Shown: piece by piece, positions 1 through 60,221 of the stretch
How positions within the stretch are numbered: the first letter of the stretch is position 1
Layout: every line of letters starts with the position of its first letter
DNA from: Oscillibacter sp.
GTDB taxonomy: Bacteria > Bacillota > Clostridia > Oscillospirales > Oscillospiraceae
Direction: 5' to 3'
Assembly: GCA_017547085.1 (NCBI GenBank)
Contig: JAFYQM010000046.1
Span: forward strand, 1 to 60,221
DNA length: 60,221 nucleotides
Program-made: the position numbers and the translations under genes
The notes under the pieces: generated by a model
Databases searched by the model: none
What the model was told of the DNA's origin: nothing
What the model saw: only the letters and a program-made list of their open reading frames with translations

Positions 1-592
1 CCAGACGGCCGCCCTGCTGCACCACGAAGATGGGCTTGGGCTGAATGCCGGCAGCAATGGCCTTTGCGCGGCCACGCATATAGGCTTCGCCCACTGCCAT
101 AGCCTGAGAAACGGAGAAGTTCAAGGTGGTGCAGACAGCGATACCGCGGGATGCCAGCTCTTCCACCAGAGGCAGTGCGGACATGATGGAGGGGGTCTTC
201 ACAGAGATGTTCTCTGCCCAGGAAGCATAGCGCAGGCCCTGTGCGATCATCTTTTCACTGTCCATGCAGATGGAGGGATCCAGCTGGCCCAGCGCATAGC
301 CGTGCTCGCCGTTGGTTTCCTCAAATACCTTGCGGAACTTGTTGGCGGCATAGACGGCAACCATCTTCAGCAGAGCCTCTGCGTGCTCGGCCTGAGTCAG
401 TTCCTTGGGGATCTGGTCCACCTGAGGCTGCCAGAATTCAGGCACAGCCTGCAGGGTCTTGTAGGTCAGAACAGGGTTGGTGGTAACACCCAGCGCGCCG
501 TTTTCAATGGCGGCGTCAATTTCGCTGGGAATAGCGGAGTCGTGCCAGAATTTGGTAGGAGTTTCTTTTGTTAACCACTGCAGATAGTTCAT
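1..592 (-). CDS. Transaldolase-family protein, 5' part only
   Basis: The window edge cuts this gene, leaving the first 197 codons. ATG at 592 follows an AAGGAGG ribosome site. The N-terminal part carries the transaldolase TNPVL motif (residues 38-42) and an ENISVKTP segment whose Lys132 fits the Schiff-base lysine of the family. Transaldolases move a dihydroxyacetone unit between sugar phosphates in the cytoplasm. The long helical N-terminus resembles the larger clostridial transaldolase-like proteins more than the short fructose-6-phosphate aldolase type. It reads away from the liv block, beyond a terminator, so it is probably a separate unit. Exact substrate unknown. Confidence 0.75.
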   Translation of the reverse strand, partial: MNYLQWLTKETPTKFWHDSAIPSEIDAAIENGALGVTTNPVLTYKTLQAVPEFWQPQVDQIPKELTQAEHAEALLKMVAVYAANKFRKVFEETNGEHGYALGQLDPSICMDSEKMIAQGLRYASWAENISVKTPSIMSALPLVEELASRGIAVCTTLNFSVSQAMAVGEAYMRGRAKAIAAGIQPKPIFVVQQGGRL

Positions 593-842
593 AATCTGCC
601 TCCTTGTTATTAGAATAAACAATAGCTCTTCGGGTAGTCATATACATGCATCATTCTAAATACAGCCCGAATAAACGGTCGCCGCACAGTAATTGCAACA
701 TTTTTGCATGTGCATCCAAAGCAGAGAAAAGACAAACAATTCTACAACGTGCTATCTCACGTACACGTTTAATTATAATTTTTCAGTATTTGATTTTGAT
801 CTCTGCTCAGAATACAACTTTGCGAAATATAATAATTCATCG
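593..842. other. AT-rich intergenic region upstream of the transaldolase-like gene
   Basis: About 250 bases without a gene. It must hold the promoter of the minus-strand transaldolase-like gene, but I could not choose one convincing -35/-10 pair. Short open frames here have no ribosome site and are low-complexity. Confidence 0.5.
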
Positions 843-889
843 AGAAAATACAGCGGTAAAGACAGTGATCTGTCTTTACCGCTGTTTGC
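843..889 (-). terminator. Terminator downstream of livF
   Basis: A perfect 16-bp stem (850-865 with 870-885, loop TGAT) is followed on the minus strand by TATTTTCTC. It lies 86 bases after the livF stop and ends the liv operon. The plus-strand side has only a weak T run. Confidence 0.85.
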
Positions 890-974
890 ATACTGCAGGT
901 ATTTCACGGACGTAATTTATCACCATGTCATGGCGATTGGTCTGTGGAGATTCCTCCAGCAGAAAGACTCTGAA

Positions 975-1679
975 TTAAATGCCTAAATATGCCTGACGAA
1001 TGCTCTCGTCAGCCAGCAGGTTCTTCGCATTGCCCTCTTTCACGTTCTGACCGTTCTCAATAACATAAGCGCGGTCTGCAACTTCCAGAGACAGCATCAC
1101 GTTCTGCTCAACCAGCAGAATGGTTCTGCCCATTTCATGCAGCTTCATAATGTTTTCAAACACGTCCTCGACCACCACGGGAGCAAGGCCAAGAGAAGGT
1201 TCGTCAAACATGATGATCTCAGGATGAGACATGATGGCACGGCTCACGGCCACCATCTGCTGCTCACCGCCGGACAGAGTGCCGGCAAACTGGTTGCGGC
1301 GCTCATACAGCTTCGGGAACAGGTCGAAACACATCTCCAAAGATTCTTTGCGATAAGGACGGGCTACCTTGTTGAAAGAACCAACCAGCAGGTTATCCAT
1401 AACTGTCATATAGGGGAACAGCTTACGGCCTTCAGGCACCTGCACAATACCCATCTGCACGCGGTCATTAGGGCGCATGTCATTGATGACCTGACCTTTG
1501 TAAATAATTTCACCCGAAACAGGCTTATTCAAGCCAGAGATGGTATTGATGGTCGTGGTCTTGCCGGCGCCATTGCTGCCCAGCAATGCCACGATCTCAC
1601 CTTCCTTGATCTCAAAGGAGATGCCCTGCAGTGCATGGAAATGACCGTAGTCTACATGTACATCGTTCAGTTTCAGCAT
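975..1679 (-). CDS. livF: Branched-chain amino acid-type ABC transporter ATP-binding protein LivF
   Basis: A 234-residue ATPase of the HAAT/Liv import family, one of the two cytoplasmic motor subunits. It shows Walker A GSNGAGKTT (34-42), the LSGGEQQ signature and Walker B IIMFDEPSLGLAP, with the short LivF-type C-terminus ending in AYLGI. The start overlaps the end of livG by 7 bases, giving translational coupling, and it is the last gene of livJHMGF. Family members carry branched-chain amino acids, but also amides, urea and aromatic acids, so the substrate is not fixed by homology. The catabolic genes next door suggest a carboxylic acid. Confidence 0.9.
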   Translation of the reverse strand: MLKLNDVHVDYGHFHALQGISFEIKEGEIVALLGSNGAGKTTTINTISGLNKPVSGEIIYKGQVINDMRPNDRVQMGIVQVPEGRKLFPYMTVMDNLLVGSFNKVARPYRKESLEMCFDLFPKLYERRNQFAGTLSGGEQQMVAVSRAIMSHPEIIMFDEPSLGLAPVVVEDVFENIMKLHEMGRTILLVEQNVMLSLEVADRAYVIENGQNVKEGNAKNLLADESIRQAYLGI

Positions 1680-2410
1680 TTCTTCTTTGCACCTCCCAGA
1701 TAGGAATCGATAACTTCCTGATTTGTGGAAACTTCCTGGGGTGTGCCTTCTGCAATCACAACGCCCTGATTGAGCACGTAGATGCGGTCAGACACGTTCA
1801 TAACGGCCTTCATGATATGCTCAATCATGATGATCGTATAGCCCTTCTTGCGCAGATTGAGCACCAACTCCATAGCCTCTTCGCACTCTGTCGGGTTCAA
1901 ACCTGCCATAACCTCATCCAGCAGGATGATATCGGGTTCCGTTGCCAGAGCGCGGGCGATTTCCATACGCTTGAGCTGAGGCAGACCCAGGTTTGCGCCC
2001 TTGGTATGAATGTGCTTGCCAAGGCCTAACTCCTCCAGAATCTCATCCGCTCTCTTGCGGGCACGCTCAATGTTTCTGTGACGGTTCAGGCAGCCCACCA
2101 TCACGTTCTCTTCCACGGTCAGAGAAGTGAACGGCTGCACCACCTGATACGTTCTGCCGATACCCATCTTGCAGATCTTATCTGCAGGCTTGCCGGTAAT
2201 ATCCTGTCCACGGTAGTAAATCTTGCCGCTGGTGGGCTTCAATGCGCCGGCCAGCATGTTGAACAGGGTGGTCTTGCCAGCACCGTTGGTACCGATTAGA
2301 CCCAGAATCTCACCCTCATTCAGGTGGATATTCACATCATTATTTGCGACCAGACCGCCGAACTTGATGGTTAGGTGCTCGGTCCGCAAGATCTCTTTCT
2401 GCTCACTCAT
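1673..2410 (-). CDS. livG: Branched-chain amino acid-type ABC transporter ATP-binding protein LivG
   Basis: The second ATPase of the Liv importer, 245 residues from ATG 2410. A GTG six bases upstream is in frame, but GGAGG at 2420-2424 is better spaced for the ATG. It has Walker A GTNGAGKTT, the LPQLKRMEIARAL form of the signature, Walker B IILLDEVMAGLNP and the C-terminal IAEGTPQEV stretch usual for LivG. The start overlaps the end of livM by 8 bases. It pairs with LivF as a heterodimeric motor on the LivH/LivM membrane core. Confidence 0.9.
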   Translation of the reverse strand: MSEQKEILRTEHLTIKFGGLVANNDVNIHLNEGEILGLIGTNGAGKTTLFNMLAGALKPTSGKIYYRGQDITGKPADKICKMGIGRTYQVVQPFTSLTVEENVMVGCLNRHRNIERARKRADEILEELGLGKHIHTKGANLGLPQLKRMEIARALATEPDIILLDEVMAGLNPTECEEAMELVLNLRKKGYTIIMIEHIMKAVMNVSDRIYVLNQGVVIAEGTPQEVSTNQEVIDSYLGGAKKKC

Positions 2411-3443
2411 GGACACTCGCCTCCTTTACCGCTACCTCTTTGGCCTGCTGCTTTTCATAACGCCGTTTCTCATACTTATCCTTCAGGCTCACCAGTCCCT
2501 TAGGCAGGAACATAACCACCAGCATCAAGATGATACCGTAAATCACGAAAGACAGACCAGACAGGCGGGCACCGAAAGATGCACGCATCCATTCGTTCAG
2601 AGGAACCAGCAAGGCGGCACCCAGAACAGGGCCCCACAGGGTACCCAGACCACCAACCACGGTCATCAGCATAATACGTGCAGACGTATCATAGTTGAAC
2701 ATGGACAGGGGGTCGATGGATGTCAGGAAGAAGGCATATACTGCGCCGCCCAGTGCCATCAGGAATGCACTGGAGCACAGAGCCATCAGCTTGTACTGCA
2801 TGATGTTCACGCCCAGAGAGCTTGCTGCATCCTGATTGGTAGTAATGGCTGCCAGATAGTAGCCCATCTTGGAGTTCTTGATGTACCAGCACAGGAGTAC
2901 GCACAGGATCATAAATACCAGGAAAATGTAATAGAAGGGGACCTTACTGACAAACTGCATGCCGGAGACACTCTCCCCCATCCACGAGATCTTCAGGCCG
3001 ACGGCGCCGCCGGTCTTGAATCCAAAGATTTCCTTGGAGGCGGCCATGGCGATACGGAAGCAGTTCAGCAGTGCCACAGAGGACAGCGTATAGTAGGAGC
3101 CTCTCATATGGAATGTTACATAGCCGATGATGCCTGCGATCACAGCTGCCACGATACCGGCGATGAACATGCCAATCCAGGGAGAGATACCGCCGTACAG
3201 ATACAGCATCACAGCCACATATGCACCAATACCGACATAACAGGCATGGCCCAAAGAGGTATGGCCGGCAAAACCGCCGATGATGTTATAAGCACTTGCC
3301 CAGTAGATGAACAACATCGTCAGGCAAGTCAGCTGAATTGCGTAAGCGCCAGTGGTCGGGAAAATGGGCAGAAGCGCCAGAATCAACAATACAACCGTCA
3401 CCAGAATGTTCTTCGGTGTAAGTAATTTTTTCTTATCAATCAT
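2403..3443 (-). CDS. livM: Branched-chain amino acid-type ABC permease LivM
   Basis: 346 residues, an integral membrane permease with eight or more hydrophobic segments. The GGFAGHTSLGHACYVGIGAYV region (about residues 58-77) and the later GGLGTLWGPVLGAALL loop are the conserved LivM signatures, the second being the ATPase-coupling region. ATG 3443 is preferred over an upstream GTG because GGGAGG lies 8-9 bases ahead of it. The C-terminus is charged and cytoplasmic. It forms the translocation pore with LivH. Confidence 0.9.
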   Translation of the reverse strand: MIDKKKLLTPKNILVTVVLLILALLPIFPTTGAYAIQLTCLTMLFIYWASAYNIIGGFAGHTSLGHACYVGIGAYVAVMLYLYGGISPWIGMFIAGIVAAVIAGIIGYVTFHMRGSYYTLSSVALLNCFRIAMAASKEIFGFKTGGAVGLKISWMGESVSGMQFVSKVPFYYIFLVFMILCVLLCWYIKNSKMGYYLAAITTNQDAASSLGVNIMQYKLMALCSSAFLMALGGAVYAFFLTSIDPLSMFNYDTSARIMLMTVVGGLGTLWGPVLGAALLVPLNEWMRASFGARLSGLSFVIYGIILMLVVMFLPKGLVSLKDKYEKRRYEKQQAKEVAVKEASVHE

Positions 3444-3459
3444 GTTCTGCACCTCCCCA

Positions 3460-4335
3460 TCAGCCTTTATCCTTGCTCAGGAGACCCGTGGGCTTGAAGA
3501 GCAGGATCGCAATAAACATGAGGAACACAATAATCTGAGCAACAGACTCAGAGAAGAACAGTGCACCGAACTTCTCAATCAAGCCGACAATCAGGCCGCC
3601 CAGCAATGCGCCTGGCACACTGCCTTTACCGCCCAGAACCACGATAATAAACGATTTATTGCTGAATACCGAACCAACAGTAGGATAGACAGAGAAATAA
3701 GGAATCAGCATGCCACCGGCCAAGCCCACCAGCATGGTGCCAATGGCGAAGCTGACGCTGTACACGCGCTTTTCACTGATACCCATCAAGGTTGCAACAC
3801 TGCGGTTCTGAGAGGTGGCACGAATGGCTCTGCCATACTCAGACTTCTGCAGGAAGGTCCACAGGGCAGCAACAGCGACAACAGCGATGATAAAAGCAAT
3901 AAGCTTAGGCAGAGAAACCACCAGATCGCCCATATGCAGGGCTCTGCCGTTGTACTTGGTTTGCGCCATAACCTGCTTGGAACCGAAAATGATCTGCACG
4001 CTGTAGCTCATCACCATGCCGAGGCCGGCGGTGAACAGCAGGCAGGAAATAGGCTCACGATCCGTTTCACGGGACAGGATGCGGGAAATGACTACGCTCT
4101 GCAGAACATAGCCGTATACGAACATGACCGCGCCGACGATCAGCATAATCACGTAAGGATCCAGGGGTGTGTATTGGTTCATGTAAAGAGCGATCAGCAT
4201 GGACACCATCAGGCTCTCACCGTGGGACCAGTTGATGACTCGCATGACGCCGAAGATCAAACTTAGGCCGACTGCGATGACGGAATACACGCCGCCGATC
4301 ATCAGTGCGTCAATAAATGTCTGTAAATAAAGCAT
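3460..4335 (-). CDS. livH: Branched-chain amino acid-type ABC permease LivH
   Basis: 291 residues from ATG 4335, which has GGGAGG five bases ahead; a longer in-frame extension to 4404 has no ribosome site. The family features are visible: an N-terminal GGVYSVIAVGLSLIFGVMRVINWSHG segment (given here as the GVYSVIAVGLSLIFG core plus NWSHG) and the VLGGKGSVPGALLGG coupling loop near the C-terminus. It is a multi-pass inner-membrane protein that partners LivM. The gap to livM is 16 bases and to livJ about 120 bases. Confidence 0.9.
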   Translation of the reverse strand: MLYLQTFIDALMIGGVYSVIAVGLSLIFGVMRVINWSHGESLMVSMLIALYMNQYTPLDPYVIMLIVGAVMFVYGYVLQSVVISRILSRETDREPISCLLFTAGLGMVMSYSVQIIFGSKQVMAQTKYNGRALHMGDLVVSLPKLIAFIIAVVAVAALWTFLQKSEYGRAIRATSQNRSVATLMGISEKRVYSVSFAIGTMLVGLAGGMLIPYFSVYPTVGSVFSNKSFIIVVLGGKGSVPGALLGGLIVGLIEKFGALFFSESVAQIIVFLMFIAILLFKPTGLLSKDKG

Positions 4336-4455
4336 TTTGGCCTCCCAAAAACTGTCTATAACCCAATGGGGCCCACCATCATTGCTAATGGCAGGCCCCA
4401 TCACAGCTATATCAACTTATGCGATACTGGATATGGGGATGGAGTCCGTGTCCAA

Positions 4456-5793
4456 TCAGGCAACGGGCCACACCAAGGGGTTGCCGCTCCAGTCGGGATA
4501 GATCTGACGGATCTGACCGTCAACGATCTGGGTCATAATACCAGCAGAGTAGATGTTCTGGTTCTGCATAACACCAGAGCCGTCCCAAGTTTCCTTTTCA
4601 CCCATCTTGATGCCCTCATAAGCGTGCAGCAGCAGTGCCAGGCTGTCACGGCCCAGATCCAGAGCCTTCATGGCGGCAGCAACAGCATCCTTATCCTTGG
4701 TGCCAGCATCTTCAACAGCCTGAATCAGAGTGGCAACGCCGATCCAGCCGTTAGCAACGTTCTCGTTCAGCTCGCTGCCGGTGTCTTCCTTGCAGCGCTC
4801 ACTCAGCCAATCGCACAGCTCGGGGTCATTGGACTCAGCCATGGTGTCAACGCACCAGCCGTTCAGAGTAATCTGGTTGTTGGCCAGATCGCCAACAGAG
4901 GTAATGAAGTCGTCGGTCAGGATGCCGCCGCCTGCCCAGATCAGAGCGTTGTCCAGGCCATACTCAGTATACTGGTTCATGAACAGAACTGCGTCGGACA
5001 CATACATGCAGGGCATGATGAAGCCAGCACCAGAGTTCTTAATTTTGTTCACGATGGTGGAGAAGTCAGCAGAGCCGGATTCGAAGGACTCGCAAATCTT
5101 CATCTCATAGCCGGCTGCTTCCAGAGCGGCTGCATAAGTATCAACGCAGCTGTTGCCCCAGTCAGTGTTCTCATAGATAATGGCAAAGCTGCTCAAGTCA
5201 ACGCTGGAATCCTTCTCCTGCAGGAATGCGAGGCAGTCGAGAATGGCGCCCACGTTGGAGGAGTTGGAGTGATTGGGGCGGAAGGTGTACTTCAGCTCAC
5301 CCTCGGTCATCTGAACGTTATCAGCGGTGCAGTTGGTAACGGTGAAGGGAACGCCATACTTCTCAGCGATGGGCTGCATAACAGCACCGACGGAGGAGTT
5401 GTAGGGGCCTGCCAGTGCGTCGACCTTCTCGTTGTTAATCAGACGCTCAGCTTCGGATGCACCGGTAGCGGGGTCGCCGGTGGAGTCGGCCAGAACCAGC
5501 TCGATCTTGGCACCGCCCAGAGACTGAATGCCGCCAATTGCTTCATTGTAATGTTCGGCAAACAGCTTCATGCCTTCGTACTGCAGTTCGCCCATACGAG
5601 CGGAGCCGCCAGTCATGGGAAGGACAACACCGATCTTGTAAACATCAGCACCGGAAGACTCCTCAGTCTTTGCGGACTCTTCGGTCTTTGCGGATTCCTC
5701 GGGCTTTGCGGATTCCTCGGGCTTATCGCCACCGCAGGCAACAAGAGACAGTGCCATTGCCAGAGTCAGAATGATCGCCAGAAACTTTTTCAT
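4456..5793 (-). CDS. livJ: Liv-type substrate-binding lipoprotein
   Basis: 445 residues from ATG 5793 with GGAGG at 5801-5805. The signal peptide ends in the lipobox LVAC-G with Cys20, so the mature protein is lipid-anchored outside the membrane. A Pro/Glu/Ser/Ala/Lys linker with repeated EESAK units (about 26-46) follows, then a periplasmic-binding fold (PBP type I, Leu/Ile/Val-like) opening with YKIGVVLPMTGG. It delivers substrate to LivHMGF and is the first gene of the operon. The ligand is unknown; its position opposite a CoA-transferase/thiolase cluster suggests an organic acid rather than an ordinary amino acid. Confidence 0.88.
   Translation of the reverse strand: MKKFLAIILTLAMALSLVACGGDKPEESAKPEESAKTEESAKTEESSGADVYKIGVVLPMTGGSARMGELQYEGMKLFAEHYNEAIGGIQSLGGAKIELVLADSTGDPATGASEAERLINNEKVDALAGPYNSSVGAVMQPIAEKYGVPFTVTNCTADNVQMTEGELKYTFRPNHSNSSNVGAILDCLAFLQEKDSSVDLSSFAIIYENTDWGNSCVDTYAAALEAAGYEMKICESFESGSADFSTIVNKIKNSGAGFIMPCMYVSDAVLFMNQYTEYGLDNALIWAGGGILTDDFITSVGDLANNQITLNGWCVDTMAESNDPELCDWLSERCKEDTGSELNENVANGWIGVATLIQAVEDAGTKDKDAVAAAMKALDLGRDSLALLLHAYEGIKMGEKETWDGSGVMQNQNIYSAGIMTQIVDGQIRQIYPDWSGNPLVWPVA
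5656..5718. repeat. Short in-frame tandem repeat in the livJ linker
   Basis: Imperfect 15-18-base units encode successive EESAK pentapeptides in the linker after the lipid-anchored cysteine. Slippage here would change tether length without breaking the frame. Confidence 0.6.
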
Positions 5794-6400
5794 TGCTTTT
5801 CCTCCATTTTTCATAATTTCGTTGTGCATTTTCGTGCCAATTGTGGGTTCGCCGTCAGCAAAATAAGTATAACATGCTGTTTTTTTGAGGTATATAGCAG
5901 AATAAACCGCGATTTTTAAAAAAAGTTGGTTTTAAACACATGTCTTCACAAGAAAAGATTTCCCTTCCCTTATCCCTCTAAGAAAATCGGGTACTGTACT
6001 TCTTTGGCTTTTCTTATCCTTAAATAATTGTTAAGTAAGCGTTTTCATTTTCTTATTTAAAGTCTCTAAATGAAGTTATTACACCACACACATAAAAAGG
6101 CGTATTTCATTGGCGACAGAGACATATCTTTCCCCCAAAATCTGCAATAAAATGAGTATGCTCAAAATGTGCAGGCAACCCGTCAGTTGTAAAAAACGCA
6201 CCAATTTTGTTTCCTTAACAGCCGCGGCATGCCGTCAGTAAGCATATTTGCTTTCGCGTCTGTTTTAGAAGCCTTGTGGTTTTCGCCGTCAGTCTTTCCA
6301 ATTTCCTTGTCCGTGCGGTCCCACTTTATCGTTTTTGTATTTCCCGTTTTTTCCCTCAAAAATTAGCTTCGATTTCATGAAGTGTTCAGGAGGAATTACC
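5794..6400. promoter_or_regulatory. Divergent control region between the liv operon and the CoA cluster, with a recurring GCCGTCAG motif
   Basis: About 600 AT-rich bases without a gene separate the two divergent operons. The octamer GCCGTCAG occurs at 5851-5858, 6231-6238 and 6285-6292, and CCGTCAG at 6180-6186, all on the plus strand. A TATACT -10-like box for the liv direction lies at 5866-5871, right beside the first motif, but its -35 is poor. Directly repeated sites on one strand are typical of AraC-family operators, so these may bind the AraC protein encoded at 8462. That link is inference. Confidence 0.45.
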
Positions 6401-7552
6401 ATGATAAAAATTCTTGACGATGTTCGAGTTCTCGATTTAAGCAGATACATTTCCGGCCCCTCTTGCTGCCGCATTTTGGCAGATATGGGCGCCGAAGTCA
6501 TAAAGGTAGAAAAGGCCGGCCACGGCGACGAAGGCCGCCACTGCGGCCCCTTCCACAATGGATCCAGCCTCTATTTCCCTGCATACAACCGCAACAAGAA
6601 AAGTATTACCATCGACTTCCGCAGCGAAAAGGGCAAGGCTGTTCTGCGCGGGTTAATCGAAAAGAGCGATGTTATCGTGGAAAACTTCCGCGCTGGCACC
6701 ATGGCTAAAATGGGACTGGGGTTTGAAGAGATCCAGAAGATCAATCCCGGTGCAATTCTGGTCTCCATCAACGGCTTCGGTCAGTTTGGCCCGGATTCCA
6801 AACGCCCCGCCTACGATCAAATCATCTCTTACCGCGCGCACCTGTACTCCAATCCCGCTGAAGGCGAGTTCCATCTGGGACCGGACCTGATGAGTGACAC
6901 CATTATGGGCATGAATGCCGCCACCGCCGCAATCCTCGCCCTGTATGACCGGAAGAAGACCGGAAAAGGCCAGTGGCTGGACTGCTGCATGCTGACTTCC
7001 TCTGTAGGTTCCTGGCCTATCGCGCTGGCAGACTACGCCATGAACGGCGACCGCGGTCCCTATCTCATTGATGCCCCCAACGGCATTTTCAAGACCAAGG
7101 ATGGCTATGTACAGCTGACCAGCGGCCCGCAGCCCATGTTCATGCGCCTGCGGGAAATCATTGAGGATCCCATTATTCAGGACGAGAAGTATATTGACGG
7201 CAAGAACCGCATTCAGGACGCTGACCTGCTGGTGGAGCGCGTTGCGGTCTGGATGAAGGAGCACACCTGCGCAGAGGTGGACGAGATCATGGACACAAAC
7301 GGTATCACCTGCGGAAAGGTTTGTACCTGGCAGGATGTGCTGGACGACCGTCAGCTCGCCTACCGAGACGACATCATTCACCTCCCTGTGAAAAACTGCG
7401 GCACTGTTCCCTACGCAAAGTTCCCTGTTCACTTCTCGGGCCACGAATATCTCGAGGACACCCCGGTGCCAGAACTGGGCGAAAACAATATCGATATCCT
7501 CACCTCCTTGCTGGGCATGACTCCCGAAGAGGCGGAAGCGCATACCAAGTAA
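6401..7552 (+). CDS. Type III (CaiB/BaiF-family) acyl-CoA transferase
   Basis: 383 residues from ATG 6401 with AGGAGGA upstream. The family N-terminus is present (VRVLDLSRYISGPSCCRILADMGAEVIKVE), here as the RVLDLSRYISGP and DMGAEVIKVE blocks, followed by NRNKKSI, VIVENFRAG and NGFGQFGP. Asp166 in the LMSDTIMGM segment fits the aspartate that forms the acyl anhydride/CoA intermediate in formyl-CoA transferase. Members move CoA from an acyl-CoA donor to a carboxylate without ATP. As the first gene of the cluster it probably activates the imported acid. The family includes oxalate, carnitine, bile acid and aromatic acid enzymes, so the substrate cannot be named. Confidence 0.88.
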   Translation: MIKILDDVRVLDLSRYISGPSCCRILADMGAEVIKVEKAGHGDEGRHCGPFHNGSSLYFPAYNRNKKSITIDFRSEKGKAVLRGLIEKSDVIVENFRAGTMAKMGLGFEEIQKINPGAILVSINGFGQFGPDSKRPAYDQIISYRAHLYSNPAEGEFHLGPDLMSDTIMGMNAATAAILALYDRKKTGKGQWLDCCMLTSSVGSWPIALADYAMNGDRGPYLIDAPNGIFKTKDGYVQLTSGPQPMFMRLREIIEDPIIQDEKYIDGKNRIQDADLLVERVAVWMKEHTCAEVDEIMDTNGITCGKVCTWQDVLDDRQLAYRDDIIHLPVKNCGTVPYAKFPVHFSGHEYLEDTPVPELGENNIDILTSLLGMTPEEAEAHTK

Positions 7553-7595
7553 TCTTTTGAATACATCGTTTATATATTAAAGGTAGTTTGTCTCC

Positions 7596-8345
7596 ATGAA
7601 ATCTTTTGAAGGCCGCGTAGCAGTCGTAACCGGCGCCGCTCAGGGAATCGGTTATGCTGTTGCGGAAAAGCTGATTGAAGAAAAAATCTCCGGCATTGCC
7701 ATTCTGGACTGGAATGCGGATGCCATTCAGGCAGCAGCGGAAAAGCTGTCCGCTGCTACCCCCGAAACCAAGGTCATGCCTGTGCAGTGTGACATCGCTG
7801 ACGCAGATGCTGTTGACAGGGCTTTCGCAGCCATCGAAGCCACTTTGGGCGGTATCGACATTCTGGTCAACAACGCTGGCATCACCCGTGACATCATGTT
7901 CCATAAGATGAGTTTCCAGCAGTGGGACAGTGTTGTGAAGGTCAATCTGTATGGCACCTACAACTGCTGCAAGGCAGTTATGCAGGGAATGCGTGACCGG
8001 AACTACGGTCGTATTGTCAACTTGTCCTCCGTGGTGGCCTACGGCAATGCAGGTCAGGTCAACTATAGTGCCACAAAAGGCGCGATCATCAGTATGACTA
8101 AGACCCTTGCCAAAGAAGGTGCCCGTAGAAACATCACCGTTAATGCTATCGCTCCTGACTGCATCGATACTGCTATGATGCGTGCGGTTCCCCCTGCTTT
8201 CCTACAAGATTTGCTAAATCGCCATCCCATGCAACGTTTGGGAAAGCCGGAAGAAGTCGCTTCTCTAGTGGCATTTCTATCCAATGAGGAGTGCAGCTAT
8301 GTGTCCGGTACAGTCATTGACTGCAGTGGTGCCAACAGAACTTGA
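7596..8345 (+). CDS. SDR-family oxidoreductase (FabG-like)
   Basis: 249 residues, a classical short-chain dehydrogenase: TGAAQGIG cofactor loop (12-19), NNAG (92-95), catalytic Ser144/145, Tyr157 and Lys161 in YSATK. Asp38 after the second strand favours NAD(H) over NADP(H), which is an inference from the family rule. It closely resembles 3-oxoacyl-ACP/CoA reductases, but its place among CoA-ester genes suggests oxidation or reduction of a hydroxyacyl-CoA or a ring alcohol. It lies 43 bases after the CoA-transferase and is probably cotranscribed. Confidence 0.85.
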   Translation: MKSFEGRVAVVTGAAQGIGYAVAEKLIEEKISGIAILDWNADAIQAAAEKLSAATPETKVMPVQCDIADADAVDRAFAAIEATLGGIDILVNNAGITRDIMFHKMSFQQWDSVVKVNLYGTYNCCKAVMQGMRDRNYGRIVNLSSVVAYGNAGQVNYSATKGAIISMTKTLAKEGARRNITVNAIAPDCIDTAMMRAVPPAFLQDLLNRHPMQRLGKPEEVASLVAFLSNEECSYVSGTVIDCSGANRT

Positions 8346-8372
8346 TTTCTTCCTCACAAAAACAGGTTTGAG

Positions 8373-8414
8373 TTTGTATTAGATTTATAATTTGTATAGA
8401 ATTTTGTATAGAAT
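8373..8414. repeat. Direct repeats upstream of the AraC-family gene, likely operator
   Basis: TTTGTATAGAAT occurs twice in perfect tandem (8391-8402 and 8403-8414), and a near copy TTTGTATTAGAT lies at 8373-8384. The repeats sit 48-89 bases before the regulator's start codon. Directly repeated half-sites are the normal binding pattern of AraC-family proteins, so autoregulation is likely. Confidence 0.6.
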
Positions 8415-8461
8415 ATGCAGAATACCCAAATGCTTATCTATAAATAGGAGGTCTAATACAA

Positions 8462-9286
8462 ATGAATCATGCAATAGAACTCTATTCGGCTTGTTTCTTT
8501 GAGTACGATGGAACGCAGCGTACCGTCCCTCATGTGCACAATGAAGTCTATCAACTCTACTACGTTGAAAGCGGATCCCTAATCTACCTGTACGATAAAG
8601 AACGCATCAATTTAACAAAAGGACAGTTTTTGTTGGTTGTCCCCGGCGTTGAGCACGGAATGATTACACAAGGCCCCAGCAATGTGCTTGATATCAAATT
8701 TGGTATTTTCGATTCCTTGCTTCGTGCCAGTGTCACGAAAAAGCTGGCAGGCTTTCAGCGAGCAACGCCGGAAGCGGTGCACATATTCGCTTCCATTGTC
8801 GCTCTTCAAACAGCAAACAGCACATATTTCCACCGTATTTCATCCCTTTATCTGGAAACGATTTTTTATCTCATGCTTCAGGATATTGCGCTTGCCCCTT
8901 CGTATCTCAGAGATGATCCGGGTATTCAGGGCAATTTCCAACATTTAAGTTCATGCGTCAGGCGAGCTCTGCCTTTTGTGGAAGGGTCTCTTGTTTACCC
9001 GGTGGCCCCGTTCAGCCCCGAAAGCATCGCAAACCAAGTCGGCTATAACACACGATATATCAGCAGCAAATTTTCCGAGGAAATCGGCATCAGTCTGACC
9101 AAGTATTTTCGGATTCTTCGCATCAACAAAGCAAAAGACCTTTTGTATAATACCGATTTAAAAATAACGGTTATTTCAAAACTCTTAAATTACGAAGACG
9201 TTTCCCAATTCATCAAACATTTCAAAAAAAGCACAGGTATGAGTCCAAATGAATACAGAAATTATCACCGGAATGCCCCTACGTGA
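8462..9286 (+). CDS. AraC-family transcriptional regulator with cupin sensor domain
   Basis: 274 residues. The N-terminal half (about 15-90) is a cupin-like pocket (PHVHNEVYQLYYVESGSL) and the C-terminus (about 175-270) holds two helix-turn-helix units ending in VSQFIKHFKKSTGMSPNEYR, the AraC hallmark. AGGAGG lies upstream. Base composition is lower in GC than the neighbouring enzymes. Inside the CoA cluster, and with direct repeats before it, it most likely senses the substrate or its CoA ester and switches on the cluster and perhaps the liv operon. Confidence 0.88.
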   Translation: MNHAIELYSACFFEYDGTQRTVPHVHNEVYQLYYVESGSLIYLYDKERINLTKGQFLLVVPGVEHGMITQGPSNVLDIKFGIFDSLLRASVTKKLAGFQRATPEAVHIFASIVALQTANSTYFHRISSLYLETIFYLMLQDIALAPSYLRDDPGIQGNFQHLSSCVRRALPFVEGSLVYPVAPFSPESIANQVGYNTRYISSKFSEEIGISLTKYFRILRINKAKDLLYNTDLKITVISKLLNYEDVSQFIKHFKKSTGMSPNEYRNYHRNAPT

Positions 9287-9315
9287 TGCATTCCATCGGA
9301 TAGGAGGAACATAAC

Positions 9316-10518
9316 ATGAGAGAAGTAGTATTTGTAGAGGTCGCCCGTTCTGCTTTCGGCAGAAGAGGCGGCTCATTAAAGACCTTGCTGCCCGTGGATC
9401 TGGCCGGTTTAGTTATCAAGGGTCTGGTAGAAAAGAGCAGCATTTTGGAGCGTGGCAAGGTGGACAGTTTGATTTGCGGTGGCGCTTTCGGTACCGTAAA
9501 TTCCTGGGCACCTGCCCGTTATGCATGCCAGGCTGGTGGTCTGCCCTTTGATACCTCAGCCTCCTGGGTGGAAATGCAGTGCGGTAGCGCTATCGACTCC
9601 ATTAACCATGCGGCATGGAAAATCATTGCCGGGGCAGCAGATGTGGTCATCGCCGGCGGCTTTGAATCCCACAGCCAGTTCTTCGCAAAGTTCTCCTGCA
9701 GCGTAGAACCTTACAAGAGCATCCTCCCCGCAGCGGTTCCTCAGAGCCTGTCTCCCTTTACCGAGCAGGACATCTCTATGATTCAGGTTTCTGACGGCAT
9801 GGCTCGTAAGTGGGGTGTGACTCGCGAAGAGTGCGACGAGTTCGCATATCAGTCTCAGATGCGCGCCTATGAAGCTCAGAGCAAGGGCTATTTCAAGGAT
9901 GAGATCATCCCCATCATCATCAAGGGCGGTAAGAACAAGCCCGACATCATCGTGGACACCGACGAGCATCTGCGTCCTGAGACCACCATGGAAGGACTCG
10001 CCAGGCTGAAGCCCGTTCTGGGTCCTGACGGCTTTACCACCGCAGGTAACGCCTCCGGCACCAACGACGGTGCAGCATTCGTGCTGATGATGAGCGCCGA
10101 TAAGGCAAAGGAACTGGGCTATGAGCCCATCGCCCGCTGGGTCTGCGGTGCAGATTACGGCGTGGAGCCTCGCTACATGGGCATTGGCCCCGCATACTCC
10201 AACCTGCTGGCTCTGAAGCGTGCCGGTCTGACCGTGAAGGATCTGGACGTCATCGAGTGCAATGAGGCATTTGCCGCACAGAACGTTTCCGTCATTAAGG
10301 AAATGGAAAGCCAGATTGGCTACACTATCGATCGCAGCAAATGGAATCCAAACGGTGGTGCCATCGCTTTCGGTCATCCCAACGGCGCATCCGGTGCCCG
10401 TATCGGCATCTTTGCTATGAAGGAACTGGAGCGTACCGGCGGCCGTTACGGTCTGTTCGGTGCCTGCTGCGGCGGCGGCCACGGCGTGACCACTCTGATT
10501 GAAAACCTGCAGAGATAA
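9316..10518 (+). CDS. Thiolase (acetyl-CoA C-acyltransferase family)
   Basis: 400 residues. All thiolase elements are present: nucleophile Cys89 in QCGSAIDS, NEAFAAQ (316-322), GHPNGASGARIG with His354, and Cys384 in ACCGGGHG. The RGK-type start and TTAGNASGTNDGAA stretch also fit. It should cleave a 3-oxoacyl-CoA with CoA, releasing acetyl-CoA or a related product, or run in the condensing direction. The wording around Cys89 (CGSAIDS rather than the common CxSGLxA) marks it as divergent from housekeeping ThlA. It is directly followed by three dehydrogenase-like genes, 11 bases before the first. Confidence 0.87.
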   Translation: MREVVFVEVARSAFGRRGGSLKTLLPVDLAGLVIKGLVEKSSILERGKVDSLICGGAFGTVNSWAPARYACQAGGLPFDTSASWVEMQCGSAIDSINHAAWKIIAGAADVVIAGGFESHSQFFAKFSCSVEPYKSILPAAVPQSLSPFTEQDISMIQVSDGMARKWGVTREECDEFAYQSQMRAYEAQSKGYFKDEIIPIIIKGGKNKPDIIVDTDEHLRPETTMEGLARLKPVLGPDGFTTAGNASGTNDGAAFVLMMSADKAKELGYEPIARWVCGADYGVEPRYMGIGPAYSNLLALKRAGLTVKDLDVIECNEAFAAQNVSVIKEMESQIGYTIDRSKWNPNGGAIAFGHPNGASGARIGIFAMKELERTGGRYGLFGACCGGGHGVTTLIENLQR

Positions 10519-10529
10519 GGAGAGGCATT

Positions 10530-11237
10530 ATGATTTATATCATCGGAAACAATCTTAAATCTATACTGCTCCGGAATGCTGCTTTAAAGGCTGGCCTTGA
10601 TGCAGATATTTGCGAGAGTGTTAATGATATTCAAGAAGAATGTGACCTCATCATTCTGAACACTGAAGAGGATCTGGAGAGCCGCCAGGCAGAAGTAGCT
10701 GTATTGGCAGAAAAGACTTCTGCCCCCATTGCAGCGACGATCAGCCTGAACTATGCCTGCGCAATGGCAAAGAATGCTACAGACAAGAGCCGTATCGTTG
10801 CTATCCGCACTATGGAGGACGAATACATTGGAGAGTACATTGAACTGACAAAGACATTCGATACAGATGAATCTGTCTATGCGAAAGTGTTGGAGATTCT
10901 GAAAAGCTTTAACGGTCGTGTAGCGGAAGTCCCCGATATTATTGGCGGCATTTTCTACCGCATTATGTTCCTTAACAGCAACATGAGTGCATACCTCGTT
11001 TCTGAAGGTGTGACCGTAACTGATGTGGACAACTCCATGCGTTACGGTGCAAATATTAAGCGTCCTTCTCTCCAGATTGCAGATGAAATCGGCCTCGATC
11101 GCGTACTGGAAATCCTGACGGTTCTCTATCATGAAACCGGCCGTCCGGCCTATCGTCCCTGTCCTCTGCTCAAGCAGATGGTAAACGCAGGCCGTCTGGG
11201 CAAGAAGACCGGTCAGGGCTTCTATACATATGACTGA
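10530..11237 (+). CDS. 3-hydroxyacyl-CoA dehydrogenase-like protein with a degenerate NAD domain
   Basis: 235 residues, about 50 fewer than normal members. The C-terminal helical domain is well kept: GGIFYRIMFLNSNMSAYLVSEG, IKRPSLQIADEIGLDRVLEI and the closing LVNAGRLGKKTGQGFYTYD-type block (seen as NAGRLGKKTGQGFY). The N-terminal Rossmann part is shortened: the GxGxxG loop is replaced by IIGNNLKS and no catalytic His-Glu pair is recognisable. It probably does not bind NAD normally and may instead be a structural or regulatory partner of the complete dehydrogenase that starts 15 bases later. The frame is open with its own GGAGAGG site, so it is not an obvious pseudogene. Confidence 0.7.
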   Translation: MIYIIGNNLKSILLRNAALKAGLDADICESVNDIQEECDLIILNTEEDLESRQAEVAVLAEKTSAPIAATISLNYACAMAKNATDKSRIVAIRTMEDEYIGEYIELTKTFDTDESVYAKVLEILKSFNGRVAEVPDIIGGIFYRIMFLNSNMSAYLVSEGVTVTDVDNSMRYGANIKRPSLQIADEIGLDRVLEILTVLYHETGRPAYRPCPLLKQMVNAGRLGKKTGQGFYTYD

Positions 11238-11252
11238 TCAGGAGGGTGCATT

Positions 11253-12098
11253 ATGGAATTCAAGAAAATCGGTATTGTCGGCACCGGCCTGATGGGCGGC
11301 GGCATTGCGCAGGTCTGTGCACAGGTAGGATACGAAACAGTCAGTTTCGATGTGAACGAAGCTGCTTTTGAGCGCACCAAAGGGCTCATTCAGGGCAGCA
11401 TGGACAAAATGGTTGCCAAAGGCAAATTCACGCAGGAATTTGTGAATGAAGTTCTGGGACGCATGAGTTATACGACTGATATCACGAAACTGGCTGACTG
11501 CGACATCGTTGTGGAAGCCGTTTTTGAGAATCTGGATATTAAGCTGAACGTCCTGAAACAGGTAGAAGAAGTGGTCAGTGAAAAGTGCCTGATTTTTACC
11601 AACACCTCTGCTCTCTCCATTACTACTTTGTCTACCGTTCTGAAGCACAGAGGCCGTTTCATGGGCACTCACTTCTTCGCACCGGTTCCCGCCATGAAGC
11701 TGCTGGAGCTGGTCCCCGGTCTGGATACCACCGACGAAACCTACGAAGGCGCTGTCCAGTGGGCCCAGAGTATTAAGAAGATCACCATTAAGGCTCCCGA
11801 CACCTGCGGCTTCATCACCAACCGTCTCTTCCCTCTGCCTCAGAACGAAGGTGCAGAGTTGCTGGCGCTGGGTGTGGATCCCTATGACATCGACGCTGCC
11901 TGGATCATGTTCAATCAGGCTCCCGTAGGTACGCTGTCCATTGTAGATACCGGTGGTTCTCACACCACTCTCGGCTGTCTGACCTCCATTTACGAAGGCA
12001 ACGAAGATGATCGCTATCGTCCTCACCCCTATATCAAGCGCTTGGTGTCTGCAGGCCGTCTCGGTGTCAAAACCGGCCAGGGCATTTTTAAGTGGTAA
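11253..12098 (+). CDS. 3-hydroxyacyl-CoA (3-hydroxybutyryl-CoA-like) dehydrogenase
   Basis: 281 residues, normal length for the Hbd family. GTGLMG (10-15) binds NAD, and the catalytic set is intact: Ser119, His140 in GTHFFAPVP, Glu152 and Asn190 in GFITNR. The usual HFFNP motif reads HFFAP. The C-terminal domain ends in AGRLGVKTGQGIFKW. The region after the hinge (FNQAPVGTLSIVDTGGSH) departs from ordinary Hbd, suggesting a different acyl group. It oxidises a (3S)-hydroxyacyl-CoA to the 3-oxo form, the step before the thiolase. A terminator follows at 12111. Confidence 0.88.
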   Translation: MEFKKIGIVGTGLMGGGIAQVCAQVGYETVSFDVNEAAFERTKGLIQGSMDKMVAKGKFTQEFVNEVLGRMSYTTDITKLADCDIVVEAVFENLDIKLNVLKQVEEVVSEKCLIFTNTSALSITTLSTVLKHRGRFMGTHFFAPVPAMKLLELVPGLDTTDETYEGAVQWAQSIKKITIKAPDTCGFITNRLFPLPQNEGAELLALGVDPYDIDAAWIMFNQAPVGTLSIVDTGGSHTTLGCLTSIYEGNEDDRYRPHPYIKRLVSAGRLGVKTGQGIFKW

Positions 12099-12110
12099 TT
12101 TCAATGAATG

Positions 12111-12140
12111 CGCGGATGGCCACCCATCCGCGTATTTTTA
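12111..12140 (+). terminator. Hairpin terminator between the second and third dehydrogenase-like genes
   Basis: CGCGGATGG (12111-12119) pairs with 12124-12132 around loop CCAC, followed by TATTTTTA. It lies 12 bases after the preceding stop codon and should end, or weaken, the main CoA-cluster transcript. Confidence 0.85.
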
Positions 12141-12171
12141 ACCAAATAACTACTGCAAGAGGGGAGACGTT

Positions 12172-13104
12172 ATGGATCTGAAGCAAAAGAATATTGTGAT
12201 TATCGGCAAAGGGATGATTGGTATGGGATTTGCCGCACTGCTTACTGGAAACGGCATTCCTGCAACTGTTTTCGCAAAAGATTCCCACATTGCCCTTGCT
12301 CGCTATGATGCGATTTTTGCTTATCTGGAAGAAAACCAGCTAGTAACCCCGGCACAAAAAGAAAAATGTCGTTCTCTGCTTCGTTTTACCAATGCATACG
12401 AAGACATCTCGGATGCAGAAATCGTCATCGAATGCATCGTGGAAAAATTGGATGTAAAACAGGATGTCTATGCCAAGCTGGAGACTCACTGCCCCTATCT
12501 TTCCGTGATTGCATCTGCCTCTTCGGCCATTTCTCCCGACGATCTGTGTGCAGCTATGCAGAAAAAAGATATCCTTTTGGTAGCGCATCCCTATAATCCC
12601 GCATATCTGGTTCCCTGTGTGGAACTGGTCCCCAGCGAATACACTTCCCCGGAAGCTATGGATCTTACCTACCAGATGCTGGATCTCCTTGGCCGCGAAG
12701 TCATTGTCATGAAGAAAGCCGCCCCTGGCTTTATCGCTAATCGATTACAACACGCCCTGATTCGTGAAGCTCTTCATATGATTGAATTTGGTCTTGCAGA
12801 ACCTACAGATATTGATCGTGCTTTAATGACAAGTTTTATTCCTCGCTACACAACCGTTGGTCTTTTAGAAAACATCGACAATGCCGGCTTAGATCTGGAA
12901 GCAAACGTCGAAGACTATCTTTTTCCGGAATTAGGGAACGAAAGTAAAGCTTCTTCTTACTTAAGAGATCGTATTGCCCATGGTGAAACGGGCGCCAAAG
13001 CAGGTAAAGGTATCTATTGTAATTGGACTCATGAAAAAATCCAGGATCTTCACCGTCGAGCAGCTAAACCGTATCTATCCTTTTTTAATTGGAATTTGCC
13101 GTAG
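12172..13104 (+). CDS. 3-hydroxyacyl-CoA dehydrogenase family protein, carnitine/gulonate dehydrogenase-like
   Basis: 310 residues with GKGMIG as the NAD loop (about 12-17), VEKLDVKQDVYAKLE, and AHPYNPAYLVPCVELVP around the catalytic His. HPxNPxYLxPxVEL is typical of the branch that acts on free hydroxy acids (L-carnitine dehydrogenase, L-gulonate 3-dehydrogenase/lambda-crystallin) rather than CoA esters. PGFIANRLQHALIREALH gives the conserved Asn-Arg. It is separated from the other genes by a terminator, has its own AGAGGGGAGA site and is clearly more AT-rich, so it may have a different history. Substrate unknown. Confidence 0.78.
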   Translation: MDLKQKNIVIIGKGMIGMGFAALLTGNGIPATVFAKDSHIALARYDAIFAYLEENQLVTPAQKEKCRSLLRFTNAYEDISDAEIVIECIVEKLDVKQDVYAKLETHCPYLSVIASASSAISPDDLCAAMQKKDILLVAHPYNPAYLVPCVELVPSEYTSPEAMDLTYQMLDLLGREVIVMKKAAPGFIANRLQHALIREALHMIEFGLAEPTDIDRALMTSFIPRYTTVGLLENIDNAGLDLEANVEDYLFPELGNESKASSYLRDRIAHGETGAKAGKGIYCNWTHEKIQDLHRRAAKPYLSFFNWNLP

Positions 13105-13168
13105 TTTTCTTGTTTTATCATAATTAATTACAAATATTTTACTTATCAAATGTTAAGAAGATAAATCT

Positions 13169-13203
13169 AACGCCGCTGTCTGCAAATTGCAGGCAGCGGC
13201 GTT
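13169..13203. terminator. Strong hairpin after the third dehydrogenase-like gene
   Basis: AACGCCGCTG (13169-13178) pairs with CAGCGGCGTT (13194-13203), and the inner TGCAA/TTGCA bases extend the stem. No good T run follows on either strand, so it is a probable but imperfect terminator. Confidence 0.55.
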
Positions 13204-13609
13204 CTCATCATATACGGAGTTTTGTTGCATGGGTGCTTTACTCATTGCGCCCTTCGTTATTATTCTTTGGTTATAGCGGTGTAATATTTGATTAATGAAG
13301 TCGGCGGATACCACCTGATCGGCCATTTCTGTAGGGGCTTTTGGAGCGAAAAAGATGCAAAAAGTTCCCCTAAGAACTGTTCGCAGAAAGAGGTTGCCAA
13401 TTCTCTCCGGCAGGGGTAAACTGTAAACAAGGAAAAATCTCCCCTGCAGCCGTGCGTTTTCGGTGAGAAAGCCTTTTGACCACATGTACAACCACAGTTC
13501 GATGCGGAACAAGTGGATACACTGAGGCACAGCAGGTTTAAAGAGTTTCAGCTGTGGACACAATCAGCGTGGAAAGCGTCAAATAGCGCCGGAAAAAGTT
13601 TTCCCAATC
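13204..13609. other. Unassigned 400-base stretch next to the tRNA scar
   Basis: No recognisable gene. A 136-codon minus-strand frame (13153-13563) is open, but it has no good ribosome site, runs through the hairpin and matches no family I know. The stretch sits between the catabolic block and the tRNA fragment, where degraded integrase or transposase sequence would be expected. I see no transposase or recombinase motif. Confidence 0.5.
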
Positions 13610-13656
13610 CGTTCGCATCGCAGAGGTCGAGGGTTCGATCCCCTTCGAGTCCACCA
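13610..13656 (+). pseudogene. 3' fragment of tRNA-Ala(CGC), probable attachment-site scar
   Basis: The fragment begins within the anticodon stem: loop TTCGCAT (anticodon CGC), 3' anticodon stem CGCAG, variable loop AGGTC, T arm GAGGG-TTCGATC-CCCTT, 3' acceptor strand CGAGTCC, then A and CCA. The acceptor U at position 70 fits the G3-U70 identity pair of tRNA-Ala. The expected 5' half (acceptor GGGCTCG, D arm, anticodon stem CTGCG) is absent; the bases ahead (ATCCG) do not pair. Integrases commonly recombine in tRNA 3' halves and leave such a copy. The native terminator follows. Confidence 0.8.
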
Positions 13657-13660
13657 CACA

Positions 13661-13695
13661 AAAAGGCTTGAAACCACAGGGTTTCGGGCCTTTTT
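13661..13695 (+). terminator. tRNA-type terminator after the tRNA-Ala fragment
   Basis: AAAAGGCTTGAAACC pairs with GGTTTCGGGCCTTTT around loop ACAG, five bases after the tRNA CCA end. It resembles a normal tRNA terminator, so the fragment kept the 3' flank of a tRNA gene. Confidence 0.85.
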
Positions 13696-13734
13696 CTCTT
13701 GTCCCGCGATGTCTCAGCGCGCTTGATCCGCAAA

Positions 13735-13769
13735 AACCAGCGCCGCAGAATAACTCTGCGGCGCTGGTT
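13735..13769 (-). terminator. Terminator downstream of the RND efflux operon
   Basis: AACCAGCGCCGCAGA (13735-13749) pairs perfectly with 13755-13769 around ATAAC, with TTTTTG following on the minus strand. It lies ten bases beyond the pump gene's stop. Confidence 0.85.
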
Positions 13770-13778
13770 CTTTAATTA

Positions 13779-16700
13779 TTATCCCTGTGCCTCTGCCGAT
13801 TCCGCAGGCAAATCCTTTTTCTTTCTGCGCAGGCGGCGGGGCAGGTCGTCGATCACGGAGTAGTAGACCGGCGTAAATACCAGCGTAATGATGGTGGAAA
13901 TGATCATGCCGCTCATCATAGTCAGGCACATATCCGTCATCATTTCCGGCGTGTCACCCGTAGCCATTGCCATAGGTACCATGGCAAGAACGGTGGTAAT
14001 GGTCGTCATCATCACGGGGCGGATACGCAGGGGGCAGGCATGCAGGATGGCCTCCTCACGCGCCTCACCACGACCGCGGCGCACATTGATGTAGTCCACC
14101 AGAATGATGGAGTTGTTGACCACCGTACCGGCCAGCATGATCAGCGCCACCATGGAGATGATGGACAGGTCGCGTCCGGTCACCGGCAGGATAAAGAGGG
14201 CGCCGCTGAATGCCACCGGCAGGATCATCATCACGATCACCGGCATCAGGAAGGACTCAAATTGAGCCGCCAGAATAAAGTACACCAGACCCAGTGCCAC
14301 AACCAGCGCCAGCAGCAGATCGCCAAAGCCCTCCATCATCTCGGTGTAGCTGCCGGAAATGGCAGCATCATAGCCCTCGGGGAACTGATAGTTTTCCAGA
14401 ATGCTGTTGATCTGTGCAGTCATTCCCGTCACATTGCCGCTGAGGGTACTGCCGGTAACCGAGACCTGACGGGCCTGATCCACACGGTGAATGGTCTGCG
14501 GTGCCTGAACGATCTCCACATGCGCAATGCTGCTCAGGGGCACATAACCGCCCATGGGTGTGGCAACCGTCATCGAGCGCAGCGCATCCAGATTGGCTGC
14601 TGCTCTGCCGTCGCCGCGCACTACAACATCCAGCGTCTTATTGTTGATCATCACAGAGGTGGCGGTTTCACCCGTCAGGGCAGACCGGACCGCGGCGCCG
14701 ATCTGCGCGGCAGTCAGGCCGTACTGAGAGGCATTCTCCCGGTTAATGGAAACCGTGACCTGCGGCACCTGATCGGCTACGGAACTGCTGACTTCAACGG
14801 CGTCAGGCAGCGCACCGATCTGAGCGGCCAGATCGTCCGCGATCATGGAAAGCGTGGTGAAATCATCGCCGGTAACGTCCACGCTGATTTCGCTTCCGCT
14901 CATCATGGAGGTCATATCGGACGCCACCACAGAGAGTTCGCATCCTGCAATGTCCTGCATCAGCACGCGCATATCGTCCGCAATTTCCTCGCTGGAGCGC
15001 TTTCGGTCGTGGCGGCCGGGCAGCGTCAGCGTCACGCTGGCAGTCTCATCGCCGGCCGTATAATACACAGAGGTCAGTTCCGGAACATGTTCTTCTACAA
15101 TCGCGCAGATCCGGTCCGCGATGGCCGCGGTTTCATCCACCTGCGCGCCGATGGGCATGCTGACGGTAATGGAAACCTGACCCATATCCATGGAGGGCAG
15201 GAACACCATATTCGTGGACAGGCAAGCCGCCACGAACACTGCCACCAGACCGAAGGATGCCAGCATACCGGCTTTCAGATGATGGACAAAGTGATCAAGC
15301 AGGCGCAGATAGGTCTGATACAGCTTACCGATCCAGCCGCCCACGGTTGCCACCAGAGCATTGGGCTTTTTGTTTGCACGCTTCAGATGATCCGCACGAA
15401 TTTTCTCCTCATCCAGCAGGAAATAACACAGGACAGGCACCCACGTCAGAGCAACAACCATAGAGCCCAGAATCAGGAAGGAAATGGTGAGACAGAAGTC
15501 ATCGAACAGCATACCTGCAATACCACCGGAAAGGCCGATGGGCAGGAAGACCGCCACCGTGGTCAGCGTGGATGCCAAAACGGAAGTGGTAACCTCCTGT
15601 GTGCCCTCTACGCAGGCAGTCATGCGGTCATGTCCCTCCAAGGCATACCGGTAAATATTTTCCAGCACCACAATGGAGTTATCCACGATCATCCCGACGC
15701 CCATGGCAATGCCGCCCAGACTCATCATGTTCATCGTCAGATCAAACACGTTCATCATGACGAACGTTGCCAGCACACACACCGGCATGGAAACGGCAAT
15801 GGTCATGGTGGCGCCCCAGCGGCGCAGGAACAGGAACACTACGATGGCAGCCAGAAGCACACCCATCAAAATACTGCTGATGGACGAGTCCACTGCCAAG
15901 TCAATAAAATCAGAGGCGAGATAGGGGATACCGTAGTGAATGTTGCGGTTTTCTTCCGCCAGTTTTTCCATCTGGGCCGCCACCGCCCTGGCAGCAGCGT
16001 GCTCGTTGGCGCCGGACTGCTTGGAAACCTGTAAAATCACGCAGTTTTTGCCATCCATCTTTGCCACATCATCAGACGGAATGGTTTCCAGATACACATC
16101 CGCAACTTCTTTCAGGCGGATCGTTCCTCCGGTTGGCAGGGCAATGATCATGTTTGCCACATCGTCCACGCTCTGGAACTTGGCGTCGGTACTCACCGTC
16201 AGGGTCTTGTTGCCGTTCTGCAAATCGCCGCCGGGAAACAGCAGGTTTTCCGCTGCCAGGAATTGCATGATATAGCTGTTGGAAAGGTTGTATCCGGCGG
16301 CGCGGGTAGAATCCACATCCACAGAAACCTGTTCCGTGATGCCGCCGCTGATGGTAACGGAGGCAACGCCGTCAATGCGTTCCAGTGCGGGAACCACGAC
16401 ATCCTCCGCCAGCGTCTGCGCCGCAGCCAGATCGTCACCAAGCAGAGCCACCATAGCCGTGGGGATCATGTCGCTGAGGTTCATGTTGACGATGATCGGA
16501 TCAATAGCGCCATCCGGCAGGGACAGCAGCGCAAATTTTTCACGCAGCTTTGTGGCGGCAATATCCAGATTGGTGCCCTCCACATAGGTGATCTGGATCT
16601 GGGACGTGCTGTCAGAGGAGGTGGAGGACACACCCTCCACGCCGGGAACGGACAAAATCGCCGTTTCCAGCGGACGGGTCACCATCTCCTCCATATCGCT

Positions 16701-16868
16701 GGGCGTCGCACCGTTATAGTAGCACATCACCACAGCCATAGGCGCTTCCACATCCGGCAGCAGGGACATTTGCAGCCGGGTAGTAAACACCACGCCGAAG
16801 ATCGTGATCATAATGACGGCCAGCAGGGTCGTCACTCGATGCCTGATGCAAAATTTAGCGATGTTCAT
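13779..16868 (-). CDS. RND-family efflux transporter (AcrB/HAE1-like)
   Basis: 1029 residues, a full-length proton-driven RND pump. It has the N-terminal MNIAKFCIRHRVTTLLAVIMI helix, two large extracytoplasmic loops and twelve membrane segments. TM4 carries GGIAMGVGMIVDNSIVVLENI and the second half PVAFSGALFILP and GTVVNNSIILVDYIN, matching RND motifs; the VDN and NN/VD positions correspond to the proton-relay region. It is the last gene of tetR-tolC-like-adaptor-pump, 6 bases after the adaptor. In a monoderm host such pumps probably export lipids, bile salts or drugs across one membrane. Substrate not known. Confidence 0.9.
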   Translation of the reverse strand: MNIAKFCIRHRVTTLLAVIMITIFGVVFTTRLQMSLLPDVEAPMAVVMCYYNGATPSDMEEMVTRPLETAILSVPGVEGVSSTSSDSTSQIQITYVEGTNLDIAATKLREKFALLSLPDGAIDPIIVNMNLSDMIPTAMVALLGDDLAAAQTLAEDVVVPALERIDGVASVTISGGITEQVSVDVDSTRAAGYNLSNSYIMQFLAAENLLFPGGDLQNGNKTLTVSTDAKFQSVDDVANMIIALPTGGTIRLKEVADVYLETIPSDDVAKMDGKNCVILQVSKQSGANEHAAARAVAAQMEKLAEENRNIHYGIPYLASDFIDLAVDSSISSILMGVLLAAIVVFLFLRRWGATMTIAVSMPVCVLATFVMMNVFDLTMNMMSLGGIAMGVGMIVDNSIVVLENIYRYALEGHDRMTACVEGTQEVTTSVLASTLTTVAVFLPIGLSGGIAGMLFDDFCLTISFLILGSMVVALTWVPVLCYFLLDEEKIRADHLKRANKKPNALVATVGGWIGKLYQTYLRLLDHFVHHLKAGMLASFGLVAVFVAACLSTNMVFLPSMDMGQVSITVSMPIGAQVDETAAIADRICAIVEEHVPELTSVYYTAGDETASVTLTLPGRHDRKRSSEEIADDMRVLMQDIAGCELSVVASDMTSMMSGSEISVDVTGDDFTTLSMIADDLAAQIGALPDAVEVSSSVADQVPQVTVSINRENASQYGLTAAQIGAAVRSALTGETATSVMINNKTLDVVVRGDGRAAANLDALRSMTVATPMGGYVPLSSIAHVEIVQAPQTIHRVDQARQVSVTGSTLSGNVTGMTAQINSILENYQFPEGYDAAISGSYTEMMEGFGDLLLALVVALGLVYFILAAQFESFLMPVIVMMILPVAFSGALFILPVTGRDLSIISMVALIMLAGTVVNNSIILVDYINVRRGRGEAREEAILHACPLRIRPVMMTTITTVLAMVPMAMATGDTPEMMTDMCLTMMSGMIISTIITLVFTPVYYSVIDDLPRRLRRKKKDLPAESAEAQG

Positions 16869-16874
16869 GGGCCG

Positions 16875-18083
16875 TTACGCCTCCCCCGCCGGTGCGGCTT
16901 CCGTCTCGGATGCTGCCTGCACGGGAATGTCTCCGCCGACGACACGGACAGCGTCGCCATCCATCAGATAGGCCTGACCCACCGTCACCAGTAGCTGGCC
17001 TTCCTCCAGACCGGAGAGAACCTCCGTCACGCCGCTGCCGGTGAGACCGGTGGTGATCTCCGCATAGCGGGCAGTGTTGTCTTCCACCACATAAACATAC
17101 TGGATATCGTTGCTGGTGAGAATGGCGTCAGAGGGGATCACCAGCGCATGCTCGGAAACATCGGTGCGGAAGGTCACGTTGGCGAACATACCGGAGATCA
17201 AACCCTCCACTTCCGCGGGAACATCCAGCACCACGGTATAGAGTCTGGTCTGCATGTTGGCAGCCCGCTCCACGGAGCGGATCACAGCGGTAAAGCTCTT
17301 GTCCGCCGCACTCACATACACATCCGCCACATCGCCGGCGTTCAGCTTGGGCACCAGCGCCTCGGAAACGGAAACCGTGATCTTCATGGCATCCGCGCCG
17401 TCGATCACCGCCACCGGCATGCTGTTGGAAACATAGCTATTCTCCACCGCATTCATGCTCACCAGAACGCCATCCACGGGAGCAATCACATTGCCCTCGC
17501 TGTCCACATGATCCAGCGCCATGCCCACCTGTTCCAGACCGGCCTTAGCCTGCTCCACGGCAGCATCCAGCTGACCGATGGTACTGTTACGCTGTGCCTT
17601 GGCGCTGTCCAGCTGCAGCTGGGCGCCGTCCACTTCCACCTGAGACGCTGCGCCGATGGCAAACAGTGCTTTGGTAGCCTCCAGCGTCTTCTGCTGCAAT
17701 GCCACCTGCGCATCCAGCACAGCCACCTGTTCCCGGCGGGACCGCACAGCGGAATCGTACCCGATCTGCGCCGCATTGCGGTTGGCCAGCGTACCGTCCA
17801 CATCCAGCGTGCAGATCTTCTGGCCTGCAGTTACGGTGTCACCGGCCTGCGCGTACACGGCAATGCATTTGGCAGCGGAAGCCACCATGATCATGGTCTC
17901 ATCATCGGCAGAAATAGCACCGGAAACGGTATTCTCCGTGGCAACGGTGTCCACAGAAATCTTCTGCACTTCCACAGCCACACCGGCAGGGCCGGTCTCC
18001 TCTACCTCTTCCTGCCCACAAGCGGTCAGAACCATGGCACAAACCAACAGGGCGGCAAACACCCGTGTTACCTTCTTCTTCAT
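16875..18083 (-). CDS. RND efflux adaptor (membrane fusion protein), lipoprotein
   Basis: 402 residues. The leader ends in LTAC-G (Cys22), so the protein is lipid-anchored outside. The layout is that of HlyD/AcrA adaptors: barrel-sandwich lipoyl halves (CIAVYAQAGDTVTAGQKICTLD near 73-94, IAPVDGVLVSMNAVENSYV after the coil), a coiled-coil hairpin (about 105-190), a beta-barrel domain and a membrane-proximal domain around VIPSDAILTSNDIQYVYVVED. It bridges the pump and the TolC-like coil protein encoded just upstream, with 16 bases between the genes. Confidence 0.88.
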   Translation of the reverse strand: MKKKVTRVFAALLVCAMVLTACGQEEVEETGPAGVAVEVQKISVDTVATENTVSGAISADDETMIMVASAAKCIAVYAQAGDTVTAGQKICTLDVDGTLANRNAAQIGYDSAVRSRREQVAVLDAQVALQQKTLEATKALFAIGAASQVEVDGAQLQLDSAKAQRNSTIGQLDAAVEQAKAGLEQVGMALDHVDSEGNVIAPVDGVLVSMNAVENSYVSNSMPVAVIDGADAMKITVSVSEALVPKLNAGDVADVYVSAADKSFTAVIRSVERAANMQTRLYTVVLDVPAEVEGLISGMFANVTFRTDVSEHALVIPSDAILTSNDIQYVYVVEDNTARYAEITTGLTGSGVTEVLSGLEEGQLLVTVGQAYLMDGDAVRVVGGDIPVQAASETEAAPAGEA

Positions 18084-18099
18084 TGTTTTCGCCCTCCTG

Positions 18100-19410
18100 T
18101 CAATTCAGCACGCCGTGATCCACGGCCCAGCGGTAGTTGTTGTATGTAGCAAACAGATTGTCCTGTGCCGTCTGCACGGACTCCTGCGCCGTTTTCAGTT
18201 CATCCTCTGCCGTCAGCAGCGCGTTTTTGGAGATCGTTCCCTGTTGATATTTCAGTTCCTGTGCCTGATAGGCCAGCCGTTCTGTTTCCAGTGCAGCGAC
18301 TGCTGCGGCCAGCACCTGCCGCTGATCCTGCAGCTGCAGGTTCAGCAGTTGGAACTTCAACTCCACCTGCTGTCCTGCTTCCTCCGTGGCATAGCGGGCG
18401 GCATCCAGCATGGACCACATGGCACCGGACATGGTTGCCATATTTCCCACCGCATCCAGCGCATCGGCCTCGGAAGCACTGGCGGCCCGCAGGTCAAAAT
18501 TCTTCCGTCTGGCCTGCTTCAAGTCAGCTTCCGGATTCAGTGCGTTCAGCTGATCCGCACTTACCACGGGCAGCGCTCCCAGCGCCATCGTTCCCGTGGG
18601 TTCCTCGCCGATCATCTGCTCCAGCTTCATTTTGTAGCTGGTAATATTCATCCGCAGCGTTGCCAGTCCGCTGACCAGACTAGCCCGACCACTCTCAGCC
18701 TCCTTCAGCTGCAGCTGAGAGACCTGTCCCCACTGGGCACGCACCTTCAGTTCCTCCAGCGTGCGGTCCAGCGACGCCAACTGCCGCTCCAGAGCCGTCT
18801 CCTGCCGCTCCATCCCCACCAGTGCAATGTAGAGAGACTCCGCGCCGTAAATCAGCTGGCAGCAGCCGCTTTCCATTTTGCTGGTGTCCTGAATCATGGG
18901 CGAGATCGCGGCCTTGGCCTGCTGGGCTTCCGCCAGTTTCCGTTCCAGATAGGCAGCCTGTGCTGCATAATCGGGTGCCGCCGGATCCAGCGCGGCAATG
19001 GCTCCCATCAGCTGCTGGATACTGCTTTCCAAAGTATCTTCGGTTTCTTCCAGCTCCAGCATATAGTCGATCGTCGCATCCAAAGACTTGTAGGACAGGT
19101 TGTTCTTCTCCACCAGCTCCTCAAGGTCGTGGAAGTTCACTTTCTTCCCTGCGGGTTCCGGTGCAGGCAGCGGCTCCTCTGTTGTCTCCGGCGCGCTCTC
19201 TCCCACCGCTGCATCCTCTGCTGCCGTATCTTCAGAGGCCGTAACCTCTTGTTCCGCATCCACCTGTGCAGCATCCGCAGTCTGCTGCTCCGTTTCTGCC
19301 ACCGGTGCCGTTTCTCCTTCGTTTGCCGCAGGCTCCACCGCAAACGCGGAGACAGCTGCTGCCAGCAGCAGCGCCATCGTCAATGCCAGCGCAAAGATTC
19401 TCTGTTTCAT
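18100..19410 (-). CDS. TolC-like coiled-coil exported protein lacking an evident beta-barrel
   Basis: 436 residues from ATG 19410 with GGAGG upstream. A Sec signal peptide (about 1-24, AVSAFA-V) is followed by an acidic Ala/Glu/Thr-rich region (about 25-85) and then almost continuous heptad coil. The final segment (KYQQGTISKNALLTAEDEL through NLFATYNNYRWAV) is the classic TolC/OEP C-terminal helix motif. No amphipathic beta strands for an outer-membrane barrel are visible. It probably forms an extracytoplasmic helical part of the pump assembly in a cell without an outer membrane. Family assignment is good; function is inferred. Confidence 0.72.
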   Translation of the reverse strand: MKQRIFALALTMALLLAAAVSAFAVEPAANEGETAPVAETEQQTADAAQVDAEQEVTASEDTAAEDAAVGESAPETTEEPLPAPEPAGKKVNFHDLEELVEKNNLSYKSLDATIDYMLELEETEDTLESSIQQLMGAIAALDPAAPDYAAQAAYLERKLAEAQQAKAAISPMIQDTSKMESGCCQLIYGAESLYIALVGMERQETALERQLASLDRTLEELKVRAQWGQVSQLQLKEAESGRASLVSGLATLRMNITSYKMKLEQMIGEEPTGTMALGALPVVSADQLNALNPEADLKQARRKNFDLRAASASEADALDAVGNMATMSGAMWSMLDAARYATEEAGQQVELKFQLLNLQLQDQRQVLAAAVAALETERLAYQAQELKYQQGTISKNALLTAEDELKTAQESVQTAQDNLFATYNNYRWAVDHGVLN

Positions 19411-19421
19411 GGCGTCCTCCT

Positions 19422-20048
19422 TTATCGTTCTGTCCGGCACGCATCTGCCAGACTACCCTGTTTGATGATGTTCAGCTGAATCTCCAGCGCCTGCCGGTGG
19501 TTTGCTATGTCCTCCGGGGCCTCCAGACAGGCTGCGGCGGCAACCGCCAATGCCACCAGTGTCAATCCGAAGGTATGGCACACAAAGGCGTCTTCCTGAC
19601 TGCGCAGCATGGACCGGTCAATCAAACCCCACACGTTTTCCAAAAGGGTCTTCATCAATTTCCCCTCCATGGCCACCCGGGGAAGCAGGCCGGGGTTGTG
19701 CCGAAGAATGCGGATACAGCGTTCAAAAAGAATATCGCTGGTCCTGCCGCGGCTCGCAACACGGTCGAAGCATAGCATCTGCGTCCGAAAAATATCACCA
19801 TCCGCCTGCTGCATCACGCCGCAGTATTCCCGCACCAGATGGCGCATGATCATATCCTGCAAATAGCCAAACAGGTCCTCTTTATCCGCAAAATACTGGT
19901 AAAAGCTGCCTCGCGGGATCCGTGCCCGCTGCACGATCTGGTTGATGGACGCATCCTGTAAAGAAGTGGTGGTAAATTCCTCCCACGCCGCATCCAAAAA
20001 CCGGCTCCGTTTTTCCTCCGGCAGCCGGAGAAAGGTTTCTGTACACAT
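19422..20048 (-). CDS. TetR-family repressor of the efflux operon
   Basis: 208 residues from ATG 20048 with GGAGG 8-9 bases upstream; a longer frame to 20096 runs into the operator. The N-terminus holds the TetR helix-turn-helix (INQIVQRARIPRGSFYQYFADKEDLFGYL, with the GSFYQYF recognition-helix signature at about residues 38-44). The C-terminal ligand domain is all-helical and divergent. It is the first gene of the pump operon, 11 bases before the TolC-like gene, and two palindromes lie just ahead of it, so it should repress itself and the pump. Confidence 0.88.
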   Translation of the reverse strand: MCTETFLRLPEEKRSRFLDAAWEEFTTTSLQDASINQIVQRARIPRGSFYQYFADKEDLFGYLQDMIMRHLVREYCGVMQQADGDIFRTQMLCFDRVASRGRTSDILFERCIRILRHNPGLLPRVAMEGKLMKTLLENVWGLIDRSMLRSQEDAFVCHTFGLTLVALAVAAAACLEAPEDIANHRQALEIQLNIIKQGSLADACRTER

Positions 20049-20063
20049 CTGTATTTCCTCCAA

Positions 20064-20096
20064 ATGACAGTATGTCATTTTATGACAAGCTGTCAT
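20064..20096. promoter_or_regulatory. Double TetR operator
   Basis: Two perfect palindromes ATGACA-N3-TGTCAT lie at 20064-20078 and 20082-20096, with centres 18 bp apart, directly upstream of the tetR start. Two dimers could bind side by side on the same promoter. The pattern has no other explanation in the neighbourhood. Confidence 0.8.
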
Positions 20097-20172
20097 TGAT
20101 TATACCAGACCTATCTCCTCTGTCAATCCGCACGCCACCAATTCCGTTCATAATATGCGAATTTTTTTGTGC

Positions 20173-20204
20173 AAAAAAAGAGAGAGGCCTCATCCCTCTC
20201 TCTT
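20173..20204 (-). terminator. Terminator downstream of gph and the zincin remnant
   Basis: AAGAGAGAGG (20178-20187) pairs with CCTCTCTCTT (20195-20204), followed by seven T on the minus strand. It closes the gph transcript. Confidence 0.88.
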
Positions 20205-20245
20205 GCAGTCATGTCTCCGTTGTCTGGGCCTGCCATTCCGCTTTC

Positions 20246-20331
20246 CACGCCGCCGTTGAGTTTCTCGAACAGCACCGCCGGAAAGGCTTCCGCTATCTCA
20301 TCCAGCAGATCACCCAGGTCTCAAAGGGCAT
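20246..20331 (-). pseudogene. Frameshifted, truncated zincin-like metallopeptidase remnant coupled to gph
   Basis: An ATG at 20331 overlaps the gph stop as TGATG, a normal coupling arrangement, and opens as MPFET before stopping at 20293. One base shift after codon 5 restores a frame that reads LGDLLDEIAEAFP then FEKLNGGV, ending near 20246. This resembles the start of the small zincin-like family (Pfam Zincin_1), whose N-terminus has the pattern x-F-E...P...F...LNGG(V/I). The HExxH part is missing and a terminator lies 42 bases beyond. I read it as a dead gene with a one-base deletion and loss of its 3' two thirds. Confidence 0.5.
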
Positions 20332-20993
20332 CAGCACGTGGATTCCTCCAGTAGAATCGCCGCCAACTCCTCCACGGTGTCTGCCAGCAGGTCCGCACCG
20401 GCCTCCACCAGAGATTCCTTGGAACGGAACCCCCATGTCACACCGCAGGCCTTCATGCCGCCGTTGTGCCCCGTCCGAATATCCACGCTGCTGTCACCAA
20501 CAAATAACGTTGTCTCCGGATCGGCGTCCAATTCCCGCATCACCGCCTGAATTCCTTCCGGATCCGGCTTCACGGGCATATCCTTCACCTTGCCCCGCAC
20601 CAGTTCAAATACGTTGGGGAAATAGTGCTCCACAATTATGCGGCTGAAATCATCGGCCTTGTTGGAATAAACCGCCAGCTGCACGCCCGCTGCCTTCAGC
20701 TTTGCCAGCAGTTCCGGAATCCCGTCATACGGCGCAGTCCGCTCCCGGTTGTGTTGGGCATAGTATCGGGTAAATTGATCCAGCGCGTTGGTCAAAATCA
20801 GCGGGCTGCGGGTCCCTTCCGGCACAAAACGGCTCACCAAATTGGGAATGCCGTGGCCTACCATGGTCTTGAAGACCTCCTCGCTGTGCTCCGGCCATCC
20901 ATTGCTACGGCAAACCCAGTTTCCTGCCGCCGCCAGATCGCCGATGGTGTCCAGAATGGTTCCATCCAAATCAAAAATCACGGTACGATACAT
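20331..20993 (-). CDS. gph: HAD-family phosphatase, phosphoglycolate phosphatase-like
   Basis: 220 residues from ATG 20993 with GAGG upstream. HAD motif I is [10 protein letters not shown] (residues 6-15, nucleophile Asp7 and Asp9), motif II is AVYSNK, and motif III/IV is [11 protein letters not shown] followed by [13 protein letters not shown]. The cap is the small helical type C1, as in phosphoglycolate phosphatase and pyrophosphatase PpaX. It is a cytoplasmic phosphomonoesterase, probably for 2-phosphoglycolate or another small phosphate. The gene symbol follows family resemblance only. A his-operon terminator lies upstream, so it has its own promoter or depends on read-through. Confidence 0.8.
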
Positions 20994-21065
20994 CGTGTCG
21001 ATCACCTCGTTTTCTGGATTTATTTTAGCATTTCTCCGTTTATGCCACAAGTGTCAGCAGCGCCA

Positions 21066-21091
21066 AAAGACGGGGCAAATGCCCCGTCTTT
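21066..21091 (-). terminator. Terminator of the his operon
   Basis: AAAGACGGGGCA (21066-21077) pairs perfectly with 21080-21091 around AA, and TTTTGG follows on the minus strand, ten bases after the last his gene. Confidence 0.85.
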
Positions 21092-21101
21092 CTCTGCCTT
21101 T

Positions 21102-21941
21102 TTATGCAATTGGACATTCCACAAAGCCCGTGCTTGTCAAAATCACGGCACGGTCAAAGCCGGCTGCCTTCGCAGCCGCAGCCGCATCATCATAGCCGTG
21201 GAGAATGCCGGCTGCCGTGTGGGCGTCTGCCGTCAGGATGATGCGCCCACCCATACTGCGCCACTCTTTCAACAGAAACAACGCCGGATAGGGCACATTC
21301 CTATATCCTCTGGCCATCGCGCCGGTGTTGATCTCCAGCACTGTCGCCGCGGGATCCACCGCATGCAGCGCCTCCAGTGCCGCCGCCTTGTAGCGCGGCG
21401 CATCTTCATCAAAGAATTTGTTTCCGGCATTCAGCTTGGTCACCAGATCGATATGTCCCAGAATGGCGGGTTGCTTCTCCGCCACCCGCTGTACGTCACG
21501 ATAATACCGTTCCGCCACAGCCAGCATATCTCCGCCGCACCACACATCGCGGCACCGCTCCAGCTCTTCCGCCTGCCAGTCCATGCAGTAATAGCAGCCT
21601 GTTTCCGTATCATGGAGATTATGCACAGAGCCGATCCAGTAGTCTGCCCAATCCGGTACAGCAAGGTCGGAACAGATGTCCCATTCAATCCCCAGCAGGA
21701 TCTCCATGTTCCCTGCATACTGTTCCCGCAGCCGCAATGCCTCAGCGCGATACGCCTCCATATCCGCCGCCATGCACACACCCACATCCGATGGGCAGGG
21801 GGTGTGAATGTGTCCGGAAAAGCCGTAATGCTTTACGCCTGCTTCAAATGCAGCCGCAGCCATCTCCTCCATGGAGTGTTTCCCGTCGCAGAATGTAGAG
21901 TGGGTGTGTACAGAGCAGGCAAATGGCGTCAGCCCGCTCAT
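21102..21941 (-). CDS. PHP-domain histidinol-phosphatase (HisK/HisJ type)
   Basis: 279 residues from ATG 21941, which overlaps the hisIE stop as ATGA. The PHP metal site begins [18 protein letters not shown] (His10, His12) and continues with [22 protein letters not shown] and TADAHTA, all ligands of the trinuclear centre. It removes phosphate from histidinol phosphate, the step before HisD, and fills the place of the HAD-type phosphatase domain missing from the short HisB here. Last gene of the operon. Confidence 0.88.
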
Positions 21942-22573
21942 TGCATGCGCTCCTGCTTCACCTTGTGGTCCACCACATGCCGTTTCTCCAGCTCGCGGGT
22001 AATATCCTCCACCGTGATGCCCATCTGCACCATCAGCACCATCACATGGTAGCACAGGTCTGCGATCTCATAGACCGTTTCTTCCTTGTCCCCCTTGCTG
22101 CCGCCGATGATGACTTCCGTGCACTCCTCGCCCACCTTCTTGAGAATCTTGTCCATGCCCTTCTCAAAGAGATAGGTGGTATAGCTGCCTTCCTTGGGGC
22201 TGGTCTTGCGGCCTGCGATCAACTGGTACAGTCCCTCATAGCTGAACTGCTTCAGTTCTTCGGAGAGATACAGTTCGTTGAAGAAGCAGCTCTCCGCACC
22301 GGTGTGACAGGCAGGGCCGTCCTTCACCACTTCCACCACCAGCGCATCGCAATCGCAGTCAGCGTAGATGGCCACCACATGCTGCACCGCACCGGAGGTG
22401 TCGCCCTTGCGCCACAGTTCCTGACGGCTGCGGCTCCAGAAACAGGTACGCCGCTCGTCGATGGTGATGGCAAGGCTCTCCTTGTTCATGTACGCCAGCG
22501 TCAGGACTTCCTTCGTATAGTGATCCTGCACGATGGCAGGAATCAAGCCTTTTTCATCAAATTTCAGTTCCAT
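21938..22573 (-). CDS. hisI: Bifunctional phosphoribosyl-AMP cyclohydrolase / phosphoribosyl-ATP pyrophosphatase
   Basis: 211 residues from ATG 22573 (GGAGC site). The N-terminal HisI domain shows [29 protein letters not shown] and DCDCDALVV with the zinc-binding Cys residues; the C-terminal HisE domain (about 118-211) shows [21 protein letters not shown] and [11 protein letters not shown]. It carries out histidine steps 2 and 3. The two domains are fused, as in many bacteria (also called HisIE). It overlaps the phosphatase by four bases. Confidence 0.92.
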
Positions 22574-22589
22574 GGTTGTCGCTCCTTTA

Positions 22590-23345
22590 TCAGATACGCA
22601 TTTCCACACCGCGTTCACGGAGGAAGCGCTTCAAATCCTTGATATCCACCTGACGGGTGTGGAAAATAGATGCTGCCAGACCCGCGTCAATGCCGGGATG
22701 GGTGAACAACTCCGCAAAGTGTTCCATATTACCCGCGCCGCCGCTGGCGATGATGGGCACATCCACTCTCGCAGCCAGTTCATCCAGCATCTCCAGATCA
22801 AAGCCGCCCTTCACGCCGTCGGTATCGATGGAGTTCAGCACGATCTCACCCGCGCCGTCACGGACGCCCTTGACTGCCCATTCCATAGCGTCGATGCCGG
22901 TATCCACCCGGCCGCCCTTGGCAAACAGGCGGAACTGTCCACCCACACGCTTGACGTCCATGCTCAGCACCACGCACTGGTCACCGTACTTCTTCGCCGC
23001 CGCACCGATGATGGACGGGTCGGAAATGGCGCCGGAGTTGACGCTGACCTTGTCCGCGCCGCATTTCAGTACGCGGTCAAAATCGTCCAGCGTGCGAATA
23101 CCGCCGCCCACGGTCAGGGGGATAAATATCTCACTTGCCACCTGCCGCAGGATGTCGGTAAACAGGCCGCGCCCCTCGGCAGAAGCCGTGATATCGTAAA
23201 ACACCAGTTCGTCTGCGCCGGATTCGTTATAAAACCGCGCCATCTCCACAGGGTCAGCCATGTCCCGCAGACCCTCGAAGTTGGTGCCCTTCACCACGCG
23301 GCCGTTTTTCACATCCAGGCAGGGGATAATTCTCTTCGCCAGCAT
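22590..23345 (-). CDS. hisF: Imidazole glycerol phosphate synthase cyclase subunit HisF
   Basis: 251 residues, a complete TIM barrel. [20 protein letters not shown] includes catalytic Asp11; [34 protein letters not shown] (Asp130 region) and IASGGAGN are all in order. With HisH it makes imidazole glycerol phosphate and AICAR, using ammonia channelled from glutamine. It shares the base at 23345 with hisA, so the two are translationally coupled. Confidence 0.95.
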
Positions 23346-24058
23346 CAGCCCACCTCCTGAATGACGGTCTTCAAGTCCAGCCGACCGGTGTAAAGCGCCT
23401 TGCCCAGAATGGCGGCATGGGTACCGATGGTCTGCAGTTCCCTCAGTTCCTCGATACTGCTGACGCCGCCGGAGGCGGTGATGTGCAGGCCTTCAATTTT
23501 CGCCAGTTCCCGATACAGCTCCAGATTGGTGCCCTTTTCCGCGCCGTCGCGGGAAATGTCGGTATAGATCACCGTCTGCACACCCGCGTCATACAGGCGG
23601 CGGCAGAACTCGATACCCGTCTCGCTGGATAGCTCCTTCCATCCGTTGATGGCCACATAGCCGTCACGGGCATCCACGCCCACGGCAATTTTGTCGCCGT
23701 ATTTCCGTGCCATGCGGGTCGTGAAATCAAAGTCCTTCACGGCGATGGTGCCCAAAATACAGCGGCCCACGCCTAAATCCAGATACTGCTGAATCCGTTC
23801 TTCCGTACGGATACCGCCGCCCACTTCGATATACAGTCCGCCCTGCTTCGCAATGGCGGCAATGGATTCAAAATTGGCCAGCGTGCCGTCCTTGGCGCCG
23901 TCCAGATCCACCACATGAAGATACTTGGCTCCGGCAGCAATAAATTCCTTTGCCACGGCACAGGGATCTGCGCCGTAAACGGTCATTTTGTCATAATCGC
24001 CCTGATACAGGCGCACCACCTGTCCGCCGGACAGGTCAATGGCGGGAAAAATCTGCAT
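23345..24058 (-). CDS. hisA: ProFAR isomerase HisA
   Basis: 237 residues, TIM barrel. IFPAIDLSGGQVVRLYQGDY carries the catalytic Asp8, and VGVDARDGYVAINGW (Asp130 region), YTDISRDGAEKG and TASGGVSS are the other conserved blocks. It isomerises the N'-formimino-AICAR ribonucleotide in histidine step 4. In his order it lies between hisH and hisF. Confidence 0.94.
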   Translation of the reverse strand: MQIFPAIDLSGGQVVRLYQGDYDKMTVYGADPCAVAKEFIAAGAKYLHVVDLDGAKDGTLANFESIAAIAKQGGLYIEVGGGIRTEERIQQYLDLGVGRCILGTIAVKDFDFTTRMARKYGDKIAVGVDARDGYVAINGWKELSSETGIEFCRRLYDAGVQTVIYTDISRDGAEKGTNLELYRELAKIEGLHITASGGVSSIEELRELQTIGTHAAILGKALYTGRLDLKTVIQEVG

Positions 24059-24070
24059 AGTCCGCCCTCC

Positions 24071-24682
24071 TTATAGTTCCGCAAAGGCGCGCAAAAGCCG
24101 CAGTCCTGCATCGCCGGACTTCTCCGGATGGAACTGGGTGCCGTAGACGCGTCCGTGTCGTACCACGCCGGTGACGGAAACGTTGCCGTACTGCGAAGTG
24201 CCCAGCGTACTGGGCAGACAGTCCTTTGCATAGAAGCTGTGGACATAGTAGACGTACTCCCCGTCCTCAAAATACTTGAAAATCGGGTCGTCCTTTACGA
24301 TCTGCAAGCTGTTCCAGCCCATGTGGGGCACCTTCAGAGTTTTGTCCTCCAGATCGCCCCGCAAGTCCACCACCTGCCCCGGCACAAACCCCAATCCGGC
24401 GTGCTCGCCGTATTCGGTGCTGCGGTCAAACAGCAGCTGCATGCCGAGACAGATACCCAAAAACGGTTTCTTCTCCGCCTCTTCCTGCAGTACCGGCACA
24501 AGGCCTGTGGCATCCAGCTTCGCCTTGGCGTCGCCGAACGCGCCCACACCGGGCAGAATGATTTTATCGGCGGCGCGGAGCTTTGCCGCGTCGGCAGTGA
24601 TCTCCGTCTCCAGTCCCAGCGCCTTCAGGCTGCTGGACAGGGAAAACAGATTGCCCACGCCATAATCAACGATTGCAATCAT
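24071..24682 (-). CDS. hisH: Imidazole glycerol phosphate synthase glutaminase subunit HisH
   Basis: 203 residues, class I glutamine amidotransferase. MIAIVDYGVGNLFSLSSSL opens the fold, ILPGVGAFGDA gives the oxyanion strand, GICLGMQLLF holds nucleophile Cys80 and TQFHPEKSGDAG supplies the His-Glu pair. It hydrolyses glutamine and passes ammonia to HisF. Confidence 0.94.
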   Translation of the reverse strand: MIAIVDYGVGNLFSLSSSLKALGLETEITADAAKLRAADKIILPGVGAFGDAKAKLDATGLVPVLQEEAEKKPFLGICLGMQLLFDRSTEYGEHAGLGFVPGQVVDLRGDLEDKTLKVPHMGWNSLQIVKDDPIFKYFEDGEYVYYVHSFYAKDCLPSTLGTSQYGNVSVTGVVRHGRVYGTQFHPEKSGDAGLRLLRAFAEL

Positions 24683-24698
24683 TGCATCAACTCATTTC

Positions 24699-25286
24699 TC
24701 AAAGAGTACCCTTGGTACTCGGAATATCGTTTAAATGCTTGGGGTCGTAAGCCACCGCTTCTTTCAGCGTACGGCCCATACCCTTGAAGATGGCCTCTAA
24801 AATGTGATGGGTATTTTTGCCCGCCATCTGCCGGATGTGGATGGACGCCGGACAATTGCGCACGAAGGCCAGCCAGAATTCCTCCGCCAGTTCCGTGTCG
24901 AAATCGCCCACCGTCATGCTGGGCAGCTCCACTCCCCACCCGAGGTAATCCCGACCGCTAAGGTCGCAGGCGCACATCACCAGCGTTTCGTCCATGGGCA
25001 GCAGAAACTGGCCGTATCGGTTGATGCCCCGCTTGTCCCCCAGTGCCTCCGTAAAGGCCTTTCCTAAACAGATGCCGATGTCCTCTACGCTGTGATGGTA
25101 ATCCACATGGGTGTCACCATGACACTTTACCGCAAGGTCGAAGTCACCGTGGCGGGCAAACAGTTCCAGCATGTGATCCAGAAAGCCGCAGCCGGTAGCC
25201 AGATCGGCTTTTCCGGTGCCGCCCAAACACAGCTGCAGTTCAATTTGCGTTTCGCGGGTATCCCGCTTGACAGATGCACTGCGCAT
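24699..25286 (-). CDS. hisB: Imidazoleglycerol-phosphate dehydratase HisB
   Basis: 195 residues, the short monofunctional form without the N-terminal phosphatase domain. The manganese ligands lie in GCGFLDHMLELFARHG (His45 region), DTHVDYHHSVEDIG and DLSGRDYLGW, with the second repeat at NTHHILEAIFKGMGR. It dehydrates IGP to imidazole acetol phosphate. The separate PHP phosphatase encoded at 21102 provides the other activity. Confidence 0.95.
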   Translation of the reverse strand: MRSASVKRDTRETQIELQLCLGGTGKADLATGCGFLDHMLELFARHGDFDLAVKCHGDTHVDYHHSVEDIGICLGKAFTEALGDKRGINRYGQFLLPMDETLVMCACDLSGRDYLGWGVELPSMTVGDFDTELAEEFWLAFVRNCPASIHIRQMAGKNTHHILEAIFKGMGRTLKEAVAYDPKHLNDIPSTKGTL

Positions 25287-25298
25287 GGTTCTTCCTCC

Positions 25299-26363
25299 TT
25301 ACATATCTTCCAGCAGACGGGAAATCTCGTCCACCAGTTCCACCAGCTGCTCCATGGAGCCGATGGTAATGCGGACATAGTCCCGAATGCGGTCCGCGTC
25401 AAACCAGCGGACCAGAATACCGTTTTCCTTCAGCAGGCGGTACAGGTCCCCGCCACCAATTTGATCGCTCTTGGCAAACACAAAGTTGGCGTAGGAGGGC
25501 AGCACGGTAAAGCCCAGTGCCTCCAGTTCGCTGACCAGCCACTTGCGGTTGCCCTGAATGGCGCCGCAGCACTGCTGGAAATAGGCCTCATCCTCCACGG
25601 CGGCCGCACCGGCGATCAGAGACAAGCGGTTCACGTTATAGGGATTGAAGCTGTACTTCACCCGGTTCAGCGCGCCAATCAGTTCCGGACTGCCCAGCGC
25701 ATAGCCCACGCGTCCACCGGCCAGCTGACGGCTCTTGGACATGGTCTGCACCACCAACAGATTGTCATAGCGGTAGATCATAGGCACGCAGCTCTCCGCG
25801 CCGAAATCCACATAGGCTTCATCCACGATCACCACGCGGTCGGGATTGGCCTCCAGCAGACGCTGGATATCCATACGGGACACCGCCATGCCGGTGGGAG
25901 CGTTGGGGTTGGCGATGACGATGGTGCCGGGGAAATCCATGTAGTCATCCACATTCAGGGTGAAGTCCTCCCGCAGAGGGATGATGGTGGGCTCCAGACC
26001 AAACAGGGCCACCTGCGCCTTATAGAAGCCGTAGGTCACATCCGCATAGGCCACGCCCTTGCCCTCACCGCAGAAGGCACGGAACGCAAAGGCGAGAATT
26101 TCATCCGAGCCGTTGCCGCTGATGACATTCTCCGGCTGCAGCTCAAAGTGGCAGGCAATGGCCTCGTTCAGATGAGAGCAGGTAGGGTCGGAATACAGGT
26201 TCAGCTTCAGTCCCTCCGCGCGGGTCATGGCCTTCATCAGCTTGGGAGAGGGCGGGAACGGACTCTCGTTGGTGTTCAGCTTGATATACTGAGCGTCCGT
26301 GGGCTGCTCACCGGGGGTGTAGGGCGCAAGACGCGCCGCTTCTTTGGAAAGGAATCTGCTCAT
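25299..26363 (-). CDS. hisC: Histidinol-phosphate aminotransferase HisC
   Basis: 354 residues from ATG 26363; a TTG two codons upstream is in frame, but GGAGA is better placed for the ATG, which lies 3 bases after the hisD stop. It is a PLP fold type I enzyme: KLNTNESPFPPSP, GNGSDEILAF, IANPNAPTG, DEAYVDFG and SKSRQLAGGRVGYALG, whose lysine in SKS binds PLP. It transaminates imidazole acetol phosphate to histidinol phosphate. Confidence 0.93.
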   Translation of the reverse strand: MSRFLSKEAARLAPYTPGEQPTDAQYIKLNTNESPFPPSPKLMKAMTRAEGLKLNLYSDPTCSHLNEAIACHFELQPENVISGNGSDEILAFAFRAFCGEGKGVAYADVTYGFYKAQVALFGLEPTIIPLREDFTLNVDDYMDFPGTIVIANPNAPTGMAVSRMDIQRLLEANPDRVVIVDEAYVDFGAESCVPMIYRYDNLLVVQTMSKSRQLAGGRVGYALGSPELIGALNRVKYSFNPYNVNRLSLIAGAAAVEDEAYFQQCCGAIQGNRKWLVSELEALGFTVLPSYANFVFAKSDQIGGGDLYRLLKENGILVRWFDADRIRDYVRITIGSMEQLVELVDEISRLLEDM

Positions 26364-26365
26364 GG

Positions 26366-27658
26366 TCAAATCTCCTTTTCTTTCATCTCACTGCGGATGG
26401 TCACGCTCTGGGCGTGGGCGTGCAGCCCCTCCCGTTCCGCAAAATCCGCAATTCGCTCCGCCACCGGAGCCAGAGCCTCCTGCGTATAGTACAGGAAGCT
26501 GGATTTCTTCACAAAATCGTCCACACTCAGGGGACTGGAGAAACGTGCCGTACCGGAGGTAGGCAGGGTATGGTTGGGCCCTGCGAAATAGTCACCCAAC
26601 GCCTCGGGAGTGCAGCGTCCCATGAAGATACTGCCTGCGTGCTTGATCTTCGGCAGCAGGGCAAAAGGATCGTCCACACACAGTTCCAGATGCTCCGGCG
26701 CGATCAGGTTCACTGCCTCCGCCGCCTTGTCCAGATCGTCCGTCACAATGATCTTGCCATTGTCGTCGATGGACTTGCGGGCCACCTGACGGCGGGGCAG
26801 GCGAGCCAGCTGGACTTCCAGTTCCGTCTGCACCATCTCCGCCAGCTCGCGGCTGTCCGTCACCAGCACCGCAGAGGCCAGCACATCATGCTCTGCCTGA
26901 CTGAGCAGGTCGGCCGCCACCCAGCGGGGATCGGACTTGCCGTCCGCCAGCACCAGAATTTCGCTGGGGCCTGCGATCATGTCGATAGCCACCCGTCCGA
27001 ACACCTTCCGTTTGGCAGTCGCCACGAAGATGCCGCCGGGGCCGACGATCTTATCCACACGGGGAATGCTCTCCGTACCGTAGGCCAGCGCGGCTACCGC
27101 CTGTGCACCGCCTACCTTGAAAATCTTATCCGCACCGGCAATCTTTGCTGCCGCCAGCGCATCGGGACTGATGCTTCCATCCGCCTCCGGCGGTGTCACC
27201 AGCACGATCTCCCGCACACCGGCGATCTTCGCCGGAATCACATTCATCAAAATGGTGGAGGGAAACGCCACCGGACTGCGGGGCACGCAGATACCCACTT
27301 TTTCAATGGGCGTGTAGCGCTGGCCCATGACGATGCCGTCCCCGCCTTCCAAACGGAAGTCCTGATGGACCTGCCGTTCATGGAAACGCCGGATGTTGGC
27401 CGCCGCCATGTTCAGCGTGGTAATAAAGTCCGCATCCACGCGCTGCCATGCCGCCTCGATCTCCGCTTCGCTGACACGCAGACACTCCAGCCGCACACCG
27501 TCAAACCGTTCGGTGTAGTCCAGTAGAGCCGCATCACCCCGCGTTTTTACTTCCGCAATCACGGCGTCTACCGCCGCGCTGACGTCCTCTTCCGCCTGAA
27601 TGTCCCGGTTCAGAATCTCCTCCGGCGAAAGCTGATCAAAATCATAAATACGAATCAC
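26366..27658 (-). CDS. hisD: Histidinol dehydrogenase HisD
   Basis: 430 residues with a GTG start overlapping the hisZG stop as GTGA. Conserved blocks are PRSPVAFPSTILMNVIPA, GGAQAVAALAYGTESIPRVDKIVGPGG, IDMIAGPSEILVLAD, LLSQAEHD (zinc ligands), APEHLELCVDD and GPNHTLPTSGTARF (catalytic Glu-His region). It oxidises histidinol to histidine with two NAD, the last two steps. Confidence 0.95.
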   Translation of the reverse strand: MIRIYDFDQLSPEEILNRDIQAEEDVSAAVDAVIAEVKTRGDAALLDYTERFDGVRLECLRVSEAEIEAAWQRVDADFITTLNMAAANIRRFHERQVHQDFRLEGGDGIVMGQRYTPIEKVGICVPRSPVAFPSTILMNVIPAKIAGVREIVLVTPPEADGSISPDALAAAKIAGADKIFKVGGAQAVAALAYGTESIPRVDKIVGPGGIFVATAKRKVFGRVAIDMIAGPSEILVLADGKSDPRWVAADLLSQAEHDVLASAVLVTDSRELAEMVQTELEVQLARLPRRQVARKSIDDNGKIIVTDDLDKAAEAVNLIAPEHLELCVDDPFALLPKIKHAGSIFMGRCTPEALGDYFAGPNHTLPTSGTARFSSPLSVDDFVKKSSFLYYTQEALAPVAERIADFAEREGLHAHAQSVTIRSEMKEKEI

Positions 27659-29229
27659 TGCTTGGTCACCTCGCTCAGTTTATGGAGCAGCGTGTCGATC
27701 TCCTGCCGCTTGAACTGGTAGCTGCCGCGGTTGGCAATAAACCGTGCAGAGATGGGCATGAACTCCGTCAGCACCGCCAGTTCATTTTCCTTCAGCGTGG
27801 TGCCGGTCTCTACGATGTCCACGATCACGTCGGACAGTCCCAGAATAGGCGCCAGCTCGATGGAACCGTTCAGCTTGATGATATCGATATCCCGTCCCTG
27901 TGCGGCGTAATAGGCCTTTGCAATGTTGACAAACTTGGTGGCCACCCGCAGGGTGCGTCCCGGATCGTCCACAAAGTCCTTGTGTCCCGCCACGCACATA
28001 CGGCACTTGCCAAGGCCGGTGTCCATCAGTTCGTAGACATCCGCGCCGGACTCGGCCAGAATGTCCTTGCCCACGATGCCGATGTCCGCGGCGCCGTGTT
28101 CCACATAGATGGCTACATCGCTGGGCTTGACGAGGAAGTAGCGGATACCGGCCTCCGGATTTTCCACCACCAGCTTGCGGGTCTCGTTGTAGTTTTCGGG
28201 GCAGCCATAGCCCACACCGGCCAGCAGGTTGTAAACCTTGTCACCGAGGCGGCCCTTGGGCAGCGCCACATTCAGCATGACCTTGCCGTTTTCCGCCGCT
28301 TCTCCGGCAGGACGGGCCAGCTCATCTAAGTACAGGGCAAAACCGATAGCGCGGGCTCCCTTGCGGAACTGCTCCGCCAGCGGGTCATACCGTCCGCCCT
28401 TGAGTACCGCGCGGGGCAGACCGTCCAGATAGCCCTGCATCACAAGGCCGTTGTAATATTCCATATTGCCCACAAGGGACAGGTCAATTCGCAGCTTTGC
28501 CGTGCCGCCCTGTTCCGTCAAGCGGCTGCACAGTCCACGCAGCTCCTCCAGCGCCGCACCCATGGGGGCGTTGAGGGCCAGCGGCTCCGCCTCGGCCAAA
28601 ACCGCCTCCCAGCCGCCGCTGAGGGTGTTCAGTTTCCGCAGCGCATCTGTTCCCTGTCGGGACAGGCCCGCTTCGGCCGCGCACTTTTGCAGTTCGTGAG
28701 CATTGCGGTCGCGGATACAGTTCAGCAGACGGGGCCGGATGCTCTCCGGTGCACCGACAGCGTCCAGCAGTCCGGTGACAAAACCCATATGGCTCAGTTC
28801 CAGCACATAGTCCCGCTCCGTCACAGCAAGACTCTGCAGGGCCAGCGCCACGGTCTGGGCCGTGACCTCGTCATCCACCGCGCCGATGCACTCCAAACCC
28901 ATCTGGCTGATCTCGCGGAAGGTATGGCTCTCCTGACTGGGACGGTACACATTTTCAGAATAGTAGAACCGTCCGCAGCCGCCCTGTTCCACCTGTGCAT
29001 TCTTCGCAATAGACAGCGTCACATCCGGCTTCAGTGCCAACAAACGGCCGTCCAGATCGGTAAAGGTGATGACCTGCTCGGAGGACAGGAACCGCCGGTT
29101 CTCCTGATACAGTCCGTACTCCTCAAACCGGCCCATATGGTACTGGCGGAAGCCCGCCTTTTCATAGATCATCCGCAGCTGCAGCGAAAAACGCTCCTGC
29201 GGCTTCAAAACATTCAGATCCAGTTCCAT
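27655..29229 (-). CDS. hisG: HisZ-HisG fusion: ATP phosphoribosyltransferase regulatory plus catalytic domains
   Basis: 524 residues that join two normally separate proteins. Residues 1 to about 305 are HisZ, a class II tRNA-synthetase-like regulatory chain (TDLDGRLLALKPDVTLSIAK, CGRFYYSENVYR, LKGGRYDPLAEQF, AIGFALYLDEL). A short linker (about 305-315) leads to a short-form HisG catalytic domain (VMLNVALPKGRLGDKVYNLL, GIVGKDILAE, PRPP loop DIVETGTTLKEN at 471-482). Together they start the histidine pathway by joining ATP and PRPP, with feedback sensing by HisZ. No stop or frameshift lies between the parts. GGGAGG precedes the ATG. First gene of the operon. Confidence 0.9.
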   Translation of the reverse strand: MELDLNVLKPQERFSLQLRMIYEKAGFRQYHMGRFEEYGLYQENRRFLSSEQVITFTDLDGRLLALKPDVTLSIAKNAQVEQGGCGRFYYSENVYRPSQESHTFREISQMGLECIGAVDDEVTAQTVALALQSLAVTERDYVLELSHMGFVTGLLDAVGAPESIRPRLLNCIRDRNAHELQKCAAEAGLSRQGTDALRKLNTLSGGWEAVLAEAEPLALNAPMGAALEELRGLCSRLTEQGGTAKLRIDLSLVGNMEYYNGLVMQGYLDGLPRAVLKGGRYDPLAEQFRKGARAIGFALYLDELARPAGEAAENGKVMLNVALPKGRLGDKVYNLLAGVGYGCPENYNETRKLVVENPEAGIRYFLVKPSDVAIYVEHGAADIGIVGKDILAESGADVYELMDTGLGKCRMCVAGHKDFVDDPGRTLRVATKFVNIAKAYYAAQGRDIDIIKLNGSIELAPILGLSDVIVDIVETGTTLKENELAVLTEFMPISARFIANRGSYQFKRQEIDTLLHKLSEVTKQ

Positions 29230-29279
29230 GGAAAAACCTCCCTGCGGGCATGCTTTACTCCAATTATTTCATGGAGTTC

Positions 29280-29308
29280 ATTCTACTTCATTGTATTACC
29301 AAAGTAAA
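29280..29308 (-). promoter_or_regulatory. his operon promoter
   Basis: On the minus strand, -35 TTTACT (29303-29308) and -10 TAGAAT (29280-29285) are exactly 17 bp apart, giving a start near 29273 and a leader of about 45 bases. The leader is too short for a T-box or peptide attenuator. Confidence 0.65.
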
Positions 29309-29364
29309 GTGCTAATTCGGTAGCAAACGAAATTCTGCTATTTGCACAAACTCCCCTGAAACAA

Positions 29365-29408
29365 AAAAAAGTGATACAGGGAAATTTTACACCCTGTATC
29401 ACTTTTTT
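29365..29408. terminator. Bidirectional-looking terminator between the MerR-RDD gene and the his promoter
   Basis: GTGATACAGGG pairs with CCCTGTATCAC around a ten-base loop, flanked by A and T runs on both sides. It ends the minus-strand MerR-RDD transcript and insulates the his promoter. Confidence 0.9.
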
Positions 29409-29416
29409 GCAATCTG

Positions 29417-30877
29417 TTATTCCACGCCGTCAGCTGATTCGATGGTAAACCGGAAGGCCAGATGGTTTTCCCCACTTTCTTCCGTGGGCAGCGCCATGTT
29501 AAGGTCATCGTTGTAGAAAAAACCGTCCAGTTCGATCTCCCACCGGATCACCACGCCGGATTCCCGGATCTCAAAATTCTCGCTCCAATCCTGATCTTCC
29601 AGACGTTCCACCAGTCTCTTCCGGCTAAACGACCAGAACGGCGCATCCTCCTGCGCCCAGACATAGGCGGGGATCAGTTCCACCGCCTGCAGAACGGGCA
29701 GTTCCACCCAGTCAAAGCAGTTGTCCCGCGCTCCCTCCATGATGATGGCCCTCACTTGTCCGTCTTCCACGGTGTAGGTAAGGTCCCGGCTCCCCGACCA
29801 GTCGTCCCAGCCCAGCAGATCGTCGATATAGATCACTGTGGAATTGGGGTTTTCGGGGACGGTCTGCCACGCGCCGTTTTCATCCAGATATTTGCGGCTG
29901 TTGAGGTTCAGGTATTTGTTCTGCCGGTTGTAGTTCTCCGCAAACTCCGCCACCGTCAGCTCGCCGCGGTTTGGCGGCAGTTGTGCAAAGCTGTTCACAG
30001 CCTCCGCCGCAAAAAAAGCCGCCACACCCACAGCCGCAAGCGCTGTAAGATACTTCCAGTCCAGCGGCTTTGCGGTGTATGCCACCTCCGCGTCCCACGG
30101 TTGCGGCTCCTCGTTCTGTCCCCGTTTCAAGCTGCGGTACATCTGGATCCACGACCAGATGGGAATGTAAAAGCCCATGCCTTCCCACAGCATCATAAAA
30201 TGACGGCTGTATGCTTCGCTCATGGTCAGTTTACCACCAGCAGGGTTCCCCAGCCGCATGCCCAGCAGCGCCTTACCGGGTGTCGTGCCCGTCCACGCGA
30301 TCAGGGCTGGTTCCAGCGCCAGCGCCAGCAGCACCATCAGAATAGTATCTGCAATGTTCGGCACGTTGGCAGGATTGACCCCAAACAGGCCAAACACCAC
30401 AACCAGCAGCAGTGACCACAAAAGTTCATCGAACGTGCGGGCGAAGAAGCGCCGCCACGGGCAGTTTGCCACCGGCAGAGCGTCCTTTTCCGGCAGAGCG
30501 GGCGCTGCATCGCCCTCATCCAGTTCCCGCAGGTATGTTTCCGCATTCAGTGTCGCAAAGGTCTCGCCGGAATCCCGCAGCGCACCGCAGACCCGTTCCA
30601 CCCGTTCCAGCGTGTCCTGTTCCTGCCGCACCTCATGCAGCCGCCGTTCCAGCACACTGTCCAGTGCGGCGGTTCCCGCGGCAAGTTCTTTCAGTTCCTC
30701 GATACTGACGCCCAGCCGCCGCAGCAGCTTGATCTTCTCCAGCACCGCCAGATCGTCTTCACTATAATCACGGTATCCGTTTTTCTCCCGGGCAGGCTGA
30801 AGCAGTCCCTCCGCCTCGTAATAGCGGATGTTAGCCTTTGCCACACCGGAGCGGCTTTCGATCTCCTTACTTGTCAT
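29417..30877 (-). CDS. MerR-family regulator fused to an RDD membrane domain
   Basis: 486 residues from ATG 30877 (GGAGG at 30886-30890). Residues 1-70 are a MerR winged helix (SGVAKANIRYYEAEGLL, GYRDYSEDDLAVLEKI) and 70-100 the dimer coil. Residues 140-255 are an RDD domain: WRRFFARTFDELLWSLLLVV, a second hydrophobic span near 178-195, and TTPGKALLGMRL. A third span is near 276-295, and an outer domain of about 190 residues follows. The design suggests a membrane-bound transcription factor that senses an envelope or extracellular signal. Its promoter carries a MerR-type operator. Ligand unknown. Confidence 0.82.
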   Translation of the reverse strand: MTSKEIESRSGVAKANIRYYEAEGLLQPAREKNGYRDYSEDDLAVLEKIKLLRRLGVSIEELKELAAGTAALDSVLERRLHEVRQEQDTLERVERVCGALRDSGETFATLNAETYLRELDEGDAAPALPEKDALPVANCPWRRFFARTFDELLWSLLLVVVFGLFGVNPANVPNIADTILMVLLALALEPALIAWTGTTPGKALLGMRLGNPAGGKLTMSEAYSRHFMMLWEGMGFYIPIWSWIQMYRSLKRGQNEEPQPWDAEVAYTAKPLDWKYLTALAAVGVAAFFAAEAVNSFAQLPPNRGELTVAEFAENYNRQNKYLNLNSRKYLDENGAWQTVPENPNSTVIYIDDLLGWDDWSGSRDLTYTVEDGQVRAIIMEGARDNCFDWVELPVLQAVELIPAYVWAQEDAPFWSFSRKRLVERLEDQDWSENFEIRESGVVIRWEIELDGFFYNDDLNMALPTEESGENHLAFRFTIESADGVE

Positions 30878-30899
30878 GCACACCGCCTCCTTTGCCCTT

Positions 30900-30930
30900 A
30901 CCGTACACCCTCAAGTAACTTGAAGGTCAA
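30900..30930 (-). promoter_or_regulatory. MerR-type promoter with 19-bp spacer and dyad
   Basis: On the minus strand, -35 TTGACC (30925-30930) and -10 TACGGT (30900-30905) are separated by 19 bp, too long for ordinary sigma-70 promoters but normal for MerR-activated ones. The spacer holds the dyad CTTCAAG-TTA-CTTGAGG, like the SoxR/MerR operator class. It drives the regulator gene itself. Confidence 0.75.
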
Positions 30931-30946
30931 GCGTTTTCTTGCAGAA

Positions 30947-31999
30947 TCACTCCGTTTTCATGGTCACGAGCCGCCGCACAGGGTCCAGCTGCCCGCTCTC
31001 CGCGCTGACGAAACGCTCCGCGCCCAGCAGCGGCATCATGTCGCGGTTCTCCTCTGCCATGCGTGCCAGCGCCCGTTCCACTGCGATGGCCAGCCGCCCG
31101 TCCGCAAAAACTTCCGACTCTGCCGCAGCAGCGGCCGTGGTGCAAAGCCGTTCCGTGATATCCAGCACGGGAACTTCGTCCCAGATACGCTCTGTCCGGC
31201 CGAATCCGTCGGTGGTTGTGCCGTCCTCCGCAACCGCTTCAAGGTTCCACAACCCCGCCATATCCGCGCGGATGTCGTCCGGCAGCACCAATGCGTCCAC
31301 CTCTCCCACGGCCGCCGCGCGGAACAAGGCCTCATAGCTTCCATAGCGTTTCACATCCGGCAGCGTTTCCATCCGCTCGCCCTCGTATTCGTCCCAGAGC
31401 CACAGGTCAAAGGCGTCACAACGCAGTTCGTCCTCCGCCACGATGCCCCAGCGGGCATGGCTCACTTCCATCCACGAAAGAGGCTTTCCCGTACCGGCAC
31501 GCTGCGCCAACTGCCCACCATACTCTGTGGGTGCGGCGCAAATCAGCGCCTGCTGGCCCGGCTTCAGCATACCGTTGTCCGCTTCATAGGCATCCACACA
31601 AAGCAGCTGCGTTTCTCCGCCGTACAGCACAAACACCTCCACCGGCAAAAATGCCAGATCAATGTTGCCTTTCGCCAGCGTTTCCGCCGTGGCGGCGTGG
31701 GACGCGCCCACCGTCACCTTGACTTTCCCGATCTCCAGATCGCCTTCCTCTTCCAGATATTGCTCCAGAAGGGCAGGCAGTTCCTTCACAGCGGTGGTCA
31801 GCTGGGTGGTGGTCAAACTGCCGCGGGAGATCTCCACTGCCAGTTCTCCGATCTCCCCGGTTTCTTCCGGCACGATCTCCTCCACCGGCGGGGGCGTCGG
31901 CTCCTCCGGCGGCACAACTTTTTCCGGTTCCTGTTTCCGGCATCCCGCCAGCACCAGCAACAAAACCAGTACCAGCAGCAATAACCCTTTTTTCTTCAT
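30947..31999 (-). CDS. PhnD-like substrate-binding lipoprotein without transporter genes
   Basis: 350 residues from ATG 31999. The leader ends in LVLAGC-R (lipobox), then a proline-rich linker PPEEPTPPPVEEIVPEE. The body fits phosphate/phosphonate (PhnD) type binding proteins: KELPALLEQYLEEEG, VTVGASHAATAETLAKGNIDLAFLP and later GEVDALVLPDD. No permease or ATPase lies next to it, so it either serves a transporter encoded elsewhere or acts as a sensor. It sits between mtnA and the MerR-RDD gene on the same strand, which makes it a candidate sensory partner. Ligand unknown. Confidence 0.72.
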   Translation of the reverse strand: MKKKGLLLLVLVLLLVLAGCRKQEPEKVVPPEEPTPPPVEEIVPEETGEIGELAVEISRGSLTTTQLTTAVKELPALLEQYLEEEGDLEIGKVKVTVGASHAATAETLAKGNIDLAFLPVEVFVLYGGETQLLCVDAYEADNGMLKPGQQALICAAPTEYGGQLAQRAGTGKPLSWMEVSHARWGIVAEDELRCDAFDLWLWDEYEGERMETLPDVKRYGSYEALFRAAAVGEVDALVLPDDIRADMAGLWNLEAVAEDGTTTDGFGRTERIWDEVPVLDITERLCTTAAAAAESEVFADGRLAIAVERALARMAEENRDMMPLLGAERFVSAESGQLDPVRRLVTMKTE

Positions 32000-32049
32000 A
32001 AGCAGCTCCTTTGAACCTCGCCCTTTCTGCGTGATTCCGTTCGGATTCC

Positions 32050-33123
32050 TCAATTCTTCTCAAACAGCGCCGCGAGGCTTTCCGTATAGGGCGCGCGGCA
32101 GATGCCCTTTTCCGTAATGATGCCTGCAATCAGTTCGTGATCCGTCACATCAAAGGCCGGATTGTAGCACTTGACTTCGGGCAGCGCCATGGGCTTTTCA
32201 TACCACATGGTGCGGATCTCATCTCCGTCGCGCTCCTCAATGGGAATGTGGGCACCGTCAGGACAGTTCATATCGATGGTGGAGGTAGGCCCCAGCACAT
32301 AGAAGGGGATGCCATAGTGCTTCGCCAGAATCGCCACGCCGGAGGTGCCGATCTTGTTGGCGGTATCGCCGTTGGCCGCCACCCGGTCGCAGCCCACAAA
32401 GCAGGCCTGCACCCAGCCGTTTTTCATCACGATGGAAGCCATGTTGTCGCAGATCAGCGTCACATCCACGCCTGCGCGCTGCAGCTCATAGCTGGTCAGC
32501 CGCGCCCCCTGCAGCAAGGGACGGGTCTCGTCAGAAAATACGCGGAAGTGCATGCCACGTTCCGTGCCCAGCAGGATGGGGCCCAGCGCTGTGCCGTAAC
32601 GGGAGGTGGCCAGCGGTCCGGCGTTGCAGTGGGTCAGGATACCGTCGCCATCCTTCAAAAGCGACAGTCCGTATTCCGAAATAGCGGTGCATTTTGCAAT
32701 GTCATCTGCGTGGATGTCTGCTGCCTTTGCATACAGCACCTCCAGCAGTTCCTCCCGCGGCAATTCCAACTGCCGTTTCGCCTCCGCCAGCATCTCCTTC
32801 AGCGCCCAGCTGAGATTCACCGCCGTAGGACGGGAACTGTTCAGATAGTCCGCAGCCTTACACAGGGATGCATAAAACTCCTCCGCCGTACCATGGGGGA
32901 TCTGCCGCGCCAGCGCATATAAAGAATACGCTGCGCAAATACCGATGGCAGGCGCACCCCGCACCTGCAGCAGCTTGATAGCCTGATACATCTCCTCTGC
33001 TGTTTCCAGCCGCAAAAATACTTCCTCGCCCGGCAGCCGCGTCTGGTCGATGATATACAGTGCCTCCTCCACCTTGTCGTAGTGGATGTTCTGCACATGG
33101 GTCACCTGTTGCATATCGCTCAT
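32050..33123 (-). CDS. mtnA: S-methyl-5-thioribose-1-phosphate isomerase (MtnA family)
   Basis: 357 residues, eIF2B-related fold. RGAPAIG (55-61), NLSWAL (103-108), catalytic Cys166 in [15 protein letters not shown] and Asp246 in [17 protein letters not shown] are the MtnA signatures. The enzyme opens aldose-1-phosphates such as methylthioribose-1-P, and also 5-deoxyribose-1-P, to ribulose-1-phosphates. Ten bases upstream is a class II aldolase, the pairing known for the DHAP shunt, which splits the product to dihydroxyacetone phosphate and an aldehyde. No other MTA cycle gene (mtnBCDE) is visible. Confidence 0.9.
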
Positions 33124-33133
33124 AGCGTTGTCC

Positions 33134-33790
33134 TCACTTCGTTTCTTTCAGCGTCCGATACATGCCCCGCAGGTCTTTCAGCCGCTGCACCTCCACATCT
33201 GTCAACGGCACAGCGCCGCCCAGCGTGCGGGCATTCATCACGATTTTCGCCGTGTGTTCCACGGTTTCCAGCCGGTCGAAGGCCTCCCAGAGATCGCCGC
33301 CCCACGCAAGGGAACCGTGGTTTGCCAGCAGCAGGGCATTGTGGCCCGCCAAATACGGCCGCACGCTCTCCGGCACCTCTTCTGTGGACAGCATGGCAAA
33401 GGCCGGTGTGCAGGGCACTGCGCCCAGACCTAACACCATTTCCGCGAGATACGGCTCCTCCAGTCCCTGCCGGCAGACGGCAAAGGCCGTGGAAACAGGC
33501 GGATGGGCGTGAACGACCGCGTTCACATCCGTCCGCATCCGGTAAACCTCCAGATGCAGTTTCCCCTCGGAGGAAGGGTGGCGCGTTCCTTCCAGAACCC
33601 GTCCCTCCAAATCGGTCACCACCAGCATGTCGGGCGTCATCCGTCCCTTACTGACACCGGAAGGGGTCATCAGCAGCCGGCCTTCTCCGACGCGCAGGGA
33701 GATGTTGCCGTCATTGGCCGCCGCGTAGCCCCGCTCATACAGCAGCCTGCCTACCTGACAGACCAGTTCCCGTTCTGTCTGATACGTCAT
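33134..33790 (-). CDS. Class II aldolase, probable 5-deoxyribulose/methylthioribulose-1-phosphate aldolase
   Basis: 218 residues from ATG 33790; upstream in-frame methionines lack a ribosome site. The fuculose-phosphate aldolase family motifs are present: NDGNISLR (27-34), TPSGVSKG (42-49), catalytic Glu75 in [13 protein letters not shown], zinc ligands His94 and His96 in HAHPP, and His158 in NHGSLAWG. Given the neighbouring mtnA, it most likely cleaves 5-(methylthio)- or 5-deoxy-ribulose-1-phosphate to DHAP plus methylthioacetaldehyde or acetaldehyde. L-fuculose or L-rhamnulose phosphate remain alternatives, but no deoxyhexose gene is nearby. Confidence 0.82.
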
Positions 33791-33794
33791 GGCA

Positions 33795-34316
33795 TCACAC
33801 CCGCACGACATAGCCTTCCTTGCGGGGCTTGGGATTGGGCGCTTCTCCTTCAGCATAACCGAGGATGCAGGTACCAACGCCCCACAGCGTCTCAGGCAAT
33901 CCCCACTTCTTCAGCAACGCCTTGCCCTCGGGCAGGTCAAAATACTCCTTGGCGCGGTTGATCCAGCAGGAGCCCACGCCTAAAGAGGCCGCTGCCAGCA
34001 TCAGGTTGCCCATCACTAAAGAACCGTCCTGCAGCCAGTTGACCTTTTCACCGTCTGCCAGCACAACCACCGCAGTGGGCGCACCGTAGAAGGGATCGGT
34101 GCCGGGACGGCCCTGAATCTCCGCATTGGCGGCGGAGAGCAGTTCCAGCGTTTCCTTGTCCTGTACCACCACCATGACGGGAGACTGCGCACCCATGCCG
34201 GTGGGCGCCCAGGTACCTGCCTCTAAAATGGCATTGAGTTCCATATCGCTGATCTGCTCAGCCTTGTATTTGCGAATGCTCCGGCGGGTCCGGATCGTCT
34301 TTAAAGTTTCGTTCAT
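33795..34316 (-). CDS. Nitroreductase-family FMN oxidoreductase
   Basis: 173 residues, the short single-domain type. IRTRRSIRKYKAEQISD is the FMN phosphate-binding start, WAPTGMGAQSPVMVVVQD and LMLAAASLGVGSCWINRAKE follow, and the C-terminus CILGYAEGEAPNPKPRKE is typical. It has AAAGGAGG upstream and ends four bases before the aldolase start, so it leads the aldolase-mtnA operon. It probably reduces a small electrophile with NAD(P)H. The specific substrate is unknown. Confidence 0.85.
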   Translation of the reverse strand: MNETLKTIRTRRSIRKYKAEQISDMELNAILEAGTWAPTGMGAQSPVMVVVQDKETLELLSAANAEIQGRPGTDPFYGAPTAVVVLADGEKVNWLQDGSLVMGNLMLAAASLGVGSCWINRAKEYFDLPEGKALLKKWGLPETLWGVGTCILGYAEGEAPNPKPRKEGYVVRV

Positions 34317-34441
34317 GTTGGTATCCTCCTTTAAAATTCTATCACACTTGTATCATACCACGATTCTTCTCCCGCGCCAAATACTATCTCTGCAATTTTC
34401 CAAAAGCTGTTTTCCAATCCTTTTGCAAAAGGCTTTACCGG

Positions 34442-34470
34442 TCATAACGCTCTTCTCCGCCGCATAGACT
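34442..34470 (+). promoter_or_regulatory. Probable sigma-E promoter of spoIIID
   Basis: TCATAAC (34442-34448) and CATAGACT (34463-34470), 14 bases apart, match the sporulation sigma-E pattern (TCATATT, 13-15 bases, CATAcaaT). The predicted start is about 20 bases before the spoIIID ATG, and spoIIID is sigma-E dependent in Bacillus. Confidence 0.55.
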
Positions 34471-34497
34471 GAACCACCAAGAGGCGGGGAGTGTTTC

Positions 34498-34749
34498 ATG
34501 TTGAAAGGGAATATGGAGGAGCGGGCAGAACGCCTCGCTCTTTACATTATAGAGAACCGGACCACCGTCCGCGCCGCCGCGCAGAAATTCGGCGTCAGCA
34601 AATCCACCGTACATAAAGATATCTCCGAGCGGCTGCCGCTGTTCAACCGTCCGCTGTACCTGCAGGCCAAGGAAGTGCTGGATGTCAACAAGGCACAGCG
34701 CCACATTCGCGGCGGGATCGCCACCCGAAAAAAGTACCGCGGCATATGA
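34498..34749 (+). CDS. spoIIID: Sporulation transcription factor SpoIIID
   Basis: 83 residues, the usual length. A helix-turn-helix (TVRAAAQKFGVSKSTVHKDISERLP, about residues 23-47) and the basic tail VLDVNKAQRHIRGGIATRKKY are diagnostic. SpoIIID acts in the mother cell after sigma-E, switching genes on and off on the way to sigma-K. Its presence shows that the host lineage forms endospores. GGGGAG precedes the ATG and a sigma-E-like promoter lies upstream. Confidence 0.95.
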   Translation: MLKGNMEERAERLALYIIENRTTVRAAAQKFGVSKSTVHKDISERLPLFNRPLYLQAKEVLDVNKAQRHIRGGIATRKKYRGI

Positions 34750-34763
34750 AAAGGAGGGGTACC

Positions 34764-35012
34764 ATGGCATACGGGTCCTGCCCACACCAGAAAAAAACGG
34801 TTCCCCCGCCGGCTCCAACCGCCATACCTTCGCCGCCGGAACCGGAAATGCGCCGCTGGCGGCATCCGGTGGACGCAGGCACTGCATCCAATCAGGCCTC
34901 CACACACTATATTCACTGCGCGCTGGCATACCAGAATCAATTGCTGGCGGAGATCAAAACTCTACTGGAGCATATCGCGCTGCAAGGCGGTCCGGAAAAA
35001 GGCGAAAAATAG
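34764..35012 (+). CDS. Small proline-rich hypothetical protein after spoIIID
   Basis: 82 residues with a strong AAGGAGGGG site eight bases before ATG 34764 and 14 bases after spoIIID. The first 30 residues are Pro/Lys-rich (KKTVPPPAPTAIPSPPEPE); the rest forms a probable amphipathic helix (HYIHCALAYQNQLLAEIKTLLEHIAL). No signal peptide or membrane span. Probable cotranscription with spoIIID suggests a sporulation role, but I recognise no family. The stop codon overlaps a terminator stem. Confidence 0.6.
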   Translation: MAYGSCPHQKKTVPPPAPTAIPSPPEPEMRRWRHPVDAGTASNQASTHYIHCALAYQNQLLAEIKTLLEHIALQGGPEKGEK

Positions 35013-35031
35013 CGGCTGCCCCGCTATTTTT
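35005..35031 (+). terminator. Terminator after the spoIIID-small protein unit
   Basis: AAAAATAGCGG (35005-35015) pairs with CCGCTATTTTT (35021-35031) around CTGCC. It overlaps the stop codon at 35010. Confidence 0.88.
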
Positions 35032-35034
35032 CTC

Positions 35035-35063
35035 TTGTGTTTTACAGGGACGGGCTATATAAT
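35035..35063 (+). promoter_or_regulatory. Promoter of the LCP gene
   Basis: -35 TTGTGT (35035-35040) and a perfect -10 TATAAT (35058-35063) are 17 bp apart, directly after the terminator. An AAGGAG site follows at 35097. Confidence 0.75.
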
Positions 35064-35113
35064 GTTTCCAATGTTATGTAAATCTTCCCGTATGATAAGG
35101 AGCGTTGTTTCTC

Positions 35114-36121
35114 ATGCCCAGAATCCCCCGCCGTTTCATTTACAGCGCCGGCCGCATCCTGCTGATCGTGCTGTTTTTAGGTGTTTCTCTGTTCGCCGGC
35201 AGCCGGTGCCTGTTCCGCGCGCCGGAGCAAACACCTGCCACCCCCACCGTGCCGCAGCAACCGCCCGCGGAGGAAGAATCTGACGCACAGGCAGAAGCCG
35301 AAGCACTGGCTGCGGCAGAGGCACTTCGCAGGCATACCGAGCGGAAAGAGAATTTCTATACCATTCTAATCTCCGGTGCGGACGATCAGAACGGCGGCTG
35401 CGACACCAATATCCTGCTGGCAGTCAATGTAGACGGCGGCTACATCCATGGTGTCAGCATCCCCCGCGACACCAAGTCCATCATCCGCGGCGAAAAGCAG
35501 AAGATCAACGCCGCGTACAACATCGGCGGCATGGAGCTGATGAGCGAGGTGATCTCCGACCAGTTGGGCATTCCCGTGGACTATACGGTTTTGGTGGACC
35601 TGCAGGGCTTTGAGGATCTGGTGAACGCCATCGGCGGCGTCACCTTCAACGTCCCCATCGACATGGATTACGATGATCCGCTGCAAGACCTCTCCATCCA
35701 CTTCACCGCAGGCACCCAGTACCTCAACGGCGAGGATGCCCTGAAGGTCGTTCGCTTCCGCCACAATAACGACGGCACCGGCTACGGCAGCGAGGATATC
35801 GGTCGGATGGAGACTCAGCAGAAGTTCCTGAAAACCGTGGCTAAGCAGACCCTAACTGTGAACAATCTGGGCAAGATTGACGAGTTTGTAAAAATTTTTC
35901 AGACCTATGTGGACACCGACCTGACGCTGGGCAATCTGGCGTGGCTGGGCAAGGAAGCCATCAGCATGGGCGTGGAAAACATCAGCTTCTCTACGCTCTC
36001 CAGCAACTGGAAATCCCCCTACATCTATCTTGATCCCGATGAAACGCTGGCACTGGTCAATCAGTATCTGAATCCCTTTGTGGAAGATCGCGTACCGGAG
36101 GACCTGAACATCCCCGAATGA
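35114..36121 (+). CDS. LytR-CpsA-Psr family cell-wall glycopolymer ligase
   Basis: 335 residues from ATG 35114 (a TTG three codons upstream is too close to AAGGAG). An N-terminal membrane anchor (about 12-31) is followed by an Ala/Glu-rich stalk and the LCP catalytic domain: ILISGADDQNGGCDTNILLAVN, VSIPRDTKSII, the KINAAYNIGGMELM stretch, VDLQGFEDLVNAIGGV and VRFRHNNDGTGYGSEDIGRMETQQ. The conserved Arg/Asp residues bind pyrophosphate-lipid. These enzymes attach teichoic acids or polysaccharides to peptidoglycan outside the membrane. The SLH-domain gene just downstream depends on such polymers. Confidence 0.9.
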   Translation: MPRIPRRFIYSAGRILLIVLFLGVSLFAGSRCLFRAPEQTPATPTVPQQPPAEEESDAQAEAEALAAAEALRRHTERKENFYTILISGADDQNGGCDTNILLAVNVDGGYIHGVSIPRDTKSIIRGEKQKINAAYNIGGMELMSEVISDQLGIPVDYTVLVDLQGFEDLVNAIGGVTFNVPIDMDYDDPLQDLSIHFTAGTQYLNGEDALKVVRFRHNNDGTGYGSEDIGRMETQQKFLKTVAKQTLTVNNLGKIDEFVKIFQTYVDTDLTLGNLAWLGKEAISMGVENISFSTLSSNWKSPYIYLDPDETLALVNQYLNPFVEDRVPEDLNIPE

Positions 36122-36151
36122 TTCGTGTTCCCTCCCTGAAAGGAGGCCCCT

Positions 36152-37585
36152 TTGAAAAAACGACTCCCCGCGCTGCTGCTGAGTGCGTGTCTGCTGTTGA
36201 CGGTCCCTGTCTCCGCAGCGCCGGACAGTACCGCAAACTTCACCCGCAGCAAAACCTACAGCGGCCAGTTCTCCGATCTGGCCGCTGATTCGACCTTCTA
36301 TTCTAATATTTCCGCCTTGTATGAATACGGACTTTCCGTGGGCAAACCCAATGGCAGCTACGGTGTAAAGGATTCCCTGACCGTAGGACAGTCCGTGATC
36401 TTTGCAGGACGCATCCGCAGCCTGTACCGCACCGGCGATCCGGAAGCAGGCCCCGCCGCCTATCCGGCGGAAAATGGGCTTGCTGCCACGCCGTACCTGC
36501 GTTACCTGCAGGCGGAGGGCGTGCTGGATGATGCACTGGATGCCCAGCTGACCGCCGCAGCTACCCGCGCGCAGATGGCCCACATTCTGGCAAATTTGCT
36601 GCCGGAGGAGGCTCTGCCTTCCATCCATACCGATCTGGTGACCCGTTGCTACGCCACCGGCCGTTTTATCCCCGATGTGACGGCGGCCACGCCCTATTAC
36701 GGAGACATTCTCGCCCTTTACCGTAAGGGCATCAGCATTGGCAGTGATGCTGCGGGTTCCTTCCTGCCGGACGCCCCCATTACCCGCGGTGCTGTGGCCG
36801 CCATGCTGACACGGATCATCGATCCCTCCCTGCGTGTCACACCCCAGTGGGATCCGACATCCGTGCACTCGGCAAAAGGAGCCACACTTTCCTCTCTGAT
36901 TCAAGCGGGAACCTATATCCCCGCCCCCACTACTGCCGCAGAGATGGACGAAAGCATCCGCTTCATACTCTCCTCCGGGAGCAACGTTTTGCCCCTGAAA
37001 TACCCATCCCTGACCATGGTGCAGGCAAGGGACGTGATGATGCAGGCCCTTTCCGCCGTGAAGGTCTATTGTGAGCAGAGCTATAATCAGGCCACCTGCA
37101 TCTACGCTCCCAGCGGAGAGATCACCATTACCTTTTCTGCCTCGGCCGCAACCGAAACAGACATCGCTTACTACCGGGAAACCGCTTTACATGCCGCCAT
37201 TGCCGTCCATGATGAGCTCTGGCGCAACGGGGTTCTGCATGAGGGCATGAGCCAGTGGGAGAAAGCGCTGGTGTACTACACCTGGGTCTGCGAAAACTGC
37301 GCCTATGACGAAACCGCCGGAGACGATTCCTTCAGCCATCTGCCGTACAGTCTGTTTACGCAGGGCAAAGCGGTGTGCGATGGCTATACCGGAGCCTACA
37401 ACCTTCTGCTGAAACTGGAAGGCATTGCGTGCAGCGCCTATGTGCAGGACAGTCATATCTGGACGGTGGCCACGCTGGACGGCACCGAATACCACATCGA
37501 CACCACATGGGGTGACAGCGGTAATGACATCAACTATGTTTTCTTTGCCATGACGCCCGCCCAATCTCTCCTTTACCACCAATAA
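36152..37585 (+). CDS. Exported protein with SLH domains and a transglutaminase-like domain
   Basis: 477 residues starting at a TTG with AAAGGAGG eight bases ahead; no ATG fits. Signal peptide 1-23 (VPVSA-A). The N-terminal half has SLH-type repeats (FSDLAADSTFYSNISALYEYGLSVG, ATRAQMAHILANLLPEEALP, and YYGDILALYRKGISIGSDAAGSFLPDAPITRGAVAAML read in pieces), which bind cell-wall polymer. The C-terminal half is transglutaminase-like: Cys in GKAVCDGYTGAYNLLL, His in DSHIWTV and Asp in IDTTWGDSG. It is probably a wall-bound peptidase-like enzyme, and it follows the LCP gene by 30 bases. Confidence 0.85.
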   Translation: MKKRLPALLLSACLLLTVPVSAAPDSTANFTRSKTYSGQFSDLAADSTFYSNISALYEYGLSVGKPNGSYGVKDSLTVGQSVIFAGRIRSLYRTGDPEAGPAAYPAENGLAATPYLRYLQAEGVLDDALDAQLTAAATRAQMAHILANLLPEEALPSIHTDLVTRCYATGRFIPDVTAATPYYGDILALYRKGISIGSDAAGSFLPDAPITRGAVAAMLTRIIDPSLRVTPQWDPTSVHSAKGATLSSLIQAGTYIPAPTTAAEMDESIRFILSSGSNVLPLKYPSLTMVQARDVMMQALSAVKVYCEQSYNQATCIYAPSGEITITFSASAATETDIAYYRETALHAAIAVHDELWRNGVLHEGMSQWEKALVYYTWVCENCAYDETAGDDSFSHLPYSLFTQGKAVCDGYTGAYNLLLKLEGIACSAYVQDSHIWTVATLDGTEYHIDTTWGDSGNDINYVFFAMTPAQSLLYHQ

Positions 37586-37587
37586 AC

Positions 37588-37622
37588 AAACAGCCCGTGA
37601 ACCAAACGTTCACGGGCTGTTT
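37588..37622. terminator. Bidirectional terminator between convergent genes
   Basis: AAACAGCCCGTGAAC pairs perfectly with GTTCACGGGCTGTTT around a five-base loop, between the SLH gene and the oppositely oriented DUF3810 gene. Confidence 0.9.
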
Positions 37623-37623
37623 C

Positions 37624-38721
37624 TTATGTAAAATCCTTATAGTAGGCCACCAGCATATCCACCACGGTACCGTAGGACTGGATCCCCCGCTCATCACCGT
37701 AGGATTTCAGCAGTCCGTCATAGACGGTGGTGGATGCTTTCTGCACCACGGTATCGTTGAACTGCTCCCAGTAGGCGTTGTTGTAGGCCAGATCGGCCTG
37801 CACTCCTTCCGGCAGCTGCTCGCGGATCATCCAGTACAGGTCCGGACTCAGCCGGTACAGGGCGTTGCCCACATGGATAAAGGCTTTCAGCCAGCCGGAG
37901 TACACATACTCCTCTTCCCCGCTGGTAGTAGCCGCCAGAACGGCGAGGAAGTTGCACTCCTGCTCCGAGGCAATGCCCCGCTGATGGGCCAGCTCATGGG
38001 CAATGGTGGACGGCAGCATACAGGCAGGACTGTCTACATTCACATTGGACTCCCCGGTGTAGGCACAGTAGAAGCCGGTGAAATCCATCCGACTCATCAG
38101 GCGGGAAAAGCGCATAGCTTTGACTCCCGGATCGTCAAACTCCATAAAGGGGAATTGCTGCTCCACTGCGGTGTAGATCCCCGATGCCTTGGCCAGAATC
38201 TCCTCATGCGGCACGGCAAACACGCCGTTCTCATCCCGCGGCACATCGTCAGCGGCATCCAGCAGCTGGCGGGCAACGTAAACCGTCACTTCCAGCAGTT
38301 CCTCCGGTGCTACCGGCTCGGCGTAAATGCCGGATTTTTCCTGAAAGCTGTCCGTCCAGAAGTTGACGCCCCACAGCAGGCTGAAGCAGGCGTACAGGGA
38401 AAGTCCCGTGCAGGCCGCGCCCAGCACCGCACTGTAAAGCCGTTGTCCCCTTCGGTCTTTCGCCTTAACGACAGCCATGACGCTCCAAACCACATAGGCA
38501 GCGGCAAACACCACCAGCGCTGCCGTCAGCACTTCCATCACAGAAATCTCCGTCAGGTAGCACAGCTTGCCAAGCCCTGTTTTCAGCGGTGTAGTGACGT
38601 GGTCGGCAAAGGCGTTCATCCATGTACGGTTTCCCCGACAGAGGAAATAGGCTGCCAGCGCCAAAAGGTCTGCCAGCAGCCAGATATGCAGTTTTTTATA
38701 GTTTCGCAAAAAAGCTTTCAT
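37624..38721 (-). CDS. DUF3810-family membrane protein with HExxH metallopeptidase motif
   Basis: 365 residues. Three membrane spans lie in the first 120 residues (about 11-28, 61-82 and 97-117). The rest is extracytoplasmic and carries HELAHQ (His242, Glu243, His246) followed by ASEQECNF, where a glutamate could be the third zinc ligand. The layout matches DUF3810 and suggests a membrane-tethered zinc protease. The substrate is unknown. No strong ribosome site is seen, so the start is the least certain part. The stop abuts the shared terminator. Confidence 0.75.
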   Translation of the reverse strand: MKAFLRNYKKLHIWLLADLLALAAYFLCRGNRTWMNAFADHVTTPLKTGLGKLCYLTEISVMEVLTAALVVFAAAYVVWSVMAVVKAKDRRGQRLYSAVLGAACTGLSLYACFSLLWGVNFWTDSFQEKSGIYAEPVAPEELLEVTVYVARQLLDAADDVPRDENGVFAVPHEEILAKASGIYTAVEQQFPFMEFDDPGVKAMRFSRLMSRMDFTGFYCAYTGESNVNVDSPACMLPSTIAHELAHQRGIASEQECNFLAVLAATTSGEEEYVYSGWLKAFIHVGNALYRLSPDLYWMIREQLPEGVQADLAYNNAYWEQFNDTVVQKASTTVYDGLLKSYGDERGIQSYGTVVDMLVAYYKDFT

Positions 38722-38783
38722 ATCAATATGGGTTCCGTTGCTGCACTGTCCCCCCCTTCACAAGCGGGTACAGCACTATGAAG

Positions 38784-39518
38784 TTACTCCGCAGCCGCCA
38801 GCAGCTGCTTCGTATATTCCTCTTTCGGATGGTCGAAGATCTCCTCCACCGCTCCCTGCTCCACAATGCGGCCCTGCTTCATCACCAGCACCCGGTCGCA
38901 CAGCTGATAGACCACATTCAGGTCGTGGGAAATGAACAGAAAGCTGAGATCCAGTTCGTCCCGCAGCTGCCGCAGCAGCTGCAGAATCTGCGCCTGAATG
39001 GTCACATCCAGCGCAGAGACCGGCTCATCGGCAATAATGAACCGCGGACGCATGATGAGGGCGGCCGCAATACTGACGCGCTGCCGCTGACCGCCGGAAA
39101 GCTCGGAGGGTTTTGCCGCAAGGACTTCCTCCGGCAGTTCCACCCGTTCCAGCATCTCCCGCACGCGGCGTTTGCGTTCCGCAGTGTCATATTTGCCGTA
39201 GATGCGCAGCGGCTCCTCCAGAATCCACTCCACCGTATAGGCGGGGTTCAGAGAACTGTACGGGTCCTGAAAAATCATCTGAGGGCGCTTCGTGTAATGT
39301 ACCACTTCGCCCTTGTCTGGTTCCACCATACCGAGGATGGTGCGGGCCAGCGTGGACTTGCCGGTGCCGGACTCGCCTACAAGGCCGAGGATCTCTCCCC
39401 GCCGTACATCAAAGCTGACGTCGTGCAGCACTTCCTGATAGGTCTTTCTCCCGAACAAACCGCCCTCGCGGTAACCGCTGGTCACATGCTGGAGGGACAG
39501 CACCAGTTCTTCACTCAT
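38784..39518 (-). CDS. dppF: Peptide/nickel-type ABC transporter ATP-binding protein DppF
   Basis: 244 residues from ATG 39518, overlapping the dppD stop as ATGA. Walker [10 protein letters not shown], signature [15 protein letters not shown] and Walker [14 protein letters not shown] are clear, as is the family's [28 protein letters not shown]. The long C-terminal tail of some OppF proteins is shorter here. It is the second motor subunit of the dppABCDF importer. Confidence 0.9.
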
Positions 39519-40306
39519 GGCTGGTCCTCCTTTCTGCAGCGGGTGGGGATAGCAGCAACAAGGCGCTGGGTATAGGGATGCTGCGGATGGTGGAACACCG
39601 TCTCCGTTTCTCCCTCTTCTACCAGCACACCCCGCTGCATCACGGCGACCCGACGGCACAGCTTGCGCACCACATTCAGATTGTGGGAGATGAACAGCAT
39701 GGAAATACCGGACTCCCGGTTCAGCTTCTTTAAAAGGTCAAGAATCTGGGCCTGAATGGTCACATCCAGCGCAGTGGTAGGCTCGTCCAGCAGCAGCAGG
39801 CGGGGCTTAATGACGATAGCCGCCGCGATCATAGCCCGCTGCAGCATACCGCCGGAAAGCTCATGGGGATATTTGTCATACACCGCCTCAGGATCAGCCA
39901 GCTCTACGGCCGCCATGGCCTCCAGTGCCATGCGGCGGCGTTCTTCCTTCGTCAGCTTCGTGTGGATGAGGAGCACCTCCTCCACCTGTTCGCCAATCTT
40001 CATCAGCGGGTCCATGGAACTCATGGGCTCCTGAAATACCACGCCGATCTCCTTGCCGTGGAGCTTTCTCAGCTCCGCGCGATCAGCGTGGAGCAGATCT
40101 TTGCCGTCCAGCAAGATCTCGCCGGTATAGTCGCATTGTCTGCGGGGCAGTAAGCCTGCAATACTCATGGCAGTCACGCTCTTGCCGGAGCCGGACTCGC
40201 CCACAAGGCCGAGGATCTCCCCGTCCTCAATGTGCAGGGACACACCGGAAACGGCCTCCCGGTCCCGGTCGTGGAATTTGACATGCAGGTCACGAATTTC
40301 CAGCAT
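39515..40306 (-). CDS. dppD: Peptide/nickel-type ABC transporter ATP-binding protein DppD
   Basis: 263 residues. Walker [10 protein letters not shown], the [22 protein letters not shown] segment, signature [15 protein letters not shown] and Walker [13 protein letters not shown] are all DppD/OppD hallmarks. The C-terminal [15 protein letters not shown] region precedes where a Cys-rich tail is often found. It overlaps dppF by four bases and shares one base with dppC. Confidence 0.9.
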
Positions 40307-41121
40307 CAGTCCACCTCCCCGTCCCGGCGCTGCAGGCTCTCACCGATCAGGCCCACGCCGAATATCAGCAGCACCATGAAAAAGCCGGTGCCGAGGGCGT
40401 ACCACGGTGCCGCGCCGAACATGCCCTGCGCCTCGGAAAGCATGTAGCCCATGGAGGCGTCAGGCGGGGTCACGCCGATGCCCAGATAGCTCATGGAGGC
40501 CTCCGCCAGCACCGCGTTGTTGAAGCCGATGGTGATGGCAGGCAGCAGCACCTGCATGATATTGGGCAGAATATGTACCCACAGAATGCGGGCAGAGGAC
40601 GCACCCATCAGCCGGGCGCTTTTCACATAGTTGGCGTCCCGCAGTCCCGCGTAAGCGGTGCGGGTCACGCGGGCAAAGCTGGGGATGAACACCAGTCCCA
40701 GCGCCAGCACTACGTTAACGGTCTTGCCGGGTCCCATGATGCTGATGATGACCATGGCCAGCAGGATGCTGGGGAAGGCCGTCAGGATGTCACCCAGCCG
40801 CATCAGCACTGCGTCCGCGAGGCCGCCGAAATAGCCGGTCAGCGCACCCAGCAGCGTGCCAAACACCGCGCCGATCACCACCGTTGCAACAGCGATGGCA
40901 AAGGTGGTTCCCGCACCCTTCATGACGCGGCTGAAAATATCGCGGCCGAAGTTGTCCGTCCCCAGCAGATACTGCAGGGAGGGCTTCGCAAACTTGGGGC
41001 CGACACTCATGGCGTTGGGATCGTAAGGTGTCCAGAAGTAGCCCGCCACGATCAAAAGCACCAGCACGCCGGTCAGGATCAGACCCGCGGCCAGATAGCC
41101 GTTCATGCTTGTCTTTTTCAT
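40306..41121 (-). CDS. dppC: Peptide/nickel-type ABC permease DppC
   Basis: 271 residues, six membrane spans. LGTDNFGRDIFSRVMKGA near residue 55 and the EAA coupling loop (YVKSARLMGASSARILWVHILP) are conserved in OppC/DppC. It starts inside the end of dppB by four bases. It forms the channel with DppB. Confidence 0.9.
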   Translation of the reverse strand: MKKTSMNGYLAAGLILTGVLVLLIVAGYFWTPYDPNAMSVGPKFAKPSLQYLLGTDNFGRDIFSRVMKGAGTTFAIAVATVVIGAVFGTLLGALTGYFGGLADAVLMRLGDILTAFPSILLAMVIISIMGPGKTVNVVLALGLVFIPSFARVTRTAYAGLRDANYVKSARLMGASSARILWVHILPNIMQVLLPAITIGFNNAVLAEASMSYLGIGVTPPDASMGYMLSEAQGMFGAAPWYALGTGFFMVLLIFGVGLIGESLQRRDGEVD

Positions 41122-42065
41122 GCGTCACCTCCCAGCTGCAGGCGGGGGTCGATACGGGCGTTGACAAGATCTGCCACCGTGCCCGCCAGCACCACCCAGA
41201 AAGCAAGGATGACCACAATGGCCTGCACCACGGGATAGTCGCGGTTGGCAATGGACACCACCAGCATCCGTCCCAGTCCGGGGATGCCGAAGACCTGCTC
41301 CACCACGATACCGCCGGCCACAATCTCCGCCATGGTCTGGGCGAGGAAGGTGACCACCGGCACCAGTGCATTTTTCAGCACATGGCGGCGCAGCACCGCG
41401 CCGCGGTCATTGCCGCGGGAGATGGCAGTGCGGACATAGCTCTTGCGCTGTTCACTGCGGATGGTGCTGCGCAGCATCCGCCCCGTCATGGCGATGCGGG
41501 GGATGGCAATGGCAACGGAAGCAAACAGCAGATGCTTCAGCGCCACCGGAACATTCGTCAATCCGGGAAATGCGCCCGGCGTGAACCAGTGCAGAATGGT
41601 GCCGAACACCCACGAGAGGATCATACCCGTGAAAAAGGGTGGAATGGCCATAAACAACTGGTTGCCCGTGGTATGTACTGCGCCGAAGAGGCCGCCGGAA
41701 CGCTGGGCAGACCAGATCCCCAAGGGAATGGAGATCACCGTGATGATCACAAAGCTCAACAGGCTCAGGCACAGCGTCACCAGAATTTTGGGAGCCAGCA
41801 ATTCGCCTACCGGCTGGTAATAGTCATAGGACATGCCCAGATCGCCGGTGACAAAGCCCAGCAACCAGTCACCGTAGCGCACGACAAGGGGGCGGTTCAA
41901 TCCCATCTCCTCCCGCAGAGCCGCCAGCGCCTCGGGGGTCGCCTCGGTGCCCAGCATCATTTCCGCGGGGTCGCCGGAGATCAGATCAAACGCCACAAAC
42001 GCCAGAAAGGAGACAACAACCATGGTCACCAGCAGCGTTGCGATACGTTTTGCCGCGTACTTCAT
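41118..42065 (-). CDS. dppB: Peptide/nickel-type ABC permease DppB
   Basis: 315 residues, six membrane spans. An N-terminal helix is followed by LREEMGLNRPLVVRYGDWL, the classic DppB/OppB signature, and the EAA loop YVRTAISRGNDRGAVLRRHVLKNAL. The end EQVFGIPGLGRMLVVSIANRDYPVVQAIV is also typical. It lies about 43 bases after the binding-protein gene. Confidence 0.9.
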   Translation of the reverse strand: MKYAAKRIATLLVTMVVVSFLAFVAFDLISGDPAEMMLGTEATPEALAALREEMGLNRPLVVRYGDWLLGFVTGDLGMSYDYYQPVGELLAPKILVTLCLSLLSFVIITVISIPLGIWSAQRSGGLFGAVHTTGNQLFMAIPPFFTGMILSWVFGTILHWFTPGAFPGLTNVPVALKHLLFASVAIAIPRIAMTGRMLRSTIRSEQRKSYVRTAISRGNDRGAVLRRHVLKNALVPVVTFLAQTMAEIVAGGIVVEQVFGIPGLGRMLVVSIANRDYPVVQAIVVILAFWVVLAGTVADLVNARIDPRLQLGGDA

Positions 42066-42108
42066 GCGTCTCGTCTCCTTTCCGAAAAGGTCATATGAAT
42101 TTTCAAAC

Positions 42109-43632
42109 TTATGCGTAACGGATGGTGGAGAGATCCATTACATAGATGGGATAGAAGGTCACACCCTCCAGTCCCTTGCGCAGGGCCACCAGATCGGCCA
42201 TGTCCTGAATGTAGACGTTGGCGGCATTCTCCGCCAGATTGCGGGTCATTTCCCGATAGATCTCCGTCTGCTCCGCATCGTCATAGCAGGCCTGTGCCGC
42301 GGCAAACAGCTGATCATACGCATCGTTGTCGTAGTTGATCATGTTCTTGGAGTGAACAGAGGTCCAACGCTCCAGCAGGGCGCGGGCGGTCATGGTGCTG
42401 GCATCGAAGCCCACCATGGTGGACTGGAACTGACGGCCGCCGTAGACGTCGGACAACCAGGTGCCCCACTCCACCAGCTGGATCTCAGCGGTAATGTTCA
42501 CTTTCTTCAGCTGCTCCACCACGACCTGTGCGGTGTCGATGTGAGGCTGATAGTTGGAGGGAACGGTGATGGTCATGGTAAAGCCATCGGCATAGCCGGC
42601 GTCTGCCAGCAGGGTCTTGGCCTTTTCCACATCATAGGGGTAGTAATTGTTGAGGCTCTCGTCAAAATACTTGCCAAAAGCGGGATACATACTGGAACCC
42701 AGCAGGCTGCCGTAGCCGTCAAAGGCCAGATCGAGGATCTGCTGCTTGTCCACGGCATAGCACAGTGCCTGACGAACACGGATGTCATCAAAGGGCTTCT
42801 CCGCATGGTTCAGGTACAGGGCCTGCACCAGATTCATGGTACCCTCGATGACGTTGAAGTCCTCGTTCAGCTGGCTCACCTGCGTGCTGGTGAGGTGGCC
42901 AAACATGTCCACCGCGCCGCTCTTGAGACTCATGAGGATGCTGTCGGCATTCTCGATAATCTTGAAGGTGACCTTGTTCAGATGGGCGGGGGTGCCCCAG
43001 TATTCGTCAAACTTCTCCAGCACCACGGAATCCTGTGCTGTACGGGAGACAAACTTGAACGGGCCGGTACCCACAGGCTTGGTATCCTGCTCGGCGTAGT
43101 CCGTGGGCAGAATGGCCACGGTCAGATAGGACAGGAACTCGTTGCTGGGCTCCGCCAGACCGATCTCCACGGTGTGATCGTCCACTGCGGTCAAATAGGC
43201 AATATTAGCAAAAGCCGCTACCTCTTGCACGCCCTCGTCAGAGGCGTCCCGGCAGCGGCTGATGGAATTCACTACATCCTCTGCCGTCACCGCATCTCCA
43301 TTGTGGAACTTCACACCTTCCCGCAGGGTAAAGGTGTAGGTCAGTCCATCCTCGGAAATGGTATACTTTTCAGCAACAGCAGGGGTTAAATCTCCCGTAG
43401 AAGTGGGCTTTACAAGGCCCTCAAACACATTGAACATGACTTCTTTGGTTCCTGCCGCCACCGCTTTGTGGGGGTCAAGACTGTCGTCCAGATCCTGTGC
43501 GATGCCAACGTTCAGTTCGTTGGCTGCTGCCCGATCCTCCGGGGTCTGCTCTGCGCTGCCGCCTCCACAACCGGTGAGTACGGTGCTCAGGAGTGCTCCC
43601 AAGAGAACGAGCGCCAAAATTTTCTTTTTCAT
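42109..43632 (-). CDS. dppA: Peptide/nickel-type substrate-binding lipoprotein DppA
   Basis: 507 residues from ATG 43632 (GGAGA site). The lipobox LTGC-G sits at about residue 22. The body is a family 5 (SBP_bac_5) protein: NVGIAQDLDDSLDPHKAV, EKYTISEDGLTYTFTLREGVKFHNGDAVTAEDVV, VRQALCYAVDKQQIL and YPYDVEKAKTLLADAGY. Ligands in this family range from peptides to nickel, glycosides and heme, so the dpp name is by resemblance. First gene of the operon. Confidence 0.88.
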   Translation of the reverse strand: MKKKILALVLLGALLSTVLTGCGGGSAEQTPEDRAAANELNVGIAQDLDDSLDPHKAVAAGTKEVMFNVFEGLVKPTSTGDLTPAVAEKYTISEDGLTYTFTLREGVKFHNGDAVTAEDVVNSISRCRDASDEGVQEVAAFANIAYLTAVDDHTVEIGLAEPSNEFLSYLTVAILPTDYAEQDTKPVGTGPFKFVSRTAQDSVVLEKFDEYWGTPAHLNKVTFKIIENADSILMSLKSGAVDMFGHLTSTQVSQLNEDFNVIEGTMNLVQALYLNHAEKPFDDIRVRQALCYAVDKQQILDLAFDGYGSLLGSSMYPAFGKYFDESLNNYYPYDVEKAKTLLADAGYADGFTMTITVPSNYQPHIDTAQVVVEQLKKVNITAEIQLVEWGTWLSDVYGGRQFQSTMVGFDASTMTARALLERWTSVHSKNMINYDNDAYDQLFAAAQACYDDAEQTEIYREMTRNLAENAANVYIQDMADLVALRKGLEGVTFYPIYVMDLSTIRYA

Positions 43633-43725
43633 GATGTTTCTCCTTTTCATCACCGCCCCTTTCGGTGGTCGGTGTGGCTTTTAGCCATGACAGAAAATTC
43701 GGCTCTATTCAGTTGTAAAAATTTG

Positions 43726-43761
43726 AGCCTTGCGGAACGTCAAAGGGCACTCCGCAAGGCT
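43726..43761 (-). terminator. Terminator downstream of the AI-2E-type permease
   Basis: AGCCTTGCGGA (43726-43736) pairs with 43751-43761 and is followed by CAAATTTTT on the minus strand, about 37 bases after the stop. Confidence 0.8.
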
Positions 43762-43798
43762 TTATTTTACAGGATATATACTGTAATTGCAAGAGGAT

Positions 43799-45043
43799 TC
43801 ACTGTTTTTCCGGCGTTTTCGGTGTTTCCTCCGTCTTCACCGGATCACTGGTAGCATAAGCGACCGTATCCACCGGCAGTTTCTTTTTCTCCAGATTCCG
43901 CTCGATCAGGAACGTGCACAGGCTGAACAGGCAGGCGCATACCGGCACACCGAAGAACATACCAATAAACCCGAAGAAGTGTCCACCCACCAGAATCGCC
44001 AAAATGACCCAGATACTGGAAAGGCCGGTCTTATCTCCCAGAATGGTGGGACCGATCACATTGCCGTCCAGCTGCTGCAGCGCCAGTACAAACAGGGCAA
44101 AATACACCGCTTGAATCGGGGATACCAGCAAAATCAGGAAGATGCTGGGAATGGCACCAAGGAAGGGACCGAAGAAGGGGATCACATTGGTCACTCCCAC
44201 GATCACAGACACCAGCGGGGTGTAGGGGAATTTCAGGATAGTGCAGCCGATAAAGCACAGAATACCAATAATCAGGGAGTCCAGCAGCTTTCCGCGGACA
44301 AAGCCGGAGAAAATACGGTCGGCCTTGCGGGTGCCCCGCAGGATCCATTGCACCTGATTTTCACGGAAGACACCATAGGTGATCTTCCGGGAATGGGCGG
44401 CAATCCGCTCCTTGGTGGCAAGGAAGTACACGGAAACGATCACTCCTACCAGCAGATCGCTGAAAAAGCCGATCACGCTGAACACGCCGCCGGTCACTGC
44501 AATCATCAGCGTCTGTGCCTGCGGAAGCGCCTCGGTTCTAATCCAAACCGTGATCTGGGTATAAATCTCCCGCACCTGTTCATTGAACCACGCTTCCAGA
44601 CTGGGGTTCTCTTCCAGCAAGTGCTCCACCCAGCCGCTGACGGTCCAGTAATAGGACTCCGCATTGGCGATCAGCTGCTGCACGCTCTTATACAGTTCCG
44701 GCACCAGTACGCTGCCCAGCAGATACAGCAGCACGGCAATGACAGCCCATGTCAGCAGAATACTGACCGATCTCATCACAAAAAAGGGCAGGGGTTTCTT
44801 CTTCCCGACCCGCTCTTTGACACCCGGCGCCACTCCACGCTCAAAAAAATCCACCACAGGTGCCAGCAGATAGGCCATAAAGGCGCCGTAGAGGATCGGC
44901 TTCAGGGCGTCCAAAACTTCCTTTCCGAACCGAAGCACCCACTTGGAGGCAAACAGGGTGTCGTAAAACACCAAAATGGCGCCGACCGTGCAGAACACGG
45001 CCAGTCCCTTCGCCACATATTCCTTTCTCTCCTTCACGACCAT
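43799..45043 (-). CDS. AI-2E family (PerM/YdiK-type) transporter
   Basis: 414 residues with about eight membrane spans and a large soluble loop between spans 3 and 4. The family pattern is visible: PILYGAFMAYLLAPVVDFFE, GKLLDSLIIGILCFIG, VTNVIPFFGPFLGAIPS, LQQLDGNVIGPTILGDKTGLSSIWVILAI and GHFFGFIGMFFGVPVCA. Members move small molecules or act in Na+/H+ exchange, and export of AI-2 is established only for TqsA. The function here is open. The short AGGGGG site lies close to the ATG. Confidence 0.85.
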   Translation of the reverse strand: MVVKERKEYVAKGLAVFCTVGAILVFYDTLFASKWVLRFGKEVLDALKPILYGAFMAYLLAPVVDFFERGVAPGVKERVGKKKPLPFFVMRSVSILLTWAVIAVLLYLLGSVLVPELYKSVQQLIANAESYYWTVSGWVEHLLEENPSLEAWFNEQVREIYTQITVWIRTEALPQAQTLMIAVTGGVFSVIGFFSDLLVGVIVSVYFLATKERIAAHSRKITYGVFRENQVQWILRGTRKADRIFSGFVRGKLLDSLIIGILCFIGCTILKFPYTPLVSVIVGVTNVIPFFGPFLGAIPSIFLILLVSPIQAVYFALFVLALQQLDGNVIGPTILGDKTGLSSIWVILAILVGGHFFGFIGMFFGVPVCACLFSLCTFLIERNLEKKKLPVDTVAYATSDPVKTEETPKTPEKQ

Positions 45044-45087
45044 TCCCCCTCTTTCTTTGAATTTATTCTACATGGCATCCCGTGGAA

Positions 45088-45116
45088 TTGCAATCCTGTT
45101 TTTCCCATGCTATACT
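45088..45116 (+). promoter_or_regulatory. Promoter of the lipid kinase-Nudix operon
   Basis: -35 TTGCAA (45088-45093) and -10 TATACT (45111-45116) with an exact 17-bp spacer; CAGGAGG follows before ATG 45171. Confidence 0.7.
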
Positions 45117-45170
45117 GTCCTTTACAATGCATTAACATTCGTTTTTTCTGTGCAGGAGGCACTTTTTGCT

Positions 45171-46058
45171 ATGAAACAGCAAAAGCTATTATTCATCGTC
45201 AATCCCGCCGCAGGCCGCACCAAATCCCGGGCGCCGCTGTTTGACGCACTGGCCCGTTTTTCCGAGGCCGGGTATCTTCTCTCCGTCCATGTTACCACTG
45301 GCCGCGGGGACGCTACTGCCGCCACCGTGCAAAACGGTGGAGACTATGATGTGATCGTTGCTGTCGGCGGTGACGGCACACTGAACGAAGTCATTTCCGG
45401 CCTCATACAGTTGGAGACCCCTCCCCTTCTGGGCTACCTGCCCTACGGCAGCACCAACGACTTCGCCTCCAGCCTCCACCTTTCCCGCTCTCCCGCTACG
45501 GCTGCGGCATCTATGATCCGCCACACGCCCCGCAAGCTGGATCTGGGCCGCTGGAATGACCGCCACTTTGTCTATGTCGCCTCCTTTGGCGCGTTCACCC
45601 GCAGTTCCTATGCCGCACCGCAGGCGGCCAAAAACGCACTGGGCCACTTCGCCTACATTCTGGAAGGCATGAAGGACCTCAACACCCTGCGTCCCTATCG
45701 TCTCCGCCTCACCGCCGACGGCGAAGTGCTGGACGGTGAATACCTGTTCGGTGCCATCTGCAACTCCACCTCCATCGGCGGCTTGATGAAGCTGGATCCG
45801 GAGCGCGTCGTGCTGGATGACGGCAAATTCGAACTGCTGCTGATCCCCAATCCCAAAACCCCCACCGATCTGCAGAATCTGGTGCTGGCCCTGTTGGAGC
45901 AGCAGTATGACCGGGAGGGTCTGGTATTCCGCCATGTTTCCTCCATTCATCTGGAAACCGCCGAGGATCTGCCGTGGTCGCTGGACGGCGAGTACGCCCC
46001 CAGCACACCGGAAGTCACCATTGAGAACCGTCAGCAGGCGCTGACGATGCTGTTATGA
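45171..46058 (+). CDS. Diacylglycerol/lipid kinase (YegS/DgkB family)
   Basis: 295 residues from ATG 45171 with CAGGAGG upstream; the longer open frame has no earlier ribosome site. The DAGK catalytic fold is clear: LLFIVNPAAGRTKS at the N-terminus, VAVGGDGTLNEVISGL as the ATP-binding glycine motif, LGYLPYGSTNDFASSL and, near the end, SLDGEYAP. It phosphorylates diacylglycerol or a related lipid at the membrane face, recycling it into phospholipid synthesis. It overlaps the Nudix gene by four bases (ATGA). Confidence 0.88.
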   Translation: MKQQKLLFIVNPAAGRTKSRAPLFDALARFSEAGYLLSVHVTTGRGDATAATVQNGGDYDVIVAVGGDGTLNEVISGLIQLETPPLLGYLPYGSTNDFASSLHLSRSPATAAASMIRHTPRKLDLGRWNDRHFVYVASFGAFTRSSYAAPQAAKNALGHFAYILEGMKDLNTLRPYRLRLTADGEVLDGEYLFGAICNSTSIGGLMKLDPERVVLDDGKFELLLIPNPKTPTDLQNLVLALLEQQYDREGLVFRHVSSIHLETAEDLPWSLDGEYAPSTPEVTIENRQQALTMLL

Positions 46059-46663
46059 CGGGCCCGCTGGACGCCCTGCGCCGTTATTACGACGGACGCA
46101 AGCCGGCTTTGATGGGCGCCCGGCACAGCTTTGCCGTGCTCTGCCCCCTTGTGGAGCAGGACGGCGAACTGCACCTGTTATTTGAAGTCCGCGCGGCTGG
46201 ACTGCCGCAGGCGGGCGAGGTCTGCTTCCCCGGCGGCCGTGCGGAAGCGGGCGAATCCGCCGCCGTCTGCGCGCTGCGGGAAACCGAAGAAGAACTGGCC
46301 ATCCCCCCTGTTGAAATCACCCTGCTGGGAGAAATGGACTTTCTCTACCGCCGCCAAAGTCTGGTGCATCCGCTTGTAGGACTGGTTTCTCCCGACGGCA
46401 TGGATGCCATGCGTCCCTCTGCGGACGAAGTCGCGGAGGTATTTACTGTCCCCCTGCGCTTTTTCCAGACCACCCCACCGGAGGTCTACGCCTACGATTT
46501 ACTTCCGCAGGTGGGGGAGGATTTCCCCTACGACGCCGTGGGTATCACCCGCAGCTATCCGTGGGCCCGCGAACATATCGAGGTGCCCATCTGGCACTAC
46601 GAAGGACATGTGATCTGGGGCCTGACCGCCCGTATCGTCCGAGACCTGATCTCCAAACTGTAA
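46055..46663 (+). CDS. Nudix hydrolase, CoA pyrophosphatase-like
   Basis: 202 residues. The Nudix box GRAEAGESAAVCALRETEEEL (Gly61 to Leu81, given as G-x5-E-x7-RE-x2-EE) follows LLFEVRAAGLPQAGEVCFPGG, which matches the CoA-specific extension of the NudL/YeaB/CoAse family. It should cleave CoA or oxidised CoA to 4'-phosphopantetheine and 3',5'-ADP. It is cotranscribed with the lipid kinase. Confidence 0.85.
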   Translation: MTGPLDALRRYYDGRKPALMGARHSFAVLCPLVEQDGELHLLFEVRAAGLPQAGEVCFPGGRAEAGESAAVCALRETEEELAIPPVEITLLGEMDFLYRRQSLVHPLVGLVSPDGMDAMRPSADEVAEVFTVPLRFFQTTPPEVYAYDLLPQVGEDFPYDAVGITRSYPWAREHIEVPIWHYEGHVIWGLTARIVRDLISKL

Positions 46664-46669
46664 CATAAA

Positions 46670-46692
46670 AGGACTCCCATAAAGGGAGTCCT
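46670..46692. terminator. Bidirectional terminator between convergent genes
   Basis: AGGACTCCC (46670-46678) pairs with 46684-46692, with A- and T-rich flanks on both sides, between the Nudix gene and the converging phosphatase fusion. Confidence 0.8.
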
Positions 46693-46706
46693 CATTTTGT
46701 TTGTGA

Positions 46707-47759
46707 TCATAAAAACGCGGGATCAAATCCGATCTGCTTCTCCAGAACACATCCGCCGTCCGCTGTCGTTTCGACAGGCACAAATCCATAATCAGCAAAA
46801 AATGCCTGATGGAGGTTTCCCCCCGGCAGGACGATCCGCAGGATATTGCACCCACGGGGCCGCCAGTAATACACCGCCTGCCCCAGCAGCTGTACGCCAT
46901 AGCCCCGCCGCCGCAGATCCTCCCGCACGCAAAGCGCCGTGATGCAGCCATGCTCCGTTCCCATCTGCAAAATGCCGACCGGTTCTTCATTTCGATAGGC
47001 CACCAACGTATCGCCTGTGTCCACCGCCATGCCAACCGTCAGTTCCCGGAACCACTCCGCCTGCTCGGGCAGGCGCAGCGGCTCGTACCGCAGGCCTGCC
47101 TCCACGGCAAAGGACCGCTTCAGTACCTTCTCGCCTGCCAGATACGCCGGCGTGGTCAGGTGACTGTTGTCGTTCTGGAACACCACGCGCAGTGCGCCAT
47201 CCTCCCATGCGAGGCAGGAAACCGCCGTGTTGTCGCCGGTGGGCAGCTTGCCCATCTCCGCTACCGTATATCCCTGCAGATGAGACAGCAGCAGGCGGAT
47301 GGCATAGCCGTGGGAAAAGAGGGCAATGGTCTGCCCGTCATGTTTTGCCGCCAGTGCATTCACTGCTTTCAGCACCCGCTCCCGCACCTGCTCACCGGTC
47401 TCCGCGCCTTCCACATGCCAGCGATTCAGATGCTCCCGGAAGTCCTCCAGCTGGCGGGGGTACTGCCGCTCCAGATCCCCCCAGGTGCAGCGTTCCCACA
47501 CGCCCACGTTGATTTCCCGCAGCGCCGGTTCCTTGTGCAGGGGCAGTCCCTTGGGCAGGAACACCGCACTGGCCGTGGCGCAGGTTCGATACAGGTCGCT
47601 GCTGTATACTGCGTCAATGGAAATACCGGCAAACCGCCGTTCCAGCGCCTTGACCTGACGCCAGCCGCGGTCGGTTAAATTGCTGTTGTCCTGTCCCTGC
47701 GCAATGCGGTACAGGTTCCCCTCCGCCTCTGCATGGCGGACCAGATAAACCGTTGTCAT
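46707..47759 (-). CDS. Histidine phosphatase (phosphoglycerate mutase-like) fused to a GNAT acetyltransferase
   Basis: 350 residues from ATG 47759, with AGGAGA upstream; an alternative ATG at 47828 would add 23 basic residues. Residues 1-200 form a histidine phosphatase: LVRHAE with His9, Arg58, acceptor Glu82 and His150 in LFSHGYA. Residues about 215-350 are GNAT-like, with ITALCVREDLRRRGYGVQLL as the acetyl-CoA loop and FFADYGFVPVE at the end. One protein may thus dephosphorylate and acetylate related small molecules. Neither substrate is known. The phosphatase half resembles GpmB/CobC-type enzymes. Confidence 0.83.
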   Translation of the reverse strand: MTTVYLVRHAEAEGNLYRIAQGQDNSNLTDRGWRQVKALERRFAGISIDAVYSSDLYRTCATASAVFLPKGLPLHKEPALREINVGVWERCTWGDLERQYPRQLEDFREHLNRWHVEGAETGEQVRERVLKAVNALAAKHDGQTIALFSHGYAIRLLLSHLQGYTVAEMGKLPTGDNTAVSCLAWEDGALRVVFQNDNSHLTTPAYLAGEKVLKRSFAVEAGLRYEPLRLPEQAEWFRELTVGMAVDTGDTLVAYRNEEPVGILQMGTEHGCITALCVREDLRRRGYGVQLLGQAVYYWRPRGCNILRIVLPGGNLHQAFFADYGFVPVETTADGGCVLEKQIGFDPAFL

Positions 47760-47875
47760 GGCAATTCCTTCTCTCCTTGCATCGGGTTTCTGCGCCGGTT
47801 TCCCCAGCCGCCGCAGGATGTTTTTCATCGTTTCATTATATCCCCATCCGGTTTCCCTGACAACCACGGCGGCAA

Positions 47876-47906
47876 AAAAAGCAGCGGCGTTTTGCCGCTG
47901 CTTTTT
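47876..47906 (-). terminator. Terminator downstream of the flavodiiron gene
   Basis: AAAAAGCAGCGGC pairs perfectly with GCCGCTGCTTTTT around GTTTT, followed by TTTG on the minus strand, 11 bases after the stop. Confidence 0.88.
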
Positions 47907-47917
47907 GATGTGCTTTT

Positions 47918-49063
47918 TTACAGTTCCGCAGCCAGTGCCTCGATCTGAGCACGGCTCTCGTCGTTCAGGGAAGACACGATCTTTACCGTGTTCTCAGCGT
48001 AAGTGAGGTTCTTGCTCTTTTCCAGCATACCCTTCATCACGCGGGCCGCCACAGGAGCCCAGCTGCCATTCTCAATGAAGGCAACCGTGCGATTGGTAAA
48101 GCCGCGCTCCGTCAGATGGTCGATGAACGTGCGCATAAAGGGGAAAATGTCGCCGTTGTAGGTGGTGGTGGCCAGCACCAGCTTGCCGTAGCGGAAGGCA
48201 TCCTCCACCGCCTGGGCCATGTCGCAGCGGGCCAAATCGTTGACAACTACCTTGATGCCTTTCGCCTGCAGCTTTTCTGCCAGCAGTTCCACCGCTTTCT
48301 TGGTGTTGCCGTAGACAGAGGTATAAGCAATCACCACGCCCTCAGTCTCCACTGCATAGGAAGACCAGATGTTGTAGAGGTTGAGGTAATAGCCCAGATT
48401 TTCGGTCAGCACGGGGCCGTGGAGGGGGCAGATGGTCTGAATGTCCAGCGCAGCTGCCTTCTTCAGCACTGCCTGAACCGGTGCGCCGTACTTGCCTACG
48501 ATGCCAATGTAGTAACGGCGTGCCTCGTCGGCCCAGTCCTCCTCCACATCCAGCGCACCGAACTTGCCGAATCCGTCGGCGGAGAACAGCACCTTGTCGC
48601 AGCTGTCATAGGTCATAATGACCTCAGGCCAGTGGACCATGGTGGCAGTGATGAAAGTGAGGGTGCGGCTGCCGAGAGACAGCGTGTCGTTCTCGCCCAC
48701 CACGATCTTCCGGTCGGCAAAATCCGTGCCGAAGAAGTTCTTCATCATCACAAACGCGCGGGCAGAGGCCACGATCTTTGCGGTGGGATAGGCTTCCATA
48801 AAAGCATGGATGCTGCCAGAGTGGTCAGGCTCCATGTGCTGCACAATCAGATAGTCCGGTTCCCGCTCACCCAGCACCGCCTTGATGTTGTCCAGCCAGA
48901 CCTGTGTAAAATGTACGTCCACAGAGTCCATAATGGCAACCTGCTCATCCAGAATGGCATAGGAGTTATAGGCCATGCCATTGGGCACCACATACTGTCC
49001 CTCGAACAGGTCGATCTCGTGGTCATTGACGCCGATGTATTGAATGGTATTGGAAATTTTCAT
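47918..49063 (-). CDS. Flavodiiron protein (rubredoxin:oxygen/NO oxidoreductase)
   Basis: 381 residues, class A. The metallo-beta-lactamase half has the diiron ligands in QHMEPDHSGS (His76, Glu78, Asp80, His81) and further His/Asp in TMVHWPEVIM, FSADGFGKFG and CPLHGPV. The flavodoxin half begins with VVIAYTSVYGNTKKAVELL (about 258 on). It reduces O2 to water, and in some members NO to N2O, protecting anaerobes; electrons usually come from rubredoxin. It has its own promoter and terminator. The Fe-S protein and Crp/Fnr gene next door suggest a redox-stress group. Confidence 0.92.
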   Translation of the reverse strand: MKISNTIQYIGVNDHEIDLFEGQYVVPNGMAYNSYAILDEQVAIMDSVDVHFTQVWLDNIKAVLGEREPDYLIVQHMEPDHSGSIHAFMEAYPTAKIVASARAFVMMKNFFGTDFADRKIVVGENDTLSLGSRTLTFITATMVHWPEVIMTYDSCDKVLFSADGFGKFGALDVEEDWADEARRYYIGIVGKYGAPVQAVLKKAAALDIQTICPLHGPVLTENLGYYLNLYNIWSSYAVETEGVVIAYTSVYGNTKKAVELLAEKLQAKGIKVVVNDLARCDMAQAVEDAFRYGKLVLATTTYNGDIFPFMRTFIDHLTERGFTNRTVAFIENGSWAPVAARVMKGMLEKSKNLTYAENTVKIVSSLNDESRAQIEALAAEL

Positions 49064-49108
49064 GCGTTTTCCCCTTTTCTTTTGCCGGTTTCCTAAATTT
49101 CAAATGAA

Positions 49109-49137
49109 ACCATAGCACATTTCTCTCTGTTTATCAA
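49109..49137 (-). promoter_or_regulatory. Promoter of the flavodiiron gene
   Basis: On the minus strand -35 TTGATA (49132-49137) and -10 TATGGT (49109-49114) are 17 bp apart, about 45 bases before the start codon. Confidence 0.65.
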
Positions 49138-49176
49138 TCGTTTTGGCGGGGTTTTGCGGCAGTTTTATTCCTGTCC

Positions 49177-49884
49177 TCAGTCCTCCCTGAGATGTCCGTC
49201 GGTAGTCACGGTCACGACCCGCCAGGGCAGGAACTTGCCGCTGGCCTGAATGGCCCGCTTTGCTGCGTTTTCAATGCCGCCGCAGCAGGGCACCTCCATG
49301 CGGACGATGGTCACGCTTTTAATATTGTTGCCCGCGATAATGGTCGTCAGCTTCTCCGCATAATCGCCCTCATCCAGCTTCGGGCAGCCGATCAGGGTGA
49401 TGCGGCCCCGGATAAATTCCTGATGGAAGTTGGCGTAGGCATAGGCCGTACAGTCTGCCGCGATCAGCAGATTGGCATTTTCAAAATACGGTGCATTCAC
49501 CGGCACCAGCTTGATCTGTACCGGCCACTGCATCAGCTGGCTCTGCGGAACGTTCTCGCAGGCACCCCCCTGCCCTGCAGGCTGCCGCTGCAAGGCTCTG
49601 GTCTGAGAGCCGGGGCATCCGCAGGGAAGTCCCGTGCCTGCAGCTTTCTTCTCTTTGGCTCTCAGTACGGCCGCCTCATCATACGCAGGTGCTTCCCGCA
49701 TCTCAAACCGGATGGCGTCCACCGGACAGGCGGGCAGGCAATCCCCCAGGCCGTCACAATAGTCCTCACGAGTCAGCTTCGCCTTCCCGCCCACCATCTC
49801 GATGGCACCTTCATGGCAGGCCGCCGCACAAGCGCCGCAGCCGTTGCACTTTTCTTCATCAATTTTAATAATCTTTCTCAGCAT
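49177..49884 (-). CDS. 4Fe-4S dicluster ferredoxin-type protein
   Basis: 235 residues from ATG 49884 with GGAGG upstream. The longer frame to 49950 would run across the divergent promoter. Residues 1-60 hold two clusters: Cys13, 16, 19, 23 (CNGCGACAAAC) and the CDGLGDCLPACP set at 43, 49 and 53. The C-terminal 150 residues contain more cysteines (LPCGCPGS, AADCTAYA, LIGCPKLDE, PCCGGIENA) and may bind further metal. It resembles the ATP-independent ferredoxins near Hcp/FDP genes in Clostridia. Likely an electron or iron-sulfur partner in the stress response. Confidence 0.82.
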   Translation of the reverse strand: MLRKIIKIDEEKCNGCGACAAACHEGAIEMVGGKAKLTREDYCDGLGDCLPACPVDAIRFEMREAPAYDEAAVLRAKEKKAAGTGLPCGCPGSQTRALQRQPAGQGGACENVPQSQLMQWPVQIKLVPVNAPYFENANLLIAADCTAYAYANFHQEFIRGRITLIGCPKLDEGDYAEKLTTIIAGNNIKSVTIVRMEVPCCGGIENAAKRAIQASGKFLPWRVVTVTTDGHLRED

Positions 49885-49922
49885 ATCCTGTTTCCTCCTG
49901 CCAGAAGCCGCCGCTTCTGCTC

Positions 49923-49951
49923 TTGACTTGATGGCTGTATCATAATACAAT
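49923..49951 (+). promoter_or_regulatory. Promoter of the Crp/Fnr gene
   Basis: -35 TTGACT (49923-49928) and -10 TACAAT (49946-49951) are 17 bp apart, giving a start near 49958, inside the following operator. The promoter lies over the long alternative start of the divergent Fe-S gene, supporting the shorter start there. Confidence 0.7.
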
Positions 49952-49955
49952 TTTC

Positions 49956-49981
49956 ACAACAAGTATGTTGTTTTAACAACA
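49956..49981. promoter_or_regulatory. Two overlapping palindromes, probable Crp/Fnr-family operator
   Basis: ACAACA-AGTA-TGTTGT (49956-49971) and TGTTGTT-TT-AACAACA (49966-49981) share the TGTTGT half. They span the predicted start of the Crp/Fnr transcript and end at its ribosome site, and they also lie 72 bases before the divergent Fe-S gene. Likely autoregulation, and possibly control of both genes. Confidence 0.65.
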
Positions 49982-49991
49982 AGGAGGACCT

Positions 49992-50669
49992 ATGGATTAT
50001 ATTTTTTTATCGAAAACCGTTTTATTCCGCGGCATTACCCCGCAGGAATTACAGGGTATGTTCAGCTGCCTGCAGGCACAGACCCGCAAATACGCCCGCG
50101 GGGCCGTGATCTATCACGCAGGAGATCCTGTCACGGCGCTGGGCATGGTTCTCTCCGGCAAAGTCTCCATTGAAAACGATGACGTGTGGGGGAATAAGAG
50201 TATCCTCGACCACGTCTTTCCCGGACAGGTCTTCGCAGAAACGTACGCCTGTGTGCCCGGCTCTCCATTGATGATCAGCGCCGTTGCCGCAGAGCCCACA
50301 GAGGTTTTATTTCTGGACACCAGCCGTGTCCTGCATGTATGCGAGGCCGCCTGTGATTTTCACAACAAGCTGGTGCGCAACCTCCTCACCATCGCATCTC
50401 AAAAAAATCTGAATCTCTCCCGCCGCATCTTCCACACCAGTTCCAAATCCATTCGGGGCCGCCTGCTGTCCTATCTGTCCCATCAGGCGCTGCAGCAGGG
50501 CAGCCGGGAATTTGATATCCCCTTTAACCGGCAGCAGTTAGCGGACTATCTCAGCGTAGACCGCAGTGCCATGAGCAACGAACTGAGCAAAATGCAGCGG
50601 GACGGCCTGCTGCAGGTGGACCGCAATCATTTCCGCCTGACCGGCATCGACCCGAAGGACGGATTCTGA
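49992..50669 (+). CDS. Crp/Fnr-family transcriptional regulator
   Basis: 225 residues with AAGGAGG upstream. An N-terminal cyclic-nucleotide-binding-like jelly roll (about 10-125, VIYHAGDPVTALGMVLSGKVSI) is followed by a C-helix and a helix-turn-helix (FNRQQLADYLSVDRSAMSNELSKMQRDGLL). It lacks the N-terminal Cys cluster of oxygen-sensing Fnr, so any sensor group must differ; HcpR-like proteins of similar form respond to NO. It is divergent from the Fe-S gene and close to the flavodiiron gene. Confidence 0.87.
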   Translation: MDYIFLSKTVLFRGITPQELQGMFSCLQAQTRKYARGAVIYHAGDPVTALGMVLSGKVSIENDDVWGNKSILDHVFPGQVFAETYACVPGSPLMISAVAAEPTEVLFLDTSRVLHVCEAACDFHNKLVRNLLTIASQKNLNLSRRIFHTSSKSIRGRLLSYLSHQALQQGSREFDIPFNRQQLADYLSVDRSAMSNELSKMQRDGLLQVDRNHFRLTGIDPKDGF

Positions 50670-50682
50670 CCGTTTCCATGAA

Positions 50683-50717
50683 AAAGCGCGTATTCGGCGT
50701 TGCCGAATACGCGCTTT
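50683..50717. terminator. Bidirectional terminator between convergent genes
   Basis: AAAGCGCGTATTCGGC pairs perfectly with GCCGAATACGCGCTTT around GTT, with A- and T-rich flanks, between the Crp/Fnr and ROK genes. Confidence 0.9.
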
Positions 50718-50719
50718 CT

Positions 50720-51667
50720 TTATGCGTTCAGAATCATTTTCGCACTGCCGTAAATACCTGCATCGTTGCCCAGCTTTGCAATGGCAACCCCAGTCCCCGT
50801 GGAGACATGGAAGGCATACTTGCGGTAATAGCGCAGCACGGTATCCGTCACGATTCTGCCTGCGCGGCTCATGCCGCCGCCGATGATGTAGACATCCGGA
50901 TCCACCGTGCAGGAGATGAAGCTCATCACCCGTCCCAGATACTCACCGAAGCGTTCCATGATGGCCACTGCCATGGCGTCGCCTGCCGCCGCCAGTTCGC
51001 AGATCTCCTTGGAGGTAAAATCCGCCATATCCCGCAGTGCAGACGGCGTGTCGCAATCCGCCAGCATCCCCTTAGCCATGTGCACGATGCCTCTGGCAGA
51101 GGCATACTGCTCCAGACAGCCGTATTTGCCGCAGGTGCAAGCCACGGTTTCCGCCGGATTGACTGTCATGTGACCGATCTCTCCGGCACCGCCGTTGTGT
51201 CCGGCCACGATCTGCCCATCCAGCACCACGCCGCCGCCCACGCCGGTACCCAGCGTGATCATCACAGCGCTGCGGCAGCCCTGACCGCCACCCTGCCACA
51301 GTTCGCCCAGTGCGGCCACGTTGGCATCGTTGCCCGCCGCCACGCGGGGAATCTCCGGCAGGAGTTCATTCATCCGTTCCTTGACATTGAACACGCCCCA
51401 GCCCAGATTGACGCACTTGTAAACAGTGTTTTCCGCGTCTACCGGCCCGGGCACGGCAATGCCAATGCCCTCCACCTGTTCCGCAGCCACGCCGTGACGG
51501 GCCATGGCCTCTTTGATAGACGCAGCCACATCCGGCAGCACCTGCTCTCCGCCGTTTTCCGTGCGGGTGGGAATTTCCCACTTCTCATGCAGCGTTCCAT
51601 CGGCAGAAAAGAATCCGATTTTCACGGTGGTTCCGCCGATATCCACGCCAAATACATACTTATTCAA
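50720..51667 (-). CDS. ROK-family sugar kinase, probable glucokinase
   Basis: 315 residues, TTG start with GGAGG seven bases ahead; no ATG is placed as well. DIGGTTVKIGFF is the ATP phosphate loop, ITLGTGVGGGVVLDGQI and AGEIGHMTV are the sugar-binding blocks, and CTCGKYGCLEQYASA is the ROK zinc motif. It phosphorylates glucose released from maltodextrin by the amylase and MalQ next to it, feeding glycolysis. It starts 17 bases after the GH13 gene. Confidence 0.88.
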   Translation of the reverse strand: MNKYVFGVDIGGTTVKIGFFSADGTLHEKWEIPTRTENGGEQVLPDVAASIKEAMARHGVAAEQVEGIGIAVPGPVDAENTVYKCVNLGWGVFNVKERMNELLPEIPRVAAGNDANVAALGELWQGGGQGCRSAVMITLGTGVGGGVVLDGQIVAGHNGGAGEIGHMTVNPAETVACTCGKYGCLEQYASARGIVHMAKGMLADCDTPSALRDMADFTSKEICELAAAGDAMAVAIMERFGEYLGRVMSFISCTVDPDVYIIGGGMSRAGRIVTDTVLRYYRKYAFHVSTGTGVAIAKLGNDAGIYGSAKMILNA

Positions 51668-51683
51668 ACGTTACGCCTCCTTC

Positions 51684-52982
51684 TCATCGCTGTTCTGCCG
51701 GAATCGTCAACAGAATGGGATCGCCGTCACAGTGCAGCATCCCGCCGGTGACAGCAACCGGCTCTCCATTCAAATGGTTGGTGTAGGTTCCATCCGGTAG
51801 CTGTACCTTCACATCCGCAGCCTTGCCCTTCAGGCTGAACACGCCCACCTTCACCGTGTGGTTGTCATCCCGCTCCAGAATGGCGATATCATGGATGTCA
51901 TCCGCCGTTCCCTTGAAATAGTCCTCCACAGAGAGGAGAGATTTCTTCACATCATAGAGCTTCCGCAGCAGCGGAGAGATGTCCTTTTCCGCTGTCCGCA
52001 GAATAACGTCCTTTTCAAACAGGCTGGGCACATGGTCGTTCCGGTATTCCTGTCCTGCGTAGATCATGGTACTGCCCTTCAGGAAATAGAGGAAGGCGGT
52101 GAAATTCTCCAGCGCCTTTTCGTCCTTCACGAAGGAACAGATGCGGGGCTGGTCGTGGTTTTCCAGACAGCGCATTTTGATGTAGTTCTCCGGATAGGCG
52201 CACTCCTGAAAATTCAGCATATCGATGTAGTTGGACAGGGTGCATTGTCCGGTCAGATATCGGTCGAACACCTCGCGGATGTCGTATTCGTACTCCATGT
52301 CGAACGCAGAGAACATCTCATAGTCGTTGGCAGAATACATCCCCAGCTTGCGGTTCATCTGAGAAAAGCCGCTGTGGACCGTCTCCGCCAGCCAGATGCA
52401 ACCGGGATGGACCTGTTCCACTGCCTCGCGTGCCGCACACCAGAAGTCCACCGGCACAAGGGACGCCACATCGCAGCGGAAGCCATCCACGATGCCGGCC
52501 CACATCACAAGGGATTCGATCTGATAATCCCACAAGGACTTGCAGCCGTAGTCCAGATCCACCACGTCGGTCCAGTCGCCCACGCGGTTGCCCATGCTGC
52601 CGTCGCTCTTGCGGTAGAAGAACTCCGGATGCTCCGTGGTCAGCGTGGAGTCCGGCGAGGTGTGGTTATACACCACGTCGATGATGCACTTCATGTCCCG
52701 CTTACGGATCTCGTCCACCAACGTGCGGAAGTCCTCCATGGTTCCGTACTCCGGATTGACGGTACGGTAATCCCGGTTGGCATAGGGGCAGCCGAGGGAA
52801 CCTTTCTTGCCCTTCACGCCGATGGGATGGATGGGCATGAACCAGATAATATCGGTTCCCAGTGCCTTGATGCGGTCCAGATCGGGGATGACCGCATTAA
52901 AGGTGCCCTCCGGTGTATGATTGCGTACATAGATGGAATAGATCACATCGCCCCGCAGGCGAATATCCGTTTGTTTTGCCAT
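51684..52982 (-). CDS. GH13 alpha-amylase family glycosidase, cytoplasmic
   Basis: 432 residues from ATG 52982. The four GH13 blocks are present: DVVYNHT (102-108), GFRCDVA with nucleophile Asp171, LAETV with acid/base Glu200 and CLENHD with Asp277. No signal peptide, so it acts inside the cell on imported maltodextrin. It is short, with a simple C-terminal domain. Candidate activities are maltodextrin glucosidase or alpha-amylase. A terminator separates it from malQ upstream, so it may have its own promoter or depend on read-through. Confidence 0.85.
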   Translation of the reverse strand: MAKQTDIRLRGDVIYSIYVRNHTPEGTFNAVIPDLDRIKALGTDIIWFMPIHPIGVKGKKGSLGCPYANRDYRTVNPEYGTMEDFRTLVDEIRKRDMKCIIDVVYNHTSPDSTLTTEHPEFFYRKSDGSMGNRVGDWTDVVDLDYGCKSLWDYQIESLVMWAGIVDGFRCDVASLVPVDFWCAAREAVEQVHPGCIWLAETVHSGFSQMNRKLGMYSANDYEMFSAFDMEYEYDIREVFDRYLTGQCTLSNYIDMLNFQECAYPENYIKMRCLENHDQPRICSFVKDEKALENFTAFLYFLKGSTMIYAGQEYRNDHVPSLFEKDVILRTAEKDISPLLRKLYDVKKSLLSVEDYFKGTADDIHDIAILERDDNHTVKVGVFSLKGKAADVKVQLPDGTYTNHLNGEPVAVTGGMLHCDGDPILLTIPAEQR

Positions 52983-53020
52983 AACTTGTTCCTTTCCGTT
53001 CGTCAGCGCACAGCGCCGAG

Positions 53021-53056
53021 AAAAAGCAGACACCCACCTGTGTGAGTGTCTGCTTT
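53021..53056 (-). terminator. Terminator between malQ and the GH13 gene
   Basis: AAAGCAGACAC (53023-53033) pairs with GTGTCTGCTTT (53046-53056), and five T follow on the minus strand, 25 bases after the malQ stop. Confidence 0.75.
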
Positions 53057-53081
53057 ACAGGTGTCTCGTAAATCAGAAATC

Positions 53082-54569
53082 TCAAGCGGGCGCTCTGCCG
53101 TACAGGCAGGTCATCTCCGCGATTTTCTTTGCCAGTTCCGGCGTCAGCTGCTCCCGCAGCGCACGCCACTGCCAGTTTCCGCCCAGAATACCGGGGGTGT
53201 TCATACGGGCCTCGCTGTCCAGTCCCAGATAATCCTGCATCTGCACCACAAACAGCTCCGCCACGGAGCTCATGCCGCCGCGGATGATGCCCCAGTGGAA
53301 GCCCTCTTCCTCGTTGAGGCCCAGATAGCGCTCCGCCATCTCCACATCGGCGGGGTCCGCCTCGTGCCGCCATGCAGCGAGGGTCGTGTTGTCGTGGGTG
53401 CCGGGATAGCAGACACAGCCCGGCGTATAGGTGTGCGGCAGGTGGTTGCTGGGCTCGCGAGAATCAAAGGCAAACTCCAGCACCTTCATGCCGGGCAGTC
53501 CGGAATCGGTCAGCAGCTGCTGCACCTCCGGCGTGGGATAGCCCAGATCCTCCGCGATAAAGCAGATATTGGGGAACCATCCGGTCAGCACACCCACCAG
53601 ATCCATACCCGGTCCCTTCACCCAGCGGCCGTTCCGCGCGGTAGTCTCGCCGTAGGGCACAGCCCAGTAGCTCTCAAAGCCGCGGAAGTGGTCAATGCGA
53701 ATGATGTCATACAGCTTGGACGCGCCGGAAATGCGGCGGATCCACCAGCCGTAGCCGTCTTTCTTCATGGCGTCCCAGTCGTAGAGTGGATTGCCCCACA
53801 GCTGGCCGTCCTCGTTGAAGTAGTCAGGCGGCACGCCGGATACCTCCACCGGCACGTTCCGCTCGTCCAGCTGGAAGCTGGCGGGGTCGGCCCACACATC
53901 GGCGGAATCCAACGCCACATAGATGGGTAAATCTCCGATGATGCCGATGCCGCGGGCGCGGGCATATTCCCGCAGTGCCGTCCACTGGCGGAAGAACAGA
54001 TACTGGATGTAGGTAAACAGGCGGATGTCCGCCGCCAGTTCCTTGCGGTACTTGGCAAGGGCCTCCGGCTTGCGCAACCGGATGGCTTCATCCGGCCACT
54101 GGTGCCACGCCTTCATGCCGAAATGCCGTTTCAGCGCCATGAACAGCGCGTAGTCCGGCAGCCAGTCCTTGTTTTCCTCCGCAAATGCGGCAATGGCGCG
54201 TTCATCCTTCTTCCAGCCCCGTTCGCATGCCAACTGCAAAACAGAAAAGCGGTTTTCATAGATGGCGGCGTAGTCAACCTTCGCCACATCCTTGCCCCAA
54301 TCGCAGGAAGCAAGCTCCTCCGGCTTCAGCAGGCCCTCCTGACATAGCAGATCCAGATCCACCAGATACGGATTTCCCGCGTAGGTAGAAAAACACTGGT
54401 AGGGCGAATCCCCATAGCTGGTGTGGCCCACAGGCAGAATCTGCCACCAGGACTGCTTCGCCTGTGCCAGAAAGTCTGCAAATTTGTAAGCGGCCTTGCC
54501 CAGCGTACCGATACCGTAGGAGGACGGCAGCGAGGTAACGGGCATCAAAATGCCGCAGCTTCGTTTCAT
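53082..54569 (-). CDS. malQ: 4-alpha-glucanotransferase MalQ
   Basis: 495 residues, GH77. RSCGILMPVTSLPSSYGIGTLG opens the barrel, WWQILPVGHTSYGDSPYQCFS is the conserved donor site, and the catalytic region reads IIRIDHFRGFESYWAVPYGE (nucleophile Asp in RIDHFRG) and CFIAEDLG (acid/base Glu). GTHDNTT near residue 390 holds the transition-state Asp. It rearranges maltodextrins in the cytoplasm, making glucose and longer chains. It follows the ABC permease genes by 12 bases. Confidence 0.93.
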   Translation of the reverse strand: MKRSCGILMPVTSLPSSYGIGTLGKAAYKFADFLAQAKQSWWQILPVGHTSYGDSPYQCFSTYAGNPYLVDLDLLCQEGLLKPEELASCDWGKDVAKVDYAAIYENRFSVLQLACERGWKKDERAIAAFAEENKDWLPDYALFMALKRHFGMKAWHQWPDEAIRLRKPEALAKYRKELAADIRLFTYIQYLFFRQWTALREYARARGIGIIGDLPIYVALDSADVWADPASFQLDERNVPVEVSGVPPDYFNEDGQLWGNPLYDWDAMKKDGYGWWIRRISGASKLYDIIRIDHFRGFESYWAVPYGETTARNGRWVKGPGMDLVGVLTGWFPNICFIAEDLGYPTPEVQQLLTDSGLPGMKVLEFAFDSREPSNHLPHTYTPGCVCYPGTHDNTTLAAWRHEADPADVEMAERYLGLNEEEGFHWGIIRGGMSSVAELFVVQMQDYLGLDSEARMNTPGILGGNWQWRALREQLTPELAKKIAEMTCLYGRAPA

Positions 54570-54581
54570 GCGTGTGTCACC

Positions 54582-55433
54582 TTAACCCTTTACTGCACCT
54601 GCGGCCACGCCCTTGATGATATGCTTCTGACAGAAGATATACACAATAATGATGGGAATGATGCTCATCATGATAACGGCCATGGTAGCGCCCAGATCCA
54701 CGGTGCCGTAGCTGCCCTTCAGATACTGCACCAGAATGGGGATGGTCATGAACTTGGTGCGGTCCAGCACCAGATAGGGCAGCAGATAGTCGTTCCACAC
54801 CCACATCAATTCCAGAATGCCAACGGAAATCAGGGTGGGCTTCAGCATCGGCAGCACCACCAGGAAGAAGGTGCGCACGGGGCCGCAGCCATCAATGGCA
54901 GCCGCTTCCTCGATTTCCAGAGGCAGACCCTTGATAAAGCCCAGGAACATGAAGATTGCAAGACCGGCGCCAAAGCCCAGGTAGACGATGGGAATGGTCC
55001 AGGGCGTGTTCAGGTTCAGCTTGTCGGCAGTGAACGTCAGCGTAAACATGACCATCTGGAAAGGAACGATCATGCTGAACAGGCACAGATAGTAGAAAAT
55101 CTTGGAGACCGTGCTGTTAACGCGGGCAATATACCATGCGGACATGGCGCAAAACACCAAAATCAGCAGCACAGAGACCACTGTAATCAACAGGCTATAA
55201 CCGGCAGCCAGCACGAAAGGATAGTTGCCGAAAGTCAAGCCCTTGATATAGTTGGCAAGGCCGACAAAGGATTCGGCGGTGGGCAGGGCAAAGGGCTCCA
55301 GGTTGACAAAGGCGTTTTCCTTGAAGGAGTTAATGACCACCTCAAAGACAGGGAACAGCCACACCAGACACAGCACTACGAAGAAACAGGTCAGAATGGT
55401 GCTGGCGGTAGAAAACTTCTTTGCTTTTTTCAT
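54582..55433 (-). CDS. Maltodextrin-type ABC permease, MalG-like
   Basis: 283 residues, six membrane spans. The EAA loop EIEEAAAIDGCGPVRTFFLVVLP and the end SYGTVDLGATMAVIMMSIIPIIIVYIF place it in the MalG/CUT1 family. It shares one base with the upstream permease gene and precedes malQ. It forms the sugar channel with the MalF-like protein. No ATPase lies nearby, so a shared MsmX/UgpC-type subunit must be encoded elsewhere. Confidence 0.88.
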   Translation of the reverse strand: MKKAKKFSTASTILTCFFVVLCLVWLFPVFEVVINSFKENAFVNLEPFALPTAESFVGLANYIKGLTFGNYPFVLAAGYSLLITVVSVLLILVFCAMSAWYIARVNSTVSKIFYYLCLFSMIVPFQMVMFTLTFTADKLNLNTPWTIPIVYLGFGAGLAIFMFLGFIKGLPLEIEEAAAIDGCGPVRTFFLVVLPMLKPTLISVGILELMWVWNDYLLPYLVLDRTKFMTIPILVQYLKGSYGTVDLGATMAVIMMSIIPIIIVYIFCQKHIIKGVAAGAVKG

Positions 55434-56332
55434 TACTGCTGCACCTCCTTGCTGCGGGTAGCGGCCTGCTGGGCAATCGCCAGAACAGCAACCAGAATGA
55501 AGAACACCACGGCCTTTGCCTGTGCCACGCCGTGCCAGTTCTTGTTGATGTTATAGGTGGAATAAATGTTCAGAGCCAGCAGCTCAGTGACATTGACCTT
55601 GGCACCGTTCTCAATAACGCTGGGCAGACCGCCGGTCAGAGCCAGGTTCTGGTCGAACATCTTGAAAGAGTTCGTCAGCGTCAGGAACGTGCAGGTGGTG
55701 ATGGCAGGCATCACATTGGGAATAATCACCTTGAACAGAGTCTCTTTGCTGTTGGCGCCGTCAATACGGGCAGCCTCCAACATGTCCTCAGGGACGGCCT
55801 GCAGACCCGCGATGTAAATAATCATCATGTAGCCGATCTGCTGCCAGGCAACCAGAATCACCAGACCCCAGAAACCGTAAGTACCGTTGGCAGTCAGATA
55901 GGTTCCGTACTGTTTCAGAATACCGTCAAAGATCATGGACCAGATATAGCCCAGCACCACGCCGCCAATCAGGTTTGGCATGAAGAACACGGTGCGGAAC
56001 AGGTTAGAGCCGCGCAGCTTTTGCGTCAGCGCATAGGCGATGAAAAACGCCACCACATTGATCAGGATGATGGACACGATTGCAAAGGCAGCCGTGTTTT
56101 TAAATGCGTTCATAAAGCCGGCGTCAGAGAAAACCTTGGTGTAGTTGACGATGCCGGTCCACTTTGCATCCTTGGGGGTATTGAAGTTGCAGAAGGACAG
56201 ATAAATTCCCTGCAGGAAAGGCCATACAAAGCCGATGCAGAAGGCAGCAAAGGTAGGCAGAATGAAAAGTGGTGCCCACTTTTTGATGGGTCTTTGAACC
56301 AGATTCACGTTTGTCACTTTTTTCTTAGCCAA
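55433..56332 (-). CDS. Maltodextrin-type ABC permease, MalF-like
   Basis: 299 residues from a TTG at 56332 with AGAGGAAG upstream; a longer TTG start at 56377 has no ribosome site. Six spans, with WAPLFILPTFAAFCIGFVWPF at the N-terminus and the EAA loop DMLEAARIDGANSKETLFKVIIP. The large P2 domain of enteric MalF is absent, as usual for CUT1 permeases of Firmicutes. It pairs with the MalG-like protein. Confidence 0.85.
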   Translation of the reverse strand: MAKKKVTNVNLVQRPIKKWAPLFILPTFAAFCIGFVWPFLQGIYLSFCNFNTPKDAKWTGIVNYTKVFSDAGFMNAFKNTAAFAIVSIILINVVAFFIAYALTQKLRGSNLFRTVFFMPNLIGGVVLGYIWSMIFDGILKQYGTYLTANGTYGFWGLVILVAWQQIGYMMIIYIAGLQAVPEDMLEAARIDGANSKETLFKVIIPNVMPAITTCTFLTLTNSFKMFDQNLALTGGLPSVIENGAKVNVTELLALNIYSTYNINKNWHGVAQAKAVVFFILVAVLAIAQQAATRSKEVQQ

Positions 56333-56439
56333 GTCTATCTTCCTCTCTTTCTCTGTAAAATAAGATGTTCTGAGCAAGCCAAAAGCCCGGATACGGGGCT
56401 CAGAGCCTTTGCCCCGCTCAGAACGCTGAATTTCAGGAC

Positions 56440-56471
56440 TTTAGGGGCGGGCAAATATGCCCGCCCCTAAA
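56440..56471. repeat. Perfect 14-bp hairpin between the binding-protein and permease genes
   Basis: TTTAGGGGCGGGCA (56440-56453) pairs perfectly with 56458-56471 around AATA, 22 bases after the binding-protein stop. Without a long T run it is more likely a partial terminator or mRNA-stabilising stem that keeps the binding protein in excess over the permeases. Confidence 0.75.
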
Positions 56472-56493
56472 GGTGGTTTTAGGTGTTCAGAAA

Positions 56494-57810
56494 TCAGCCG
56501 TTAACGGTGGCATACTCGATGGCCCAGCCGTCGACGTAAGCGGAGACAACAGCGTCCCAGTTAGCGTCGGTGGGATCAGCAGAGTAAGCGGTCAGAGCGG
56601 TAACCAGAGTGGCACGGAAGCTGTCAACGTTGGGAGTGTGGTTGAATGCCCAGGTGACAGTGTAGTTGCCGGCGCTGGCCAGCTCATTGCCGTCGGCCAG
56701 GAAGCCGTTGGCAGACTCGGGAGCGGACTTGAAGGGGATAGCACCCAGCTGATCGACGACGACCTGAGCAGCCTCAGCGTCGGTCACCAGCCAGTACAGG
56801 AAGTCCAGAGAAGCCTTCTGGTCAGCCTCAGAAACCTGAGAGTTGACAGCCCAGCAGTTCTCGGTACCGGAGCACAGGCCGGCCTTCTCTTCGCCTTCAA
56901 CACCGCAGTAGATGGGGATCATGGCCAGGTTGGTCAGGCCAGCCTCGGTCAGAGAGGCATACTCCCAGGAGCCGTTCTGATAGAACACAGCCTTGCCCTC
57001 GGTCAGCATGGCCTTGGACTCGTCGCCGGTGGAGGTGGACAGGGTCTTGGCGTCAGCAGAGGAATCGGTGATGTACAGATCCCAGATGTTGCGGAAGTTG
57101 TCCAGATAAGCGCCGGTCACGGTAGCGGGCTGCTCAACCACGCCGTCGTCGCGGAACTCATAGAACAGGGGCATGTTGACCAGGTGGCCGGAGAAACGCC
57201 AGGAAGAAGAACCGTCCAGGCCGGCAGAGGTGAAGGCGTCGAAGCCCAGCTCGCCAGCGCGGGCATGGATGTCGTCAGCGCAGGCCTTCAGGGTCTCAAA
57301 GTTGGTGATGTCGCTCAGCTCATAGCCGGCAGCGTTCAGCAGATCAACGTTGACAATGATGCCGAAGGACTCGAAGCAGTGGCCCATGGCCTTCAGCTCG
57401 CCAGCCTCATTGTACAGGTTGAAGCCATCGGTGTTCAGCTCGCCTGCCAGGGCAGTGTCCTTCAGATCCAGAGCATACTCGTCCCAGTCCTTCAGGCCGG
57501 ACATGTTGCCGATGTTGAAGATGGTGGGAGCTTCGTCCTTAGCCATCTCAGCAGTCAGGGTGTCGGAATAGGTGCCGGAAGCGGCGGTAACAACCTTGAC
57601 CTCAACGCCGGTCTTCTCGGTGTAGGTCTTGGCCAGACCCTGCAGGGCCTCGTCAAACTCGGGCTTGAAGTTCAGATAGTAGACAGAGCCGGTCTCCTCG
57701 GCAGCGGGGGCGTTTTCGCCCTTGTCGGCGGGAGCTTCTTCCTTGGCGCCGCAGGCAGCCAGGGACAGAACCATCGCCAGAGTCAGCAGCAGTGCAAACA
57801 GCTTCTTCAT
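56494..57810 (-). CDS. Maltodextrin-type substrate-binding lipoprotein, MalE-like
   Basis: 438 residues from ATG 57810. The signal peptide ends in LSLAAC-G (Cys20), giving a lipid anchor and an acidic linker. The body is an SBP_bac_1/CUT1 family protein (VYYLNFKPEFDEALQGLAKTYTEKTGVEVKVVT read in parts, MLTEGKAVFYQNGSWEY, GLCSGTENCWAVN). The glycosidase genes in the operon point to maltose or maltodextrin. First structural gene after lacI, 64 bases apart, so it may be read from the lacI promoter. Confidence 0.87.
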   Translation of the reverse strand: MKKLFALLLTLAMVLSLAACGAKEEAPADKGENAPAAEETGSVYYLNFKPEFDEALQGLAKTYTEKTGVEVKVVTAASGTYSDTLTAEMAKDEAPTIFNIGNMSGLKDWDEYALDLKDTALAGELNTDGFNLYNEAGELKAMGHCFESFGIIVNVDLLNAAGYELSDITNFETLKACADDIHARAGELGFDAFTSAGLDGSSSWRFSGHLVNMPLFYEFRDDGVVEQPATVTGAYLDNFRNIWDLYITDSSADAKTLSTSTGDESKAMLTEGKAVFYQNGSWEYASLTEAGLTNLAMIPIYCGVEGEEKAGLCSGTENCWAVNSQVSEADQKASLDFLYWLVTDAEAAQVVVDQLGAIPFKSAPESANGFLADGNELASAGNYTVTWAFNHTPNVDSFRATLVTALTAYSADPTDANWDAVVSAYVDGWAIEYATVNG

Positions 57811-57874
57811 GGTGGTACTTCCTTTCAATCCAAAATAAGTAATAAATCTATTTTCACATCCGAAGATGCAAAAA

Positions 57875-58885
57875 TCAAACAGAGCAGACACTGCCGCCCT
57901 CGCGGGTGGTGGTGTCCAGCAGCAGGTGGCGGTTGCCGGCGCGACCCTCGATCATATCCACAAGGATCTGCACGGCTTTTTCACCCATTTCCTGCTGGGG
58001 CTGAACCAGCGTGGTCAGCGTAGGAACCGAGTAGCTGGACATTTCGATGCCGTCGATCGCCACCACGGAGCAATCCTCCGGCACCCGCTTGCCGTGGTCG
58101 TGCAGGGCCTTCATGGCCGCCACTGCCAGCGCATCCGAAATCACAAACACCGCGGTAAAGTCATCCCGGCGGCTCATCAGCCGTTCCATGCCCGCATATC
58201 CGTCAGACATCTCAAAGGTGACGGTCTCCTCCACCAGTTCCAGATCCACTTCCACGCCACATTCCTGCAGCGCCTGACAGTATCCTTTATAACGCAGCTG
58301 GCTGATGGAGTGGTCCTCCACTGAGTTCAGAATCACCGCAATGTTCCGGTGTCCCCGCTGCGTCAGCATGCTTACAATTTTATATGCCGCCTGCCGGTCA
58401 TCGATAGACACGGAGGAATAGGCGTCCGCAGGCAGGGTGCCAAAGCTGTTGGTATAGGTACAGCAAACAAAGGGAATTCCCAGTCCCGCGATCTGCTCGG
58501 GCGTATAGTCAAAGCAGCCGCCCAGCAGGATCAGTCCCCGCAGGCGCTTGGAACGGGCCAGCTCAGCGCCTGCCCGCAGCTCGTCCTCTCCGGAACGGAT
58601 CTGGTGCAGCACCATGGTGTATCCCGCCGCCTCGCAGGCCTCGCCGATGGCACGGATCACACCGGTGAAGAACGGGTTTCCCACACCGCGCACCACCAGT
58701 CCGATGGCGTCGGAGGGAGATTTCACCAGATCGCGGGCGCTGTTGTTCGGCACATAGTGCAGTTCCCGCACCACCGCCAAAACTTTTTCCCGGTTGGCCT
58801 CACTGACATCCGGATGTTCGTTTAAAACACGGGACACAGTGCTGACGCTGACCCCGCAGATTTTCGCAATATCTTTGATCGTCAC
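57875..58885 (-). CDS. LacI-family repressor of the maltodextrin operon
   Basis: 336 residues. I place the start at GTG 58885, giving the canonical MTIKDIAKICGVSVSTVSRVLN; a GTG three codons upstream is almost on top of GAGG. The helix-turn-helix spans 3-25 and the hinge helix is NNSARDLVKS. The sugar-binding core follows (AIGLVVRGVGNPFFTGVI, AVFVISDALAVAAMKAL, VVAIDGIEMSSY, TLVQPQQEMGEKAV). A long palindrome lies just upstream. Confidence 0.9.
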   Translation of the reverse strand: MTIKDIAKICGVSVSTVSRVLNEHPDVSEANREKVLAVVRELHYVPNNSARDLVKSPSDAIGLVVRGVGNPFFTGVIRAIGEACEAAGYTMVLHQIRSGEDELRAGAELARSKRLRGLILLGGCFDYTPEQIAGLGIPFVCCTYTNSFGTLPADAYSSVSIDDRQAAYKIVSMLTQRGHRNIAVILNSVEDHSISQLRYKGYCQALQECGVEVDLELVEETVTFEMSDGYAGMERLMSRRDDFTAVFVISDALAVAAMKALHDHGKRVPEDCSVVAIDGIEMSSYSVPTLTTLVQPQQEMGEKAVQILVDMIEGRAGNRHLLLDTTTREGGSVCSV

Positions 58886-58918
58886 CCGTCTCACCTCGGC
58901 CGCATCAACTGAAACTCT

Positions 58919-58946
58919 CTGGAAACGTTACTGGTAACGTTTCCAG
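58919..58946. promoter_or_regulatory. LacI-family operator, 28-bp perfect palindrome
   Basis: Half-site CTGGAAACGTTAC (58919-58931), a TG centre, and its exact reverse complement (58934-58946). Each arm contains the AACGTT core typical of LacI-family operators, so it could hold one strong dimer site or two adjacent ones. It lies 34 bases before the repressor's start codon. Confidence 0.82.
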
Positions 58947-59321
58947 CCTCTTTTCACAAAAATAATACCAGCCTCATAATTCCTATGTCAATCCAAGGTA
59001 ATCGTTTTTGTACGAATCCGTTTATTTTCCATATTAAATATAGTCATTTTGACAGCACTTTTTTGTTTTCAGGTGAATTTCCCTTTTATGCGCCCCATTT
59101 TTACCAATTCATGTACTTCTGCCGTTTCTTTGACAATTTTCCACCCGTTTTTCTTCCTCAATATTCTATACTTTTATTCAGAATCGTGATAAGGTAACAA
59201 AAGTGGTTGTCCACGGCACACATTTTACCGCAGCGCACGAAAAAAAGCTGTAAAAAGCAGGAAGCTGTCTATACATTTTTATAAAAATTTCTGATATTTT
59301 AGAGAAAGAGAAACTGAACCT
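58947..59321. other. AT-rich intergenic region before the DUF554 gene
   Basis: About 370 bases with no gene I can support. An isolated TTGACA occurs at 59130-59135 without a matching -10. A 70-codon open frame (58985-59197) is Phe/Tyr-rich and lacks a ribosome site. Confidence 0.5.
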
Positions 59322-60041
59322 ATGATCGGATTTGGAACTATTATCAATGTGCTGGCTATCGTTGCCGGCGGCGTGATCGGTCTTTTGGGCGGGAAATGCC
59401 TGTCAGAACGCTGTCAGGAGGCCCTGCTGCGCACCATGGGCGTGTGCGTGCTGTTCGTCGGTATGGCAGGCGTCATGGAAAAAATGCTGACCGTGGAAGG
59501 AGGCACCCTCGTTTCCGGCGGAACCATGATGTTGGTCATCAGCGCAGCCATCGGCTGTCTTCTGGGTGAAGCGCTGGACCTGCACGGCCGCATGGAGCGC
59601 TTCGGCCAGTGGCTGCGGGAAAAAAGCGGCAACGGGCAGGACAAGCAGTTTTTAGACGCCTTCATCACTGCCACCATGACCGTCTGCATCGGTGCCATGG
59701 CCATTGTGGGCGCAGTGGAAGATGGCCTCCACGGAAACTATACGATCCTCGCCGCAAAATCCATGATCGACTTTGTTCTGATCCTTGTCATGGCCTCTTC
59801 CATGGGAAAGGGTGCCATGTTCTCCGCCATCCCCGTGGGTATTTTTCAGGGCAGTGTCACCCTGCTGGCGCGGTTGGTGGAACCAGTCCTCACCACGGCA
59901 GCGTTGAACAACCTCTCCCTTGTCGGCTCCGCCCTGATTTTCTGCGTGGGATTGAATCTTCTCTGGAAGAATATGATCCGCGTCGCCAACCTGCTTCCTG
60001 CGCTGCTGGTGGCCGTTGTCTACGCCCTGTTGGGCTTTTAA
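59322..60041 (+). CDS. DUF554-family integral membrane protein
   Basis: 239 residues with six to seven membrane spans. GFGTIINVLAIVAGGVIGLLGG at the N-terminus and CIGAMAIVGAVEDGLHGNYTIL are the DUF554 (YdfK-like) signatures. Members are thought to be small inner-membrane transporters, but no substrate is established. It stands alone between an AT-rich region and a terminator, with a weak ribosome site (GAGAAA). Confidence 0.85.
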   Translation: MIGFGTIINVLAIVAGGVIGLLGGKCLSERCQEALLRTMGVCVLFVGMAGVMEKMLTVEGGTLVSGGTMMLVISAAIGCLLGEALDLHGRMERFGQWLREKSGNGQDKQFLDAFITATMTVCIGAMAIVGAVEDGLHGNYTILAAKSMIDFVLILVMASSMGKGAMFSAIPVGIFQGSVTLLARLVEPVLTTAALNNLSLVGSALIFCVGLNLLWKNMIRVANLLPALLVAVVYALLGF

Positions 60042-60055
60042 GTACATCATTAAAA

Positions 60056-60083
60056 AAGGATGGCTTCTTCGGAAGCCATCCTT
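60056..60083 (+). terminator. Terminator downstream of the DUF554 gene
   Basis: AAGGATGGCTTC (60056-60067) pairs perfectly with 60072-60083 around a TTCG tetraloop, 15 bases after the stop. The T run is weak on the plus strand and strong on the minus strand. Confidence 0.8.
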
Positions 60084-60221
60084 CAGTCTGTCGAGAAACC
60101 CGGTTGCGCATCAAGCAGCAACCGGGAATTTCATCATTATGGTGGAAAAGATCAACTCAAGTAAGCTAGGATGTGTGCTCTTCCATTTCCATTTTGCCAG
60201 TTTTTTGAGGTTCATGGCAGC
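60084..60221 (-). mobile_element. End of an IS1182-like insertion sequence with partial transposase
   Basis: The last 37 codons of a minus-strand gene run from the window edge to a TGA at 60111-60113. They read AAMNLKKLAKWKWK at the start, the familiar C-terminal block of IS1182/IS5-type (DDE) transposases. Beyond the stop, CCCGGTTGC pairs with GCAACCGGG (about 60099-60125), and GTCTGTCGAGAAA (about 60087-60099) looks like the element's terminal repeat. The rest of the element lies outside the window. Confidence 0.68.

Follow-up and report, generated by a model that had tools for sequence, protein, structure and literature searches.

At the left end of the window (the whole analysed stretch of 60,221 nucleotides, from an Oscillibacter MAG that is 82.9% complete with 4.3% contamination) a Liv-type importer operon is divergent from a group of genes for CoA-handling enzymes (Table 1). 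The original prediction had described a livJHMGF operon divergent from genes for a type III CoA-transferase, an SDR, an AraC regulator, a thiolase and three proteins of the 3-hydroxyacyl-CoA dehydrogenase (3HCDH) family, and all of these are present with strong family matches. The range given for them, 4456..13104, takes in livJ and the plus-strand genes; livHMGF and a transaldolase-like gene lie to its left. The importer is a complete ABC transporter of the Liv (HAAT) type, consisting of a Peripla_BP_6 protein, two permeases and two ATPases, and the solved chain nearest to LivJ is 8wch (E 5.5e-35). For the CoA-transferase the ORF list gives a TTG start at 6335; the ATG at 6395 was taken instead, since it matches the start of the homologue on C14 (C14, C20, C52, C87 and C90 are other contigs of the same genome). 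Repeats were looked for in the divergent region (5780-6420) and only weak short ones were found, and an Rfam scan of positions 1-16000 yielded three matches, every one under the gathering score. A tRNA fragment lies at the right border of the island; a search for an empty tRNA site in the genus, using ARAGORN on the flanks of loci L176-L186, L191 and L192, found no tRNA.

Table 1. Features of the island at the left end of the window.
Feature	Position	Strand	Evidence
Transaldolase-like gene, truncated by contig start	2..622	-	TAL_FSA, E 7.7e-23
livF, ABC ATPase	975..1679	-	58% / 47% identity to C90 / C14 homologues
livG, ABC ATPase with BCA_ABC_TP_C	1673..2416	-	Family match
livM, permease	2403..3452	-	BPD_transp_2, E 1.6e-28
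livH, permease	3460..4404	-	BPD_transp_2, E 4e-37
livJ, Liv (Peripla_BP_6) type binding lipoprotein	4456..5829	-	E 3.3e-51
Type III CoA-transferase	6395..7552	+	CoA_transf_3, E 4.8e-92; Asp168
SDR, FabG/acetoacetyl-CoA-reductase-like	7596..8345	+	Family models; Tyr157, Lys161
AraC-family regulator, cupin-type ligand domain	8462..9286	+	36% identity to C14 regulator
Thiolase (acetyl-CoA C-acyltransferase)	9316..10518	+	TIGR01930, 374.8 bits (cut-off 240.55)
Degenerate 3HCDH-family protein, probably non-catalytic	10530..11237	+	Pfam and motif check
3-Hydroxyacyl-CoA dehydrogenase, motifs intact	11253..12098	+	Pfam/NCBIfam-type models and motif check
3HCDH-family dehydrogenase, nearest FHMPC-, carnitine- and lambda-crystallin-type enzymes	12172..13104	+	Models, solved proteins
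tRNA-Ala(CGC) gene, 3' fragment, right island border	13608..13656	+	90% to intact tRNA on C20 of the same genome

The residues expected at the active sites, which we take to have the catalytic roles assigned to them, were found in nearly all of the CoA-handling enzymes. The CoA-transferase carries the CoA_transf_3 domain together with the aspartate, the thiolase has both domains with Cys89, His354 and Cys384 in place, and the tyrosine and lysine of the SDR are present. Two of the three 3HCDH-family genes have intact catalytic residues: the second of them shows both the GxGxxG motif and the His-Glu pair, and the third scores best with models and solved proteins of the family, among them dehydrogenases of the pyridoxic acid pathway, of carnitine and of the lambda-crystallin type. 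The first gene, counted with the others in the original prediction, differs from them. Its product (235 aa) matches Pfam only in the C-terminal 3HCDH domain, and the motif check detected neither GxGxxG nor an H-x11-E pattern nor the catalytic His; this protein is probably not catalytic.

Enoyl hydratases, acyl-CoA dehydrogenases and ligases had been described as missing from the island, and indeed no match was detected among the window ORFs of at least 80 aa when these were compared by BLAST (E 1e-5) with three enoyl hydratases, two acyl-CoA dehydrogenases and two ligases. In the whole genome ECH_1 and Acyl-CoA_dh_1 each have a single match, and both lie away from the island and from the two related gene sets described below. 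A classical beta-oxidation pathway for fatty or aromatic acids is set back, since neither the enoyl hydratase nor the acyl-CoA dehydrogenase was found in the island. Carnitine as the substrate was rejected, because the CoA-transferase reaches 117 bits with the L-carnitine CoA-transferase model, which has a cut-off of 413. Close relatives of the CoA-transferase were found in one of the 400 Oscillospiraceae genomes searched, namely its own, and a thiolase search of plasmids (E 1e-60) gave no match.

The MAG carries three related sets, in the window, on C90 and on C14. Across them the thiolases show 85% identity and the SDRs 69-76%, and all five thiolase matches detected in the MAG at E 1e-60 lie within these sets. 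The C90 set has two CoA-transferases, with only 31% and 29% identity to the window enzyme, and the C14 set is without a 3HCDH gene. A transaldolase-like gene is present in all three sets (97-99% identity); the window copy, identical to the C90 copy at 99% over residues 1-189, is truncated and lies on the importer strand, apart from the CoA genes. Genes for a cupin and a zinc dehydrogenase stand beside two of the sets, together with UxaE on C90 and with a DeoC-like aldolase on C14; the window contig has neither a cupin nor a zinc dehydrogenase like these. Scyllo-inosose 3-dehydrogenase is the best or second-best NCBIfam model for the C90 and C14 zinc dehydrogenases, at 186.7 and 166 bits with a cut-off of 450. 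The importer is the variable part of the three sets as judged by sequence comparison: the binding proteins share 31-32% identity with the window LivJ. This low identity next to a conserved thiolase and SDR suggests that different ligands probably feed one common core.

The original prediction had proposed to search for the gene set elsewhere, and the combination recurs. For the region up to 7 kb around related thiolases, neighbouring families were called by BLAST at E 1e-15 against reference proteins of our own; many flanks are shorter. A type III transferase lies at most 7 kb from the thiolase in nine of the 19 loci with Bacillota in the title (80 scan loci in all; the 61 counted as non-Bacillota include three, L087, L088 and L095, with no phylum in the title). 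In seven of these nine loci neither an enoyl hydratase nor an acyl-CoA dehydrogenase was seen, the flank being shorter than 2 kb in three of the seven. The refuting condition set by the original prediction, homologues that never occur together, therefore does not hold. In the MAG SIG485 the gene order of C90 is repeated (locus L049), zinc dehydrogenase and UxaE included. The gene set is not a chance arrangement, since the same families are clustered in two more places in its own genome and in SIG485. Among the 12 genomes with related thiolases, only SIG485 has the transaldolase (88%), with a FGGY carbohydrate kinase, a DeoR regulator, an SDR, a zinc dehydrogenase and a cupin as neighbours; this block and the CoA genes are on separate contigs. 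A further Oscillibacter locus (L057) combines a 65% thiolase with a PF01144 CoA-transferase, 3HCDH, SDR, zinc dehydrogenase, transketolase and DeoC (219 bits, cut-off 117). More distant transaldolases in two genomes (G317 and G383) adjoin a reductase, a Liv importer, a zinc dehydrogenase and an SDR, without the CoA genes, and the reductases pass the tartronate-semialdehyde reductase cut-off (482 and 485 versus 397 bits). A sulfo-sugar route was rejected: the same reductases fail the sulfolactaldehyde model (206 and 207 versus 348 bits), and chain 8bc3 (BmSF-TAL), by its name presumably a sulfo-sugar transaldolase, matches at E 3.6e-4 only.

Comparison with known systems was made by gene content. 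The bbs genes for benzylsuccinate beta-oxidation also combine a type III CoA-transferase, a dehydrogenase and a thiolase, and inactive partner subunits are known there; bbs encodes in addition an acyl-CoA dehydrogenase and an enoyl hydratase, which, as for fatty-acid beta-oxidation, were not found in the island. NCBIfam and Pfam models also show a likeness to IolM/IolO/UxaE, with a UxaE-family gene on C90 and in L049 and IolM-like zinc dehydrogenases, although those of C90 and C14 score far under the IolM cut-off; to our knowledge the inositol/uronate route has no CoA steps. No paper on this gene set was found in the partial literature collection searched. The original prediction had matched it to no named pathway, but a close precedent exists. 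A CoA-linked deoxyribonate route is proposed, with mutant data, for the cluster BWI76_RS23695-RS23730 of Klebsiella michiganensis M5al, in which the sugar acid is converted to a CoA thioester and oxidized by a beta-hydroxyacyl-CoA dehydrogenase; a thiolase then releases acetyl-CoA and leaves a shortened acyl-CoA, and a CoA-transferase handles CoA (PMC6365646). Genes for the dehydrogenase, the thiolase and a CoA-transferase are grouped in both cases. The Klebsiella cluster alone has a CoA-synthetase, a lactonase, a glycerate kinase and two MFS transporters (PMC6365646). The island, by comparison, carries genes for a type III CoA-transferase, an ABC importer of the Liv type in place of the MFS transporters, three proteins of the 3HCDH family, an SDR and a transaldolase. 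No CoA-synthetase was detected in the scanned island proteins or the window ORFs, the left side of the island being the contig end. The glycerate kinase and the lactonase are likewise not in the island; the genome does have a glycerate kinase gene, its one PF02595 hit, at C87:5350-6462, and an SMP-30/gluconolactonase-family gene lies on C52. For Pseudomonas simiae and others, the same source describes oxidation of the deoxyribonate 3-hydroxyl and formation of glyceryl-CoA by a beta-keto acid cleavage enzyme (PMC6365646). Oxidation of a sugar-acid 3-hydroxyl followed by cleavage would be common to both, but that route acts on the free acid, and the cleavage family was not found in the scanned island proteins. 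The Klebsiella route is the closest precedent, and the island may be read as a new variant of this type with putative substrate and activities.

From the observed gene content, motifs, threefold repetition and transaldolase linkage, we infer the substrate class, the reactions and their order as follows. LivJ would bind the acid and LivHMGF import it, and the type III CoA-transferase would form the acyl-CoA with an acyl-CoA product of the pathway as donor. The SDR or the intact 3HCDH, perhaps one for each configuration, would oxidize the beta-hydroxyl to the 3-oxoacyl-CoA, from which the thiolase would release acetyl-CoA, or glycolyl-CoA when C2 is hydroxylated. The shorter acyl-CoA left behind is a possible next donor; such a product could serve as well as the acetyl-CoA named in the original prediction. 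A sugar-like remainder would pass to the transaldolase-like enzyme, and to the cupin and zinc dehydrogenase where present, and the AraC protein is the probable controller of the set. An acid already carrying a beta-hydroxyl group, as originally proposed, fits a gene set with a CoA-transferase, a 3-hydroxyacyl dehydrogenase and a thiolase but lacking the first, dehydrogenating and hydrating part of beta-oxidation; the variability of the importer modifies that proposal, and the sugar-like context had not been visible to it. The transaldolase, cupin, zinc dehydrogenase, UxaE or DeoC-like genes and the carbohydrate kinase in SIG485 suggest that the substrate is polyhydroxylated and sugar-acid-like. 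That the island degrades such an imported carboxylic acid as CoA thioesters is our tentative reading, with a probability somewhat short of even.

The substrate could instead be a more ordinary acid with a hydroxyl group, of alicyclic, aromatic-derived, branched or hydroxy-fatty type, which is activated, oxidized and cleaved as in the original prediction, the transaldolase and cupin being mere neighbours. Liv-type importers are frequent carriers of aromatic or branched acids, and the transaldolase block of SIG485 is on a different contig. Same-clade thiolases outside Bacillota adjoin ligases, acyl-CoA dehydrogenases and other fatty-acid genes or 4-hydroxybutyryl-CoA-dehydratase-like genes, so that the thiolase alone does not point to sugars; the thiolase tree was built from 29 of the 80 scan loci with our own and the L049 paralogues. 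We nevertheless consider this explanation rather unlikely, as the transaldolase is linked to every set of the genome, UxaE and zinc dehydrogenase recur in two genomes, and enoyl hydratase and acyl-CoA dehydrogenase are absent from the sets.

Operation in the building direction, with the thiolase condensing, the SDR and 3HCDH reducing in the style of butyrate or hydroxyalkanoate formation and the CoA-transferase freeing the end product, appears improbable. Each set has its own importer, and the single enoyl hydratase and acyl-CoA dehydrogenase that could complete butyrate formation are encoded outside the sets. The SDR does score well with FabG/acetoacetyl-CoA-reductase models, and the confinement of the thiolases to the three sets fits this direction, but a separate thiolase may be missing from a MAG that is 83% complete. 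Still less credible, and very unlikely in our view, is the opening of a cyclic, inositol-derived 1,3-diketone by the thiolase to the CoA ester of a keto-sugar acid, from which the CoA-transferase would recover CoA, leaving the keto acid to UxaE and transaldolase. UxaE beside the C90 set and the scyllo-inosose 3-dehydrogenase-like enzymes, below cut-off, beside the C90 and C14 sets agree with it; against it, we know of no thiolase that opens such diketones, the window set lacks UxaE and zinc dehydrogenase, and the 3HCDH genes would be left without a clear role.

Within the sugar-acid reading, the sets may represent a CoA pathway of Oscillospiraceae that works without a ligase and has not been described before, with swappable Liv importers, a conserved core of type III CoA-transferase, SDR/3HCDH and thiolase, a catalytically dead but conserved 3HCDH partner subunit and a transaldolase-like enzyme recovering the sugar-like remainder; in this full form the proposal is doubtful. 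The only proposal of CoA-bound sugar-acid cleavage that we found is the deoxyribonate route of K. michiganensis, which employs a ligase (PMC6365646). With the degenerate dehydrogenase the idea of a conserved pseudoenzyme can be put to the test, and three differing importers on one core form a natural panel for substrate finding. If the reading is true, Oscillospiraceae anaerobes would degrade polyhydroxylated acids as acyl-CoA esters and need no ATP to activate them.

The window is one entire contig (C43) of a 1.9 Mb metagenome-assembled genome that comprises 97 contigs (completeness 82.9%, contamination 4.3%). All genes named in the original prediction of a CoA-linked pathway for an imported beta-hydroxy acid (livJHMGF, CoA-transferase, SDR, AraC, thiolase and three genes of the 3-hydroxyacyl-CoA dehydrogenase (3HCDH) family) were found, with strong family matches. 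The window ORFs of at least 80 aa gave zero matches to reference enoyl-CoA hydratases, acyl-CoA dehydrogenases and ligases. Genome-wide, ECH_1 and Acyl-CoA_dh_1 have a single match each, and CoA_transf_3 has five.

Coordinates of the island genes, their copies and the loci compared
Feature	Location	Position	Strand	Basis
liv operon, leftwards	window	livJ 4456-5829 through livF 975-1679	minus	family matches
CoA-transferase, SDR, AraC, thiolase, three 3HCDH-family genes, rightwards	window	6395 to 13104	plus	family matches
Transaldolase-like gene, after livF, cut by contig start	window	2-622	minus	
Transaldolase-like copy	L160 (C79)	2-391		
Transaldolase-like copy	L009 (C90)	3063-4112		
Transaldolase-like copy	L010 (C14)	6882-7931		
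Degenerate 3HCDH-family gene (235 aa)	window	10530-11237		
Degenerate 3HCDH-family gene	L009 (C90)	5076-5786		
Degenerate 3HCDH-family gene	L049 (SIG485)	11232-11948		
tRNA-Ala(CGC) 3' fragment, 49 bases	window	13608-13656	plus	90% to C20 copy
Transaldolase cluster	L166 (G317)	1326-11331		
Transaldolase cluster	L167 (G383)	4694-14607		
Sugar-type importer locus	L172 (C52)	889-11372		
Flavonifractor thiolase locus	L050	8962-21155		

Paralogues of the window set are present on two further contigs of the genome, C90 and C14. The thiolases of both are 85% identical to the window copy, the SDRs 76% (C90) and 69% (C14), and the C14 CoA-transferase 77%; the intact 3HCDH of C90 is 83% identical, and no 3HCDH gene was found in the C14 set. 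The two CoA-transferases of C90 (31% and 29% identity to the window's) and the binding proteins (32% in C90, 31% in C14) are not conserved. A zinc dehydrogenase accompanies both paralogous sets. C90 also has two extra thiolases and a UxaE-family gene, C14 a DeoC-like gene that barely passes the NCBIfam cut-off (118.1 vs 117.3) and has no Pfam match. Four of the five CoA_transf_3 proteins lie within the three sets. At E 1e-60 the genome yields five thiolase matches, every one of them within these sets, and a separate butyrate-type thiolase was not seen at this threshold.

The transaldolase-like gene belongs to all three sets (97-99% to the C90 copy), with a cupin nearby in C90 and C14. Contig C79 begins inside a 99% copy (residues 213-341), followed by a cupin, two SDRs and a 3HCDH-family gene. 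Each of C43 and C79 breaks off within a transaldolase copy, therefore this gene probably broke the assembly; because near-identical copies have this effect, C79 may be the continuation of C43.

Residues which we take to be catalytic are present in the CoA-transferase (Asp168), the thiolase (Cys89/His354/Cys384), the SDR (Tyr157/Lys161) and the second and third 3HCDH genes of the window (GxGxxG and H-x11-E). The third 3HCDH is closest to a pyridoxic-acid-pathway dehydrogenase and lambda-crystallin; enzymes related to these use free hydroxy acids as substrates. The first 3HCDH gene matches the C-terminal domain alone; part of the N-terminal domain and the catalytic His are missing, and neither GxGxxG nor H-x11-E was found. 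Since it shares 80% and 77% identity with its counterparts in C90 and SIG485, it has been kept as a protein, and from its sequence it is likely a conserved pseudoenzyme beside an intact paralogue. At E 1e-25 it has matches in 11 of 400 family genomes, exceeding 36% identity only for the two copies of this genome, and none in the 8 other genomes of the genus on that list.

G+C content is 0.46-0.52 over 1-14 kb of the window and 0.54-0.62 to the right. Genome-wide this contrast is weak, because a stretch of C14 outside its set (66-86 kb) also has 0.50-0.56. The tRNA-Ala(CGC) fragment, similar to the 3' end of an intact gene on C20, lies where the island meets a flank that much of the genus shares in conserved form; right-flank homology begins at about 13815-13855 in the best genus matches. 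Such tRNA pieces can mark tRNA-targeted integration. An intact tRNA was not found at the island site in the relatives fetched. The island was likely gained by transfer.

The original prediction had proposed a search for the same gene set elsewhere, and a SIG485 locus (L049) indeed has the gene order of C90: LivJ (cut), transferase, LivHMGF, two thiolases, transferase, SDR, thiolase, degenerate and intact 3HCDH, zinc dehydrogenase and UxaE. In a tree of 36 thiolases, the SIG485 protein and the three own copies form one clade (100/100). Close relatives of the window CoA-transferase (E 1e-90) were restricted to the own genome among 400 family genomes. The genome scan found 135 relatives, and 80 loci were kept; 9 of the 19 titled Bacillota have a type III transferase within 7 kb of the thiolase, vs 1 of the 61 others. 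An SDR or 3HCDH is present in all nine, and enoyl hydratase or acyl-CoA dehydrogenase was not seen in seven, three of which have flanks below 2 kb. The importer class varies: L049 has a Liv importer, and L122 and L057 have binding proteins of the oligopeptide type. L057, from Oscillibacter, combines a 65% thiolase with a PF01144 CoA-transferase, 3HCDH, SDR (60%), zinc dehydrogenase, transketolase and DeoC (219 vs cut-off 117 bits). A Flavonifractor locus has a 70% thiolase with 3HCDH, 2-hydroxyglutaryl-CoA-dehydratase-family subunit, type I CoA-transferase-like and enoyl-hydratase-like genes; judged by these genes, it is predicted to be another fermentative acid pathway using the same thiolase clade.

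Among the 12 genomes behind 13 chosen loci, the transaldolase (88%) occurs in SIG485 only, on another contig than the L049 CoA genes, with an SDR, zinc dehydrogenase and cupin. This block is downstream of an FGGY carbohydrate kinase, with a DeoR regulator and an SBP_bac_8 binding protein nearby. Transaldolase matches at E 1e-20 occur in 11 of 400 family genomes. Their surroundings were inspected in seven besides the own genome (G157, G324, G254, G244, G383, G317, G355), and no CoA genes were seen in these loci. In G317 and G383 the neighbours are a Liv importer, an SDR, a zinc dehydrogenase, a xylose-isomerase-like barrel (scanned in G317) and a reductase passing the tartronate-semialdehyde-reductase cut-off (482 and 485 vs 397 bits). 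These clusters perhaps encode a transaldolase route from keto-uronates to fructose 6-phosphate and tartronate semialdehyde. The best model for the G254 barrel is IolO, under its cut-off (210 vs 300). Taken together, the SIG485, G317/G383, G254 and L057 contexts favour a polyhydroxylated substrate, although none is proof. The fifth CoA_transf_3 protein of the own genome, on C52, is a type III CoA-transferase (41% to the window's); its gene lies tail to tail with a LacI regulator, as does a weak thioesterase match, in a locus with a sugar-type ABC importer, an SMP-30/gluconolactonase-family gene and an aldehyde:ferredoxin oxidoreductase with a ferredoxin protein.

In the route that we infer, for all its reactions, LivJ would bind the acid, which would enter via LivHMGF and receive CoA from an acyl-CoA product of the pathway. 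The SDR or a 3HCDH would oxidise C3, the thiolase would split the product, and the transaldolase-like enzyme would handle the sugar-like remainder. The closest described logic is that of the deoxyribonate cluster of Klebsiella michiganensis, in which mutant fitness data support CoA-synthetase, beta-hydroxyacyl-CoA dehydrogenase, thiolase and CoA-transferase; for the cleavage, the authors state there that they have no direct evidence (PMC6365646). Compared with that cluster, the island is without ligase, glycerate kinase and lactonase and has an importer of another class. The genome encodes a glycerate kinase on C87, as do 5 of 14 control genomes. The island most likely works like the K. michiganensis pathway; membership in it is not claimed.
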